From the NCBI GenBank assembly GCA_018241325.1, contig JAFEEB010000066.1, positions 1 through 49,366 on the forward strand: a stretch of DNA of 49,366 bases. The letters are read 5' to 3'. The DNA comes from Pseudomonadota bacterium (GTDB taxonomy: Bacteria > Pseudomonadota > Gammaproteobacteria > Burkholderiales > Burkholderiaceae_C). The translations under genes and the position numbers were made by a program. Positions 1 through 49,366 of this stretch are shown piece after piece. How positions within the stretch are numbered: position 1 is the first letter of the stretch; every line of letters starts with the position of its first letter. Below the pieces are notes generated by a model. That model did not search any database. It was not told the origin of the DNA and saw only the letters and a program-made list of their open reading frames with translations.

Positions 1-1
1 G

Positions 2-46
2 GCCGATCTGTTCGTGGCCGTGCCCGAACTGGTCAAGGCGCTGTGA
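2..46 (+). CDS. etfA: Electron transfer flavoprotein alpha subunit, C-terminal end (partial)
   Basis: Only the last 14 codons lie in the window, reading ADLFVAVPELVKAL and then TGA. This matches the usual C-terminus of EtfA (an ADLF.AVPEL tail). EtfA with EtfB carries electrons from acyl-CoA dehydrogenases to the ubiquinone oxidoreductase. The next gene downstream on the same strand is an acyl-CoA dehydrogenase, which is a common Burkholderiales order and supports the call. The start lies outside the window. Confidence 0.7.
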   Translation, partial: ADLFVAVPELVKAL

Positions 47-151
47 TGCGCCGGAATGCATGAACCACTGAAGGTCCAGGGGCATCGCGCGCGGTGCCCT
101 TTTTCTTTTGTTTTGCGGCGCGCGCGGCGCCCGGTTTTCGAGGAGATTCAC

Positions 152-1939
152 ATGAGCTACCAAGCACCGATCAAGGATTTCTTGTTCAACATCGAGCACC
201 TGGCCCGCATCGAGGAGGTCGCCAAACTGCCCGGCTTCGAGGACGCCGGCCTGGAGACGGCCCAGGCGGTGCTGGAAGAATGCGCGCGCTTCAACGAGCA
301 GGTGGTCGCGCCGCTGAACTTCGAGGCCGACAAGGCACCGTCCAGCCATTCGGGTACCAGCGTGACGACCAGCAAGGGCTTCAAGGAGGCCTACAAGCAG
401 TTTGCCGAAGGCGGCTGGCAGGGCTTGCAGCACCCGACCGATTTTGGTGGCCAAGGTCTGCCCAAGACCATCGGCGCGGCCTGCGTCGAGATGCTCAACT
501 CGGCCAACCTGTCATTTGCCTTGTGCCCGTTGCTGACCGATGGTGCCATCGAGGCGCTGCTGACGGCGGGCAGCGACCGGCTCAAGTCCACCTACCTCGA
601 AAAGCTGGTTTCGGGCCAATGGACCGGCACCATGAACCTGACCGAACCCCAGGCCGGCAGCGACCTGGCCGCGGTGCGCACGCGCGCCGAGCCCCAGGGC
701 GATGGCACCTACAAGATCTTCGGCACCAAGATCTTCATCACCTACGGCGAGCACGACATGGCCGAGAACATCGTGCACCTGGTGCTGGCGCGCGTGCAGG
801 GCGCGCCCGAGGGCGTCAAGGGCATCAGCCTGTTCGTGGTGCCCAAGTTCATGGTGCAGGGCGATGGCAGCCTGGGCGAGCGCAACGACGCGTACTGCGT
901 CAGCATCGAGCACAAGCTGGGCATCAAGGCCAGCCCCACGGCCGTGCTGCAGTTTGGCGACCACGGCGGCGCGGTCGGCTATCTGGTCGGTGAGGAAAAC
1001 CGGGGCCTGGAGTACATGTTCATCATGATGAACGCCGCGCGCTACGGCGTGGGCGTGCAGGGCATCGCCATGGCCGAGCGCGCCTATCAAAAGGCCGTGG
1101 CCTACGCCAAGGAGCGCGTGCAAAGCCGCCCGGTGGACGGCAGTGTCAAGGGTGCGGCCACCATCATTCACCACCCCGACGTGCGCCGCATGCTGATGAC
1201 CATGCGCGCGCTCACCGAAGGCTGCCGCGCGATGGCCAGCACCGCCGCCGCCGCCTACGACGCGGCGCACCATGACCCCGATGCGCGCGTGCGCCAGCAA
1301 AACCAGGCCTTCTATGAATTCATGGTGCCGCTGGTCAAGGGCTACAGCACCGAGATGAGCCAGGAAGCCACCAGCCTGGGCGTGCAGGTGCACGGCGGCA
1401 TGGGCTTCATCGAAGAGACCGGTGCGGCGCAGTACTACCGCGACGCCAAGATCCTGACCATCTACGAAGGCACCACCGCCATCCAGGCCAACGACCTGGT
1501 GGGCCGCAAGACCGGGCGCGACGGCGGGCAGACCGCCAAGGCGATTGCGGCGCACGTCGAGGCCACCGAGAAGCAACTGGCGCACGGCAGTCACGATGCC
1601 AAGGCCGTGGCGCATCACCTGAGCAAAGCGCGCCATGCGTTTGCCGAGGCGGTGGACTTCATGGTGGGCCAGGCCAGAACCGACCCCAACGCGGCCTACG
1701 GCGGCAGCGTGCCCTACCTGATGCTGGCGGGCAACCTGGTGGCCGGCTGGCAACTGGCCCGCGCGCTGCTGGTGGCCGAAGCGGAGCTGGCCCATGGCAA
1801 GGACGCCGCCTTCATGAAGGCCAAGATCGCTACCGCGCGCTTTTATGCCGAGCACATCCTGCCGCGCACCGCGGGCCTGCGCGACGCCATCGTGGACGGC
1901 GCAGGCAGCGTGACCGCGATGGCGCTGGAGTCGTTCTGA
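152..1939 (+). CDS. Acyl-CoA dehydrogenase, long form with C-terminal extension
   Basis: A 595-residue FAD-dependent acyl-CoA dehydrogenase. I chose ATG 152 (MSYQAPIKDFLFNIEHL) because an AGGAG sits at 141-145; the frame is open further upstream but without family similarity. Visible landmarks are the N-terminal helical domain, the FAD/substrate beta domain (MNLTEPQAGSD, then TKIFITYGEHD), and the C-terminal helical domain with ARYGVGVQG and HGGMGFIEE. The IYEGTT motif has Glu439 as likely catalytic base. About 130 extra residues after the core match the C-terminal extension of the DmdC-like / long acyl-CoA dehydrogenases, hence the length against the usual 380 or so. Substrate is not readable; the adjacent etfA end supplies the electron acceptor. 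Confidence 0.92.
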   Translation: MSYQAPIKDFLFNIEHLARIEEVAKLPGFEDAGLETAQAVLEECARFNEQVVAPLNFEADKAPSSHSGTSVTTSKGFKEAYKQFAEGGWQGLQHPTDFGGQGLPKTIGAACVEMLNSANLSFALCPLLTDGAIEALLTAGSDRLKSTYLEKLVSGQWTGTMNLTEPQAGSDLAAVRTRAEPQGDGTYKIFGTKIFITYGEHDMAENIVHLVLARVQGAPEGVKGISLFVVPKFMVQGDGSLGERNDAYCVSIEHKLGIKASPTAVLQFGDHGGAVGYLVGEENRGLEYMFIMMNAARYGVGVQGIAMAERAYQKAVAYAKERVQSRPVDGSVKGAATIIHHPDVRRMLMTMRALTEGCRAMASTAAAAYDAAHHDPDARVRQQNQAFYEFMVPLVKGYSTEMSQEATSLGVQVHGGMGFIEETGAAQYYRDAKILTIYEGTTAIQANDLVGRKTGRDGGQTAKAIAAHVEATEKQLAHGSHDAKAVAHHLSKARHAFAEAVDFMVGQARTDPNAAYGGSVPYLMLAGNLVAGWQLARALLVAEAELAHGKDAAFMKAKIATARFYAEHILPRTAGLRDAIVDGAGSVTAMALESF

Positions 1940-1965
1940 ACGTCCGCAAAAAAAATCGACGCGCA

Positions 1966-2059
1966 GGCGAGCGGGACACGGAATAGCGCATGGCTTTCTC
2001 CGGCTTTGGTCTGAGCCTGGGTGGCTCCGTGTCCTGATGAACGCCAGCGCCCGCTCGCC
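1966..2059. repeat. Imperfect inverted repeat in the gap after the acyl-CoA dehydrogenase
   Basis: A contiguous left arm (1966-1982) is matched by a split right arm. Bases 2026-2034 (TCCGTGTCC) pair with 1974-1982, and bases 2050-2059 (CCCGCTCGCC) pair with 1966-1975. The intervening 43 bases form a large loop. It could fold as a branched hairpin in the transcript or be the relic of a small element with terminal inverted repeats. No gene is seen in 1940-2144. Confidence 0.55.
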
Positions 2060-2085
2060 CACCCTGAATCCATCTGCTCACGAAA

Positions 2086-2126
2086 CGATAGCTGCTGGCG
2101 CTTGATGGTCGGGCGCAAACGGTCAA
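2086..2126 (+). repeat. Dispersed Comamonadaceae-type stem-loop repeat, copy A
   Basis: The sequence GATAGCTGCTGGCGCTTGAT, then a GGGCGC arm and a trailing CAAATT, follows the layout of a repeat I recall from Comamonadaceae intergenic regions (ATAGCTGCTNGCGCTT, short loop, AAGCGCTAGAG). Further members lie at 31663-31720, 36857-36913 and 48851-48906. It sits 18 bp before the nitronate monooxygenase start and so lies in its leader. Confidence 0.6.
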
Positions 2127-2144
2127 ATTCACCAAGAATATTCC

Positions 2145-3098
2145 ATGTCCCAACTCCCGCCCGTCCTGCAAAAACAGAAGTTCCCGGTCATCGGCGCGCC
2201 GCTGTTCATCATCAGCAACCCCAAGCTGGTGATCGCACAGTGCACCAGCGGCGTGATCGGCTCCATGCCGGCGCTCAATGCCCGGCCGGCCGAGCAGCTC
2301 GATGAATGGCTGGCCGAAATCACCGAGACGCTGGCAGTTTGGGACAAGGCCCACCCCGATCAACCCGCGGCACCCTTTGCCATCAACCAGATCGTGCACA
2401 AGAGCAATGATCGGCTCGAGCACGACATGGCCCTGTGCGCCAAGTACAAGGTGCCCATCGTCATCACCAGCCTGGGTGCGCGCGAGGATGTGAATGCGGC
2501 GGTGCACGGCTGGGGCGGCGTGGTGCTGCACGACATCATCAACAACCGTTTTGCGCGCAAGGCGGTGGAGAAGGGCGCCGACGGCCTGATCGCCGTGGCG
2601 GCCGGCGCCGGCGGCCACGCAGGGGTCAAGAGCCCGTTCGCGCTGGTGCAGGAGTTGCGCGACTGGTTCGACGGGCCGATCGCCCTGTCGGGCGCCATTG
2701 CCCATGGCGGCGCCATCCTGGCGGCGCAGGCCATGGGCGCCGACTTTGCCTATATCGGCACGGCCTTCATCGCCACCGAGGAGGCGCGCGCCACGCAGGA
2801 CTACAAGCACGCCATCGTGGCCGGAACCTCGGACGACATCGTCTACAGCAACCTGTTCACGGGCGTGCACGGCAACTATCTGGCGCACTCGATTCGCGCC
2901 GCCGGGCTGGATCCGGACAAGCTGCCCGAAAGCGATCCCAGCAAGATGAACTTCGGCGGCGGCGCCACCAAGGCCTGGAAGGACATCTGGGGCAGCGGGC
3001 AGGGCATTGGCGCCATCAAGGCGGTGGAGCCCACCGCGATCCTGGTGCAGCGCCTGCGCAGTGAATACGAGGCGGCGCGTCGGCGCCTGCTGGCCTGA
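2145..3098 (+). CDS. Nitronate monooxygenase / NAD(P)H-dependent flavin oxidoreductase
   Basis: A 317-residue FMN-binding TIM-barrel protein of the 2-nitropropane dioxygenase family, starting at ATG 2145 (MSQLPPVLQKQKFPVIGAPLF). Family marks are the N-terminal PVIGAP.F segment, AINQIVHKSNDRLEHD, the GAGGHAG loop with His158 in the position of the catalytic base, and the phosphate-binding ALSGAI.HGG and GADFAYIGTAFIAT stretches. These enzymes oxidise alkyl nitronates; some homologues act as enoyl reductases. It follows the acyl-CoA dehydrogenase after a repeat-bearing 205 bp gap, so co-transcription is possible but not certain. It ends at a bidirectional terminator shared with cphA. Confidence 0.9.
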   Translation: MSQLPPVLQKQKFPVIGAPLFIISNPKLVIAQCTSGVIGSMPALNARPAEQLDEWLAEITETLAVWDKAHPDQPAAPFAINQIVHKSNDRLEHDMALCAKYKVPIVITSLGAREDVNAAVHGWGGVVLHDIINNRFARKAVEKGADGLIAVAAGAGGHAGVKSPFALVQELRDWFDGPIALSGAIAHGGAILAAQAMGADFAYIGTAFIATEEARATQDYKHAIVAGTSDDIVYSNLFTGVHGNYLAHSIRAAGLDPDKLPESDPSKMNFGGGATKAWKDIWGSGQGIGAIKAVEPTAILVQRLRSEYEAARRRLLA

Positions 3099-3105
3099 AC
3101 AAGAA

Positions 3106-3129
3106 AAAGCCCGGCGGATGCCGGGCTTT
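3106..3129. terminator. Bidirectional intrinsic terminator between convergent genes
   Basis: AAAGCCCGGC, loop GGAT, GCCGGGCTTT is a perfect 10-bp stem. On the plus strand it ends in a T-run. On the minus strand the A-rich flank at 3101-3108 supplies the U-tract. It serves the nitronate monooxygenase and cphA, which converge here. Confidence 0.9.
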
Positions 3130-3134
3130 GCGCT

Positions 3135-5810
3135 TCAGACAGCTCGCGCCGTCAATTCGGCCGGTACCGTGGCCAATCCCGATTTGCCCGATTTCTTGCT
3201 GGAGCCCGCCGCCTTGGACGCACGGGCGGGTTTGGCGGCAGGTCGGGCCTCGTCCACGCGTTTGCGGATGTGGGCCAGCGCTTCTTCCACCTGGTCGATC
3301 AGGATCAGGCACAGGTCGCCCGCGTGCAGTTGTTCGAGCGCGCGGTCGATGGCGATGAATTCGCCGTGGATTTCGTCCACCTGGCGGGCGCGCGTGGCGC
3401 CCTCCAGGCCTTGGCGCAGCAGGGCCAGGACCTCGCCATCGGCGCGGCCGCGCTGGCAGGCGTCCTGGTAGAGGATGACCGAGTCGAAGGCCGTGCCCAG
3501 GATGCGCGTCTGGTCGCGGATGTCCTGGTCGCGCCGGTCGCCCGCGCCGCTGATGACCACCGAGCGCCGCTTGGAGGGCATGTTTTCGACCCCGGCCACC
3601 AGGGCGGCAATGGCGTCGGGGTTGTGGCCGTAGTCGGCAATCACGGTGGCGCCGCGGTAGTCGAACACGTTGAAGCGGCCGGGCACGCCCATCTGGTCGC
3701 TGATGAAGCTGGCCAGGCCTTTTTGAACCACGTCCCAAGGTACGCCCACGGCCCAGGCCGCGCCGACCGAGGCCATGACGTTCTCGACCTGAAAGCCGAT
3801 CTGGCCCTTGTGGGTGATGGGCACGCGCGCCAACGGCAGGCGCTTCTCAAATGCGCCCTCGGCGCACACGATGTCGCCGCCTTCGACGAACACCACGCGC
3901 TTGCCCTGGGCGCGATGCGTGGCCATCACCGGGTGCATGCCGTCCTGCGCGAAGAACGTGACGTGACCGGGGCAGTGCGGCGCCATGGTCACCACGGCAG
4001 GGTCGACGGCATTGAGCACGGCCGTGCCCGTGGGCGCCACGTTGAGCACGATCACGCGCTTGAGCACCTTCAGGTCCTCCAGCGTGGTGATGTAGTTCAG
4101 GCCCAGGTGGTCGCCCGAGCCGACGTTGGTGACCACCGCGACGTCGCATTGGTCGAAGCCCAGGCCCTCGCGCAGCAGGCCGCCGCGGGCGGTCTCGAGC
4201 ACGGCGGCGTCCACGTCGGGGTGCGCCAGCACGTTGCGCGCGCTGCGCGGGCCCGAGCAGTCGCCCGAATCGATCTGGCGGCCGTTGACATACACGCCAT
4301 CGGTGTTGGTCATGCCCACGCGCAGCCCCTGGGTGCGCAGCAGGTGTGCGGCCAGGCGCACGGTGGTGGTCTTGCCGTTGGTGCCGGTGACGGCGATGAC
4401 CGGAATGCGGCCGTTGCCGCCTTCGGGGTACATGTGGTCGATCACGGCGCCGCCCACGTCGCGGCCAGTGCCGAACGAGGGGTGGATGTGCATGCGCAGG
4501 CCGGGCGCGGCGTTGACCTCGACGATGCCGCCGCTTTGCGCCTCCAGTGGCTTGCCGACGGTTTCGCACACCACGTCCACGCCGCAGATGTCCAGACCCA
4601 CCATTTGTGCGGCCTCGACCGCGCGCGCGGCCACCTCGGGGTGCACGCTGTCGGTCACGTCGGTGGCCGAACCGCCTGTGGACAGGTTGGCGTTGTTGCG
4701 CAGCACCACGCGCTGGCCCTTGGCGGGCACCGAGTCGGCCGTGAGGTCTTGCGCGGCCAGGCGTGCCTCGGCGATGGCGTCAAAGCGGATTTTGGTGAGC
4801 GAGGTGCCGTGGCCTTCGCCGCGGCGCGGGTCAAGGTTGACCTCGGCCACCAGCTGGCGCACCGTGTGCTCGCCGTCGCCAATCACCTGCGGCGGATCGC
4901 GCCGCGCGGCGGCCACCAGGCGATTGCCAACCACCAGCAGGCGAAAGTCGTGGCCGGGCAGAAATTTCTCGACCATCACCGGGCCGTATTCGGCGGCGGC
5001 GCGGTAGCCGCGCTCAAAGCCTTCGCGGTCGATGATCCCGACCGTGACGCCCTTGCCCTGGTTGCCGTCCTGCGGCTTGACGACGACAGGCAGGCCGATG
5101 TCTTGCGCGGCTTTCCAGGCATCGTCCAGGTCGCCCACCGGGCGGCCGCGCGGCACCGGCACGCCGGCCGAGTGCAGCAGCATCTTCGTGAGGTCCTTGT
5201 CCTGGGCAATGGCCTCGGCGATGGCGCTGGTGGAGTCTTCCTCGGCGGCCTGGATGCGCCGCTGGCGGCTGCCCCAGCCGAACTGCACCAGGCTGCCGCG
5301 GGTCAGCCGGCGGATGGGGATGCCGCGAGCGACGGCGGCCAGGGCAATGGCGCCGGTGGAAGGGCCCAGGCGCTCGTCCTCATCGAGCTCGCGCAATTCG
5401 GCCAGGGCGGCGGCGCTGTCGAACGAGCCCCCTTCGGCAGCGGCGCGGCACAGCTCCTGGGCCTTGACGAGGGCCAGGCGGCCGACGGCTTCCTCGGTGT
5501 ACTGCACGGCCACCTGATAGGTGCCGGGCACCTCGGTGGGCGTGGTGCGGCTGAAGGTGACCGGGCAGCCGGCCTGCGCCTGCAGGGCCAGGGCGCTCAG
5601 TTGCAGCGCGTGTGCCATGGACACGGGCGCGTCGGGGTGCTCGGCATGCAGCAGTCCGACAGCTGGAAACAACTCGCGCAAGTGCGTTTCAAACGCGCGG
5701 GAGGTGCGCAGGTCGCGCTCGGATTCGTCGCAGGTGACGACGGCCTCGATGGCCGTCTGGCGGCTCCAGAGGTTGGGACCGCGAAGTGCGCGAATGCGGG
5801 TGATGTCCAT
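3135..5810 (-). CDS. cphA: Cyanophycin synthetase CphA (canonical)
   Basis: An 891-residue enzyme that builds cyanophycin (multi-L-arginyl-poly-L-aspartate) using two ATP-dependent active sites. The N-terminal domain starts MDITRIRALRGPNLWSRQT, the usual CphA beginning. An ATP-grasp domain (about 200-470) contains VVVKPQDGNQGKG, and the C-terminal Mur-ligase-like domain has an intact P-loop GTNGKTTT at 476-483 and NVGSGDHLG near 562-570. It is the distal gene of a minus-strand pair, 62 bp after the second synthetase, so probably one transcript. The native length (cyanobacterial enzymes are about 870-900) and intact motifs point to activity. No cyanophycinase or isoaspartyl dipeptidase is seen in the window. 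Confidence 0.95.
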   Translation of the reverse strand: MDITRIRALRGPNLWSRQTAIEAVVTCDESERDLRTSRAFETHLRELFPAVGLLHAEHPDAPVSMAHALQLSALALQAQAGCPVTFSRTTPTEVPGTYQVAVQYTEEAVGRLALVKAQELCRAAAEGGSFDSAAALAELRELDEDERLGPSTGAIALAAVARGIPIRRLTRGSLVQFGWGSRQRRIQAAEEDSTSAIAEAIAQDKDLTKMLLHSAGVPVPRGRPVGDLDDAWKAAQDIGLPVVVKPQDGNQGKGVTVGIIDREGFERGYRAAAEYGPVMVEKFLPGHDFRLLVVGNRLVAAARRDPPQVIGDGEHTVRQLVAEVNLDPRRGEGHGTSLTKIRFDAIAEARLAAQDLTADSVPAKGQRVVLRNNANLSTGGSATDVTDSVHPEVAARAVEAAQMVGLDICGVDVVCETVGKPLEAQSGGIVEVNAAPGLRMHIHPSFGTGRDVGGAVIDHMYPEGGNGRIPVIAVTGTNGKTTTVRLAAHLLRTQGLRVGMTNTDGVYVNGRQIDSGDCSGPRSARNVLAHPDVDAAVLETARGGLLREGLGFDQCDVAVVTNVGSGDHLGLNYITTLEDLKVLKRVIVLNVAPTGTAVLNAVDPAVVTMAPHCPGHVTFFAQDGMHPVMATHRAQGKRVVFVEGGDIVCAEGAFEKRLPLARVPITHKGQIGFQVENVMASVGAAWAVGVPWDVVQKGLASFISDQMGVPGRFNVFDYRGATVIADYGHNPDAIAALVAGVENMPSKRRSVVISGAGDRRDQDIRDQTRILGTAFDSVILYQDACQRGRADGEVLALLRQGLEGATRARQVDEIHGEFIAIDRALEQLHAGDLCLILIDQVEEALAHIRKRVDEARPAAKPARASKAAGSSKKSGKSGLATVPAELTARAV

Positions 5811-5824
5811 GGGAGGGATCCTGT

Positions 5825-5840
5825 TCGGAAGATGTTCCGA
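5825..5840 (-). other. Small inverted repeat in the cphA leader
   Basis: TCGGAA-GATG-TTCCGA is a perfect 6-bp inverted repeat in the 62-bp gap between the two synthetase genes, 15 bp upstream of the cphA start. It may be an RNA hairpin at the cphA leader or a protein site. Nothing further can be said from the sequence. Confidence 0.4.
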
Positions 5841-5872
5841 GCCTGAAGACTACAAACGAACGAGCATGCCGT

Positions 5873-8176
5873 TCAGTGCACCGCCGGGGTGTCACGCGGC
5901 TCATCAAAGTGCAACAAACCGGCACGAATGAGGTCGGGACCGACGCCGGCGGCCCAGGCGGCGGCCACGGCGGCCAGCACCTGCGGACGCACATCGTGCG
6001 GGCCGTCGGCGGTCAGGGCCGACAGCACCTGGGGCGACAGCTGGGTCAGCGCCAGCTCGTTCGCGCCCTCGATCAGCAGGACCTCGGTGCCGCGCGCCAG
6101 CACGGCGCGGCCCTGCGCGGCGCGGTGTGCGGCCAGGGCGGCGTTGTCGGGATTGCAGGACACCAGGAGGACTTCGCCGTCGCAGTAGTCGCCCAGCGCC
6201 AGCACCTCGGGGTCGTCGGCATTGAGCACCGCTGCACCATCGGGCAGCACCACATCGATCTGGGTGCGCAGGATGCCGGGCATCTGCTCGGCCTCGGTGA
6301 CGTACAAGTCGCTCAAGCCCTGCGGGCCGGGCATGCCCAGCACCACGCCGATCTGGCAGCGGTCATAGGGCAAACCCTCGGTCAGGATGTGGCGCGGCGA
6401 GGTCTCGAGCACGGCGGCCTGCACCGTGCGGTTGATCAGCATGCTCTGGCCCGCCTCGAAGCCGATGGAGCCGTGGGGCGAGAGCTGGCGGCGGCCCAGG
6501 AACAGGCCGTCGCGGCAGGCCAGCGCGGTTTGCCAGCCGTGCAGCTGGAACACGGTGGCCACCAGGCGGGCGGCCAGCGAGCTCTGGCCGTCGTTGATCA
6601 GGCCGACGATGGGAATCCGTCCGCTGTTGCCGGGCGGAAACAGGTGCTCGACGATGGCTTCGCCCACCGGCTGCGCGCGGCCGACGGCGGGCTTGAGGTG
6701 CATCAGCAGGCCGGGGCCGGCATTGACCTCGACAATGGCACCGCCCTGGGGCGCCAGCGGCTGGCCGATGTCTTCGACCACCAGGTCGATGCCGGCGATG
6801 TCCAGTCCCACCACGCGGGCGGCCAGGGTGACCTGCTCGGCCACGTCGGGATGGACCTGCGTGGTCACGTCGATGGACATGTTGCCGGTGCGCTGCACCA
6901 CGGCCGAGGCGCCCACGGGCAGCACGCTGTCCGTGGTCAGGCCCTGGCGCCCCAGCAGCAACAGCAGCACGGGGTCGTCGTGGCGCAGGGTTTCCAGCGG
7001 CAGGTGTTCTTCTTCGCCGCGGCGCGGGTCGGTGTTGATGTGCGTGTTGATCAGCGCACCGATCGAGGAGCGGCCGTCGCCCTTGACCTGGATGATCTCG
7101 CCGCGCATGGCGGCCACGACCTTGTTGCCCACCACCAGCAGGCGGTGCTCCTGGCCGGGAATGCAGCGCTCGACCAGTACCTCGGAGCCTTCGGCCTCGG
7201 CGGCGGCAAAGGCGTGCATGACTTCCTCGCGCGTGCCCAGATTGAGCGACACGCCGCGGGCGTGGTTGCCATCGGTGGGCTTGACCACCACGGGCAGGCC
7301 AATGTCCCCGGCGGCGTCCCAGGCGTCTTCGGCCGATTCGACCACGCGGCCTTCGGGCACGGGCACACCGGCGGCGGCGATCAACTGCTTGGTCAGGTCC
7401 TTGTCGCGCGAGATGCCCTCGGCGATGGCGCTGGTGCGGTCGGTCTCGGCGGTCCAGATGCGGCGCTGGGCGCTGCCCTGGCCCAGTTGCACCAAGTTGC
7501 CCTCGTTCAGGCGGATGAAGGGAATGCCGCGTTCGGCGGCGGCATCGACGATGCTGGCGGTGCTGGGGCCCAGGCAGCGGCGATCGACCATCTCGGTCAG
7601 TCGCGCCACGGTGGCGGCCACGTCGAATGGGCGGTCGTTGATGGCGGCCATGACCAGATCGCGCGCGCTGGTGATGGCTTGCATGCCCACGGCTTTGTCG
7701 CGCGTGCGGATGACGACCTTGTAGACCCCGGGTTCCCCCGTCATGCGGGCCTTGCCGAAGCCGGTTTTCATGCCGGCCTGGGTTTGCAGCTCGAGCGCCA
7801 CGTGTTCCAGGATGTGGCCGGGCCAGGTGCCGTCGCGCAGGCGCATCAGAAAACCGCCGCGCCGGCCCACGCTGCAACGGTGCTCGATCAGGCCGGGCAG
7901 CCAGGCCGTCAGGCGATCGTAGAAGCCGGGCAGGGTGTTGGACGGGTAGTCTTCCAGGGCGCCGATGTCGACGATGGCCTCGATCACCGGGCGATACGTC
8001 CAGATGCCGGGGCCGCCCAGGTAGGTCATGCGCCGGATCACGATGTCCGCGAACGGCGTGCGCGGCGACGCCTGCGCGGCGCCGGCTTCGGCGGTGTCCG
8101 CCTGGACGTGAAGGGTGCGGGGATACAATCCGCCCCCGCTGAACGAGCCAAGCTCGTCTGGGTCGATTCGCCTCAT
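5873..8176 (-). CDS. Second cyanophycin synthetase-like protein (CphA') with degenerate Mur-ligase P-loop
   Basis: About 767 residues if started at ATG 8176 (MRRIDPDELG). The start is unsure: similarity to CphA-type proteins begins only near IRRMTYLGGPGIWTYRPV, about 50 residues in, and no good Shine-Dalgarno is seen. The N domain and ATP-grasp domain are intact (VVVKPTDGNHARGVSLNLG, IVEVNAGPGLLMHL). In the Mur-ligase-like domain the GTNGKTT loop of CphA is replaced by GLINDGQSS (about 525-533), and NVGSGDHLG by a non-matching GMPGPQGLSD. The protein is also shorter than CphA. Tandem cphA' and cphA are known in betaproteobacteria such as Ralstonia; cyanobacterial CphA2, which polymerises beta-Asp-Arg with only the ATP-grasp site, is a plausible functional analogue (inference). 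Confidence 0.88.
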   Translation of the reverse strand: MRRIDPDELGSFSGGGLYPRTLHVQADTAEAGAAQASPRTPFADIVIRRMTYLGGPGIWTYRPVIEAIVDIGALEDYPSNTLPGFYDRLTAWLPGLIEHRCSVGRRGGFLMRLRDGTWPGHILEHVALELQTQAGMKTGFGKARMTGEPGVYKVVIRTRDKAVGMQAITSARDLVMAAINDRPFDVAATVARLTEMVDRRCLGPSTASIVDAAAERGIPFIRLNEGNLVQLGQGSAQRRIWTAETDRTSAIAEGISRDKDLTKQLIAAAGVPVPEGRVVESAEDAWDAAGDIGLPVVVKPTDGNHARGVSLNLGTREEVMHAFAAAEAEGSEVLVERCIPGQEHRLLVVGNKVVAAMRGEIIQVKGDGRSSIGALINTHINTDPRRGEEEHLPLETLRHDDPVLLLLLGRQGLTTDSVLPVGASAVVQRTGNMSIDVTTQVHPDVAEQVTLAARVVGLDIAGIDLVVEDIGQPLAPQGGAIVEVNAGPGLLMHLKPAVGRAQPVGEAIVEHLFPPGNSGRIPIVGLINDGQSSLAARLVATVFQLHGWQTALACRDGLFLGRRQLSPHGSIGFEAGQSMLINRTVQAAVLETSPRHILTEGLPYDRCQIGVVLGMPGPQGLSDLYVTEAEQMPGILRTQIDVVLPDGAAVLNADDPEVLALGDYCDGEVLLVSCNPDNAALAAHRAAQGRAVLARGTEVLLIEGANELALTQLSPQVLSALTADGPHDVRPQVLAAVAAAWAAGVGPDLIRAGLLHFDEPRDTPAVH
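8124..8129 (+). promoter_or_regulatory. Candidate -10 box for the ABC exporter operon
   Basis: TACAAT within GGATACAATCCG, about 115 bp upstream of the exporter start, matches a common Burkholderiales -10. No convincing -35 is visible. It lies inside the presumed N-terminal codons of the divergent cphA', so either the promoter overlaps that gene or the true cphA' start is further in. Confidence 0.4.
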
Positions 8177-8243
8177 GTTGGAGTGCGCTCGTTTTCGTTG
8201 AACCGATTTATCCAAGAAGCCGGTGGCTGCCGCAGGCGGGCCG

Positions 8244-10559
8244 ATGCTTCTTGTTTCCATGCCGCCACAGTCCACCTCCGCGTCCCGCCAGGTTCCCGAC
8301 CCGGTCTCTGCCCCTGAATCCCTCGAGGTGCCCTTGCGACCCTCTGAGAACGTTCGAGGGACGCTGGACGTTGACCTGACCGCGCAACTGCATTTCAGCG
8401 CGGGGCGCCTTGTTCTTACGAATCAACGGCTTGTCGCGCGGTATCCAGATGAAACCACCTGGCGGTCCTGGGACCTGGCGCCCGGCATGGCGCTGGTGCA
8501 CCAGGACTACGCCGGCGTCGGCACGCTCGAATTGCGCGATGGCGCGGGCATCCTGGGGTGCTGGCGTTACACCTTGGGGCACAACCCGGCGGCCCTGAAA
8601 TTGCAGGCCGAGTTCGATCGACTGCTGGTCGAACGCGCCACTGGGGGAAACCCGGCCGAGTCGGTGCTCCCGGAAGACGACGAAGCGCAAGAGGCCGATG
8701 CCGACGACGACGAGGAGCCGCAGGAACAGCCCCCATCGACCTGGACCCTGCTGCGTCTGTGGCGCTTTGCCCACCCCTATCGCTGGCGCCTGCTGGCCGG
8801 CTTTTTGCTGACCCTGGCCGGCACGGCGGCCACCCTGGTGCCGCCGTATCTGACCATCCCGCTGATGGACAACGTGCTGATCCCGTTTCAGGATGGCAAG
8901 CAAATCGATCCGACCTACGTGGCGCTGCTGCTGTCGGGCCTGCTGGGCTCGGCCCTGCTGGCCTGGGCGCTGGGCTGGGCCAAGACCTACATTTTGGCGC
9001 TGGTGTCCGAGCGCATCGGCGCCGACTTGCGCACCACCACCTATGAGCACCTGCTCAAGCTGTCGCTGGAATATTTTGGCGGACGGCGCACGGGCGACCT
9101 GATGGCGCGCATCGGCTCGGAGACCGACCGCATCAACGTGTTCCTGTCGCTGCACCTGCTGGACTTCGCCACCGACGTGCTGATGATCGTCATGACCTCG
9201 GCGATCCTGTTTTCCATCGACGCCAAGCTGGCCCTGGTCACCCTGGTGCCGCTGCCCTTCATCGCCTGGATGATCCATCAGGTGCGCGACCGGCTGCGCA
9301 CCGGCTTCGAGAAAATCGACCGCGTGTGGGCCGAAGTCACCAACGTGCTGTCCGACACCATTCCCGGCATTCGCGTGGTCAAGGCGTTTGCCCAGGAGGA
9401 GCGCGAGGCGGGCCGCTTTCGCGACGCCAACCGCCACAACCTGGCGGTCAACGACCGGCTCAACCGCCTGTGGTCGCTGTTCTCGCCCACGGTCACCTTG
9501 CTGACCGAGATCGGCCTGCTGGTGGTCTGGGCCTTCGGCATCTGGCTGGTGGCGCATCACCAGATCACGGTGGGTGTGCTGACCGCGTTCCTGGCCTACA
9601 TCGGGCGCTTCTATTCGAGGCTGGATTCGATGAGCCGCATCGTTTCGGTGACGCAAAAGGCCGCTTCGGGCACCAAGCGCATTTTCGAGATCCTGGACCA
9701 CGTCTCCAGCGTGCCCGAGGCCGCCAACCCGGTGCACCTGCCGCAGGTGCAAGGCCGCATCGCGCTGCAGGACGTGAGTTTTCGCTATGGCAACCGCAGC
9801 ACCATCCGCCAGTTGAACCTGGACATCGAACCGGGCGAGATGATCGGGCTGGTGGGCCACAGCGGCTCCGGCAAGAGCACGCTGGTCAACCTGATGTGCC
9901 GCTTCTACGACGTGGCCGAGGGCCGCATCACCATCGACGACGTGGACATTCGCCAGGTGGCGCTGGCCGACTATCGCCGTCACATCGGCCTGGTGCTGCA
10001 AGAGCCTTTCCTGTTCTTCGGCACCATCGCCGAGAACATCGCCTACGGCAAGCCCGAGGCCACGCGCAGCGAAATCGTCGCCGCCGCGCGCGCGGCCCAC
10101 GCGCATGAATTCATCCTGCGCCTGCCGCAGGGCTACGACTCGCTGGTGGGCGAGCGCGGCCAGGGCCTGTCGGGCGGCGAGCGCCAGCGCATCAGCATCG
10201 CTCGGGCGCTGCTGATCGACCCGCGCATCCTGATCCTGGACGAGGCCACGGCCTCGGTCGACACCGAGACCGAGCGCGAGATTCAGAAGGCGCTGGACAA
10301 CCTGGTGCGCGGGCGCACCACCATTGCCATCGCGCACCGCCTGTCCACGCTGCGCAAGGCCAACCGCCTGGTGGTGATGGACAAGGGCCGCAAGGTGGAG
10401 GAGGGCACGCACGAGCAACTCATCGCCCAGCGTGGTGCCTACTGGCGCCTGTACGAGGCCCAAGCGCGTCAGGAGAAGGCCGAGCGCGAGCGCATGCTGG
10501 AGATCGAGGAAAAGGACCTGTCGCCACTGGCGCGGGCCGAAAAGGAGCGTCAACCATGA
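8244..10559 (+). CDS. Cyanophycin-locus ABC exporter (fused TMD-NBD) with extra N-terminal domain
   Basis: About 771 residues. The start is uncertain (GTG 8223, ATG 8244 or ATG 8259). Residues 1-140 are a soluble extra domain containing LHFSAGRLVLTNQRLVARYP, which recalls bacterial PH-like domains (inference). A very acidic linker follows (DDEAQEADADDDEEPQEQ). An exporter-type membrane domain of about six helices and an ATPase domain come next: Walker A GHSGSGKST near 537, signature LSGGERQR near 641, Walker B ILILDEATAS and the switch His in IAIAHRLST. It is a half-transporter, so probably a homodimer. Its ATGA overlap with the DUF1854 gene and its position opposite two cyanophycin synthetases match the family I know as the cyanophycin metabolism-associated ABC transporter. 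The cargo is unknown. Confidence 0.88.
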   Translation: MLLVSMPPQSTSASRQVPDPVSAPESLEVPLRPSENVRGTLDVDLTAQLHFSAGRLVLTNQRLVARYPDETTWRSWDLAPGMALVHQDYAGVGTLELRDGAGILGCWRYTLGHNPAALKLQAEFDRLLVERATGGNPAESVLPEDDEAQEADADDDEEPQEQPPSTWTLLRLWRFAHPYRWRLLAGFLLTLAGTAATLVPPYLTIPLMDNVLIPFQDGKQIDPTYVALLLSGLLGSALLAWALGWAKTYILALVSERIGADLRTTTYEHLLKLSLEYFGGRRTGDLMARIGSETDRINVFLSLHLLDFATDVLMIVMTSAILFSIDAKLALVTLVPLPFIAWMIHQVRDRLRTGFEKIDRVWAEVTNVLSDTIPGIRVVKAFAQEEREAGRFRDANRHNLAVNDRLNRLWSLFSPTVTLLTEIGLLVVWAFGIWLVAHHQITVGVLTAFLAYIGRFYSRLDSMSRIVSVTQKAASGTKRIFEILDHVSSVPEAANPVHLPQVQGRIALQDVSFRYGNRSTIRQLNLDIEPGEMIGLVGHSGSGKSTLVNLMCRFYDVAEGRITIDDVDIRQVALADYRRHIGLVLQEPFLFFGTIAENIAYGKPEATRSEIVAAARAAHAHEFILRLPQGYDSLVGERGQGLSGGERQRISIARALLIDPRILILDEATASVDTETEREIQKALDNLVRGRTTIAIAHRLSTLRKANRLVVMDKGRKVEEGTHEQLIAQRGAYWRLYEAQARQEKAERERMLEIEEKDLSPLARAEKERQP

Positions 10560-11026
10560 ACGCCAACGCACCGGCGCTGCGTCGGGACGCCTTCAACCGC
10601 CTGGTTCTGACGGATGCCGACGGCCGCGAGCACGTGGGGGTGGTGGTGGTGCGCGCTTTCCCGATCGGCGCGCCCGAGGAGGGCATCAGCCTGCTGGATG
10701 CGGACGGCCACGAGCGGGCCTGGATCGAGCGCCTGGCGGAGTGCCCCGCGCCGCAGCGCGAGCTGATCATGACGGCGCTGCAGCAGCGCGAGTTCATGCC
10801 GGTGCTCAGGCGCCTGAAGTCGGTCAGCAGCTTTGCCACGCCCAGCACCTGGGAGGTGGAGACGGACCGCGGGCCGACGAGCTTCGTGCTCAAGGGCGAG
10901 GAAGACATCCGCCGCCTGAGCGCCGAGCTGCTGATCGTCAACGACGCGCATGGCGTGCAATACCTGATCCGCGACCTCGGCGCCATGGACCGTGCCAGCC
11001 GCAAGCTGCTCGACCGGTTCCTGTAG
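10556..11026 (+). CDS. DUF1854 family protein associated with cyanophycin metabolism
   Basis: A 156-residue soluble protein starting at ATG 10556 in an ATGA overlap with the exporter stop, so translationally coupled. No signal peptide or membrane helix is visible. The sequence (FNRLVLTDADGREHVGV, then RAFPIGAPEEGISLLDADGHE and SFATPSTWEVETDRGPTSF) matches DUF1854, which I recall being found almost always with this exporter and cyanophycin synthetases. Function is unknown. The strict coupling suggests that it acts with the transporter, for example as a regulatory or cargo-recognition subunit (inference). Confidence 0.85.
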   Translation: MNANAPALRRDAFNRLVLTDADGREHVGVVVVRAFPIGAPEEGISLLDADGHERAWIERLAECPAPQRELIMTALQQREFMPVLRRLKSVSSFATPSTWEVETDRGPTSFVLKGEEDIRRLSAELLIVNDAHGVQYLIRDLGAMDRASRKLLDRFL

Positions 11027-11101
11027 GACGGCTCATGGCGGGCGCTGCCCGCAGGCGATCTGCCGCACAATGGGACAACCCTTGCCCTCGAGGTCCGCCC
11101 C

Positions 11102-11502
11102 ATGAGACGCCGCGATGATTCCCCCGACTGGATGTGGTCCGATGCGCTGGCCGCGCTGGACCGCATGGAGCGCATGCATCGGCAGGTTTTTCAGCCCCGG
11201 CCCGCCCGCACGCCGACCTGGGAACCCCCGATCGACGTGCTCGAGACGGAGCGTGAAGTGCTGATTTACGTGGCGCTGCCGGGCGTCGACGAGCGCGACG
11301 TGGAGGCGGTGATCGATGGCGCGACGCTGGTGGTCAGCGGCCACCGCGTGCTGCCGCAGCCACTGCGCCACGCGGCCATCCATCGGCTGGAGTTGCCGCA
11401 AGGGCGCTTTGAGCGCCACGTGCCCCTGCCGCCCGGACACTATGCCGGCGCGCACGTCGGCAGTGAGCGCGGCTGCCTGGTGATCAGCCTGGAGAAGACG
11501 TC

Positions 11503-11506
<4 letters not shown>
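11102..11506 (+). CDS. Small heat shock protein, Hsp20/alpha-crystallin family
   Basis: A 134-residue holdase-type chaperone. The alpha-crystallin domain spans about 38-134: WEPPIDVLETEREVLIYVALPGV at its start, then LVVSGHR and LELPQGRFERHVPLP. It lacks the usual C-terminal I-x-I tail; the end is LVISLEKTS, so the oligomerisation tail is short or missing. The N-terminal arm (MRRRDDSPDWMWSDALAAL) is typical. It overlaps lon by ATGA, so chaperone and protease are made together. No clear heat-shock sigma promoter or RNA thermometer is visible in the 75-bp gap upstream (11027-11101). Confidence 0.9.
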
Positions 11507-13968
<2,462 letters not shown>

Positions 13969-13986
13969 GCTAAGTTCGCCTGCGTA

Positions 13987-14027
13987 GTCTCTCCATCACG
14001 CAAATTCCTGCGTGCTTTTGGAGAGAC
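13987..14027 (+). promoter_or_regulatory. Long hairpin sequestering the Shine-Dalgarno of the PepSY gene
   Basis: GTCTCTCCA (13987-13995) pairs perfectly with TGGAGAGAC (14019-14027), and inside it CACGCA (13997-14002) pairs with TGCGTG (14009-14014). The ribosome binding site GGAGAG (14020-14025) is therefore fully paired, 5 bases before the ATG at 14031. It could be a translational switch or RNA thermometer, or alternatively a palindromic DNA operator. There is no poly-T, so it is not a normal terminator for lon. Confidence 0.65.
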
Positions 14028-14030
14028 AGC

Positions 14031-14336
14031 ATGAAACATCCCATCGCTTCGATCACGGCCGCCGCCCTGCTGGCCTGCGGCACCCCTTGGGCTTGGGCTG
14101 CGGCCAGCACCGAAAACGACGCCCTGGCCGCCGCCAGCGCCAAGGTGTCGCTGACCCAGGCCATCTCGGTGGCCGAGCAGCACGCCGCCGGCAAAGCCAC
14201 CAAGGCCGAGTCCGAGCGTGGCAAGCAAGGGCTGCTCTACGAGGTGGAGGTGGTCAGCGGCAGCAAGGTGTTCGACGTGAAGGTCGATGCCGAGCAGGGC
14301 ACGGTTCTGGCATCGCGCGAGGACAAACTCGACTGA
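14031..14336 (+). CDS. Small exported PepSY-domain protein
   Basis: 101 residues. An N-terminal signal peptide (MKHPIASITAAALLACGTPW, with cleavage likely after AWA near residue 24) precedes a PepSY-like domain: VSLTQAISVAEQHAAGKA, then LLYEVEVVSGSKVFDVKVDAEQGTVL. Single PepSY proteins are periplasmic and are often linked with metal sensing, peptidase inhibition or two-component systems. The gene stands alone 62 bp after lon; its ribosome binding site is buried in a strong hairpin. The role here is unknown. Confidence 0.85.
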   Translation: MKHPIASITAAALLACGTPWAWAAASTENDALAAASAKVSLTQAISVAEQHAAGKATKAESERGKQGLLYEVEVVSGSKVFDVKVDAEQGTVLASREDKLD

Positions 14337-14380
14337 CGCCGACGTGGAAATGGCCGGTGCAGCGCACGGTGCATTGGTCA

Positions 14381-16726
14381 TCACAAATCCAGCACCAGGT
14401 GCCCGCTGCGTGCCCGCGAGCAGCAACTCATCATGCGGTCGCCCGGGGCGCGCTCAGCGGGGCTGAGCACGCTGTCGCGGTGCTCGATGTCACCGCTGGC
14501 CACGGGCACTTCGCAGCTGCCGCACAGGCCTTCCTCGCAGTCGCATTGCACGTCCACGTTGTGGGCGTGCAGCACCTCCAGCAGCGTGCGGTCGGCCGGC
14601 ACGTGCAGGGTCAGGCCGGCCGCGCGCAGCTCCACCTCGAAGGCGCGCTCGTGCGCCGGGTCCAGCTTGGGTGCGTTGTTCTCGAAGTGCTCCACGTGCA
14701 GCGCATCGGCCGGCCAGCCGGCCTGCGCCACGGCTTGCTGCAGGGCGTCCAGCAGGCGCTGCGGGCCGCAGGCGTAGATGAGGCTGTCGGCCCGCGGCTG
14801 GGCCAGCAGGGCGGCAAAGTCGCAGCGCCCGCCTTCATCGCTCAGGTGCAGTTGCAGGCGCTCGCCGTGCAGGGCCTGCAATTCATCGATGTAGGCCGCG
14901 CGGGTGCGTGAGGCGGCGCTGTAGTGCAGCGCGTAGTCGCGCCCGGTGGCGCGGGCGTGCTGCGCCATGGCCATGACGGGGGTGATGCCGATGCCGCCGC
15001 CGATCAGGATCAGGCGCCGGCGGCTGTCCTCGTCCATGTGAAAGTGGTTGCGCGGCCCGCGCACGCGCAAGGGGGCGCCGGCCGTGGCCCAGCGGTGGAT
15101 CCAGGCCGAGCCACCGCGGCTGGCCGCGTCGTGCTGCACGGCCACTTCCCATTCATGCGCGTTGTCCAAGTCGCCACACAGCGAATACTGGCGCGACAGG
15201 CCCGTGTCGCCGCATTCGATGTCGATGTGCGCGCCGGGCGACCAGCGGGGCAGGGCGCTTCCGTCGGCCGCGGCCAGGCGCAGGCGCACGATGTGGGGGC
15301 CGCTGGCCAGGGTGTCGGCCGCCAGCACGCGCAGCTTGCGCACCATGGCGCTGGCCGTGGGGCCGCCCAGATGCACGGCCTGCGCCCAGTGGCGCACGGC
15401 GGGATCGCGCCGCTCGGGGTTGTGCGCCGGGTCCCAGCGCACGCGCAGGTTCTGCGGGCCGCGAAACGCCAGGTTGTGCACGTACTCGTATTCCTGCGGC
15501 ACCAGCTGCATGTGCGGCAGGCGGCGCGAGAGCTCGCCGATCATGATCTGCATTTCCATGCGCGCGATGTTCTTGCCCAGGCACTGGTGCACGCCGAAGC
15601 CGAAGGACAGCTGGTCGATCACGTTGCTGCGGCGGATGTCGAACAGGTCGGGGTCGCTGAACTGGCGCGCATCGTGGTTGGCCGAGTGCACCACCAGCAG
15701 CAGGCGTGCGCCCGCCGGGATGCTGACGCCCTCGATCACCACGTCGCGCGTGGTGCGGCGGCGCCACGAGGCGATCGGGCCGTCGTGGCGCAGGCACTCT
15801 TCGATGGCGGGCGAAATGAGCGAAGGGTCTTCGCAGATCTCGTCCCACACCGTGCGGTTTTGCAAGAGCAGGCGGATGGCGTTGGCGCTGGCAAACGAGG
15901 TCGATTCGTGCGCGGCCACGATGATGGCCATCATCATGGAGTGCAGGTACGAGTCGGTGACCACGTCGGGGTGGTGCTTTTGCTGGCGGATGGAGTAGCG
16001 CATCCAGCCCGGGCCCTCGGGCGTGCGGCGCATTTTGTCCAGGATTTCGCCCGACAGCTGCCAGAACTTGCCCACGGTGTGCGCCACCTCGATGCGCTCT
16101 TCGGGCGTGGCGCGGCCGAAGGCGTTTTTGGTGTGCGCGATGGCGAACTGGTGCATCTTCTCGCGGTCTTCATCGTCGTCGATGCCCAGAAAGTGCAGGG
16201 CGACGGAAAACGGCACGTGCCAGGTCAGGCGCTTGAACAAATCGGCCTCGCCCGCGTCGATGAAGTTGTCGATGGCCTCGCTCACCAGGCGGCGCACCAT
16301 GGGTTCGTGCTGGCGCAGGTGCTCGGGCGTGAAGGGCGCCATCAGCGCGCGGCGGCGCGCCATGTGCATGGGCTCGTCCTCGTTGACCAGGGTGCGGTTG
16401 AGGGCGTAGCCGTAGGACTTGAGGATGGCCAGCGCCTCCTCGGTCGGCGGCTCGGTCGATTCGAGCGCGATCGAGGGGCTGTAGGTGTGCGGATCGCGAA
16501 ACACGTCCTTGATGGCCTCGTAGCGCGTGAGCACCCAATAGCCCAGCTTGGGGCTGAAGAACACGGGCTGCTCTTCGCGCGCCCAGCGCAGCAGCTCCGA
16601 CGGGTTGGCCATGTAGGCATCGGTGTAGGGATCAAAGGCGGCCGCTTGGTTGGCGAATGGACAGCCCGTGGGTGCGGGCGAGCGGGCCACCGGGCAGGCG
16701 CTGGCAGGACTTGGATCGGGCTTCAT
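14381..16726 (-). CDS. Self-sufficient cytochrome P450 fused to a phthalate-type reductase (CYP116B-like)
   Basis: 781 residues. The P450 domain (about 1-430) has the haem loop FGFGVHQCLGKN with ligand Cys382, the ExxR-type helix K region and a helix-I motif AAHEST. The reductase part (about 460-690) has RQYSLCG for flavin and GGGIGITPVMAM and CGPQRLLDAL for NAD(P)H. The C-terminal plant-type [2Fe-2S] domain has CEEGLCGSC plus a distal Cys near the end (MMSCCS). This is the P450-PFOR layout of CYP116B/P450 RhF, which needs no partner proteins. It lies 10 bp after hmgA on the same strand, so they are probably one operon. A role in aromatic compound oxidation feeding homogentisate cleavage is inference; the substrate is unknown. 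Confidence 0.93.
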   Translation of the reverse strand: MKPDPSPASACPVARSPAPTGCPFANQAAAFDPYTDAYMANPSELLRWAREEQPVFFSPKLGYWVLTRYEAIKDVFRDPHTYSPSIALESTEPPTEEALAILKSYGYALNRTLVNEDEPMHMARRRALMAPFTPEHLRQHEPMVRRLVSEAIDNFIDAGEADLFKRLTWHVPFSVALHFLGIDDDEDREKMHQFAIAHTKNAFGRATPEERIEVAHTVGKFWQLSGEILDKMRRTPEGPGWMRYSIRQQKHHPDVVTDSYLHSMMMAIIVAAHESTSFASANAIRLLLQNRTVWDEICEDPSLISPAIEECLRHDGPIASWRRRTTRDVVIEGVSIPAGARLLLVVHSANHDARQFSDPDLFDIRRSNVIDQLSFGFGVHQCLGKNIARMEMQIMIGELSRRLPHMQLVPQEYEYVHNLAFRGPQNLRVRWDPAHNPERRDPAVRHWAQAVHLGGPTASAMVRKLRVLAADTLASGPHIVRLRLAAADGSALPRWSPGAHIDIECGDTGLSRQYSLCGDLDNAHEWEVAVQHDAASRGGSAWIHRWATAGAPLRVRGPRNHFHMDEDSRRRLILIGGGIGITPVMAMAQHARATGRDYALHYSAASRTRAAYIDELQALHGERLQLHLSDEGGRCDFAALLAQPRADSLIYACGPQRLLDALQQAVAQAGWPADALHVEHFENNAPKLDPAHERAFEVELRAAGLTLHVPADRTLLEVLHAHNVDVQCDCEEGLCGSCEVPVASGDIEHRDSVLSPAERAPGDRMMSCCSRARSGHLVLDL

Positions 16727-16736
16727 GGGTTCGGGC

Positions 16737-18035
16737 TCAGCGCTGATGCGGATTGAAGTGCTTTTTCAGCCCCAGCCAGGCCTGGTGGTATTGGCGCTGG
16801 CGCTGGGGTGACTCCAGCGCGTGGCGGGTGGCGTGGATGATCACCGGCGTCTCGAACATGAAGGCCATCGTGTCGGCGATTACATCGGCGCGGGTGGTGT
16901 CGGCGGCGCTGGCTTTCTCGAAGGTGTCGGCATCGGGTCCGTGGCCCGTCATCGTGTTGTGCAGCGAGGCGCCTCCGGGCAAAAAACCCTCGGCCTTGGC
17001 GTCGTACACGCCGTGGATCAGGCCCATGAATTCGCCGGCGATGTTGCGGTGAAACCAGGGCGGGCGGAAGGTGCCCTGCATGGCCAGCACGCGCGGCGCA
17101 AAGGCCACGAAGTCCAGCGAATCGACGCCCGGCACGCTGCTGGGTGCGTGCAGCACCAGGTTGATGCTGGGGTCGGGATGGTCATGGCTGATGAAGCCGG
17201 TGACGTTGAAGCGGCGCAGGTCGTACTTGTAGGGCGCGTGCGTGCCGTGCCAGGCCACCACGTCCAGCGGCGAATGGCCCAGGCGCGAGGACCAGAAGCG
17301 CCCGTCGAACTTGGCCAGCAGTTCGAAGTCGCCTTCGACATCTTCATACGCGGCCACCGGATACAGAAAGTCCCGCGGGTGCGCCAGGCCGTTGGAGCCG
17401 ATCACGCCCAGGTCCGGCAAGCGCAGCGAGGCGCCGAAGTTCTCGCACACGTAGCCGCGCGCCGCGCCACCTTGCAGCCGCACCTGAAAGCGCACGCCGC
17501 GCGGGATGACCGCGATCTCCTGCGGCTCCACGTGCAGCGTGCCCAATTCGGTGGCCAGCTCCAGGCGCCCTTGCTGCGGCACGACCAGCAGCTCGCCGTC
17601 GGCGTCGTAGAAGTAGCGCCCCTTCATCGACTGGTTGGCCGCATACAGGTGAATGCCGCAGCCCGCGTTGCCGCCCATGCTCACCATGCCGTCGATGAAG
17701 TCCACCGCGCTGTCTGCGGCCGGCATGGGCAGCGGGTCCCAGCGCATCGGATCGGGTGGGGTGGGCACGTCACCAAAGCGCGAGAGCCAGCGTGCGCCCG
17801 CAGTGCTGGACTCGAACGGGTGCTGGATAGCGGCGGGGCGGATGCGATAGAGCCAGCTGCGGCGGTTGAGGTGGCGCGGCGCGGTGAAGGCGGTGCCCGA
17901 GAGCTGCTCGGCATACAAGCCGTAGGGTGCCTTTTGCGGGGAATTTCGTCCGACGGGCAGCGCGCCGGGCAGGGCCTCGGTGGCGAACTCGTTGCCGAAA
18001 CCACTTTGGTAGTGCAAGGGTGCAGAGCTGGACAT
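16737..18035 (-). CDS. hmgA: Homogentisate 1,2-dioxygenase
   Basis: 432 residues from ATG 18035 ([21 protein letters not shown]), preceded by a good AAGGAG. It cleaves the ring of homogentisate to maleylacetoacetate in tyrosine, phenylalanine and phenylacetate-derived degradation. The N-terminal YQSGFGNEF is diagnostic. The iron-binding region has [18 protein letters not shown], supplying His and Glu, and NTMTGHGPD, supplying the second His. The following gene is the P450 fusion. Maleylacetoacetate isomerase and fumarylacetoacetase are not in the window. The divergent metal transporter begins 207 bp away. Confidence 0.97.
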
Positions 18036-18188
18036 GAGTTTCTCCTTGAAACGATGCCCACGTGGCGGGCGTTGCTGCCGTTGATTGTGCTGCCGCAACG
18101 CGCCAGTGTCCAAGCACACGCCCGCGTTTCAGCACGCGTGCGGGCCCGATCAGTGATGCGACTCTGGACAGGGGGCGCAATACAAGAG

Positions 18189-18207
18189 CAGAATGAGAAT
18201 CATTGTC
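18189..18207. promoter_or_regulatory. Fur box upstream of the NRAMP-like transporter
   Basis: The 19 bases CAGAATGAGAATCATTGTC match the classical Fur consensus GATAATGATAATCATTATC at 15 of 19 positions, with a perfect central AATCATT. It ends 34 bp before the transporter ATG at 18242, which is a good place for iron-dependent repression. It is 154 bp upstream of divergent hmgA and is less likely to control that gene. Confidence 0.8.
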
Positions 18208-18241
18208 ATTTAACGGTGGGTATTGCGCTCACCCGAGCAAC

Positions 18242-19543
18242 ATGCACGCCGACGCCGAAGAAATGCACAGCACCCTGGCTGGCGGGGCCCTGCCGCGGGC
18301 AACCTCGCTGGCTGGCGTTGCACGAGCACCCCGCTGGACGCGCTTTTTTGCCGTGGCCGGCCCCGGCCTGGTCGTCATGCTGGCCGACACCGATGCGGGC
18401 AGCCTGATCACGGCGGCGCAAAGCGGGGCGCAATCCGGCTATCGCCTGCTGCTGTTGCAGCTGGTGCTGATCCCGATCCTGTTCATCGTGCAAGAGCTCA
18501 CCGTGCGGCTGGGCATCCTCACCGGGCAGGGCCACGGGCACGCCATTTGCCAGCATTTCGGGCGCCGGTGGGCCTGGGTGTCGGTGGCCACCTTGCTGGT
18601 GGCTTGCGTGGGCGCGCTGGTGACCGAGCTGAGCGGCATTGCCGGCGTAGGGGCGCTGGTGGGCATACCGGCCTGGATCAGCATGGTGATCGTGGTGGCG
18701 GGGCTCACGCTGATGGCCTGCACCGGCTCGTACCGGACGGTGGAGCGCATTGCGCTGGTGGTGGGCCTGTTTGAGTGCGTGTTTCTGTTTGTGGCCTGGC
18801 GCGCCCAACCCGACATGGCCGAGGCCATGCGCCAGGCCGTGCAGATTCCGATCGGCGACAAGCACTATCTGTACCTGGTGGCGGCCAACATCGGCGCGGT
18901 CATCATGCCGTGGATGGTGTTCTACCAGCAGTCGGCGGTGGCTGAAAAAGGCCTGACGGTGGCTGATTTGCGCGCGGCGCGCTGGGACACGGCCGTGGGC
19001 TCGGTCATCACGCAGGCGGTGATGGCGGCGGCGCTGATTGCGGTGGCCGCCACCATTGGGCGCACGCAGCCCGGCCAGCCGCTCGATACCGTGCAGCAGA
19101 TCGTGGGGGCCATCACGCCGTTTCTGGGGCCCGTCACGGGCACGCTGGTGTTTGCCCTGGGCATGATCGGCGCTTCGCTGGTGGCCACCATCGTGGTCAC
19201 GCTGACGGCGGCGCGCGCGCTGGGCGAGGTGATGGGTTTCGAGCATTCGCTCGAGCACCGCCCGCAGGACGCGCCGTGGTTCTACGGCGCTTATGCGCTC
19301 ATCCTGGCGCTGGGCGGTGTGCTGGTGGCCTCGGGCACCGACCTGGTGGCGCTGAGCGTGGGCGTGCAGGTGATGAACGCACTTTTGCTGCCCATCGTGC
19401 TGGGTTTTCTGTACCTGCTGGCGCGGCGGGTGCTGCCCGAGCCTTATCGCTTGAAGGGGCCCTACGCCGTGCTGGTGGGCGCCACCATCGCGCTGACGGC
19501 CGGACTGGGCCTGTATTCGGGCATTGCCGGAATGTTTGCGTAG
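18242..19543 (+). CDS. NRAMP-family divalent metal transporter (variant motifs)
   Basis: 433 residues, about 11 membrane helices. I chose ATG 18242 because the upstream open frame runs into the Fur box. The fold is NRAMP: GPGLVVMLADTDAGS in helix 1, a glycine-rich GILTGQGHGHAICQHFG stretch after helix 2, and VIMPWMVFYQQS in helix 6. Compared with classical Nramp, DPGN is replaced by DAGS and MPH by MPW, so the metal site keeps an Asp and the Met but loses the Asn and His. That recalls NRAMP-related transporters with altered specificity. The Fur box suggests a link to iron or manganese supply. The true substrate is open. Confidence 0.88.
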   Translation: MHADAEEMHSTLAGGALPRATSLAGVARAPRWTRFFAVAGPGLVVMLADTDAGSLITAAQSGAQSGYRLLLLQLVLIPILFIVQELTVRLGILTGQGHGHAICQHFGRRWAWVSVATLLVACVGALVTELSGIAGVGALVGIPAWISMVIVVAGLTLMACTGSYRTVERIALVVGLFECVFLFVAWRAQPDMAEAMRQAVQIPIGDKHYLYLVAANIGAVIMPWMVFYQQSAVAEKGLTVADLRAARWDTAVGSVITQAVMAAALIAVAATIGRTQPGQPLDTVQQIVGAITPFLGPVTGTLVFALGMIGASLVATIVVTLTAARALGEVMGFEHSLEHRPQDAPWFYGAYALILALGGVLVASGTDLVALSVGVQVMNALLLPIVLGFLYLLARRVLPEPYRLKGPYAVLVGATIALTAGLGLYSGIAGMFA

Positions 19544-19638
19544 GCGGCGCGCCGACAGCGGAGCGCACCCAAGCCCTATGCAAGGGCTAAGTCGGACGGC
19601 GCATTCTGGAGCCTCTTCATCACGAACGGAGGAACTCC
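19544..19638. promoter_or_regulatory. Leader of the first DUF347 gene with a 6-bp inverted repeat
   Basis: AGCCCT-ATGCA-AGGGCT at 19572-19588 is a perfect 6-bp inverted repeat, flanked by GCCGAC and GTCGGAC arms that could extend it. A GGAGG-type ribosome binding site (GGAGGAAC) precedes ATG 19639. The repeat could be a terminator stem for the upstream gene without a T-run, or an operator for the DUF347 genes. Confidence 0.4.
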
Positions 19639-20421
19639 ATGAACCCGATCTCAAGCACCCGATACGGCGACTGGTTGATCAAGGTGCCGGCCATCACGCT
19701 GTCGTTCTGGATCGTCAAGATCCTGTGCACCACGGTCGGCGAGACCGGGGCCGACTATCTGGCCGTGGGCGCCGGCCTGGGCCAGGGCCTGACGCGCGCC
19801 ATGATGGCCAGCCTGCTGGCCGTGGCATTGGTCTGGCAGCTGCGCACGCAGCGCTACACCCCCTGGATCTATTGGCTCACGGTGGTGCTGGTCAGCGTGG
19901 TGGGCACGCAGATCACCGATGTGCTCACCGACAAGCTGGGTGTCAGCCTGTACGTCAGCACCTCGGTTTTTGCGCTTTTGCTGGTGGTCATTTTTGCCAC
20001 CTGGCATCGGGTGGAGCACACGCTGTCGATCCACGACATCGTGACGCGCCGGCGCGAGCTGTTTTACTGGGCCGCCATCCTGTGCACCTTTGCGCTGGGC
20101 ACCGCCGCGGGCGATCTGGCCACCGAAGCCTTGCACCTGGGCTTCACCCGCGGCGCGCTGGTCTTCGGAGCACTGATCGCCCTGACCTGTCTCGCGTGGC
20201 GCCTGGGGGGCAACGCCGTGCTGACTTTCTGGATCGGCTACATCCTCACGCGCCCCTTCGGGGCGGCACTCGGTGATTTGCTGACACAGGCCAACGAATA
20301 CGGCGGCCTGGGCATGGGGGCGATGTGGACCAGCGCGCTGTTCCTGTCGGTCATCGTGGCGCTGGTCGCTGCGGAGCAGTTCTTTGTGGACGAACGCCGT
20401 GCCATGCCCATGGCGGATTGA
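19639..20421 (+). CDS. DUF347/COG4705 membrane protein, first copy
   Basis: 260 residues, about 7-8 membrane helices, starting at ATG 19639 with a strong ribosome binding site. It carries the DUF347 repeat signature: KVPAITLSFWIVKILCTTVG at the N-terminus, and later copies of the same theme (YWAAILCTFALGTAAGD, FWIGYILTRPFGAALGD). The recurring TT.GET / G.A.GD motifs within helices suggest an internally repeated channel or transporter. Family function is not established. It is the first of a pair that flanks a lipoprotein gene, upstream of an efflux and two-component operon. Confidence 0.85.
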   Translation: MNPISSTRYGDWLIKVPAITLSFWIVKILCTTVGETGADYLAVGAGLGQGLTRAMMASLLAVALVWQLRTQRYTPWIYWLTVVLVSVVGTQITDVLTDKLGVSLYVSTSVFALLLVVIFATWHRVEHTLSIHDIVTRRRELFYWAAILCTFALGTAAGDLATEALHLGFTRGALVFGALIALTCLAWRLGGNAVLTFWIGYILTRPFGAALGDLLTQANEYGGLGMGAMWTSALFLSVIVALVAAEQFFVDERRAMPMAD

Positions 20422-20505
20422 CGCCCGCGGGCGATCGTTCGCGCGAACCGTCGCTGCCAGCCCGATGCACGGCTTGCATCACATCATTCGTTGAAGGAAA
20501 ACATC

Positions 20506-20949
20506 ATGTTCGTCCAGAGTGTTCCAGCCCGTTTTGCTGCCGCGGCCTGCGTCGCCGTCTTGTTTGCCGGGCTCGCCGGCTGTTCCAGGACCACCGAGCC
20601 GCCCCTTCCACCCAAGGCGGGCACGATTGCCGGAAGCGCGGCGGCCGGCAAGGCGGCGTCCGCACTGGGCGACTTGACGTCCTTTCGCGCCATCGCCGTC
20701 GGCGTTTCCGCCCTGGTTGACCAGGGCGATCTGGCGGCGGCCAAGACGCGCGTGAAGGATCTGGAGCTGGCCTGGGATTCGGCCGAAGCCGGACTCAAGC
20801 CCCGGGCCGCCGATGACTGGCACGTTCTCGACAAGGCCATCGACCGCGCCCTGAAGGCGCTGCGGGCCGAACCGCCCGTTGCCGCCGAGTGCAAGGCTGC
20901 CTTGGCCGATCTGTTGAAGACTTTTGACAACCTGCAAGGCAAGGCTTGA
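20506..20949 (+). CDS. Small lipoprotein of unknown function
   Basis: 147 residues from ATG 20506, with an AAGGAAAA just upstream. The signal peptide ends in the lipobox LAGC, so Cys26 should be lipidated. The mature part is helical, with no known catalytic motif; Cys is also found near the end ([21 protein letters not shown]). It lies between two DUF347 genes (84 bp after the first, 15 bp before the second). The C-terminus of a paralogue survives at 22117-22197, showing that this gene existed in two copies. Confidence 0.75.
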
Positions 20950-20964
20950 TCAGCGAGGCAACCC

Positions 20965-21735
20965 ATGAACCCGAGCGCTGAATACGCACTGGTCAAAGTC
21001 CCTGAAGTCACGCTCGGCTTCTGGCTTATCAAGATTGCCGCGACCACGTTGGGTGAAACCGGCGGCGATGCCGTTTCGATGTCCATGAACCTGGACTATT
21101 CGGTCGCCACCGGCATCTTCGCCGTCGCTTTTCTGGTTGCCGTCAACGCGCAAATCCGCGCCAAGGCCCTCTATCCCTTCCGGTACTGGGCCACCATCAT
21201 CGCCACCACCACGATCGGCACCACGCTGGCCGATTTTGCGGATCGTTCGCTGGGTATCGGCTACACGGGTGGCTCGGCCCTGTTGCTGGCGCTGGTGCTG
21301 CTTTCGCTCTTCCTGTGGTATCGCAGCATGGGCACGGTGGCCGTGGCCAGCGTGCACTCGCCCAAGGCCGCGGCCTTCTACTGGGTGACGATCATGTTTT
21401 CGCAAACCCTGGGCACGGCGCTGGGCGACTGGATGGCTGATACGGCCGGCCTTGGTTTCTCGGGCACCGCCATGGTGTTCGCCGGGTTGTTGGCCTTGGT
21501 GGCGGCCGCCTATTTCTGGAGCCGCCTATCGCGCACCCTGCTGTTCTGGATGGCGTTCATCCTGACCTGCCCGCTGGGCGTCGCGTTGGGCGACTTTTTG
21601 GACAGGCCAGTCACGGTGGGCGGCTTGGCGTTGAGCCGCTATTGGGCGTCCACCGTGCTGCTGGTCTTCATCCTAGCGTTTATTCTTGTCGATCAGGTCA
21701 TCGGACATCTCGACCGCGCATTCAACCCGGATTGA
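20965..21735 (+). CDS. DUF347/COG4705 membrane protein, second copy
   Basis: 256 residues, about 7-8 membrane helices. It starts KVPEVTLGFWLIKIAATTLG, parallel to the first copy, and repeats the motif internally (YWATIIATTTIGTTLAD, YWVTIMFSQTLGTALGDWM, FWMAFILTCPLGVALGD). It is clearly homologous to the 19639 protein but divergent, so this is an old duplication. It ends 11 bp before the broken response regulator. The Thr- and Gly-rich repeated helices are the family hallmark; substrate unknown. Confidence 0.85.
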   Translation: MNPSAEYALVKVPEVTLGFWLIKIAATTLGETGGDAVSMSMNLDYSVATGIFAVAFLVAVNAQIRAKALYPFRYWATIIATTTIGTTLADFADRSLGIGYTGGSALLLALVLLSLFLWYRSMGTVAVASVHSPKAAAFYWVTIMFSQTLGTALGDWMADTAGLGFSGTAMVFAGLLALVAAAYFWSRLSRTLLFWMAFILTCPLGVALGDFLDRPVTVGGLALSRYWASTVLLVFILAFILVDQVIGHLDRAFNPD

Positions 21736-21860
21736 ATGGAGAGGACATGCGGGTATTGCTGCTCGAAGACGATCCCACGGTCGGCGACACCGTTCAGGGT
21801 GCATTGAAGGGCGCGTTCCATGCAGCGAACTGGGTGAGGAGCGGACAAACCGCGTTCGCG

Positions 21861-22109
21861 ACGCTGGCCTGCCAGCACTATGACCTGGTGCTGCTGGACC
21901 TGGGCCTGCCCGGCAAGGACGGGCAGGAGGTGCTGGCCGACATCCGCGCCAGGGACAACCCGGTGCCGGTGCTCATCATCACTGCGCGCGACGGGCTGGA
22001 CGACCGGCTGCGCGGGCTGGATGGTGGAGCGGATGACTATTCGCTCAAGCCCTTCGAGATGGCCGAGCTGCTGGCGCGCATGCGCGCGGTGCTGCGGCGC
22101 AAGGGCGGC
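21861..22109 (+). repeat. 249-bp near-identical block shared with the intact response regulator, copy 1
   Basis: This block matches 28574-28822 with 4 mismatches in 249 bases by direct alignment. The 114 bases upstream (21747-21860) match their counterpart with 34 mismatches, about 70% identity. The sharp change suggests recent gene conversion between the two regulator genes. The match ends exactly where the truncated gene loses similarity to the family. Confidence 0.9.
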
Positions 22110-22116
22110 AGCGGCG

Positions 22117-22197
22117 CCGCCACCCGTTGTCGCCGACTGCATGGCGGCATTGGCCGCGCTGCTGCAAAGCTCCGACAGCCTGTCCGGCAAAGCGTGA
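22117..22197 (+). pseudogene. 3' remnant of a second lipoprotein gene
   Basis: In the frame starting at 22117 the translation PPPVVADCMAALAALLQSSD, then SLSGKA and a stop, aligns with the C-terminus of the lipoprotein at 20506 ([20 protein letters not shown], then LQGKA and a stop). The 5' part is missing and is replaced by the truncated regulator. A deletion joining a regulator gene to a lipoprotein gene explains both fragments. Confidence 0.75.
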
Positions 22198-22294
22198 CTC
22201 CGTGCGGGCGGCGAAGGCAATCTTGCGTCAGTCAATCCTTTGGCATGATGGTCCAGCCGCCGTTGTTTCTCTTGCATCTTGTTGTCTGTCGGGT

Positions 22295-23731
22295 ATGACT
22301 TCAAATTCGTGGGTACGACATATTGACCATGCATCCGTCACCGCGGGTTGCTGGACACTGGCGCTGGCGCTGGCCTGCCTGTTGTCCGCCTGTGCCAGCT
22401 ACACGCCGCAGCCCTTGGTCGTGCAGGCGTCGCTGCACACCGCGTTGCCGGCCCTTCCACCGCTGTCCGCGCCGGGTGTGGCGCCGCCCTTCGTGGCGCG
22501 GCATCCATTCGATGCGCGCGACGGGCTGGACGCCACCGAAGTGGCTACGCTGGCGGTGCTGTTGAGCCCCGATGTCAAATCCGCCCGGGCCGCGCAAGGG
22601 GTGGCGCAGGCGCAGGCTTTTGCCGCGGGCCTGCTGCCTGACCCGCAGCTCTCACTGACGCGCGACTTCCCGTCCAGCAACGCGCCCGGCCTTACCAGTG
22701 CCTTCAACCTCGGCCTGGCTTATGACTTCAATCAACTCATCACCCATGGCGTGACCCAGCAGGCTTCGGCGAGCGATACCGAGAAGTCCCATCTCGACCT
22801 GCTGTGGCAAGAGTGGCAGGTGGTCGCCCAAAGCCAGGTGCTGATGAACCGCATCGGCCAGCAGGAGCAGTTGGCGCAGGTGCTTGAGCACGAACAGGCG
22901 TTCTATGCCGACCTGATGCCGCGAACCCGTCGCGCGGTAGCCGAGGGCAACCTGACGATCGAAGCGCTGAGCCCGTATTTGACGACTGCGGCCGACAACG
23001 CGCGCCAGTTGAACGAGGCTCGCCGCGCTGCCCAGGACAACCGTGGCCAGCTCAACGCCCTGCTGGGCCTGATGCCCGATGTGCGGCTCGATCTGGTGTT
23101 CGACCGCACTCTGCCGCAGCTGAACGACGCCGCGGTGCGCGCCAGCCTGATCAGCGTCGCCGAGCGTCGCCCCGACCTGCGGGCCCTGCGCGCCGGCTAT
23201 GCGGCGCAGGAGGCGCGCACGCACCGCGCGGTGCTGGCGCAGTTTCCCGCGCTCAACATCGGCATCACCCGCGTGCGCGATACCGCAGGGCTCTACACCA
23301 GCGGCTTTGCGCTGGGCTTCACGTTACCGCTGTTCAACCGCAACCGGGGCAACATTGCTGTGGAAGTGGCCACCCGGACGCAGTTGCGCCAGGAGTACGA
23401 AAAGCGCCTGAACGCAGCCCATGGCGACGCCTTGCGCGCGCTGCGCAGCGACGCGCAACTGATGGAGCAGATCCGCCTGGCGCAGGGTGAGGTGGCCCAG
23501 TTGCAGCCATTGGCCGACCGGGGTGAGCAGGCCCTGCAAGCCGGCGCCATGGATGCCCTGCGTTATGCCAATCTGCGCGCCGGCCTGTTGGCCAAGAAGC
23601 TGGAACTGCTGAACCTGGAGGCGAGCGTGCGTGAGCAGCGCATTGCCTTGCGCACGCTGACCGGGATCGATGTTTCCAATGGCCTGCACGCGCCATCGGA
23701 TGCGACGCCGCAACAGAACAAACTGCCTTGA
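22295..23731 (+). CDS. TolC-family outer membrane efflux lipoprotein
   Basis: 478 residues from ATG 22295; the ribosome binding site is poor. The signal peptide ends in LLSAC, so Cys33 is the likely lipidation site. The mature protein has the long coiled-coil helices of outer membrane factors (AQGVAQAQAFAAGLLPDPQL, later ARTHRAVLAQFPALNIGI, and ALQAGAMDALRYANLRAGLL). It forms the outer membrane duct of the tripartite pump with the next two genes, with a 12-bp gap to the adaptor. Confidence 0.9.
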   Translation: MTSNSWVRHIDHASVTAGCWTLALALACLLSACASYTPQPLVVQASLHTALPALPPLSAPGVAPPFVARHPFDARDGLDATEVATLAVLLSPDVKSARAAQGVAQAQAFAAGLLPDPQLSLTRDFPSSNAPGLTSAFNLGLAYDFNQLITHGVTQQASASDTEKSHLDLLWQEWQVVAQSQVLMNRIGQQEQLAQVLEHEQAFYADLMPRTRRAVAEGNLTIEALSPYLTTAADNARQLNEARRAAQDNRGQLNALLGLMPDVRLDLVFDRTLPQLNDAAVRASLISVAERRPDLRALRAGYAAQEARTHRAVLAQFPALNIGITRVRDTAGLYTSGFALGFTLPLFNRNRGNIAVEVATRTQLRQEYEKRLNAAHGDALRALRSDAQLMEQIRLAQGEVAQLQPLADRGEQALQAGAMDALRYANLRAGLLAKKLELLNLEASVREQRIALRTLTGIDVSNGLHAPSDATPQQNKLP

Positions 23732-23743
23732 GGAGAACGTTCG

Positions 23744-24817
23744 ATGAACCCGTTGAAATTGCGGATGGGCGCTCGGCGCTTGGCCACGGCGCTGCTGGCG
23801 TTGCTGCCATGGCTGTGCTTGCCACCGTTGGCCCACGGTGCGGAAAGCCCGGCCGAGCCCGGTGCTCTGGTGAGCACCGTGGCGCTCAAACGGGGCGAGT
23901 TGCCGCTGACCCTGACCGGCTTTGGCGTCGTCGCCCCCGAGGCGGGACAAAGCCAGAACGTCAGCGTGCAGCGTGCCGGCCGCGTCGAACGCTTGCGGGT
24001 TGCGGTGGGCGCGCAGGTGCAGCGAGGCCAGCCGCTGATGGAGCTTGCCGTTGACCCGGCCGCAGCCCAGGCGTTTGCCCAGGCGCGCAACGCGCAGCAG
24101 TACACCGAGGGCGAGGTGGCGCGCATCGAAGCGCTGGTGGCGCAGCAGTTGGCCACGCGCTCGCAACTGGCGCAGGCACGCCAGGCCGCGGCCGACGCCC
24201 GCGAAGCGGTGCGCGTGCAAGAGCGCCTGGGCGGTGCGGCCGAACGCATCACGGTGACGGCGCCGATCAGCGGCTTGCTGGTGGCGCTGCCGGTGGCCCA
24301 GGGCGACCGCATTCCGGCTGGCGCTGCCGTGGCGCAACTGGCCAACACCGATTCCTTGCGCGTCGCGCTGGGCATCGAGCCGGGTGATGTGCGCCACCTG
24401 CGCAGCGGCATGGCGGTGCGCCTGGCTTCGGTGTTCGACGAAACCCGTTCTGTGACGGGCCAGGTCGTACTGGTGCAGCGGGCCATCAACCCGAAAAGCC
24501 AGTTGGTCGATGCGGTGGTGCGATTCCAGCCAACCGCCGACTCGGGCCTGCTGCCGGGCTTGCGCGTGCGCGGCGACATCCAGTTCGCCAAGGCCGAAGG
24601 CTGGCTCATTCCGCGCTCGGCCCTGGTCAGGAGCGGCGATGGTTTTGCCGCATTCCAGGTGGCCGACGGCAAAGCCGCGCGGGTGGCCGTGCAGGTGATC
24701 ACGGAGCAGGGCGATCAGGCCGTGGTCAAGGCCCCGTTCGATGCCCAGCGGCGCCTGGTGACGACGGGCGCCTACCAGTTGACCGATGGCATGGCCGTGC
24801 GCGAGGCCAAGTCATGA
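23744..24817 (+). CDS. RND efflux periplasmic adaptor (membrane fusion protein)
   Basis: 357 residues with an N-terminal signal sequence ending near AHGAES. Barrel-sandwich halves are seen at GRVERLRVAVGAQVQRGQPL and ITVTAPISGLLVALPVAQGD, separated by a short coiled-coil hairpin (about 95-150). Beta-barrel and membrane-proximal domains follow, ending with GAYQLTDGMAVR. It links the RND pump to the outer membrane factor. No metal-binding His-rich stretch is seen. It overlaps the pump gene by ATGA. Confidence 0.93.
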   Translation: MNPLKLRMGARRLATALLALLPWLCLPPLAHGAESPAEPGALVSTVALKRGELPLTLTGFGVVAPEAGQSQNVSVQRAGRVERLRVAVGAQVQRGQPLMELAVDPAAAQAFAQARNAQQYTEGEVARIEALVAQQLATRSQLAQARQAAADAREAVRVQERLGGAAERITVTAPISGLLVALPVAQGDRIPAGAAVAQLANTDSLRVALGIEPGDVRHLRSGMAVRLASVFDETRSVTGQVVLVQRAINPKSQLVDAVVRFQPTADSGLLPGLRVRGDIQFAKAEGWLIPRSALVRSGDGFAAFQVADGKAARVAVQVITEQGDQAVVKAPFDAQRRLVTTGAYQLTDGMAVREAKS

Positions 24818-27800
24818 AGGTGGCGAGCTGGATTCAGGGGCACAGCCGCTCGATTCTCTTTCTGCTGGCCTTGCTGGCTGTAGGCGGCATCGTCGCCGCG
24901 CTGCGCCTGCCGGTGTCGATGTTTCCCACGGTGGACTTTCCCCGCGTCGTGGTGAGCCTGGATGCCGGCGATCGACCGGCCGACCAGATGGCGCTGCAAA
25001 TCACCACGCCGGTGGAAGAAGCGATTCGCCGCGTGCCCGGTGTGGTCGATATCCGCTCCACGTCCAGCCGCGGCAGCGCCGAGATATCGGTCAACTTTAG
25101 CTGGGGCACGGACATGGTGGCGGCCGCGCTGCAGGTGAACGCAGCCACCAGTCGGGTGGCCACGTCGAGCCTGCCGCCAGGCACCCTGTTCGACACCAAA
25201 CGCATGGACCCGACGGTATTTGCGGTGCTGGCCTACAGCCTCACCTCGCCCACGCTCTCGCTGACGGCCTTGCGCGACATCGCCCAGTACCAGATGCGCC
25301 CGCTGCTGTCGGGCATTGCTGGCGTGGCGCAGGTGGGCGTGGTGGGCGGCGAGCGCGAGGAATACCGCGTCACCGTGGCGCCCGCGCGCCTGGCCGCGCA
25401 CGGCCTGACGCTGGCCGACGTGGCCGCCGCGCTGAACGCCGCCAACGTGGTGCAGGCGATCGGCAAGATCGAGGACCACTACAAGCTGTACCTGGTGGTG
25501 GGTGACACGCGGCTCAAGACGCTGGACGACATCCGCCACACCGTGCTCAAGTCGGGCCAGGACGGCATCGTCCAACTCGACGATGTGGCGCGGGTCGAGC
25601 GTTCGATCGAGCCGCAGTGGCTGCGCGTGACGGCCGACGGCCGCGACGCCGTGCTGCTCAACATCTACCAGCAGCCGGGCGCCAACAGCGTGCAGCTCAC
25701 CAGGGATGTGACGGCGGCGCTGGCCAAGTACCAGGCAGCGCTGCCGCCGGATGTGAAGGTGGCAGCCTGGTACGACCAGAGCCAGCTCGTGACCGACGCC
25801 GCCGCCAGCGTGCGCGACGCCATCTTGATCGGCGCCGTGCTGGCGGCCGGCGTGCTGCTGCTGTTTTTGCGCAACCTCAAGATTACGCTGATCGCCGTGG
25901 TGGTGGTGCCGGTGGTGCTGGCGGCCACCGTGGTGCTGCTGTGGTCGCTGAACATGAGTTTCAACATCATGACCCTGGGCGGCATGGCGGCGGCCGTGGG
26001 CCTGGTCATCGACGACGCCATCGTGATGAGCGAGCACATCGTGCGGCGCATGCGCGGCGCGGTCGCCGGGCCACGCGACACCGTGATGCGCGCGGCGATC
26101 GAGTTCTTTCGCCCACTGGCGGGCTCCAGCGCGGCGACCATCGTGATCTTCGTTCCGCTGGCTTTTCTGAGCGGTGTCACGGGGGCGTTTTTCAAGGCGT
26201 TGTCGCTGACCATGGCGGCCGCGCTCATCATCTCCTTCTTCGTCACCTGGCTGGCCGTGCCCCTGGTCGCCAACCGCCTGTTGGACAACCGCGATGCCAA
26301 TCAAAAAGAAGGCGGGCGCGTAACCGACTGGATGCACCTGCGCTACGAATGGGTGATGCGGCGCCTGTTGGCCCGTCCGATCTGGATCTTGCTGCTGATC
26401 GCGCCGCTGTGCGGCCTGGGCTGGCTGGCCTATCACAAGGTTGGCTCGGGCTTCATGCCGGCGATGGACGAGGGAGGCTTCATCATCGACTACCGCACCC
26501 AGCCTGGCACGGCCCTGGGCGAGACCGACCGCATGCTGCGTCAGATCGAGGACATCCTCAAGCACACACCCGAGGTGCAGACCTATTCGCGCCGCACCGG
26601 CACCGGGCTGGGCGGTGGCCTGAGCGAAGCCAACGAGGGCGATTTTTTCGTGCGGCTCAAGCCGCCGCCCCGCAGGCCCATCGACGAGGTCATGGCCGAC
26701 GTGCAGAGCCAGATCGACCAGAACGTACCCGGCGTGGCGGCCGAGATGGCGCAGTTGATGGAAGACATGATCGGCGATATGACGGCGGTGCCGCAGCCGA
26801 TCGAGATCAAGCTGTATTCGGACGACCCACGGCAGTTGAGCGCGCTGGCGCTCAAGACTGCCGAGGCCATCCGCAAGGTGCCCGGTGTCACCGGTGTGCG
26901 CAACGGCATCAAGCCGGCGGGCGACGCGTTGGTGGTCCAGGTGGATCGCGTCAAGGCCGCCCTCGAAGGGATGGACCCCAACGGGGTTACGCACATGCTC
27001 AACAACATCGTGGCGGGCCAGGTGACGACGCAGATGCAGGAGGGCCCCAAAATGGTCGGCGTGCGCGTCTGGGTGTCGGGTGATTTGAGGAAAACGGCGG
27101 CCGATTTACCCCGGATGTTGCTGCGCGCCCCCGACGGGCACGAGTTTCCGCTCGCGCGCATTGCCAGCATCAGCATCGAGACTGGCCAGCCGCAAATCAC
27201 GCGCGAAAACCTCAAGCGCATGATCGCCGTGACTGCGCGCATCAACGGCCGGGACCTGGGCTCCACCGTGGTCGACGTGCAAAAAATCGTGGCGGCGCCG
27301 GACTTTCTGCCCGCGGGAACGTACTTCGAACTGGGCGGCCTGTACCAGCAGCAGCAGATCGCCTTTCGCGGCCTGGTGAACGTGCTGCTGGCGGCACTGG
27401 CGCTGGTCTTCCTGCTGCTCTTGTTTTTGTACGAGCAGTTCCGTATGGCGCTGTCGATCATGGTGATTCCGCTGGTCAGCATGACGGGTGTGTTCATCGG
27501 CCTGTGGGCCACTGGCGTGGAGCTCAACATCACATCCATGATGGGCATGACGATGATTGTGGGCATCGTCACTGAGGTGGCGATCTTCTACTTCTCGGAA
27601 TACCGCGACCTGGCCAGCCACATGCCGCTGGACGAGGCCCTGATCCAGGCGGGCAAGAACCGCATGCGGCCGATCCTGATGTCGGTGCTGGCCGCCATCC
27701 TGACGCTGCTGCCGCTGGCGCTGGCGATCGGCCAGGGCTCGGAAATGCAAAAGCCGCTGGCCATCGCCATCATCTCGGGGCTCATCGTGCAACTGCCGCT

Positions 27801-27876
27801 GGTGCTGATCGCAATGCCGGTGATCTTCAAGAGCCTGAAGCGGCGGCGGGTGCGGCATGTGGAGCCATCCGCATGA
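24814..27876 (+). CDS. RND efflux pump inner membrane transporter (HAE1-like)
   Basis: 1020 residues, standard RND length, with 12 predicted helices and two large periplasmic loops. It begins MKVASWIQGHSRSILFLLAL and has VSMFPTVDFPRVVVS after helix 1. The proton-relay pair is present in helix 4 (VGLVIDDAIVMSEH), which places it nearer the HAE1 than the heavy-metal group. Helix 10 reads GIVTEVAIFYFSEYRDL, without the Lys found there in AcrB, so proton relay details may differ. The overlaps with adaptor and DedA genes show tight coupling. Substrate is unknown; candidates include drugs, lipids or aromatic compounds. Confidence 0.93.
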   Translation: MKVASWIQGHSRSILFLLALLAVGGIVAALRLPVSMFPTVDFPRVVVSLDAGDRPADQMALQITTPVEEAIRRVPGVVDIRSTSSRGSAEISVNFSWGTDMVAAALQVNAATSRVATSSLPPGTLFDTKRMDPTVFAVLAYSLTSPTLSLTALRDIAQYQMRPLLSGIAGVAQVGVVGGEREEYRVTVAPARLAAHGLTLADVAAALNAANVVQAIGKIEDHYKLYLVVGDTRLKTLDDIRHTVLKSGQDGIVQLDDVARVERSIEPQWLRVTADGRDAVLLNIYQQPGANSVQLTRDVTAALAKYQAALPPDVKVAAWYDQSQLVTDAAASVRDAILIGAVLAAGVLLLFLRNLKITLIAVVVVPVVLAATVVLLWSLNMSFNIMTLGGMAAAVGLVIDDAIVMSEHIVRRMRGAVAGPRDTVMRAAIEFFRPLAGSSAATIVIFVPLAFLSGVTGAFFKALSLTMAAALIISFFVTWLAVPLVANRLLDNRDANQKEGGRVTDWMHLRYEWVMRRLLARPIWILLLIAPLCGLGWLAYHKVGSGFMPAMDEGGFIIDYRTQPGTALGETDRMLRQIEDILKHTPEVQTYSRRTGTGLGGGLSEANEGDFFVRLKPPPRRPIDEVMADVQSQIDQNVPGVAAEMAQLMEDMIGDMTAVPQPIEIKLYSDDPRQLSALALKTAEAIRKVPGVTGVRNGIKPAGDALVVQVDRVKAALEGMDPNGVTHMLNNIVAGQVTTQMQEGPKMVGVRVWVSGDLRKTAADLPRMLLRAPDGHEFPLARIASISIETGQPQITRENLKRMIAVTARINGRDLGSTVVDVQKIVAAPDFLPAGTYFELGGLYQQQQIAFRGLVNVLLAALALVFLLLLFLYEQFRMALSIMVIPLVSMTGVFIGLWATGVELNITSMMGMTMIVGIVTEVAIFYFSEYRDLASHMPLDEALIQAGKNRMRPILMSVLAAILTLLPLALAIGQGSEMQKPLAIAIISGLIVQLPLVLIAMPVIFKSLKRRRVRHVEPSA

Positions 27877-28460
27877 ACATTCCCGAGTTGATCCAGAACT
27901 ACGGCTACGCGGCCGTGGCCGTGGGCACCTTTCTTGAGGGCGAGACGGTGCTGCTGCTGGCGGGCGCCGCTGCCAGTCGCGGCCATCTGGCCATGCCTTG
28001 GGTGATCGCGGTGGCCACCGTGGCCAGCTTTGCGGGCGACCAGCTCTTTTTTTACCTGGGTCGTGCCTATGGCCCGGCGCTGCTGCAGCGCTTTCCCAAG
28101 CTGGGGGCGGGCACGGCGCGCGCCCGCGTACTGCTGGAGCGCCACAACACGCCGGTGATTTTGTCGGTGCGCTTTTTGTATGGCTTGCGCATCGCAGGGC
28201 CCTTGGCGATCGGCATGAGCGGCGTGGGCTGGCTGCGGTTTTTCGTGCTCAACCTGATCGGCGCCGTGGTCTGGGCGTGCGCGATTGCCGCCCTGGGCTA
28301 CGGGACGGGCCAGGCGCTGGCCTCGGTTCTGGGCACCATCGATGCGGACGAAATCTGGACCATGGGGGTTCTGCTCGTGGCCGGAGTGCTGATATGGCTG
28401 ATCGCGCGTTTTCGGGCCGCGCGGCGGCGAGTGGGCGAAGGCCCGTTGGGGAGCGAATGA
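27873..28460 (+). CDS. DedA family membrane protein
   Basis: 195 residues, about 5 membrane segments. Family marks are GTFLEGETVLLLAGAAASRG with the conserved Glu, GDQLFFYLGRAYG, and the Arg-containing RFLYGLRIAGPLAIGMSG re-entrant segment. DedA proteins help in membrane lipid (undecaprenyl phosphate or phospholipid) flipping and in resistance to cationic peptides. It overlaps the pump gene by ATGA and the regulator start, so it belongs to the efflux operon. This supports an envelope-stress role for the operon (inference). Confidence 0.9.
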   Translation: MNIPELIQNYGYAAVAVGTFLEGETVLLLAGAAASRGHLAMPWVIAVATVASFAGDQLFFYLGRAYGPALLQRFPKLGAGTARARVLLERHNTPVILSVRFLYGLRIAGPLAIGMSGVGWLRFFVLNLIGAVVWACAIAALGYGTGQALASVLGTIDADEIWTMGVLLVAGVLIWLIARFRAARRRVGEGPLGSE

Positions 28461-29125
28461 TGCGGGTTTTGCTGGTCGAAGACGACGCCATGATCGGCGC
28501 GGCGGTCGAGGGCGCACTCAAGGACGCCGCTTACGCCGCCGATTGGGTCAGGAACGGGCAAACCGCCCTCAGCACGCTGGCCTGCCAGCACTATGACCTG
28601 GTGCTGCTGGACCTGGGCCTGCCCGGCAAGGACGGGCAGGAGGTGCTGGCCGGCATCCGCGCCAGGGACAACCCGGTGCCGGTGCTCATCATCACCGCGC
28701 GCGACGGGCTGGACGACCGGCTGCGCGGGCTGGATGGTGGAGCGGATGATTATTTGCTCAAGCCCTTCGAGATGGCCGAGCTGCTGGCGCGCATGCGCGC
28801 GGTGCTGCGGCGCAAGGGCGGCCGCGGCGTGCCCCTGCTGGGCAACGGCGTGCTGACGCTGGACCCGGCCACGCGTGAGGCCAGCGTGCAGGGCGGCGCG
28901 CCGGCGCAGTTGTCGCACCGCGAGTTCTCGCTGCTGCGCGCGCTGCTGATTCGTCCCGGTACCATTCTCTCGCGCAGTGAGCTGGAAGACCGCATCTACG
29001 GCTGGGGCGAGGAGGTGGAGAGCAATGCGGTCGAATACCTCATCCACGCCCTGCGACGCAAACTGGGCAGCGATGTCATCAAGAACGTCAGAGGCGTGGG
29101 ATGGATGGTGTCAAGAAACGTCTGA
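28460..29125 (+). CDS. OmpR/PhoB-family response regulator
   Basis: 221 residues from ATG 28460; ATG 28457 is one codon earlier. The receiver domain has VEDD, phospho-acceptor Asp51 in LLDLGLPG, Thr in IITARD and Lys in LKPFEM. The winged-helix DNA-binding domain is complete (LSHREFSLLRALLIRPGTIL, later NAVEYLIHALRRKLG, and VRGVGWMV), like QseB/TctD-type regulators. It overlaps both DedA upstream and the kinase downstream. It probably controls the efflux operon itself; no direct-repeat binding site was recognised. Confidence 0.93.
   Translation: MRVLLVEDDAMIGAAVEGALKDAAYAADWVRNGQTALSTLACQHYDLVLLDLGLPGKDGQEVLAGIRARDNPVPVLIITARDGLDDRLRGLDGGADDYLLKPFEMAELLARMRAVLRRKGGRGVPLLGNGVLTLDPATREASVQGGAPAQLSHREFSLLRALLIRPGTILSRSELEDRIYGWGEEVESNAVEYLIHALRRKLGSDVIKNVRGVGWMVSRNV
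28574..28822 (+). repeat. 249-bp near-identical block, copy 2
   Basis: Partner of 21861-22109, 4 mismatches in 249. It lies within the receiver domain of the intact regulator, from ACGCTGGCCTGCC to AAGGGCGGC. Confidence 0.9.
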
Positions 29126-30450
29126 ACGCATCGGTGCAGCGCAAGCTGTCGCTGGCGCTGACCCTGGCCATCGCGCTGGTGGCGCTGGTGGCCGGGGCGC
29201 TGTCGTTTGCCGCTGCCTACGACGAGGCGCAGGAGCTGCAAGACGACGTCCTGCGCCAGGTCGCGCGGGTCGTCGATGGCCGGCGCCTGGCGCTGCCGCC
29301 TGCGCCGCAAGATGCGCACTTCAAGGACCACGACGACGCGGCGCGCCTGATCGTGCAGCCGCTGGGGCCGCTGGACGCGAGCGGCTTGCATGTGGACGAG
29401 GGCGGGGCGCTGCCGGTGCCCCCCTCGCTGGCGGACGGCCTGCACACGCTGACGCTGCAAGGCGAGGCGTTTCGCGTGTTGATCAAGACGGCGGCGACCG
29501 GCGAGCGCGTGGTGGTGGCGCAAGAGTCGGACTTTCGCGACGCGATGGCGCGCGACAGCGCCTTGCGCACGGTGCTGCCGTTTGCGGTGCTGGTGCCGGT
29601 GTTGCTTTGGGTGGTGGCCACGCTGGTGCGGCAGTTGTTCAGGCCCATCGGCGTGCTGGCGCAGGACATTGATCGGCGCGCGGAGCAGGATTTGCGCGCC
29701 ATCGATGAGGGGCCGATCCCGAGCGAGGTGCGCCCCTTCGTGCGGGCCATCAATCGCCTGCTGGGCCGCGTGGCGCAAGACCTGGAGCGCCAGCGCCGCT
29801 TTGTCGCCGATGCGGCGCACGAGTTGCGATCGCCGCTCACGGCCCTGTCGCTGCAAGCCGAGCGCTTGCAGCAGGCGCCCATGTCGGACACCGCGCAGCA
29901 GCGGCTTGCCGAGTTGCGCCAGGGCATCCAGCGCGGGCGTGCGCTGCTGGAGCAGCTGCTGTCGCTGGCGCGGGCGCAGCAGCCCGGAGCGGCGCCGGCG
30001 GCGGCCGTGTCGGTGCAAGGCGTGTTCCGCAGCGTGCTGCAAGAGCTGATGCCGCTGGCGCAGGCCCGGCAGATCGACCTGGGCGTGGTGGGCGCGCAAG
30101 ACGCGCAGGTCGCGGTGAGCGCGCTGGATCTGCGCACCCTCGTCAAGAACCTGGTGGACAACGCCATCCGCTACACCCCGGTGGGCGGGCGCGTCGATCT
30201 GTCGGTGGGGCAGCTGGCGGGCGCGGTGGTGCTGTGCGTTGAAGACACCGGGCCCGGCATCGCCCCGGCCGAGCGCGAGCGGGTGTTCGATGCCTTTTAT
30301 CGCACCGTGGGCACCGAGCCCGCGGGCTCGGGCCTGGGCCTGTCGATCGTGCAGGCCATCGCCCAGCGCGTCGGCGCCCGCGTCAGCCTGGCATGGAGCG
30401 ACGACGCCGCGCAACGCGGCTTGAAGGTGCAGGTGCTGCTGCCGGATTGA
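29101..30450 (+). CDS. Sensor histidine kinase of the efflux operon
   Basis: 449 residues; ATG 29101 overlaps the regulator by 25 bp. Helix 1 (about 13-35, ALTLAIALVALVAGALSFAA) and helix 2 (about 160-180) flank a periplasmic sensor of about 120 residues without a recognised fold. A HAMP-like linker is followed by the H-box FVADAAHELRSPLTAL with His240. The ATPase domain has the N-box LVDNAIRYTP, G1 EDTGPGI and G2 GSGLGLSIV. It should phosphorylate the preceding regulator. It is the last gene of the operon; no T-rich terminator was found after it. Confidence 0.93.
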   Translation: MDGVKKRLNASVQRKLSLALTLAIALVALVAGALSFAAAYDEAQELQDDVLRQVARVVDGRRLALPPAPQDAHFKDHDDAARLIVQPLGPLDASGLHVDEGGALPVPPSLADGLHTLTLQGEAFRVLIKTAATGERVVVAQESDFRDAMARDSALRTVLPFAVLVPVLLWVVATLVRQLFRPIGVLAQDIDRRAEQDLRAIDEGPIPSEVRPFVRAINRLLGRVAQDLERQRRFVADAAHELRSPLTALSLQAERLQQAPMSDTAQQRLAELRQGIQRGRALLEQLLSLARAQQPGAAPAAAVSVQGVFRSVLQELMPLAQARQIDLGVVGAQDAQVAVSALDLRTLVKNLVDNAIRYTPVGGRVDLSVGQLAGAVVLCVEDTGPGIAPAERERVFDAFYRTVGTEPAGSGLGLSIVQAIAQRVGARVSLAWSDDAAQRGLKVQVLLPD

Positions 30451-30582
30451 GGTTGACGGTTGGGCACGCTTTGCAAGTGCACAGGCCTCGTGTGGTTTCG
30501 CGGGCCGGGCGCCGGGAGGCTCACCGGCCGCTCACCTGCGGCAACGCCTTCAGACCCCGATCCATGCCCGTTCAGGAGGGGG

Positions 30583-30606
30583 TAAGATAACTGTATGAAT
30601 ATCCAG
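30583..30606 (+). promoter_or_regulatory. LexA (SOS) box overlapping the imuA promoter
   Basis: CTGTATGAATATCCAG at 30591-30606 fits the LexA pattern CTG-N10-CAG with the typical CTGTAT half-site. A TAAGAT (30583-30588) just upstream is a plausible -10. The site lies 22 bp before the imuA ATG and would repress the mutasome until DNA damage. The rest of the gap 30451-30582 shows nothing clear. Confidence 0.85.
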
Positions 30607-30628
30607 TATCCAGCTCGAATCGAGCGCA

Positions 30629-31480
30629 ATGGATACCTTAAAAAATACAGCGATCGTGTCTGCTCTTGCCTTGGTTTCTGCAGCGCCTCAGGGGGCCGGC
30701 TGCCGCGTGGCCACGCCACCCGGCGTGTGGCCGGCCGATGCGCTGGCCGTGGATGGGTGGCGCACCGTGCCGACCGCCCACCCGCCACTGGACGCCCAGT
30801 TGCCGGGGGGTGGCTGGCCCCTGGGCGCGCTGATCGAGCTGTTGCAACCCGCACCCGATGCGCCCGTCTGGCCGCTGGTGCTGCCGGCGCTGGTTGCGCG
30901 CCAGCGCAGCGCCGGCGGCGCACTGGCGCTGGTCGGCTCGCCGCACGAGCCCTTCGTGCCGGCGCTGGCGGCTGCCGGCGTGCGCGCCGATGCCGTGCTG
31001 TGGCTGACGGCCGATGCGCCGGTGGCCCGGCTGTGGCTGGCCGAGCAGGCCTTGGCCTGCGGCGACGTAGCGGCCGTGCTGGCCTGGCTGCCGCGTGCGC
31101 GCTCGGCCGATCTGCGGCGCTTGCACCTGGCGGCGGCGCGGCGCGGCGAGGGCTTGCTGTTTGCGCTGCGGCCGGCCGCGGCGGCAGCCAGCGCCTCGCC
31201 CGCGCCGCTGCGGATCGCGGTCGAAGGGGCGGACGGCTCCACGCTGGCGCTGCGCCTGCGTCTGCTCAAGCGGCGCGGCCCGCCGCTGGTCGAGCCCCTG
31301 CTGCTGGCGCGTGGCGCGCCGCTGTGCGATGTGCTGGCGGCTTCTGCTGGCGTGCAGGCGCAAGCGCCACAGGGCGTGCCGAATGTCGATTGGGTGCTGC
31401 CGCGCAGGGTATCTGCGGGTGGAGTTTGCGTGCAGCCGGAGGTGGGCGATGCTGTGGTTCGCCTTGCCGTGGCCGCCTGA
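30629..31480 (+). CDS. imuA: SOS mutasome protein ImuA
   Basis: 283 residues, RecA/SulA-like accessory protein for translesion synthesis. It starts at ATG 30629 after the LexA box. The N-terminal part is Ala-rich; LGALIELLQPAPDAPVWPLV and GGALALVGSPHEPFVPALAA resemble the RecA-like core without a clear P-loop, as is usual in ImuA. The later LPRARSADLRRLHLAAARRG is typical. It overlaps imuB by 32 bp. ImuA bridges the ImuB-DnaE2 complex and RecA in known systems. Confidence 0.88.
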   Translation: MDTLKNTAIVSALALVSAAPQGAGCRVATPPGVWPADALAVDGWRTVPTAHPPLDAQLPGGGWPLGALIELLQPAPDAPVWPLVLPALVARQRSAGGALALVGSPHEPFVPALAAAGVRADAVLWLTADAPVARLWLAEQALACGDVAAVLAWLPRARSADLRRLHLAAARRGEGLLFALRPAAAAASASPAPLRIAVEGADGSTLALRLRLLKRRGPPLVEPLLLARGAPLCDVLAASAGVQAQAPQGVPNVDWVLPRRVSAGGVCVQPEVGDAVVRLAVAA

Positions 31481-32834
31481 GGGCGTGCCGACCCAGCCCG
31501 CCCAGGATGAAGTGGGCGGCGCGTCGCCCGGCGACCCGCTCGGCTGGTGGGCGCTGCGCTTGACCCCGCGCGTGGCACGGCTGGAGGACGCGCTGCTGCT
31601 GGAGGTGTCGGGCAGCCTGCGTCTGTGGGGTGGGGTGGCGGCCTTGCAGCAGCGCATTCTTGAGAAAAATATGGCTCTGGCGCCCGCCGATATTGCGCAA
31701 TCAGCTATCGGAATAATAGCGGTTGCGCACCTGCGCCTGCGCCGCCAAGGGTGCGCCGTGCCCACCGGCGGTGCGGCCGCCTTGCCCCTGCCGGTGCTTG
31801 ACGCAGCGCGGCCGCACGTGCCGCTGCTGGCGCGGCTGGGCCTGCGCACCTGGGGCGATGCGCACGCCTTGCCGCGCGCGGCCATGGTGCGCCGCTTCGG
31901 GCCGGCGCTGCGCGCCGCGCTGGACGTGGCTTTCGGCCTGGCGCCCGAGCGCTATCCGTGGCTGGTGCTGCCCGAGCGTTTTGATGAGAAGCTGGAATTG
32001 CCTGCGCATGCCGAGTCGGCGCCGGCCCTGCTGTGGTCGGCCAATCGCCTGCTGGCCGCACTGCAAACCTGGCTGCGCGCGCGCCAGCAAGGGGTGCTGG
32101 CCTTTGAGCTGGGCTGGACGCTCGACCAAAAGCGCCTGAACGGGCGCGAGCTGCCGCCGGCGCAGTCGCTGCGGATTCGCACCGCCGAGCCGGCGCAGTC
32201 CATGGACCACCTGCGCCGCCTGCTGGCCGAGCGGCTGGCGCGCACCTCCTTGCTGGCGCCCGCCATCGGCCTGCGCCTGCATGCCGTGCAGACCGCGCCC
32301 TGGCAGCCCGGCAACGCCGCGTTGCTGCCGGGTGAGCAGCGGGTGGGTGAGCCGCTGCATGTGCTCATCGAGCGCGCCAACGCACGCCTGGGGCCCGGCA
32401 GCGTGCGCCGTCCGGTGCTGCGCGCCGACCACCGGCCCGAACAGCGCCAGCGTTGGGAAGCGGTGGAAGAAAAAAGTCACCCGCACCCCAACCGTCTTCC
32501 GCCTGCGGGGGAGGGAGCAACTGAGCACGCACCCGCCGACACCCTGGCGCCCGCCTGGCTGCTGCGCCCGCCGCAACCGCTGGAGGTGCGCGGCGGGCGG
32601 CCCTGCCGCGGTGGCGCCGCACTGCGCCTGCTGACCCGGCCCTGTCGCATCGAAGCGGGCTGGTGGGCCGGTGAAAGCCTGGCGTCCGAGGCAGGCGACG
32701 AGGCCGTTGCGCGCGACTACTTCATGGCCCAGGGCCCGGCGCAGGAGTTGCTGTGGGTCTATTGCGAGCGGCCGACCTCGCGCACGCCGGCCGGCGCCGC
32801 CCCGCGCTGGTTTTTGCACGGCATTTATGCCTGA
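31449..32834 (+). CDS. imuB: Y-family polymerase-like mutasome protein ImuB
   Basis: 461 residues from ATG 31449 (MLWFALPWPP). It resembles DinB-type polymerases but, as in other ImuB proteins, serves as a clamp-binding hub rather than a polymerase. The family regions LARLGLRTWGDAHALPRAAM and FGLAPERYPWLVLPERFDEK are visible. It contains two segments that look like repeat insertions read in frame: residues about 72-91 (31663-31720), and residues about 343-357 (32476-32518). Both fall where a loop could tolerate them, and the frame stays open. It overlaps imuA by 32 bp and dnaE2 by 8 bp. Confidence 0.9.
   Translation: MLWFALPWPPEGVPTQPAQDEVGGASPGDPLGWWALRLTPRVARLEDALLLEVSGSLRLWGGVAALQQRILEKNMALAPADIAQSAIGIIAVAHLRLRRQGCAVPTGGAAALPLPVLDAARPHVPLLARLGLRTWGDAHALPRAAMVRRFGPALRAALDVAFGLAPERYPWLVLPERFDEKLELPAHAESAPALLWSANRLLAALQTWLRARQQGVLAFELGWTLDQKRLNGRELPPAQSLRIRTAEPAQSMDHLRRLLAERLARTSLLAPAIGLRLHAVQTAPWQPGNAALLPGEQRVGEPLHVLIERANARLGPGSVRRPVLRADHRPEQRQRWEAVEEKSHPHPNRLPPAGEGATEHAPADTLAPAWLLRPPQPLEVRGGRPCRGGAALRLLTRPCRIEAGWWAGESLASEAGDEAVARDYFMAQGPAQELLWVYCERPTSRTPAGAAPRWFLHGIYA
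31663..31720 (-). repeat. Dispersed stem-loop repeat, copy B, inside imuB
   Basis: On the minus strand it reads GCTATTATTCCGATAGCTGA, then TTGCGC, a short loop, GGCGCCAGAGCC and ATATTTTTC. This is the same arrangement as copies C and D. It is in frame with imuB and encodes about 19 residues (MALAPADIAQSAIGIIAV). Confidence 0.65.
32476..32518. repeat. Short palindromic repeat inside imuB
   Basis: CACCCGCACCCCAACC, then TCTTCCGCCTGCGGGGGAGG resembles the widespread CCTCACCCCAACCCTCTCCC...GGGGAGAGGG intergenic element. It is read in frame as SHPHPNRLPPAGEGA, a peptide unlike the surrounding ImuB sequence. Confidence 0.6.
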
Positions 32835-35800
32835 GCTCAGTCGCAAGGACGAACAAGCGCGCCGCCGCGCCCGGTTGCGCGAGCAGCCGGCCATGCCCCG
32901 TGTGGATGCGGCGCTGCCGGGCTATGCGGAGCTGCATTGCCTGACGCACTTCAGTTTTCAGCGCGGCGCATCCAGCCCCGAAGAACTGGTGCGCCGCGCC
33001 CATGCGCTGGGTTATGCGGCGCTGGCCGTGACCGACGAGTGCTCGGTGGCCGGCGCCGTGCAAGCCTGGCGGGCGCTGGCCGATCTGAAGGGCGATTTGC
33101 AAGGGGCGGCAGCGGGGCAGGCGCCTGGCCTGCCGCACCTGATCCATGGCAGCGAGTTTCGCTTTGCCGGGCAGGGCACGCTGGTGGCGCTGGCGCGCGA
33201 CCGGCCAGGCTGGGGCGATCTGTGCGCTTTCATCAGCGCGTGCCGGCGCGCCGCGCCCAAAGGGCAGTACCGCTTGCCGCCACTGGCCGAGGCCTTGGCG
33301 GCGCTGGCCCGCTGCGAGTGCCTGTGGGCGCCGGCGCGGGTGGGAGAGGGGGGTTTCGCGGGGCTGGAGCCGGCCGTGGCGAAGGCCAAAATCCCGCTGC
33401 TGCTGGAGCTGCATGCCGACGCCGGCGACGCCCTTTGGCAGGCTCATATGCAACGGCTTGCAGCGGCCAGCGGCTGCCCCTTGGTGGCTGCGGGCGACGT
33501 GCACATGCACGCGCGCGGCGCCAAGCGGCTGCACGATGTGATGTGCGCCATCCGCCTGGGCCGGCCGGTACAGGTCTGCGGCTTTGCGCTGCACGCCAAT
33601 GCCGAGCGCCACTTGCGCGCGCGCGAGCGCCTGGCCGAAATTTATCCACCCGCACTGCTCGCCGCCACGCTGGCGATTGCCGCGCGCTGCACCTTTCGGC
33701 TGGATGAAATTCGCTACGACTATCCGCGCGAATCGGTGCTGCCGGGATTGAGTCCCACCCAGACGCTGCGCCGCCACACCGTGGCCGGTGCGCACGAACG
33801 CTATCCGCGCGGCGTGCCGATGCGCATCTGGCGCTACCTGGCCAAGGAGCTGCGCCTGATTGCCGAATGCCGCTATGAGATGTTTTTTTTGACCGTGCAC
33901 GACATCGTGTGCTTTGCCAAGGGCCGCGGCATCCTGTGCCAGGGGCGCGGCTCGGCGGCCAACTCCGTGGTCTGCTTTTGCCTGGGCATCACCGCCGCCG
34001 ACCCCGAGCAGTCGCACCCGCTGCTCGAGCGCTTCATCAGCAAGGCGCGGCAAAGCGAGCCGCCCGACATCGACGTGGATTTCGAGCACGCGCGGCGCGA
34101 GGAGGTCATTCAATACATCTACGGCAAATACGGCCGCGAGCGCGCCGCGCTGGCGGCCGCCGTCATCGCCTGGCGCAGCCGCAGTGCGCTGCGCGACGTG
34201 GGCGCGGCACTGGGCGTGGACGCGCGCCTGGTCGATGCTTTTGCCAAAGACCACCACGGCTTCGACGGCAGCCCCGCCGCGCCGCGCCTGCTGGAGATGG
34301 CGCAGGCGTTGCAGGTGGACTTGCCTGCGGCCCTGGCGCGCCAGTGGCTGGAGCTGGCGGCGCAACTGCGCGGGCGTCCGCGGCACCTGAGCCAGCACGT
34401 GGGCGGCTTTGTGCTGACCGAGACGCCGCTCACGCGCCTGGTGCCCATCGAGCCCGCCGCCATGGAAGGGCGCAGCGTCATCCAGTGGGACAAGGACGAC
34501 CTGGAAGCGCTGGGCCTTTTGAAGGTGGACGTGCTGGCGCTGGGCATGCTGACGGCCGTGCGCCGCTGCATCGATCTGGTCGCACGCTGGCGCGGCCAGC
34601 CGTTCACGCGCTATGACATCCAGGGCGAAGATGCGGCCACCTACGCCATGATCCGCCGCGCCGACACCGTGGGCACCTTCCAGATCGAAAGCCGCGCGCA
34701 GATGAGCATGCTGCCGCGCCTCAAGCCCACCACGTTTTACGACCTGGTGGTGCAGGTGGCCATCGTGCGGCCCGGGCCCATCAGCGGCGGCATGGTGCAC
34801 CCGTACCTGAAGGCGCGCGAGCGCCAGAGGCAGGGCCTGCCGATCGAATACGAGCGCTCGCACCACGACCGCCCGGGGGCCAAGCCCCGGCTGGCCCGCG
34901 CGCTGGAGCGCACGCTGGGCGTGCCGATCTTTCAGGAGCAGGTGATGGAGCTGTCCATGCTGGCGGCGGGCTTTTCTGCCGAGAAAGCCGACCGCCTGCG
35001 CCGCGCCATGGCGGCCTGGAAGAAAAAGGGCGGCCTGGAGCCCTTCGAGCGCGAGCTGATCGAAGGCATGCGCGCGCGCGGCTACAGCGCCGAATTTGCG
35101 CAGCGCATCTTCGAGCAGATCAAGGGCTTTGGCGAATACGGCTTTCCCGAGAGCCACGCCTGGAGCTTCGCCCTGATCGCCTACGAAAGCGCCTGGCTCA
35201 AGTGCCACGAGCCCGAAGCCTATCTGGCTGCCATGCTCAACGCGCAACCCATGGGCTTTTACGGCCCCGCGCAACTGGTGCAAGACGCGCGCCGCCACGG
35301 CGTGGTGGTGTTGCCTGCCGACGTGAGCGCCAGCGACTGGGACTGCACGCTGGCTGACCCTCACCCCAATCCCAAAAAATTGGGGTCAGATCAACATTTT
35401 TCGGGGCAACAGCCTTCGTCACGCCCCGCCGTGCGTCTGGGCTTGCGCATGGTGCGCGCTCTGGCCGAGGCAGCGGGGCGGCGCATCGCCGCGGCGCGCG
35501 CCGCGCGGGCTTTTGTCGATGTCGATGACCTGGCGCGCCGCGCCGCGCTGGATACCGGCGAGCTCAATCAACTGGCCGCCGCCGATGCGCTGACCAGCCT
35601 GGCCGGTCACCGGCGCCAGCAGGTGTGGCAGGCCGCCGCGCTGAAGGCCATGCCCGCGCTGCTGCGCGATGCGCCGATCGGCGAGGCGCCGCTTGCGCTG
35701 CCCGCCGCCGGCGAAGGCGAAGCCATCGTGCACGACTACGCCGCGCTGGGCTTGACTCTGCGCCGCCACCCCCTGGCCTTGTTGCGCCCACGGCTGGCGC

Positions 35801-36153
35801 GCCAGCGCCTGCTGACTGCGGCCGAGTTGCAGCACCTGCCCAGCGGCCGCTGGGTGCGCGCCTGCGGTCTGGTGACGGGCCGCCAGCGCCCGGCCACGGC
35901 CAAAGGCACCATCTTCGTCACGCTGGAGGACGAGACCGGCCCCGTCAACGTCATCGTCTGGCCCAGCCTGCGCGAGGACGAGGCGCAGCGCCACGCCTTG
36001 CTGCGCGCGCAGTTGCTGGCCGTCGAAGGGCAGTGGCAGCGCGACGAGGGCAGCGGCGGGCAGGTGCGGCACCTGGTGGCGCGGCGCTTGCACGACCTCA
36101 CGCCGCTGCTGGGGCGCCTGGCGGGCCTGACGGCCAGCCGGGACTTTCACTGA
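32827..36153 (+). CDS. dnaE2: Error-prone DNA polymerase DnaE2 (ImuC)
   Basis: 1108 residues, from ATG 32827 in an 8-bp overlap with the imuB stop. The N-terminal PHP domain begins AELHCLTHFSFQRGASSPEE. The C-family polymerase core has QGRGSAANSVVCF and the catalytic PDIDVDF near 412-418, with a third acidic residue in the palm. FPESHAWSFALIAYESAWLK and a C-terminal OB fold (VTGRQRPATAKGTIFVTLED) complete the protein. It performs translesion synthesis with ImuA and ImuB. Residues about 844-860 derive from a repeat-like insertion (35358-35407) between the DWDCTL and RLGLRMVRAL motifs. Its 3' end overlaps the convergent DUF455 gene by 7 bp. Confidence 0.95.
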   Translation: MPELSRKDEQARRRARLREQPAMPRVDAALPGYAELHCLTHFSFQRGASSPEELVRRAHALGYAALAVTDECSVAGAVQAWRALADLKGDLQGAAAGQAPGLPHLIHGSEFRFAGQGTLVALARDRPGWGDLCAFISACRRAAPKGQYRLPPLAEALAALARCECLWAPARVGEGGFAGLEPAVAKAKIPLLLELHADAGDALWQAHMQRLAAASGCPLVAAGDVHMHARGAKRLHDVMCAIRLGRPVQVCGFALHANAERHLRARERLAEIYPPALLAATLAIAARCTFRLDEIRYDYPRESVLPGLSPTQTLRRHTVAGAHERYPRGVPMRIWRYLAKELRLIAECRYEMFFLTVHDIVCFAKGRGILCQGRGSAANSVVCFCLGITAADPEQSHPLLERFISKARQSEPPDIDVDFEHARREEVIQYIYGKYGRERAALAAAVIAWRSRSALRDVGAALGVDARLVDAFAKDHHGFDGSPAAPRLLEMAQALQVDLPAALARQWLELAAQLRGRPRHLSQHVGGFVLTETPLTRLVPIEPAAMEGRSVIQWDKDDLEALGLLKVDVLALGMLTAVRRCIDLVARWRGQPFTRYDIQGEDAATYAMIRRADTVGTFQIESRAQMSMLPRLKPTTFYDLVVQVAIVRPGPISGGMVHPYLKARERQRQGLPIEYERSHHDRPGAKPRLARALERTLGVPIFQEQVMELSMLAAGFSAEKADRLRRAMAAWKKKGGLEPFERELIEGMRARGYSAEFAQRIFEQIKGFGEYGFPESHAWSFALIAYESAWLKCHEPEAYLAAMLNAQPMGFYGPAQLVQDARRHGVVVLPADVSASDWDCTLADPHPNPKKLGSDQHFSGQQPSSRPAVRLGLRMVRALAEAAGRRIAAARAARAFVDVDDLARRAALDTGELNQLAAADALTSLAGHRRQQVWQAAALKAMPALLRDAPIGEAPLALPAAGEGEAIVHDYAALGLTLRRHPLALLRPRLARQRLLTAAELQHLPSGRWVRACGLVTGRQRPATAKGTIFVTLEDETGPVNVIVWPSLREDEAQRHALLRAQLLAVEGQWQRDEGSGGQVRHLVARRLHDLTPLLGRLAGLTASRDFH
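35358..35407. repeat. REP-like insertion inside dnaE2
   Basis: CCCCAAT (35364-35370) and ATTGGGG (35379-35385) form a 7-bp stem, followed by TCAGATCAACATTTTTC. The string TTGGGGTCAGATCAACATTT is one I recall as common in intergenic repeats linked to Y1/REP-associated transposases. It is in frame and adds about 17 residues (PHPNPKKLGSDQHFSGQ). Confidence 0.65.
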
Positions 36154-36965
36154 TCGGCTGGTCCCGGCGCCGCCTCGCCCCACTGCGCCATCTCCTGGGT
36201 CGTGAAGCCCGCCTGCCGGCGCGCCGACAAGTTGAGCGGCCCCTTCAGGCGCGGGGCCTGATACGCCGCCGTCAGCCGTGCGTAGTGCGCCACCGGCTCC
36301 AGCCCTTGGCGCTGGCACAGCCAGCGGTACCAGTGGTTGCCGATGGCCACGTGGCCGATTTCGTCGCGCAGGATGATGTCCAGGATGTCGCACGCGGCCT
36401 GCGCGTCGGACGTGCCCACGGCGCGCAGCTTGCGCTGGATCAGCGGCGTGGCGTCCAGCCCGCGCGCCTCCAGCGTGCGCGGCACCAGGGCCATGCGCGC
36501 GGTGATGTCGCCTGCGGTTTTCTCGCACATCGTCCACAGGCCGTCGTGCGCGGCAAAGTCGCCATAGGTGTGGCCCAGCGTTTGCAGGTGGGCGTGCAGC
36601 AGGCCGAAGTGATGCGCCTCCTCGCCGGCCACGCGCAGCCAGTCGCGGTAATAGGCTTCGGGCATGCCGGCAAAGCGCCACAGCGCGTCCAGCGCCAGGT
36701 TGATGGCATTGAACTCGATGTGGCAGACCGCGTGGATCAGCGCGGCGCGCCCCTCGGGCGTGTGCACCGAGCGCCGCGGCAACTGCGTGTGCGGGATCAA
36801 TACCGGGCGCGCCGGGCGCCCGGGCTGGCCGGCAGCCGCCTCGATGGATGCCTCGAATGCTATCGAAATACGAGCTTGTTGCGCAGACAGGGAGCGCGTC
36901 AGAGCCAGTTTTGTCTCGACATCATCGGCCTCGAAGGCCTGCAGGGCAAGGGCGCGCAACTCCAT
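36147..36965 (-). CDS. DUF455 ferritin-like protein
   Basis: 272 residues from ATG 36965. A ferritin-like four-helix protein with metal-binding patterns: HAVCHIEFNAINLALDALWR, GEEAHHFGLLHAHL, TMCEKTAGDITARM and RDEIGHVAIGNHWYRWL, which supply the Glu and His ligands for a di-iron site. DUF455 relates distantly to tRNA hydroxylase MiaE; its reaction is not established. Residues about 18-36 are encoded by a dispersed repeat (copy C). It converges on dnaE2 (7-bp overlap) and diverges from the carbonic anhydrase gene with only 39 bp between starts. Confidence 0.88.
   Translation of the reverse strand: MELRALALQAFEADDVETKLALTRSLSAQQARISIAFEASIEAAAGQPGRPARPVLIPHTQLPRRSVHTPEGRAALIHAVCHIEFNAINLALDALWRFAGMPEAYYRDWLRVAGEEAHHFGLLHAHLQTLGHTYGDFAAHDGLWTMCEKTAGDITARMALVPRTLEARGLDATPLIQRKLRAVGTSDAQAACDILDIILRDEIGHVAIGNHWYRWLCQRQGLEPVAHYARLTAAYQAPRLKGPLNLSARRQAGFTTQEMAQWGEAAPGPADQ
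36857..36913 (+). repeat. Dispersed stem-loop repeat, copy C, inside the DUF455 gene
   Basis: ATGCTATCGAAATACGAGCT, then TGTTGCGC, a loop, GGGAGCGCGTCAGAGCC and AGTTTTG. It matches the repeat layout (GCTATT..AATA..AGCTG, GCGC, loop, GCGC..AGAGCC, TTTTG). It is read antisense in frame as KLALTRSLSAQQARISIAF. Confidence 0.6.
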
Positions 36966-36968
36966 CCC

Positions 36969-36978
36969 TACAATTGTA
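36969..36978. promoter_or_regulatory. Overlapping divergent -10 boxes
   Basis: TACAATTGTA is a perfect 10-bp palindrome in the 39-bp gap between the DUF455 and carbonic anhydrase starts. It gives a TACAAT -10 on both strands. The minus-strand start site would fall at or next to the DUF455 ATG, implying a leaderless message. -35 elements are weak. Confidence 0.4.
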
Positions 36979-37004
36979 ATTTTGCCGTTCGAAGGAGCTG
37001 CGCG

Positions 37005-37529
37005 ATGGCTGTGTATGAACTCGATGGCGTGGCGCCGCAGGTTGACGCCAGCGCCTGGATCGCCGATTCGGCCGAGGTGATGGGCAACGTGAGCCTGGGC
37101 GCCGACGCCAGCGTGTGGTTCGGCTGCGTCTTGCGTGGCGACACCGAGCGCATGTCGGTGGGCGAGGGCAGCAACATCCAGGACCTGAGCGTGCTGCACG
37201 CCGACCTGGGCATGCCCCTGACCATCGGCCGCCACGTGACGGTGGGCCACAAGGTGATGCTGCACGGCTGCACCATCGGCGACGAGTCGCTGATCGGCAT
37301 CGGCGCCGTGGTGCTCAACGGCGCCAAGATCGGCAAGAACTGCCTGGTGGGCGCCGGCGCCCTGGTGACCGAGGGCAAGGTGTTTGCCGACGGCAGCATG
37401 ATCGTGGGCGCGCCCGCGCGCGTGGTGCGCCAGCTCACGCCCGAGCAGATCGAGGGCCTGCGCCGCAGCGCGCAGCACTACATCGACAACGCGCGCCGCT
37501 TCAAGGCCGGCTTGAAGAAGCGGGGCTGA
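37005..37529 (+). CDS. Gamma-class carbonic anhydrase family protein
   Basis: 174 residues from ATG 37005 with GAAGGAG upstream. A left-handed beta-helix of hexapeptide repeats (ADSAEVMGNVSLGADASVWF through GVGALVTEG-type turns) and the metal-site segments HADLGMPLTIG and VTVGHKVMLHGC, providing His ligands for zinc. A C-terminal helix (EQIEGLRRSAQHYIDNARRF) packs the trimer. Many members, including PaaY/YrdA types, hydrate CO2 weakly or hydrolyse CoA thioesters. The gene is followed by hslO with a 17-bp gap. Confidence 0.92.
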   Translation: MAVYELDGVAPQVDASAWIADSAEVMGNVSLGADASVWFGCVLRGDTERMSVGEGSNIQDLSVLHADLGMPLTIGRHVTVGHKVMLHGCTIGDESLIGIGAVVLNGAKIGKNCLVGAGALVTEGKVFADGSMIVGAPARVVRQLTPEQIEGLRRSAQHYIDNARRFKAGLKKRG

Positions 37530-37546
37530 GGCCTCATCTGCACCGG

Positions 37547-38524
37547 ATGTCCGAACTGCACAAATTCATCTTCGACGGCCTGCCGGTGCGCGGCGCGCTG
37601 GTGCGCCTCACCGACGCGTGGCAAGAGGTGCTGCGCCGGCGCGCGGCCAACACGCAAACCGGTGCGTACGCGGCGCCCGTGGCGGGCGTGCTGGGTGAGA
37701 TGGCCGCCGCCGCCGTGCTGATGCAGTCGGGCATCAAGTTCGACGGCGCGCTGGTCATGCAGATTTTTGGCGACGGCCCGGTCAAGCTGGCCGTGGCCGA
37801 GGTGCAGTCCGACCTGCGCCTGCGCGCCACCGCCACGGTGACCGGCGCCGTGCGCGCGGGCGCCAGCCTGGCCGAGCTGGTCAATGTGCGGGGCGGCGGG
37901 CGCTGCGCCATCACGCTCGATCCGCGCCTGCGCCTGCCCGGCCAGCAGCCCTACCAGGGCGTGGTGCCGCTGGTGGACGCCAGCGGCGCGGCGCTGGAGG
38001 GCATCGGGCCCGTGATCGAGCACTACATGCGCCAGTCCGAGCAACTGGACACCACCATCGTGCTGGCCGCCGGCGACAACGTGGCCGCCGGCCTGTTGCT
38101 GCAGCGCCTGCCGGTGCAGGGCCAGCACAACCTGGGGCAAAGCCACCTGGCGGGCGAGGCCGACGTGGACGACCCGTTCGAGCGCCTGTCGCTGCTGGCG
38201 CGCAGCTTGAAGCGCGAGGAGCTGCTGGACCTTCAAGCCGACACGGTCCTGCACCGCCTGTTCTGGCAAGAGCCGCTGCTGCGCTTCGAGCCGGCGCAAG
38301 GCGACACGGGGCCGCGCTTTGCCTGCTCGTGCAGCCGCGAGCGCGTGGCGGCCATGCTCAAGGGCCTGGGCCAGGTCGAGGTCGATTCCATCGTGCACGA
38401 ACAGGGCCAGGTCGAAGTGAGCTGCGATTTTTGCGGCCAGCAGGAGCGCTTTGACGCCGTGGATGTGGCGCGTCTGTTCACGCCGGCGGCGCAGCAGTCG
38501 CCCTTGCCGGGGTCGGTGCAGTAA
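37547..38524 (+). CDS. hslO: Redox-regulated chaperone Hsp33
   Basis: 325 residues from ATG 37547 (MSELHKFIFDGLPVRGALVRL). It holds unfolded proteins under oxidative stress. The C-terminal zinc switch is present as CSCS (CxC) and CDFC (CxxC), spaced by about 30 residues. The central linker and N-terminal domain (GVLGEMAAAAVLMQSGIKFD, GDGPVKLAVAEV) are typical. Cytoplasmic. It lies 10 bp before trmD, which would make the two co-transcribed. Confidence 0.95.
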   Translation: MSELHKFIFDGLPVRGALVRLTDAWQEVLRRRAANTQTGAYAAPVAGVLGEMAAAAVLMQSGIKFDGALVMQIFGDGPVKLAVAEVQSDLRLRATATVTGAVRAGASLAELVNVRGGGRCAITLDPRLRLPGQQPYQGVVPLVDASGAALEGIGPVIEHYMRQSEQLDTTIVLAAGDNVAAGLLLQRLPVQGQHNLGQSHLAGEADVDDPFERLSLLARSLKREELLDLQADTVLHRLFWQEPLLRFEPAQGDTGPRFACSCSRERVAAMLKGLGQVEVDSIVHEQGQVEVSCDFCGQQERFDAVDVARLFTPAAQQSPLPGSVQ

Positions 38525-38534
38525 GCCGCGCGCC

Positions 38535-39302
38535 ATGCGTTTTGACGTCATCACGCTGTTTCCCGAGCTGTTTGCTCCGTTTGTGCAAGCAGGCATCACG
38601 CGCCGCGCCTACGCCAGCGGCCAGATCGAGCTGAAGCTGTGGAACCCGCGCGAGCACGCCGAGGGCAACTACCGCCGCGTGGATGACCGCCCCTTTGGCG
38701 GCGGCCCCGGCATGGTGATGATGGCCGAGCCGCTGGCGCGCTGCCTGGCCGCGGTGCGCGCCGACCGCGCCGAGGCGCCCGGCGCCCAGGCGCCGGCCGT
38801 GCTGTTCTCGCCGACGGGCGAGCCCCTGCGCCACGCCGGCGTGCAGCGCTGGGCCGAGAGCCCTGGCGCCGTGCTGATTTGCGGGCGCTACGAAGGCATC
38901 GATCAGCGCTTCATCGACACCTGCGTCGACCTCCAGATCAGCCTGGGCGACTTTGTCCTGTCGGGCGGCGAGATTGCGGCGCTGGCCCTGCTGGACGCGG
39001 TGGCGCGCTTGCAGCCCGGCGTGCTGGGCGAGGAGGGCAGCCACCAGCAGGACAGCTTCAATCCGGCGCTCGACGGCTTGCTCGACTGCCCGCACTACAC
39101 GCGTCCCGAGTTGTGGCGCGAGCAGCCCGTGCCCGCACCGCTGCTGTCGGGCCACCACGCGCACATCGAGCGCTGGCGGCGCGAGCAGCGCCTGCTGCTG
39201 ACGGCGCGCCAGCGCCCGGCCCTGATCGACGCCGCGCGCGCGGCCGGCCGCCTGGACGCCCGTGACGAGCAGCTGCTGGGCAAACGTCCGGCCGCGCTAT
39301 AA
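38535..39302 (+). CDS. trmD: tRNA (guanine-N1)-methyltransferase TrmD
   Basis: 255 residues. It methylates G37 of tRNAs with S-adenosylmethionine and prevents frameshifting. The deep-knot SAM site is seen in RYEGIDQRFID and SLGDFVLSGGE, with the N-terminal MRFDVITLFPELFAPF and RPFGGGPGMVMMAEPL. It is normally the third gene of rpsP-rimM-trmD-rplS; here rplS follows, but hslO precedes in place of rimM. Its stop codon overlaps the -10 box of a likely rplS promoter. Confidence 0.97.
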   Translation: MRFDVITLFPELFAPFVQAGITRRAYASGQIELKLWNPREHAEGNYRRVDDRPFGGGPGMVMMAEPLARCLAAVRADRAEAPGAQAPAVLFSPTGEPLRHAGVQRWAESPGAVLICGRYEGIDQRFIDTCVDLQISLGDFVLSGGEIAALALLDAVARLQPGVLGEEGSHQQDSFNPALDGLLDCPHYTRPELWREQPVPAPLLSGHHAHIERWRREQRLLLTARQRPALIDAARAAGRLDARDEQLLGKRPAAL

Positions 39303-39303
39303 T
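39298..39303 (+). promoter_or_regulatory. Candidate -10 box for rplS
   Basis: A perfect TATAAT covers the trmD stop codon region, 98 bp before the rplS ATG. The -35 is weak. It would give rplS its own promoter with a leader of about 90 bases, which fits the need for more L19 than TrmD. Confidence 0.5.
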
Positions 39304-39401
39304 GGCGGGCTTTTCGATCCTCTGTCCGCCGCGGCCACGCCTTTGTGCAACCATGGCCGCCCCTAGCGTAGCGTGAGCATGATCGAGACAGGAAAAGAGT
39401 G

Positions 39402-39791
39402 ATGAACCTGATTGAAACCCTCGAAAAAGAGGAAATCGCCCGCCTGGGCAAGAATGTTCCCGTTTTTGCGCCCGGCGACACCGTGATCGTCAGCGTGAAC
39501 GTGGTCGAAGGCAGCCGCAAGCGGGTGCAGGCCTACGAAGGCGTGGTGATCGCCAAGCGCAACCGGGGCCTGAACAGCGGCTTCACCGTGCGCAAGATCT
39601 CCAACGGCGAAGGCGTGGAGCGCACCTTCCAGACCTACTCGCCGCTGATCGCCAAGATCGAGGTCAAGCGCCGCGGCGACGTGCGCCGCGCCAAGCTGTA
39701 CTACCTGCGCGGCCTGAGCGGCAAGAAGGCCCGCATCAAGGAAAAGCTCGCCGGCCGCGCCGCAGCAGCCCCCCAGGTCGAAACCGCGTGA
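39402..39791 (+). CDS. rplS: 50S ribosomal protein L19
   Basis: 129 residues from ATG 39402 ([20 protein letters not shown]); an in-frame GTG one codon earlier is less likely. GGAAAAGAG serves as ribosome binding site. Canonical stretches [57 protein letters not shown] and [20 protein letters not shown] cover the whole family length, with an Ala-rich tail. It sits at the 30S-50S interface. A strong terminator follows. Confidence 0.98.
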
Positions 39792-39834
39792 TGCCGGGGC
39801 GGCGCCCCACCGGGTGTCGCCTGGTTCCGCTTGC

Positions 39835-39869
39835 AACCGCCTGCCGCTTTGCGCGTGCAGGCGGTTTTT
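39835..39869 (+). terminator. Intrinsic terminator after rplS
   Basis: AACCGCCTGC pairs perfectly with GCAGGCGGTT over 10 bp, with a 12-base loop and a following T-run (TTTTTG). It closes the hslO-trmD-rplS unit. Confidence 0.88.
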
Positions 39870-39890
39870 GCATTGGCGCCCTCATTCACC

Positions 39891-40616
39891 ATGGCCACTT
39901 CCCCCACGCTTTTGCCCTCGTTCGACCCGCGCCGGGTACCGGTGACCGGCGTGGACGATCACCTGCCGGCCGTGCCGCTCGACCGGCTCACGCCCGCGGC
40001 CTTGCGCCACCGCTTTGAGGCGCCGCCGCCCTGGCAACCCGAGGTGCGCCAGGAGCCGCTGTTCGTCGATCGCGCGCCGGTGGACGCCGCCGTGCTGGTG
40101 CCGCTGGTGTTGCGCGCGGGCGGCTTGTCGGTGTTGCTGACCGAGCGCGCGCTGGGCTTGTCCAGCCATTCCGGCCAGGTGGCGTTTCCGGGTGGCAAGG
40201 TCGAGGCCGGCGATGGCGATGTGGTGCACGCGGCCCTGCGCGAGACGCGCGAGGAAGTCGGCCTGGCGGATCGCTTCATCGACGTGCTGGGGCAATTGCC
40301 GGTGTATGCGACCGGCTCGCAGTTTCTCGTGACGCCGGTGGTGGCATTGGTGCGCGAAGGTTTTGTGCTGCATCCCAACGCGGATGAGGTGGCGCACGCC
40401 TTCGAGGTGCCGCTGGCCTTCTTGATGAATCCGGCGCATCACCGCCGCCATCGCCTCGAGTGGGCGGGCGGCGTGCGCGAGTGGTTCTCCATGCCTTACC
40501 GCGAGCCGGCCCACGCGGTGCCCGGCAGCGGCGAAAGTGCGCCCGTCACCGAGCACTTCATCTGGGGTGCGACCGCCGGCATGTTGCGAAATTTCTACAG
40601 ATTCCTGCTGGCCTGA
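39891..40616 (+). CDS. NUDIX hydrolase, CoA pyrophosphatase type
   Basis: 241 residues from ATG 39891. The frame is open further upstream, but that part overlaps the rplS terminator. The NUDIX box is complete: GGKVEAGDGDVVHAALRETR continuing EEVGL. The preceding LSSHSGQVAFPGGK is the UPF0035 signature of CoA pyrophosphatases (NudL/YeaB), which cleave CoA to phosphopantetheine and 3',5'-ADP. Cytoplasmic. It is followed 55 bp later by the CobD/CbiB-like gene. Confidence 0.92.
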   Translation: MATSPTLLPSFDPRRVPVTGVDDHLPAVPLDRLTPAALRHRFEAPPPWQPEVRQEPLFVDRAPVDAAVLVPLVLRAGGLSVLLTERALGLSSHSGQVAFPGGKVEAGDGDVVHAALRETREEVGLADRFIDVLGQLPVYATGSQFLVTPVVALVREGFVLHPNADEVAHAFEVPLAFLMNPAHHRRHRLEWAGGVREWFSMPYREPAHAVPGSGESAPVTEHFIWGATAGMLRNFYRFLLA

Positions 40617-40671
40617 GCCGCAGCCGGCACCCGGGGCCGCGCGATCGCCGCGGCCTCACTATCATCACCGG

Positions 40672-41631
40672 ATGATCTTGCTGGCCATCGTGATCACCTT
40701 GCTGCTCGAGCAGGTGTGGCCCGTGGCGCCGCGCAACCCCGTCATGCTGGCGCTGCTGCGGTGGGCCCGCACGGTGGCGCGCAACATGGACACCGGCGCC
40801 GGCAACCACGCCTGGCTGGCGTGGGCGGTGGCCGTGGGTCTGCCCGCGCTGGGCGTGGGGGCCGTCCATGCGCTGTTGAACGGGCTGGGTGGGTGGCCGC
40901 TGACCACGCTGTGGACCATCGCCGTGTTGTACTGCACGCTCGGTTTTCGCCAATTCAGCCACCACTTTGTCGCCATTCGCGACGCGCTGGAGCTGGGCGA
41001 TGACGAACGGGCGCGGCAGTTGCTGGCGCAGTGGCTGCAGGTCGATGCCAGCGCCGTGGCGCGCTCCGATGTGGTGCGCCTGGCGCTCGAGGTTTCGGTG
41101 CTGGCGGCGCACCGCCACGTGTTCGGCGTGATGCTCTGGTTTTGCCTGCTGCAGGTGCTGGGTCTGGGCCCGGCCGGGGCACTGCTGTATCGCCAGGCCG
41201 AGGCGCTGTCGCGCGCCTGGCGACGCGACGCGGCGGCGCCCGAGCGCGGTGTCAGCACCGCGCTGGCGCGCGTCGCCCAAGGGGCTTGGCGCTGGATCGA
41301 CTGGCTGCCGGCACGCGCGACGGCGCTGGCGCTGGCCATCGTGGGCAGTTTCGAGGATGCGATCGATGCCTGGCGCCGCCATGCCGGCCAGTTTGCCAAC
41401 GCCAACGACGGCGTGATCATGGCGGCGGCCTCGGGTGCGGTGGGCGTGCGCCTGGGCAGTGTGTCCGTGCGTGCGCCGGGCCCGCTGGCGATCGACGGGC
41501 CGGCCGACGCCTTGCCCGGTGAAGTGCCCAGCGTCGCGCATTTCGCCCGCGTGGTGGGCCTGGTGTGGCGCATGGTGGCGCTGTGGCTGCTGCTGCTGGC
41601 GCTGTTGACGGTGGCGCACGTGCTGGGGTGA
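40672..41631 (+). CDS. CobD/CbiB family membrane protein
   Basis: 319 residues from ATG 40672, with several membrane segments (N-terminal MILLAIVITLLLEQVWPV, a pair near 48-90, one near 145-170 and a C-terminal one, MVALWLLLLALLTVAHVLG). It resembles the CobD/CbiB/AmpE-type family as annotated in Burkholderiales. No other cobalamin gene is near, so the adenosylcobinamide phosphate synthase role is doubtful. Conserved RQFSHHFVAIRDALELGDDE is typical of this subgroup. Function unproven. Confidence 0.75.
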   Translation: MILLAIVITLLLEQVWPVAPRNPVMLALLRWARTVARNMDTGAGNHAWLAWAVAVGLPALGVGAVHALLNGLGGWPLTTLWTIAVLYCTLGFRQFSHHFVAIRDALELGDDERARQLLAQWLQVDASAVARSDVVRLALEVSVLAAHRHVFGVMLWFCLLQVLGLGPAGALLYRQAEALSRAWRRDAAAPERGVSTALARVAQGAWRWIDWLPARATALALAIVGSFEDAIDAWRRHAGQFANANDGVIMAAASGAVGVRLGSVSVRAPGPLAIDGPADALPGEVPSVAHFARVVGLVWRMVALWLLLLALLTVAHVLG

Positions 41632-41716
41632 GCACCGGCCTGCCTCGGGTTGCACGGGCCATCGCTCATAGGGAAATTCCCAGTTTCCTGGCGCAGTTCA
41701 AGGCGGTGCGGCTCGA

Positions 41717-41743
41717 TACAATCATTAACCGACCGAGCGGTCG
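41717..41743 (+). promoter_or_regulatory. Promoter with TetR-like operator before the ABC importer
   Basis: TACAAT (41717-41722) is a good -10. Just downstream, CGACCG-AG-CGGTCG (41730-41743) is a perfect 6-bp palindrome with 2-base spacer, placed over the expected transcription start. ACCGACCGNNCGGTCGG-type palindromes are usual for TetR-family repressors of acyl-CoA and aromatic pathways. No tetR gene is in the window. Confidence 0.6.
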
Positions 41744-41812
41744 ATTTATGGATGGGCCAGTTTTCCTGGCCGCCTTCCCGAGACCATTTCAATCCCCGTT
41801 GGAGCCAAACCC

Positions 41813-42964
41813 ATGAAGATCAAACACATCGCCCTGGCGTGCATTGCCGCGACCGGCTTTTCCATGTCCGCCTGGGCCGACATCAACGTGGGCGTCACGC
41901 TCTCGGCCACGGGGCCGGCGGCGTCGCTGGGCATCCCCGAGAAAAACACCATTTCGCTGCTGCCCAAGACCATGGGCGGGCAAAAGGTCAACTACGTCGT
42001 GCTGGACGATGGATCGGACACCACCGGCGCGGTCACCAACGCGCGCAAGCTGATGTCGGAAAAGGTGGACGTCATCTTCGGCTCGTCCACCACGCCGGCC
42101 TCGCTGGCCATGATCGACGCCGTGGCCGAGGGCAAGACGCCGATGATCTCGCTGGGCGCCTCGGCGGCCATCATCGAGCCGCAGGACGCCAAGAAGCGCT
42201 GGGTGTTCAAGACCCCGCAAAACGACATCATGATGGCGCTGGCCATTGCCGGCCACATGGCTGACCATGGCATCAAGACGGTGGGCTTCATCGGCTTTTC
42301 CGACGCCTATGGCGAGGGCTGGTACAAGGAAACCGTCAAGGCGCTGGACCTCAAGAAGATCAAGCTGGTGGCCAACGAGCGCTATGGCCGCACCGACACC
42401 GCGGTGACCGGGCAGGTGCTCAAGCTGATGGCCGCCAAGCCGGACGCGGTGCTGATCGCCGGCTCGGGCACGCCGGCGGCACTGCCCGAGAAGACGCTCA
42501 AGGAGCGCGGCTACACGGGCAAGATCTACCAGACCCACGGCGTGGCCAACAACGACTTCCTGCGCGTGGGTGGCAAGGACGTGGAGGGCACCCTGCTGCC
42601 CGCCGGCCCGGTGCTGGTGGCCGATCAATTGCCGGCCAGCAACCCCGTGCGCAAGTCGGCGCTGGAATACATCCATGCCTATGAAGGCGCCTACGGCAAG
42701 GGCAGCGTGTCCACCTTCGGCGGCCACGTGTGGGACGCCGGCAAGGTGCTGGCCGCGGCCGTCCCGGTGGCGCTCAAGGGCGGACAGCCGGGCACCGAGG
42801 CGTTCCGCGCGGCCTTGCGCGACGCCATCGAGCAGGTCAAGGACGTGGCCGGCGCGCACGGCATCTTCAACATGTCGCCGCAGGATCACCTGGGGCTGGA
42901 CCAGCGCGGCGTGGTGATGGTCAAGATCGAGAACGGCAAGTGGGTCTACCAGCCCAGCAAGTGA
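41813..42964 (+). CDS. Branched-chain amino acid/aromatic-type ABC transporter substrate-binding protein
   Basis: 383 residues, from ATG 41813. The signal peptide (MKIKHIALACIAATGFSMSA, cleaved after AWA at residue 22) directs it to the periplasm. Family Peripla_BP_6: INVGVTLSATGPAASLGIPE, VVLDDGSDTTGAVTNARKLM, VIFGSSTTPASLAMID and FIGFSDAYGEGWYKE. The ligand is not readable; homologues in Burkholderiales often bind aromatic or hydroxy acids. The permease and ATPase genes follow after a 267-bp gap that contains hairpins, so the binding protein is likely expressed more than the membrane parts. Confidence 0.93.
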   Translation: MKIKHIALACIAATGFSMSAWADINVGVTLSATGPAASLGIPEKNTISLLPKTMGGQKVNYVVLDDGSDTTGAVTNARKLMSEKVDVIFGSSTTPASLAMIDAVAEGKTPMISLGASAAIIEPQDAKKRWVFKTPQNDIMMALAIAGHMADHGIKTVGFIGFSDAYGEGWYKETVKALDLKKIKLVANERYGRTDTAVTGQVLKLMAAKPDAVLIAGSGTPAALPEKTLKERGYTGKIYQTHGVANNDFLRVGGKDVEGTLLPAGPVLVADQLPASNPVRKSALEYIHAYEGAYGKGSVSTFGGHVWDAGKVLAAAVPVALKGGQPGTEAFRAALRDAIEQVKDVAGAHGIFNMSPQDHLGLDQRGVVMVKIENGKWVYQPSK

Positions 42965-43231
42965 TCGGCCACCGGCAACCGTAGGCAAGCGCTTGCGGAA
43001 TTTCGGGGCAATCAGGGCGACCTGCCGGCGGCGGTCGCCCTGTTCGCGCAACGGGATGCAGTGGGCGGTGCTCGCACGGAGGCCGGACGATTCTGGCTAG
43101 TGGTTTTCCATGTTCGGCCTCGGCAATTATTGATGTTTAATAATCGTTTTTTGAAACCGGCGGGTGGTCGCGAGGCGCTCATCCCACCGTTTTTTTTGGG
43201 TGATCCTCGTGACGAACCGGTGTTTTGATTC
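42965..43231 (+). other. Gap between binding protein and permease: two hairpins and an AT-rich palindrome
   Basis: CAGGGCGACC (43013-43022) pairs perfectly with GGTCGCCCTG (43033-43042) but has no T-run. ATTATT-GATGTTT-AATAAT (43126-43144) is a palindrome standing out in GC-rich DNA, perhaps a regulator site or promoter. CGGCGGG (43158-43164) and CCCACCG (43183-43189) form a 7-bp stem with one mismatch followed by eight T, a terminator or attenuator. No gene is seen. Confidence 0.55.
43158..43197 (+). terminator. Possible partial terminator before the permease gene
   Basis: An imperfect 7-bp stem with an 18-base loop, then eight T. It would lower, but not abolish, read-through from the binding protein gene into the permease genes, as is usual in such operons. 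Confidence 0.5.
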
Positions 43232-44260
43232 ATGGACACACAAATAGCCCTGATGCTGGCGCAGGACGGTTTCGTCACCGGCGCCATCTACGCGCTGATG
43301 GCGCTGGCACTGGTGCTGGTGTTCTCCGTTACCCGCGTGATCTTCATTCCGCAGGGCGAGTTCGTCACCTATGCGGCACTGTCGATGGCGGCCATCCAGG
43401 CCGGGGGCGTGCCCTCGGCCATCTGGCTGCTGTTGGGCTTGGCGGTGATCACGTTGCTGGTCGAGGGCTGGCGCCACTGGCGCGGCGCGCACGTGGACTG
43501 GCGTTCCACGGTGGTGTGGGCCATCGTGCTGCCGGCCGTGGCCGCGGTGCTGGCGCTGGCGGTCAAACCGACCGCGGCCTGGGCACAAACCTTGCTGGCC
43601 CTGCTGCTGATCGTGCCCATGGGGCCGCTGCTGTATCGGCTGGTGTTCCGCCCGCTGGCGCACGCCAGCGTGCTGATGCTGCTGATCGTTTCGGTGGCGC
43701 TGCACTGGGTCATGGTCGGCCTGGGCTTGTACTTCTTCGGCGCCGAGGGCGCGCGCACCACGTCGATGTGGGACGCACGCTGGGATGTGGGCGGCCTGCC
43801 GGTCAGCGGCCAGTCGCTGGTGGTGATCGGCGCGGCCGTCGTGCTGCTGGCGGCCATGTACGTGTTCTTCGAGCGCTCCATCATCGGCAAGGCGCTGCGC
43901 GCCACCGCCATCAACCGTGTGGGCGCGCGCCTGATGGGCATTCCGACCGACCTGTCGGGCGACATCTGCTTTGCGCTGGCCGCGCTCATCGGCGCCGTTT
44001 GCGGCCTGCTGATCGCGCCCGTCACCACCATCTACTACGACACCGGCTTCCTGATCGGCTTGAAGGGCTTTGTCGCGGCCATCGTCGGCGGGTTGATGAG
44101 CTACCCCATGTCGGTGCTGGGCGCATTGCTGGTGGGCCAGCTTGAATCCTTCTCCTCGTTCTGGGCCAGCGCCTTCAAGGAAGTGATCGTGTTCACCCTC
44201 ATCATTCCGGTGCTCTGGTGGCGCTCGCTCAACACCCGTCACGTGGAGGACGAGGAATGA
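43232..44260 (+). CDS. Branched-chain amino acid-type ABC permease (LivH family)
   Basis: 342 residues, about 8-9 membrane helices. ATG 43232 starts MDTQIALMLAQDGFVTGAIY. The LivH core is seen in ALMALALVLVFSVTRVIFIP with GEFVTYAALSM, and the cytoplasmic EAA-like loop SIIGKALRATAINRVGARLM followed by GIPTDLSGDICFALAALIGA. It forms the membrane pore with the LivM half of the next gene. It overlaps the next gene by ATGA. Confidence 0.93.
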   Translation: MDTQIALMLAQDGFVTGAIYALMALALVLVFSVTRVIFIPQGEFVTYAALSMAAIQAGGVPSAIWLLLGLAVITLLVEGWRHWRGAHVDWRSTVVWAIVLPAVAAVLALAVKPTAAWAQTLLALLLIVPMGPLLYRLVFRPLAHASVLMLLIVSVALHWVMVGLGLYFFGAEGARTTSMWDARWDVGGLPVSGQSLVVIGAAVVLLAAMYVFFERSIIGKALRATAINRVGARLMGIPTDLSGDICFALAALIGAVCGLLIAPVTTIYYDTGFLIGLKGFVAAIVGGLMSYPMSVLGALLVGQLESFSSFWASAFKEVIVFTLIIPVLWWRSLNTRHVEDEE

Positions 44261-46077
44261 CGAGCCGCCACCTGACCTGGCTGGCCATTGCGCTGCTGGC
44301 GCTGTCCTGGCCATTGTTTGGAGCCTTCACCATCACACTGGTGAACTACATCGGCCTGTATTCGCTGGTGGCCGTGGGGTTGGTCATGCTGACCGGCGTG
44401 GGCGGCATCACCTCGTTCGGTCAGGCGGCCTTCGTCGGCCTGGGGGCGTACGCCACGGCCTGGATCTGCACCTCGCCCACGGCCGCGCAGGCATTGTCGG
44501 CGCTGCCGGCGGGGGCCTTGCCGTGGCTGGGCCTGCTGCTGGGTCTGGTGGTCACGGCGCTGATCGCCTGGTTCCTGGGTGCCGTCACGTTGCCGCTGGC
44601 GGGGCACTTCCTGCCACTGGGCACACTGGCCTGGGGCCTCAGCCTGTACTACATCTTCGGCAACCTCGATGGCCTGGGCGGCTTCACCGGCATCACCGGC
44701 GTACCGCCGCTGTCGATCGGCGGTTTCGAACTCAGTTCGCCCCGCGTGCTGGGGGTGCTGATCTGGGCCGTGCTGCTGCTGGCGATCTGGGCCTTGCACA
44801 ACCTGCTGGACTCGCGCGAGGGCCGGGCCATCCGCGCGCTCAAGAGCGGGCGCGTGATGGCCGAGTCGATGGGCGTGGACACCGGGCGCCAGCGCATGAA
44901 GCTGTTCGTGCTGGCGGCGTTGCTGTCGGCTGTGTCCGGATGGCTCTATGCGCACTTGCAGCGCTTCGTCAATCCCACGCCTTTCGATCTGAACATCGGC
45001 ATCGAATACCTGTTCATGGCCGTGGTGGGCGGCTCCGGCCATCTGTGGGGCGCCGTGCTGGGCGCCACCTTGATCACCCTGCTCAAGGAGCAGCTGCAGG
45101 ACTGGCTGCCGCGCCTGCTGGGCGCCAGCGGCAACTTCGAGGTCATTGTCTTTGGCCTGCTGATGCTGCTGGTGCTGCAACGCGCGGCCGACGGCTTGTG
45201 GCCCTTGATTGCGGCCGGTGCACGCAAGTTCATCAAGCCCGAATCGCAACGGCAGGCGCCCAAGGCGGCGGCCGAGCTGCCGCGGCATGCGCTGCCGCCG
45301 CCGGGCCAGTCCGTGCTGGAGGCGCGCGAGGTCACCAAGCGCTTCGGCGGACTGGTGGCCAACAACGCCGTCAACCTGGACGTCAAGGCGGGCGAGGTGC
45401 ATGCGCTGATCGGGCCCAACGGCGCGGGCAAGAGCACGTTCTTCAACATGATCTCGGGGGTGGACGACCCGACATCGGGCAGTGTCTCGCTGCTGGGCCA
45501 GGCCATGGCTGGCAAGCCCTCGCGCGCGTTTGCCGCGCTGGGGCTGGGGCGCACCTTTCAGCACGTGCGCCTGCTGGGCCAGCGCAGCGTGCTCGAGAAC
45601 GTCGCCGTGGGAGCGCATTTGCGTGGCCGGCGCGGCTGGCTGTCGGCCATGCTGCGTCGCGACCGTCACGAGGAAGCCGCCTTGCTGGCCGAGGCGCGCC
45701 GCCAGATCGAGCGCTGCGGCCTGATGCAGTACATCGACACGCCGGCTGCGTCACTGCCACTGGGCCAGCAACGCATCGTCGAGATCGCACGGGCGCTGGC
45801 CGGCCAGCCGTCCATCCTGCTGCTGGACGAGCCCGCCGCCGGCTTGCGCCACCTGGAAAAGCAGGCGCTGGCCGATCTCCTGACGCAACTGCGCGCCGAG
45901 GGGCTGGCCGTGCTGGTGGTGGAACACGACATGGAGTTCGTCATGAACCTGGCCGACCGCGTCACCGTGCTGGAGTTCGGCACCGTCATTGCCTTGGGGA
46001 CGCCCGCCCAGGTGCAAGCCGATCCGCGCGTGATGGCGGCGTATCTGGGCAGCGACCTGCCGGGAGCCGAAGCATGA
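44257..46077 (+). CDS. Fused ABC permease-ATPase (LivM-LivG)
   Basis: 606 residues. Residues 1-325 are a LivM permease (LVNYIGLYSLVAVGLVMLTG, ITSFGQAAFVGLGAYATAW and an EAA-like loop RAIRALKSGRVMAESMGVD). Residues about 345-606 are a LivG ATPase: Walker A GPNGAGKST, signature LPLGQQRIVEIARAL in place of LSYGQQ, Walker B LLLDEPAAGL and the switch His in VVEHDME. Such fusions are common in Burkholderiales. The start ATG 44257 overlaps the LivH stop, and the end overlaps the LivF start by ATGA. Confidence 0.93.
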   Translation: MTSRHLTWLAIALLALSWPLFGAFTITLVNYIGLYSLVAVGLVMLTGVGGITSFGQAAFVGLGAYATAWICTSPTAAQALSALPAGALPWLGLLLGLVVTALIAWFLGAVTLPLAGHFLPLGTLAWGLSLYYIFGNLDGLGGFTGITGVPPLSIGGFELSSPRVLGVLIWAVLLLAIWALHNLLDSREGRAIRALKSGRVMAESMGVDTGRQRMKLFVLAALLSAVSGWLYAHLQRFVNPTPFDLNIGIEYLFMAVVGGSGHLWGAVLGATLITLLKEQLQDWLPRLLGASGNFEVIVFGLLMLLVLQRAADGLWPLIAAGARKFIKPESQRQAPKAAAELPRHALPPPGQSVLEAREVTKRFGGLVANNAVNLDVKAGEVHALIGPNGAGKSTFFNMISGVDDPTSGSVSLLGQAMAGKPSRAFAALGLGRTFQHVRLLGQRSVLENVAVGAHLRGRRGWLSAMLRRDRHEEAALLAEARRQIERCGLMQYIDTPAASLPLGQQRIVEIARALAGQPSILLLDEPAAGLRHLEKQALADLLTQLRAEGLAVLVVEHDMEFVMNLADRVTVLEFGTVIALGTPAQVQADPRVMAAYLGSDLPGAEA

Positions 46078-46835
46078 GCGGGCCGGGCCAATCCGCGGGC
46101 GTGGCCCCGCTGCTGGAGCTCAAGGGCTTTTCCGTGTGCTATGGGCCGGTGGAGGCCTTGCACCAGGTGGCGCTCACGGTGGGCGAGGGCGAGATCGTCA
46201 CCGTGATCGGCCCCAACGGCGCCGGCAAGAGCACGCTGCTGAATGCCACCATGGGCTTGCTGCCGTCCAGCGGCGGCCTGCAACTGGCCGGCCAGAACAT
46301 CGCGCGGCCCACGGTGGAAGCCATGGTGGCTCGGGGCGTTGGCCTGGTGCCTGAAAAGCGCGAGCTGTTCGGCGAGATGTCGGTGGAGGACAACCTGCTG
46401 CTGGGCGGCTTTGCCCGCTGGCGGCGCGGCCAGCGCGACCAGGCCGAGCGCATGGGCGAGGTGTTCGACCTTTTCCCGCGCCTGAAGGAGCGGCGCGCGC
46501 AGCTGGCGGCCACGCTGTCGGGCGGCGAGCGGCAGATGCTGGCGATCGGCCGGGCGCTGATGGCGCGCCCCAGGCTGCTGATGCTCGATGAGCCGTCGCT
46601 GGGCCTGGCGCCGCTGATCGTGCGCGAGGTTCTGCACATCGTGGCGTCGCTGCGCGATCTGGGCGTGTCGGTGCTGCTGATCGAGCAGAACGCCCGCGCA
46701 GCGCTGCAAGTGGCCGACCGCGGCTACGTGCTCGAAATGGGCGCCGTGGCGCTGGAGGGCGAGGCCAGCCAGTTGCTCACCGATCGGCGCGTGATCGAGA
46801 CCTACCTGGGCGTAGGCGGCAAGAAGGCGGCGTGA
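46074..46835 (+). CDS. Branched-chain amino acid-type ABC ATPase (LivF family)
   Basis: 253 residues, from ATG 46074. A cytoplasmic nucleotide-binding subunit: Walker A GPNGAGKST near 44-52, Q-loop region LVPEKRELFGEMSVEDNLLLG, signature LSGGERQMLAIGRALM, Walker B LLMLDEPSLGLAPL and the switch residues in LLIEQNAR (Gln in place of His, usual in LivF). It pairs with the LivG half of the preceding fusion. It is the last gene of the importer operon; no terminator was recognised in the 64-bp gap that follows. Confidence 0.94.
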   Translation: MSGPGQSAGVAPLLELKGFSVCYGPVEALHQVALTVGEGEIVTVIGPNGAGKSTLLNATMGLLPSSGGLQLAGQNIARPTVEAMVARGVGLVPEKRELFGEMSVEDNLLLGGFARWRRGQRDQAERMGEVFDLFPRLKERRAQLAATLSGGERQMLAIGRALMARPRLLMLDEPSLGLAPLIVREVLHIVASLRDLGVSVLLIEQNARAALQVADRGYVLEMGAVALEGEASQLLTDRRVIETYLGVGGKKAA

Positions 46836-46899
46836 ACGAAAGCGGACCGATCCCGTCGGCCCTACACTGCTGACTGCCGGCCAATTCCGGCTCCCGACC

Positions 46900-47595
46900 G
46901 TGACGCACGACAGCTTCGATCTTCAGCGCTACCTGGGCACTCTGCCGCTGTTTTCCAGCATCACCGAGGTCGAGCGCGCCCGCTTGGCCCAGGACTGCCA
47001 TGTGCGCCGGCTCGAGCGCGGACGCGTGATCTTTCACGTGGGCGACGCCTGCCGCGAATTTCACGTCGTGGTCATGGGACAGGTCAAGCTGTTCGCCATG
47101 TCTCCCACAGGGGTCGAAAAGGTGATTCACCTGTGCGGACCGGGGCGCAGCTTTGGCGAGGCGGTGATGTTCATGGGTTCGCCCTATCTGGTGACGGCGC
47201 AAACGCTGACCGACACCCTGCTGCTCACCGTCGAGCGTGCGGCGGTGATGCGCGAGATCGAGCGCAACCCGGAGTTCTCGCTGCACATGCTGGCCGGTCT
47301 GGCGCGGCGGCTGCAAGGCCTGGTGCACGACGTGCAGGCGTATTCGCTGCACAGCGGTACGCAGCGCGTGATCGGCTACCTGCTGGGCGGACGATCGACA
47401 CCCGAGCCGGGCAGCGCGTCCATGACGGTGACGCTGCCCGTCAGCAAGGCGGCCATTGCCTCGCGCCTGTCGATCACGCCGGAGTATTTTTCGCGCGTGC
47501 TGGGCGAGTTGGTCTCGCAAGGGCTGATCGAGGTGGACAAGCGCGAGATCCACATTCCCGACGTGGGCAAGCTGGCAAGTTATCAGGAGCGCTGA
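46900..47595 (+). CDS. Crp/Fnr-family transcription regulator
   Basis: 231 residues from GTG 46900. The N-terminal cyclic nucleotide-type beta-barrel reads LPLFSSITEVERARLAQDCH and VIFHVGDACREFHVVVMGQV, and the long dimer helix and winged helix follow (SKAAIASRLSITPEYFSRVL, then GELVSQGLIEVDKREIHIPD). It has no N-terminal Cys cluster of FNR, so it is closer to Dnr/NnrR or orphan types sensing NO, haem or another ligand (inference). A TACACT at 46863-46868 may be its -10. It converges on the drug exporter gene with a 13-bp overlap. The regulon is unknown. Confidence 0.9.
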   Translation: MTHDSFDLQRYLGTLPLFSSITEVERARLAQDCHVRRLERGRVIFHVGDACREFHVVVMGQVKLFAMSPTGVEKVIHLCGPGRSFGEAVMFMGSPYLVTAQTLTDTLLLTVERAAVMREIERNPEFSLHMLAGLARRLQGLVHDVQAYSLHSGTQRVIGYLLGGRSTPEPGSASMTVTLPVSKAAIASRLSITPEYFSRVLGELVSQGLIEVDKREIHIPDVGKLASYQER

Positions 47596-48836
47596 GGCGC
47601 GCTCGCGATCTGCCGGCGCGGGTCGCCGATCTCGGGCCAGCGCTTGTGCAGCCACAGCCAGGACACCAGCCCCACCACCATGAAGACGGCCGACATCAGC
47701 GCCATGCCCAGGGCCGAATGCATGACCAGCGGGGCCACGGCGCCGGCCACGATGCCGTTGGCCACGGAGCCCACCACCGATTGCAGCGACGAGGCCATGC
47801 CGCGCCGCTCGGGATGCAAGTCGAGCACCAGCAGCGTGACCACGGGCACCATCAGCGCCCAGCCGAAGGCAAACAGGGCGATGGGCCACAGCGACCACCA
47901 GAGCTGGGGCTCCAGCAGGGCGTTGGCCGCGATGTTCAGCACCGTGACGGCCACCATGATGCGAAAGCCTTGCATGATCTGGTTCTTGGGCGCGACCTTG
48001 CCGGCCATGCGCCCCGACAACCAGGAGCCCACCATGATGCCGCCGATGTTCAGCGCGAAGAACCAGAAGAACTGCGTCGGCTCGAGGTGCAGCACGTCGC
48101 CCAGGTAGGCGGGCGCGCCCAGGATGTACAGAAACAGGCCGTTGAAGGGGACGCCCGAGGCCAGCGCCAGCAGAAAAAAGCGCGGGTCCGACAACAGGGC
48201 GGCATAGCCTTGCAGCAGGTGGCTGACCCGAAAGGGCTGCCGATCCTTGACGTGCAGGCTTTCCGGCAACAGGCGCAGGTTGGCGATGATCAACACCACG
48301 CCCACGCCCACCAGAAACCAGAAGATCGAGTGCCAGCCGAGATACTCGGACAGCACGCCGCCCATCATGGGCGCGATGGCGGGCGCGATGCCGAAGAAGA
48401 TGGTGACCTGGCTCATCACGCGCTGGGCCTCGGATTGGGGAAACATGTCGCGGATGACGGCGCGCGAGACCACCACGCCAGCGCCGGTGGACAGGCCTTG
48501 CAGGGCGCGGAAAAAGATCAGGTGGCCCACGGTTTGCGACAGCGCGCAACCGATGGAGGCCAGGGTGAACAGCACCAGCCCGCCCAGGATGACCGGCCGG
48601 CGCCCGAAACTGTCGGACAGCGCGCCGTGAAACAGGTTCATGAAGGCGAAGCCGAACAGGTAGGCCGACAGCGTCTGCTGCATCTCGACCGGCGTGGCGT
48701 GCAGCGAACCGGCGATGGCCGCGAACGCGGGCAGGTAGGTGTCGATGGAAAACGGCCCCAGCATGCCCAGCATGGCCAGCAAGATGGCCAGGGCCCAGCG
48801 GGGGGCCTTCCAGATTTTGGCGGCGTCGGGGTTCAT
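47583..48836 (-). CDS. Bcr/CflA family drug resistance MFS transporter
   Basis: 417 residues, 12 membrane helices, from ATG 48836. The DHA1-type MFS signature is clear: GPFSIDTYLPAFAAIAGSLH with the Bcr/CflA motif, GALSDSFGRRPVILGGLVLF (motif A), RALQGLSTGAGVVVSRAVIR (motif B), and APAIAPMMGGVL (motif C). It expels multiple drugs by proton antiport. The gene lies between rpoD, which is upstream on the same strand, and the convergent Crp/Fnr regulator. A repeat-derived terminator just upstream (48851-48906) separates it from rpoD. Confidence 0.93.
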   Translation of the reverse strand: MNPDAAKIWKAPRWALAILLAMLGMLGPFSIDTYLPAFAAIAGSLHATPVEMQQTLSAYLFGFAFMNLFHGALSDSFGRRPVILGGLVLFTLASIGCALSQTVGHLIFFRALQGLSTGAGVVVSRAVIRDMFPQSEAQRVMSQVTIFFGIAPAIAPMMGGVLSEYLGWHSIFWFLVGVGVVLIIANLRLLPESLHVKDRQPFRVSHLLQGYAALLSDPRFFLLALASGVPFNGLFLYILGAPAYLGDVLHLEPTQFFWFFALNIGGIMVGSWLSGRMAGKVAPKNQIMQGFRIMVAVTVLNIAANALLEPQLWWSLWPIALFAFGWALMVPVVTLLVLDLHPERRGMASSLQSVVGSVANGIVAGAVAPLVMHSALGMALMSAVFMVVGLVSWLWLHKRWPEIGDPRRQIASAPQRS

Positions 48837-48850
48837 GAAAGCATTGGATA

Positions 48851-48906
48851 CTACAAATAAAATAGCGCCTGGCGCATATTGGACAAGCGCCAGACGCTGA
48901 TTGGAT
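48851..48906 (-). terminator. Repeat-derived terminator of rpoD (dispersed repeat copy D)
   Basis: On the minus strand GCGTCTGGCGC, an 11-base loop and GCGCCAGGCGC pair over 11 bp including one G-U, followed by TATTTTATTTG. On the plus strand the layout (ACTACAAATAAAATAGCGCC, then TGGCGC, loop, AAGCGCCAGACGC, TGATTGG) is that of the dispersed repeat. It lies just after the rpoD stop at 48917 and before the exporter gene. Confidence 0.8.
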
Positions 48907-48916
48907 CAACAAATGA

Positions 48917-49366
<450 letters not shown>

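Follow-up and report, generated by a model that had tools for sequence, protein, structure and literature searches.

Why should a pair of cyanophycin synthetase genes stand head-to-head with an ABC exporter? In the window, by which we mean the whole stretch of 49,366 nucleotides that was analysed, the four genes have the order, strands and coordinates given in the preliminary description: cphA (3135–5810) and cphA' (5873–8176) on the minus strand face, on the plus strand, the genes for the exporter (8244–10559 from its ATG, with a possible earlier start at the GTG of 8223) and a DUF1854 protein (10556–11026). The gap between the divergent starts (8177–8243, no strand assigned) measures 67 bp, within the <100 bp claimed for it, or 82 bp if the next ATG is used, and the ATGA coupling that had been described is present at 10556–10559, where the DUF1854 gene overlaps the exporter stop. 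A promoter scan of positions 8100–8400 found no sigma-70-type consensus, and neither Rfam nor tRNA scanning gave a hit anywhere in the window. We propose, at what we regard as an even chance, that the locus encodes a synthetase divided over two genes and that what it makes, whether intact or as pieces cut by CphA', is exported.

The co-occurrence survey suggested in the preliminary description was carried out with profile searches of 120 sampled genomes of the host order. The exporter and DUF1854 were found in the same 41 genomes, about one-third of the sample, and all 41 also have CphA' and a CphA match; no genome among the 120 has the exporter without CphA, or CphA' without the exporter. Because exporter and DUF1854 occupy one and the same set of genomes, always with CphA, the association of the three is not due to chance. 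Three other genomes with CphA over cut-off (G041, G086 and G113) have neither exporter nor CphA', and all three carry a cyanophycinase and IaaA. Four further genomes that lack the exporter (G010, G016, G027 and G053) have partial or distant CphA matches below cut-off, the longest of which, in G016 (380 bits), is without the N-domain site and does not group with CphA'. There was no support for a mobile composite transposon as the usual form of the module, as no flanking gene family occurs in more than 7 genomes in a comparison that covered a few kb on each side and would miss dissimilar insertion sequences.

The two synthetases show reciprocal losses of their active sites. CphA (891 aa) belongs to cyanophycin synthetase 1, scoring 948 bits against TIGR02068 (cut-off 850) and possessing the G-domain ATP residues, the aspartate clamp and the M-domain site. 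On the minus strand it retains the Mur-ligase P-loop GTNGKTT (4365–4385; Lys in 38/38 aligned module sequences), the aspartate loop NANLSTGG (4656–4694) and, completing the G-domain aspartate pocket, IVEVNAAPGLRMH (4488–4526), which bears the arginine equivalent to R458 of TeCphA1, described as holding aspartate in the available part of PMC9427784. Its N-domain region (5592–5654, minus strand), by comparison, has lost the Cx19HxxEH site, and the corresponding loop is deleted. The same pattern holds across the module genomes, in which the aspartate clamp and the M site are each complete in 38/38 aligned CphA sequences and the N site in 0/38 (three of the 41 were omitted: G030, at a contig end; G051, on another contig; and G011, split into two overlapping frames). 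Among 14 other CphA sequences, clamp and M site are present in 14/14 and the N site in 10/14. The window CphA also has Ala at E215 and Gln at H267, the latter shared by 36/38 module sequences; since the H267A substitution inactivates the G domain of SuCphA1 (PMC9262961), CphA is possibly an elongase of a non-standard kind. Gln at this position was not kept as evidence that the G domain is dead, given that it also occurs in 4/14 of the other sequences.

CphA' has the opposite character. It is 767 aa long from its ATG, or 33 aa longer if it starts at the GTG at 8275; the version used for profile scans was two residues longer than the ATG reading, and it scored 935 bits against PRK14016 (cut-off 877) and only 661 (660.6) bits against TIGR02068 (cut-off 850). 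Along the minus strand the N-domain endo-cyanophycinase motif Cx19HxxEH, as defined in PMC9262961, is intact (CSVGRRGGFLMRLRDGTWPGHILEH; 7802–7876), as are the ATP-grasp residues, including a G-domain P-loop with the His equivalent to H267 (7253–7279). In HRLLVVGNKVVAAMRG (7100–7147) R309 is kept and R323 is replaced by Gly, the STGG aspartate loop is deleted at QRTGNMSIDV (6866–6895), R458 is replaced by Leu in IVEVNAGPGLLMH (6698–6736), and the Mur P-loop is degenerate (GRIPIVGLINDGQSS; 6578–6622); a Pfam scan found no Mur-ligase domain. These losses, with the TIGR02068 score, place CphA' outside cyanophycin synthetase 1. The preliminary description spoke of two tandem synthetases: both genes are there, and the second is no ordinary synthetase, so that domain content and active-site residues rule out a reading as two ordinary tandem enzymes.

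This division is uniform among the module genomes, for which a second, cut copy of CphA' in G115 was omitted from the counts. In the alignment, the N-site residues C59, H79, E82 and H83 and the ATP residues are present in 41/41, as at each position are H57, F67, R70 and E87, which assigns CphA' a predicted endo-cyanophycinase N domain; the clamp pair R323 and R458 is present in 0/41, the STGG loop is deleted in 41/41, and the M site is complete in only 4/41. Because those four CphA' with remaining M-site residues already lack the aspartate pocket, loss of the pocket looks older than loss of the M site. In a tree, one branch has CphA' on one side and CphA on the other, with support values of 100 and 99, and the distances of CphA, CphA' and the exporter are correlated (r 0.75–0.81).

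From these residue patterns, a division of N- and M-site labour between CphA' and CphA is highly probable. CphA would act as the elongase, its G domain adding aspartate and its M domain arginine, and for want of an N-domain site it would be expected to need primers. CphA' would provide the missing activity by cutting cyanophycin into short primers, which would bring priming and breakdown under a separate gene. Such cooperation has a precedent in PMC9262961, where a primer-dependent CphA1 becomes primer-independent once an N domain is added in trans as a separate protein, and E82Q abolishes the primer-independent activity of SuCphA1. Because the ATP-grasp site of CphA' is kept and looks live and its aspartate pocket is removed, it probably joins a substrate that is not aspartate, or else serves just to hold the chain.

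We then consider how the polymer might be used. Cyanophycinase over cut-off was found in 4/41 module genomes, IaaA in 9/41, IadA in 0/41 and PF04952 in 6/41; IaaA and IadA are both absent in 32/41, and all the degradation enzymes sought are absent in 30/41, the window genome among them. TIGR02069 matches below cut-off occur in G112 (94.8 bits), in G075 (30.6 bits) and at a second place in G068; if these are counted, 6/41 genomes have any match and 29/41 lack everything. Fisher values calculated for these data are not relied on, since they count related genomes as if they were independent. The window genome (96% complete) yielded no PF03575 (Peptidase_S51) match at E 0.01, no TIGR02069 match at E 1e-5 and no isoaspartyl dipeptidase (IaaA or IadA) at E 1e-20, and with neither a cyanophycinase nor an isoaspartyl dipeptidase found there the locus does not correspond to a classical cyanophycin storage locus. 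This scarcity parallels the survey of PMC10206079, where Table 2 covers 903 beta-proteobacterial genomes with CphA1 and records a cyanophycinase for 2.8% of them, compared with 95.6–100% in Alpha, Gamma, Cyanobacteria, Actinomycetota, Firmicutes and Bacteroidota and 70% in others; the figure of ~3% is called unanticipated there, and unknown isozymes are proposed. A like point is made in the available text of PMC5178258 for Sideroxydans, also with two neighbouring cphA.

The exporter belongs to a type IV (MsbA-like) family, NF052233 (1355 bits, curated cut-off 880), and is not an MsbA lipid A exporter (TIGR02203 470 (470.5) bits, cut-off 602). The DUF1854 protein matches PF08909 (167 bits) and belongs to NF052234 (228 (227.7) bits, curated cut-off 150), so the cyanophycin-association names that the preliminary description gave for both families were right. 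The extra N-terminal domain that had been described (about 8307–8660, plus strand; no Pfam match of its own) and the acidic linker (8667–8729, plus strand) are both real, and the linker is a local oddity: what recurs ahead of the membrane part, by a pattern search in 34 of the 42 exporters that make up the CphA-linked set together with that of the window, is a CxxC...CxxC zinc-ribbon-like stretch. When 26 N-terminal domains were scanned, three matched Mago-bind (best E 0.041), others matched unrelated families, and single members matched two families that we take to be PH-like, Myosin_TH1 (E 0.004) and hSac2 (E 0.019), a weak lead to a PH-like fold. Homology of this domain to DUF1854 found no support (hhalign probability 1.2). 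Fixed charged transmembrane residues were also considered as a sign of an Asp-Arg substrate and were dropped, since the 13 specific to CphA-linked exporters (n=41, including G298 and without G051, which is cut by a contig end) hardly exceed the 11 gained by the unlinked ones, and the cavity thus gives no such sign.

The preliminary description called the exporter dedicated, and named frequent occurrence of the pair without any cyanophycin synthetase as what would count against its reading. That is what was found outside the order: Gemmatimonadota, a PVC bacterium and Halobacteriovorax carry the same exporter type and DUF1854 as a unit of two genes, and no CphA was seen in the flanks of 37 such loci, flanks that are often cut by contig ends. 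A wider search behind 23 of 38 loci (Gemmatirosa plus the 37), representing 22 genomes and one plasmid record, found CphA over cut-off in only 2/22 genomes (completeness not stated), on other contigs, and a partial Mur-ligase-like match in a third, G409. No conserved partner gene was recognised next to the CphA-less pairs, and a tblastn search of the window DUF1854 against 72,556 plasmid records matched Gemmatirosa alone. The pair is not intrinsically a cyanophycin device, and because it occurs without CphA in other phyla, the ancestral exporter substrate was probably something other than cyanophycin.

Within the order, CphA linkage in 41/41 and missing degradation enzymes in 30/41 fit export or another extracytoplasmic fate. 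The export put forward in the preliminary description is thereby partly supported, with Asp-Arg material as its putative substrate, and we hold export of an Asp-Arg product tentatively, at slightly below an even chance. The exporter would move the product or its CphA'-cut fragments out of the cytoplasm, with DUF1854 as its putative cytosolic partner; a candidate fragment is the beta-Asp-Arg tetramer, the piece that a cyanobacterial enzyme preferentially releases. Export would then stand in for the cyanophycinase present at most other CphA loci.

The same observations could be accommodated by an ordinary intracellular reserve, in which CphA' makes the primers and also does the work of the missing depolymerase, cutting the chain with its N domain when expression shifts, and the exporter and DUF1854 are merely co-regulated for another job, such as lipid or glycan transport. 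We consider this possible, though doubtful. The invariant N site (41/41) has endo-cyanophycinase activity in SuCphA1, and placing it on a separate gene permits the control by expression that, according to the Discussion of PMC9262961, a single enzyme cannot have; the exporter unit moreover has a life elsewhere without CphA. However, mere co-regulation does not predict strict linkage in 120 genomes, and N-domain cleavage is slow and leaves oligomers (PMC9262961); both IaaA and IadA are missing in 32/41 module genomes. Catabolic use of beta-Asp-Arg could still occur, since isoaspartyl dipeptidase is present in 9/41 genomes here and PMC10206079 gives 70.9% for beta-proteobacterial genomes with CphA1, and a depolymerase of a kind not recognised by these searches would bring the storage reading back.

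Other roles for CphA' were also weighed. CphA' resembles CphA2, to which we assign structure chains 7ta5 and 8fxh, in that both the M-domain P-loop and the C-terminal lobe have usually been lost. These features, given for CphA2 in the passages available from PMC9427784, would suit an enzyme that re-polymerises beta-Asp-Arg dipeptides while the exporter moves dipeptides or polymer. We nevertheless judge this improbable: CphA2, which recycles the dipeptides left by cyanophycin breakdown, does not have the N-domain motif (PMC9262961) found in 41/41 CphA', so that CphA' falls outside CphA2; 37/41 module genomes have no cyanophycinase over cut-off to make dipeptides; and R458, which according to the same passages of PMC9427784 contacts the alpha-carboxylate of whatever residue is being added, is gone from CphA', and a dipeptide acceptor still has that carboxylate. 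GshF, which adds glycine, also has no Arg at 458 and carries Met or Tyr there in that material, a point in favour of CphA' as a capping or tailoring ligase. Such a ligase would link (beta-Asp-Arg)n, through its activated C-terminal carboxylate, to an amine other than aspartate, and the product would be a peptide-like metabolite that is secreted. The conserved ATP-grasp residues, the uniform loss of the R323–R458 pair and STGG loop, the apparently early loss of the pocket and the exporter itself all favour such a ligase, which we still regard as unlikely: no acceptor is known, and the ATP site could be kept just for chain binding or oligomer structure. Slightly less likely again is the fuller scheme in which the split pair makes short (beta-Asp-Arg)n, CphA' trims it and adds a non-aspartate acceptor as a C-terminal cap, and the exporter and DUF1854, recruited from an older export family, secrete a product that is not mainly a store.

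Two sequence searches are compatible with Burkholderiales as the host order without proving it: an efflux gene matched Burkholderia (73% over 11% of the query), and homogentisate dioxygenase matched Azospirillum, Cupriavidus, Acidovorax and Paraburkholderia at 67–71%. Provided that the order is betaproteobacterial, as these matches suggest, the two-gene synthetase with export offers a concrete answer to the puzzle of betaproteobacterial CphA without cyanophycinase: cleavage would now be the task of a partner protein, and the place expected for a depolymerase would be taken by an exporter. If true, betaproteobacterial cyanophycin would shift from reserve to possible secreted product, two named families without known function would gain a pathway, and bioproduction would gain a two-protein synthetase with separately tunable priming; under capping and secretion, a secreted isopeptide would be found where a reserve polymer was assumed.

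Among known systems, the window CphA shares the three-domain architecture of cyanophycin synthetase 1 (SuCphA1, TeCphA1 and TmCphA1) and aligns with solved CphA1 over residues 3–849 of 890. Its closest functional parallel is TmCphA1, primer-dependent and also without the N site (PMC9262961); the window differs in carrying that site on a second protein, itself without an aspartate pocket. The exporter has the transmembrane and nucleotide-binding domains of MsbA-like type IV exporters (TM287/288, Sav1866, BmrA and MsbA), to which it adds the N-terminal domain, the linker and the DUF1854 partner. Already known are the family names (NF052233 and NF052234, cyanophycin metabolism-associated), which give association only, and to which one relative each from Gemmatirosa, the PVC bacterium and Halobacteriovorax, without CphA alongside, does not extend (625–663 bits against NF052233, below 880). 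Also in print since 2023 is the "Group 1" cluster of PMC10687191, which, in the passages available, has two cphA copies and an ABC transporter without cphB in activated-sludge taxa and is the same kind of cluster as the window module. Those passages propose flanking insertion sequences and report that the Accumulibacter synthetases (two neighbouring cphA) are expressed, the destination of the product not being measured there; "DUF" is absent from the main text, and the passages do not discuss how the active sites differ or how strict the linkage is. New here are the strict co-occurrence, the reciprocal site loss in the two synthetases, the scarcity of degradation enzymes and the exporter–DUF1854 pairs without CphA.

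The window sequence and the family matches bear out both the four genes and the order given in the preliminary description: cphA (3135-5810) and cphA′ (5873-8176) on the minus strand, then the ABC exporter (8244-10559; NF052233) and the DUF1854 gene (10556-11026; PF08909, NF052234) on the plus strand. The divergent starts lie 67 bp apart, within the spacing of less than 100 bp claimed there; the exporter and DUF1854 reading frames do overlap by ATGA, and NCBIfam does call both families 'cyanophycin metabolism-associated', as the preliminary description has it. At the place of the exporter's acidic linker (window 8667-8729), 34 of 42 CphA-linked exporters carry a CxxC...CxxC zinc-ribbon-like stretch. 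Elsewhere in the window, a single open frame on the minus strand (14381-16726) joins cytochrome P450 and 2Fe-2S ferredoxin domains and adjoins a homogentisate dioxygenase gene, and two adjacent DUF347-repeat proteins (19639-20421 and 20965-21735) sit upstream of a set encoding an outer-membrane efflux protein, HlyD and an AcrB-type protein (22127-27876).

The four genes occur together as a module. Among 120 genomes drawn evenly from the order Burkholderiales, this genome included, DUF1854 was present in 41 and the exporter in the identical 41; the synthetase model PRK14016 was matched over cut-off in 44, among them all 41 module genomes, each with a cphA′-type copy (the genomes counted are kin, so the numbers do not amount to independent trials). 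In 37 of the 41, cphA′ and the exporter pair lie next to each other in divergent orientation, no more than about 1.2 kb separating their open frames, and CphA is lost to contig ends in three genomes of this count (G005, G030, G051); two module genomes (G063, G111) are co-directional, and the module halves are separated by about 8 and 13 kb in G034 and G115. One CphA (L130, G011:C67:24000-42000) is broken by a frameshift or an assembly error into two frames that overlap, the first matching 1-466 and the second 461-866. Across 299 genomes of the phylum, DUF1854 occurred in 16, comprising 15 of this order and one of another class (G298), where the end of a contig carries it together with the exporter and a synthetase; the six of these 15 that were new to the survey, scanned for synthetases only, each gave two matches (6/6). 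Distances of CphA, CphA′ and exporter correlate (r 0.75-0.81, 36 genomes; reached by 0/300 permutations for both CphA-CphA′ and CphA′-exporter), as co-inheritance of the three would lead one to expect.

The two synthetases divide the catalytic sites between them. Residues were numbered by alignment to the reference enzymes SuCphA1 and TeCphA1, with roles taken from the available portions of PMC9262961 and PMC9427784, over 41 CphA′, 38 module CphA and, for comparison, 14 further CphA rows, of which eight came from genomes and six were plasmid controls. The zinc site of the N domain (C59, H79, E82, H83) is complete in 41/41 CphA′ and 0/38 CphA; H57, F67, R70, E87 and Y110 are each kept in 41/41 CphA′, and F67 and R70 fall within a deletion in 38/38 and 37/38 CphA, respectively. 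Conversely, the M site (P-loop Lys, D585, H586) is present in 38/38 CphA and 4/41 CphA′. Both proteins retain the G-domain ATP residues K220, K261, R309, D431 and E450 (38/38 and 41/41), while the aspartate pocket pair R323 and R458 occurs in 38/38 module CphA, 14/14 other CphA and 0/41 CphA′. In CphA′, Gly replaces R323 in 40 and Ser does so in one, position 458 is Leu in 38/41, and a deletion removes the STGG loop, whose Ser396 lies next to bound aspartate, from 41/41. This G-domain change is focused, since 52 of 72 fixed columns are kept at 90% or more. Four CphA′ with M-site residues (G028, G047, G091, G098) also lack the pocket, suggesting that its loss preceded that of the M site. In a quick tree, CphA and CphA′ were each set apart by a branch, with supports of 100 and 99. 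Mean identity within CphA′ is 59% (N), 66% (G), 45% (M core) and 36% (C-terminal part), compared with 56, 71, 69 and 67% within CphA; with N and G held while M drifts, CphA′ is not a copy decaying as a whole. As H267 is Gln in 36/38 module CphA and E215 is altered in both proteins, their G domains may be non-standard.

Other synthetase-like genes were also met. In two Gemmatimonadaceae (G407, G408; L156 7889-9181 and L157 2451-3731), a frame of about 430 residues follows a complete CphA, and its sole Pfam match, the CphA N-terminal domain PF18921, marks it as possibly a further stand-alone N domain adjoining a synthetase. A distant CphA-like protein with no exporter (G016; L169 4897-7221; 380 bits to PRK14016), lacking the N-site, aspartate clamp and M-site Lys, is perhaps another ligase of this kind. 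In three module-less CphA loci (L078, L079, L163; G041, G113 and Ruegeria), CphA has as neighbour another gene, which resembles a Mur ligase; the Ruegeria annotation reads 'Mur ligase family protein'.

Enzymes of polymer degradation are scarce in module genomes. Cyanophycinase (TIGR02069) exceeded cut-off in 4/41 (G021, G056, G068, G102) and in 3/3 genomes with CphA but no module; the isoaspartyl dipeptidase IaaA (PF01112) was found in 9/41 versus 3/3, IadA in 0/41, and PF04952, taken as an approximate stand-in for aspartoacylase-like dipeptide hydrolases, in 6/41. None of the four was found in 30/41, this genome among them, which also has no Peptidase_S51 match (12/14 control genomes have one). 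G056 carries a second CphA pair away from its module (L071, G056:C1:5334000-5350000), adjoined by one of its two cyanophycinase matches with IaaA beside, so both systems are possible in one genome. On plasmids, cphA has isoaspartyl peptidase and cyanophycinase beside it in Mesorhizobium, Rhizobium and Sphingobium, and cyanophycinase in Ruegeria; in Deinococcus and Chryseobacterium, the gene listings for 5 kb around cphA contained neither. The scarcity agrees with PMC10206079 and PMC5178258, as far as their available text goes; in PMC10206079, 2.8% of 903 beta-proteobacterial genomes with CphA1 have cyanophycinase, which is termed unanticipated there, and 70.9% have IadA or IaaA.

The preliminary description had regarded the exporter as dedicated to the cyanophycin locus; within the order it always occurs with a synthetase (41/41), but not elsewhere. 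A Gemmatirosa plasmid has exporter and DUF1854, with CphA absent from 12 kb on either side and from the rest of the plasmid. Its DUF1854, used as query against genome contigs, found 37 loci, mainly in Gemmatimonadota, the remainder being one PVC bacterium and two Halobacteriovorax; the exporter immediately precedes DUF1854 in 34, two others are cut by a contig end, and in one nothing scored. No CphA was found in flanks of the 37, often shortened by contig ends, and a search of 22 of the genomes that carry these loci gave 2 with a CphA over cut-off, on other contigs. The range of the export unit is thus wider than cyanophycin. Among 14 control genomes, that of Sulfolobus acidocaldarius also has a PF08909 match. 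Three CphA-less exporters fell short of the NF052233 cut-off of 880 bits, scoring 625-663, and their N-terminal domain aligns with the window exporter's at low identity (mean 18% between sets). The exporters linked to CphA have the look of a single branch that was recruited. Their transmembrane part averages 77% identity among themselves and 32% to unlinked exporters, compared with 81 and 60% for the nucleotide-binding domain. This conservation suggests one specific substrate; charged transmembrane positions, compared between linked and unlinked exporters, gave no pointer to which.

All activities proposed here are inferred from residues: CphA would elongate and should require primers, as does the reference enzyme TmCphA1, while CphA′ would bear the cutting site. 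The available sections of PMC9262961 report that an N domain added in trans makes TmCphA1 primer-independent, that a single enzyme cannot set the balance of synthesis and cleavage through expression, and that the cyanobacterial N domain preferentially releases (beta-Asp-Arg)4, in the segments tested. Two genes could set that balance by expression here, and the tetramer may be of manageable size for a type IV exporter. As no depolymerase could be recognised, the likeliest outlet is the exporter-DUF1854 unit. The literature searched, which covered few subscription papers and some sources only in part, yielded no mention of DUF1854 by name and no earlier description of the reciprocal site loss that we recognised. 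According to the accessible part of PMC9427784, GshF, which adds glycine, likewise has no Arg at 458, the feature it shares with the pocket-less ATP-grasp of CphA′. Activated-sludge bacteria described in the portion available of PMC10687191 have two cphA copies and an ABC transporter without cphB, and their cluster resembles the present module in pairing cphA genes with an ABC transporter while lacking cphB.
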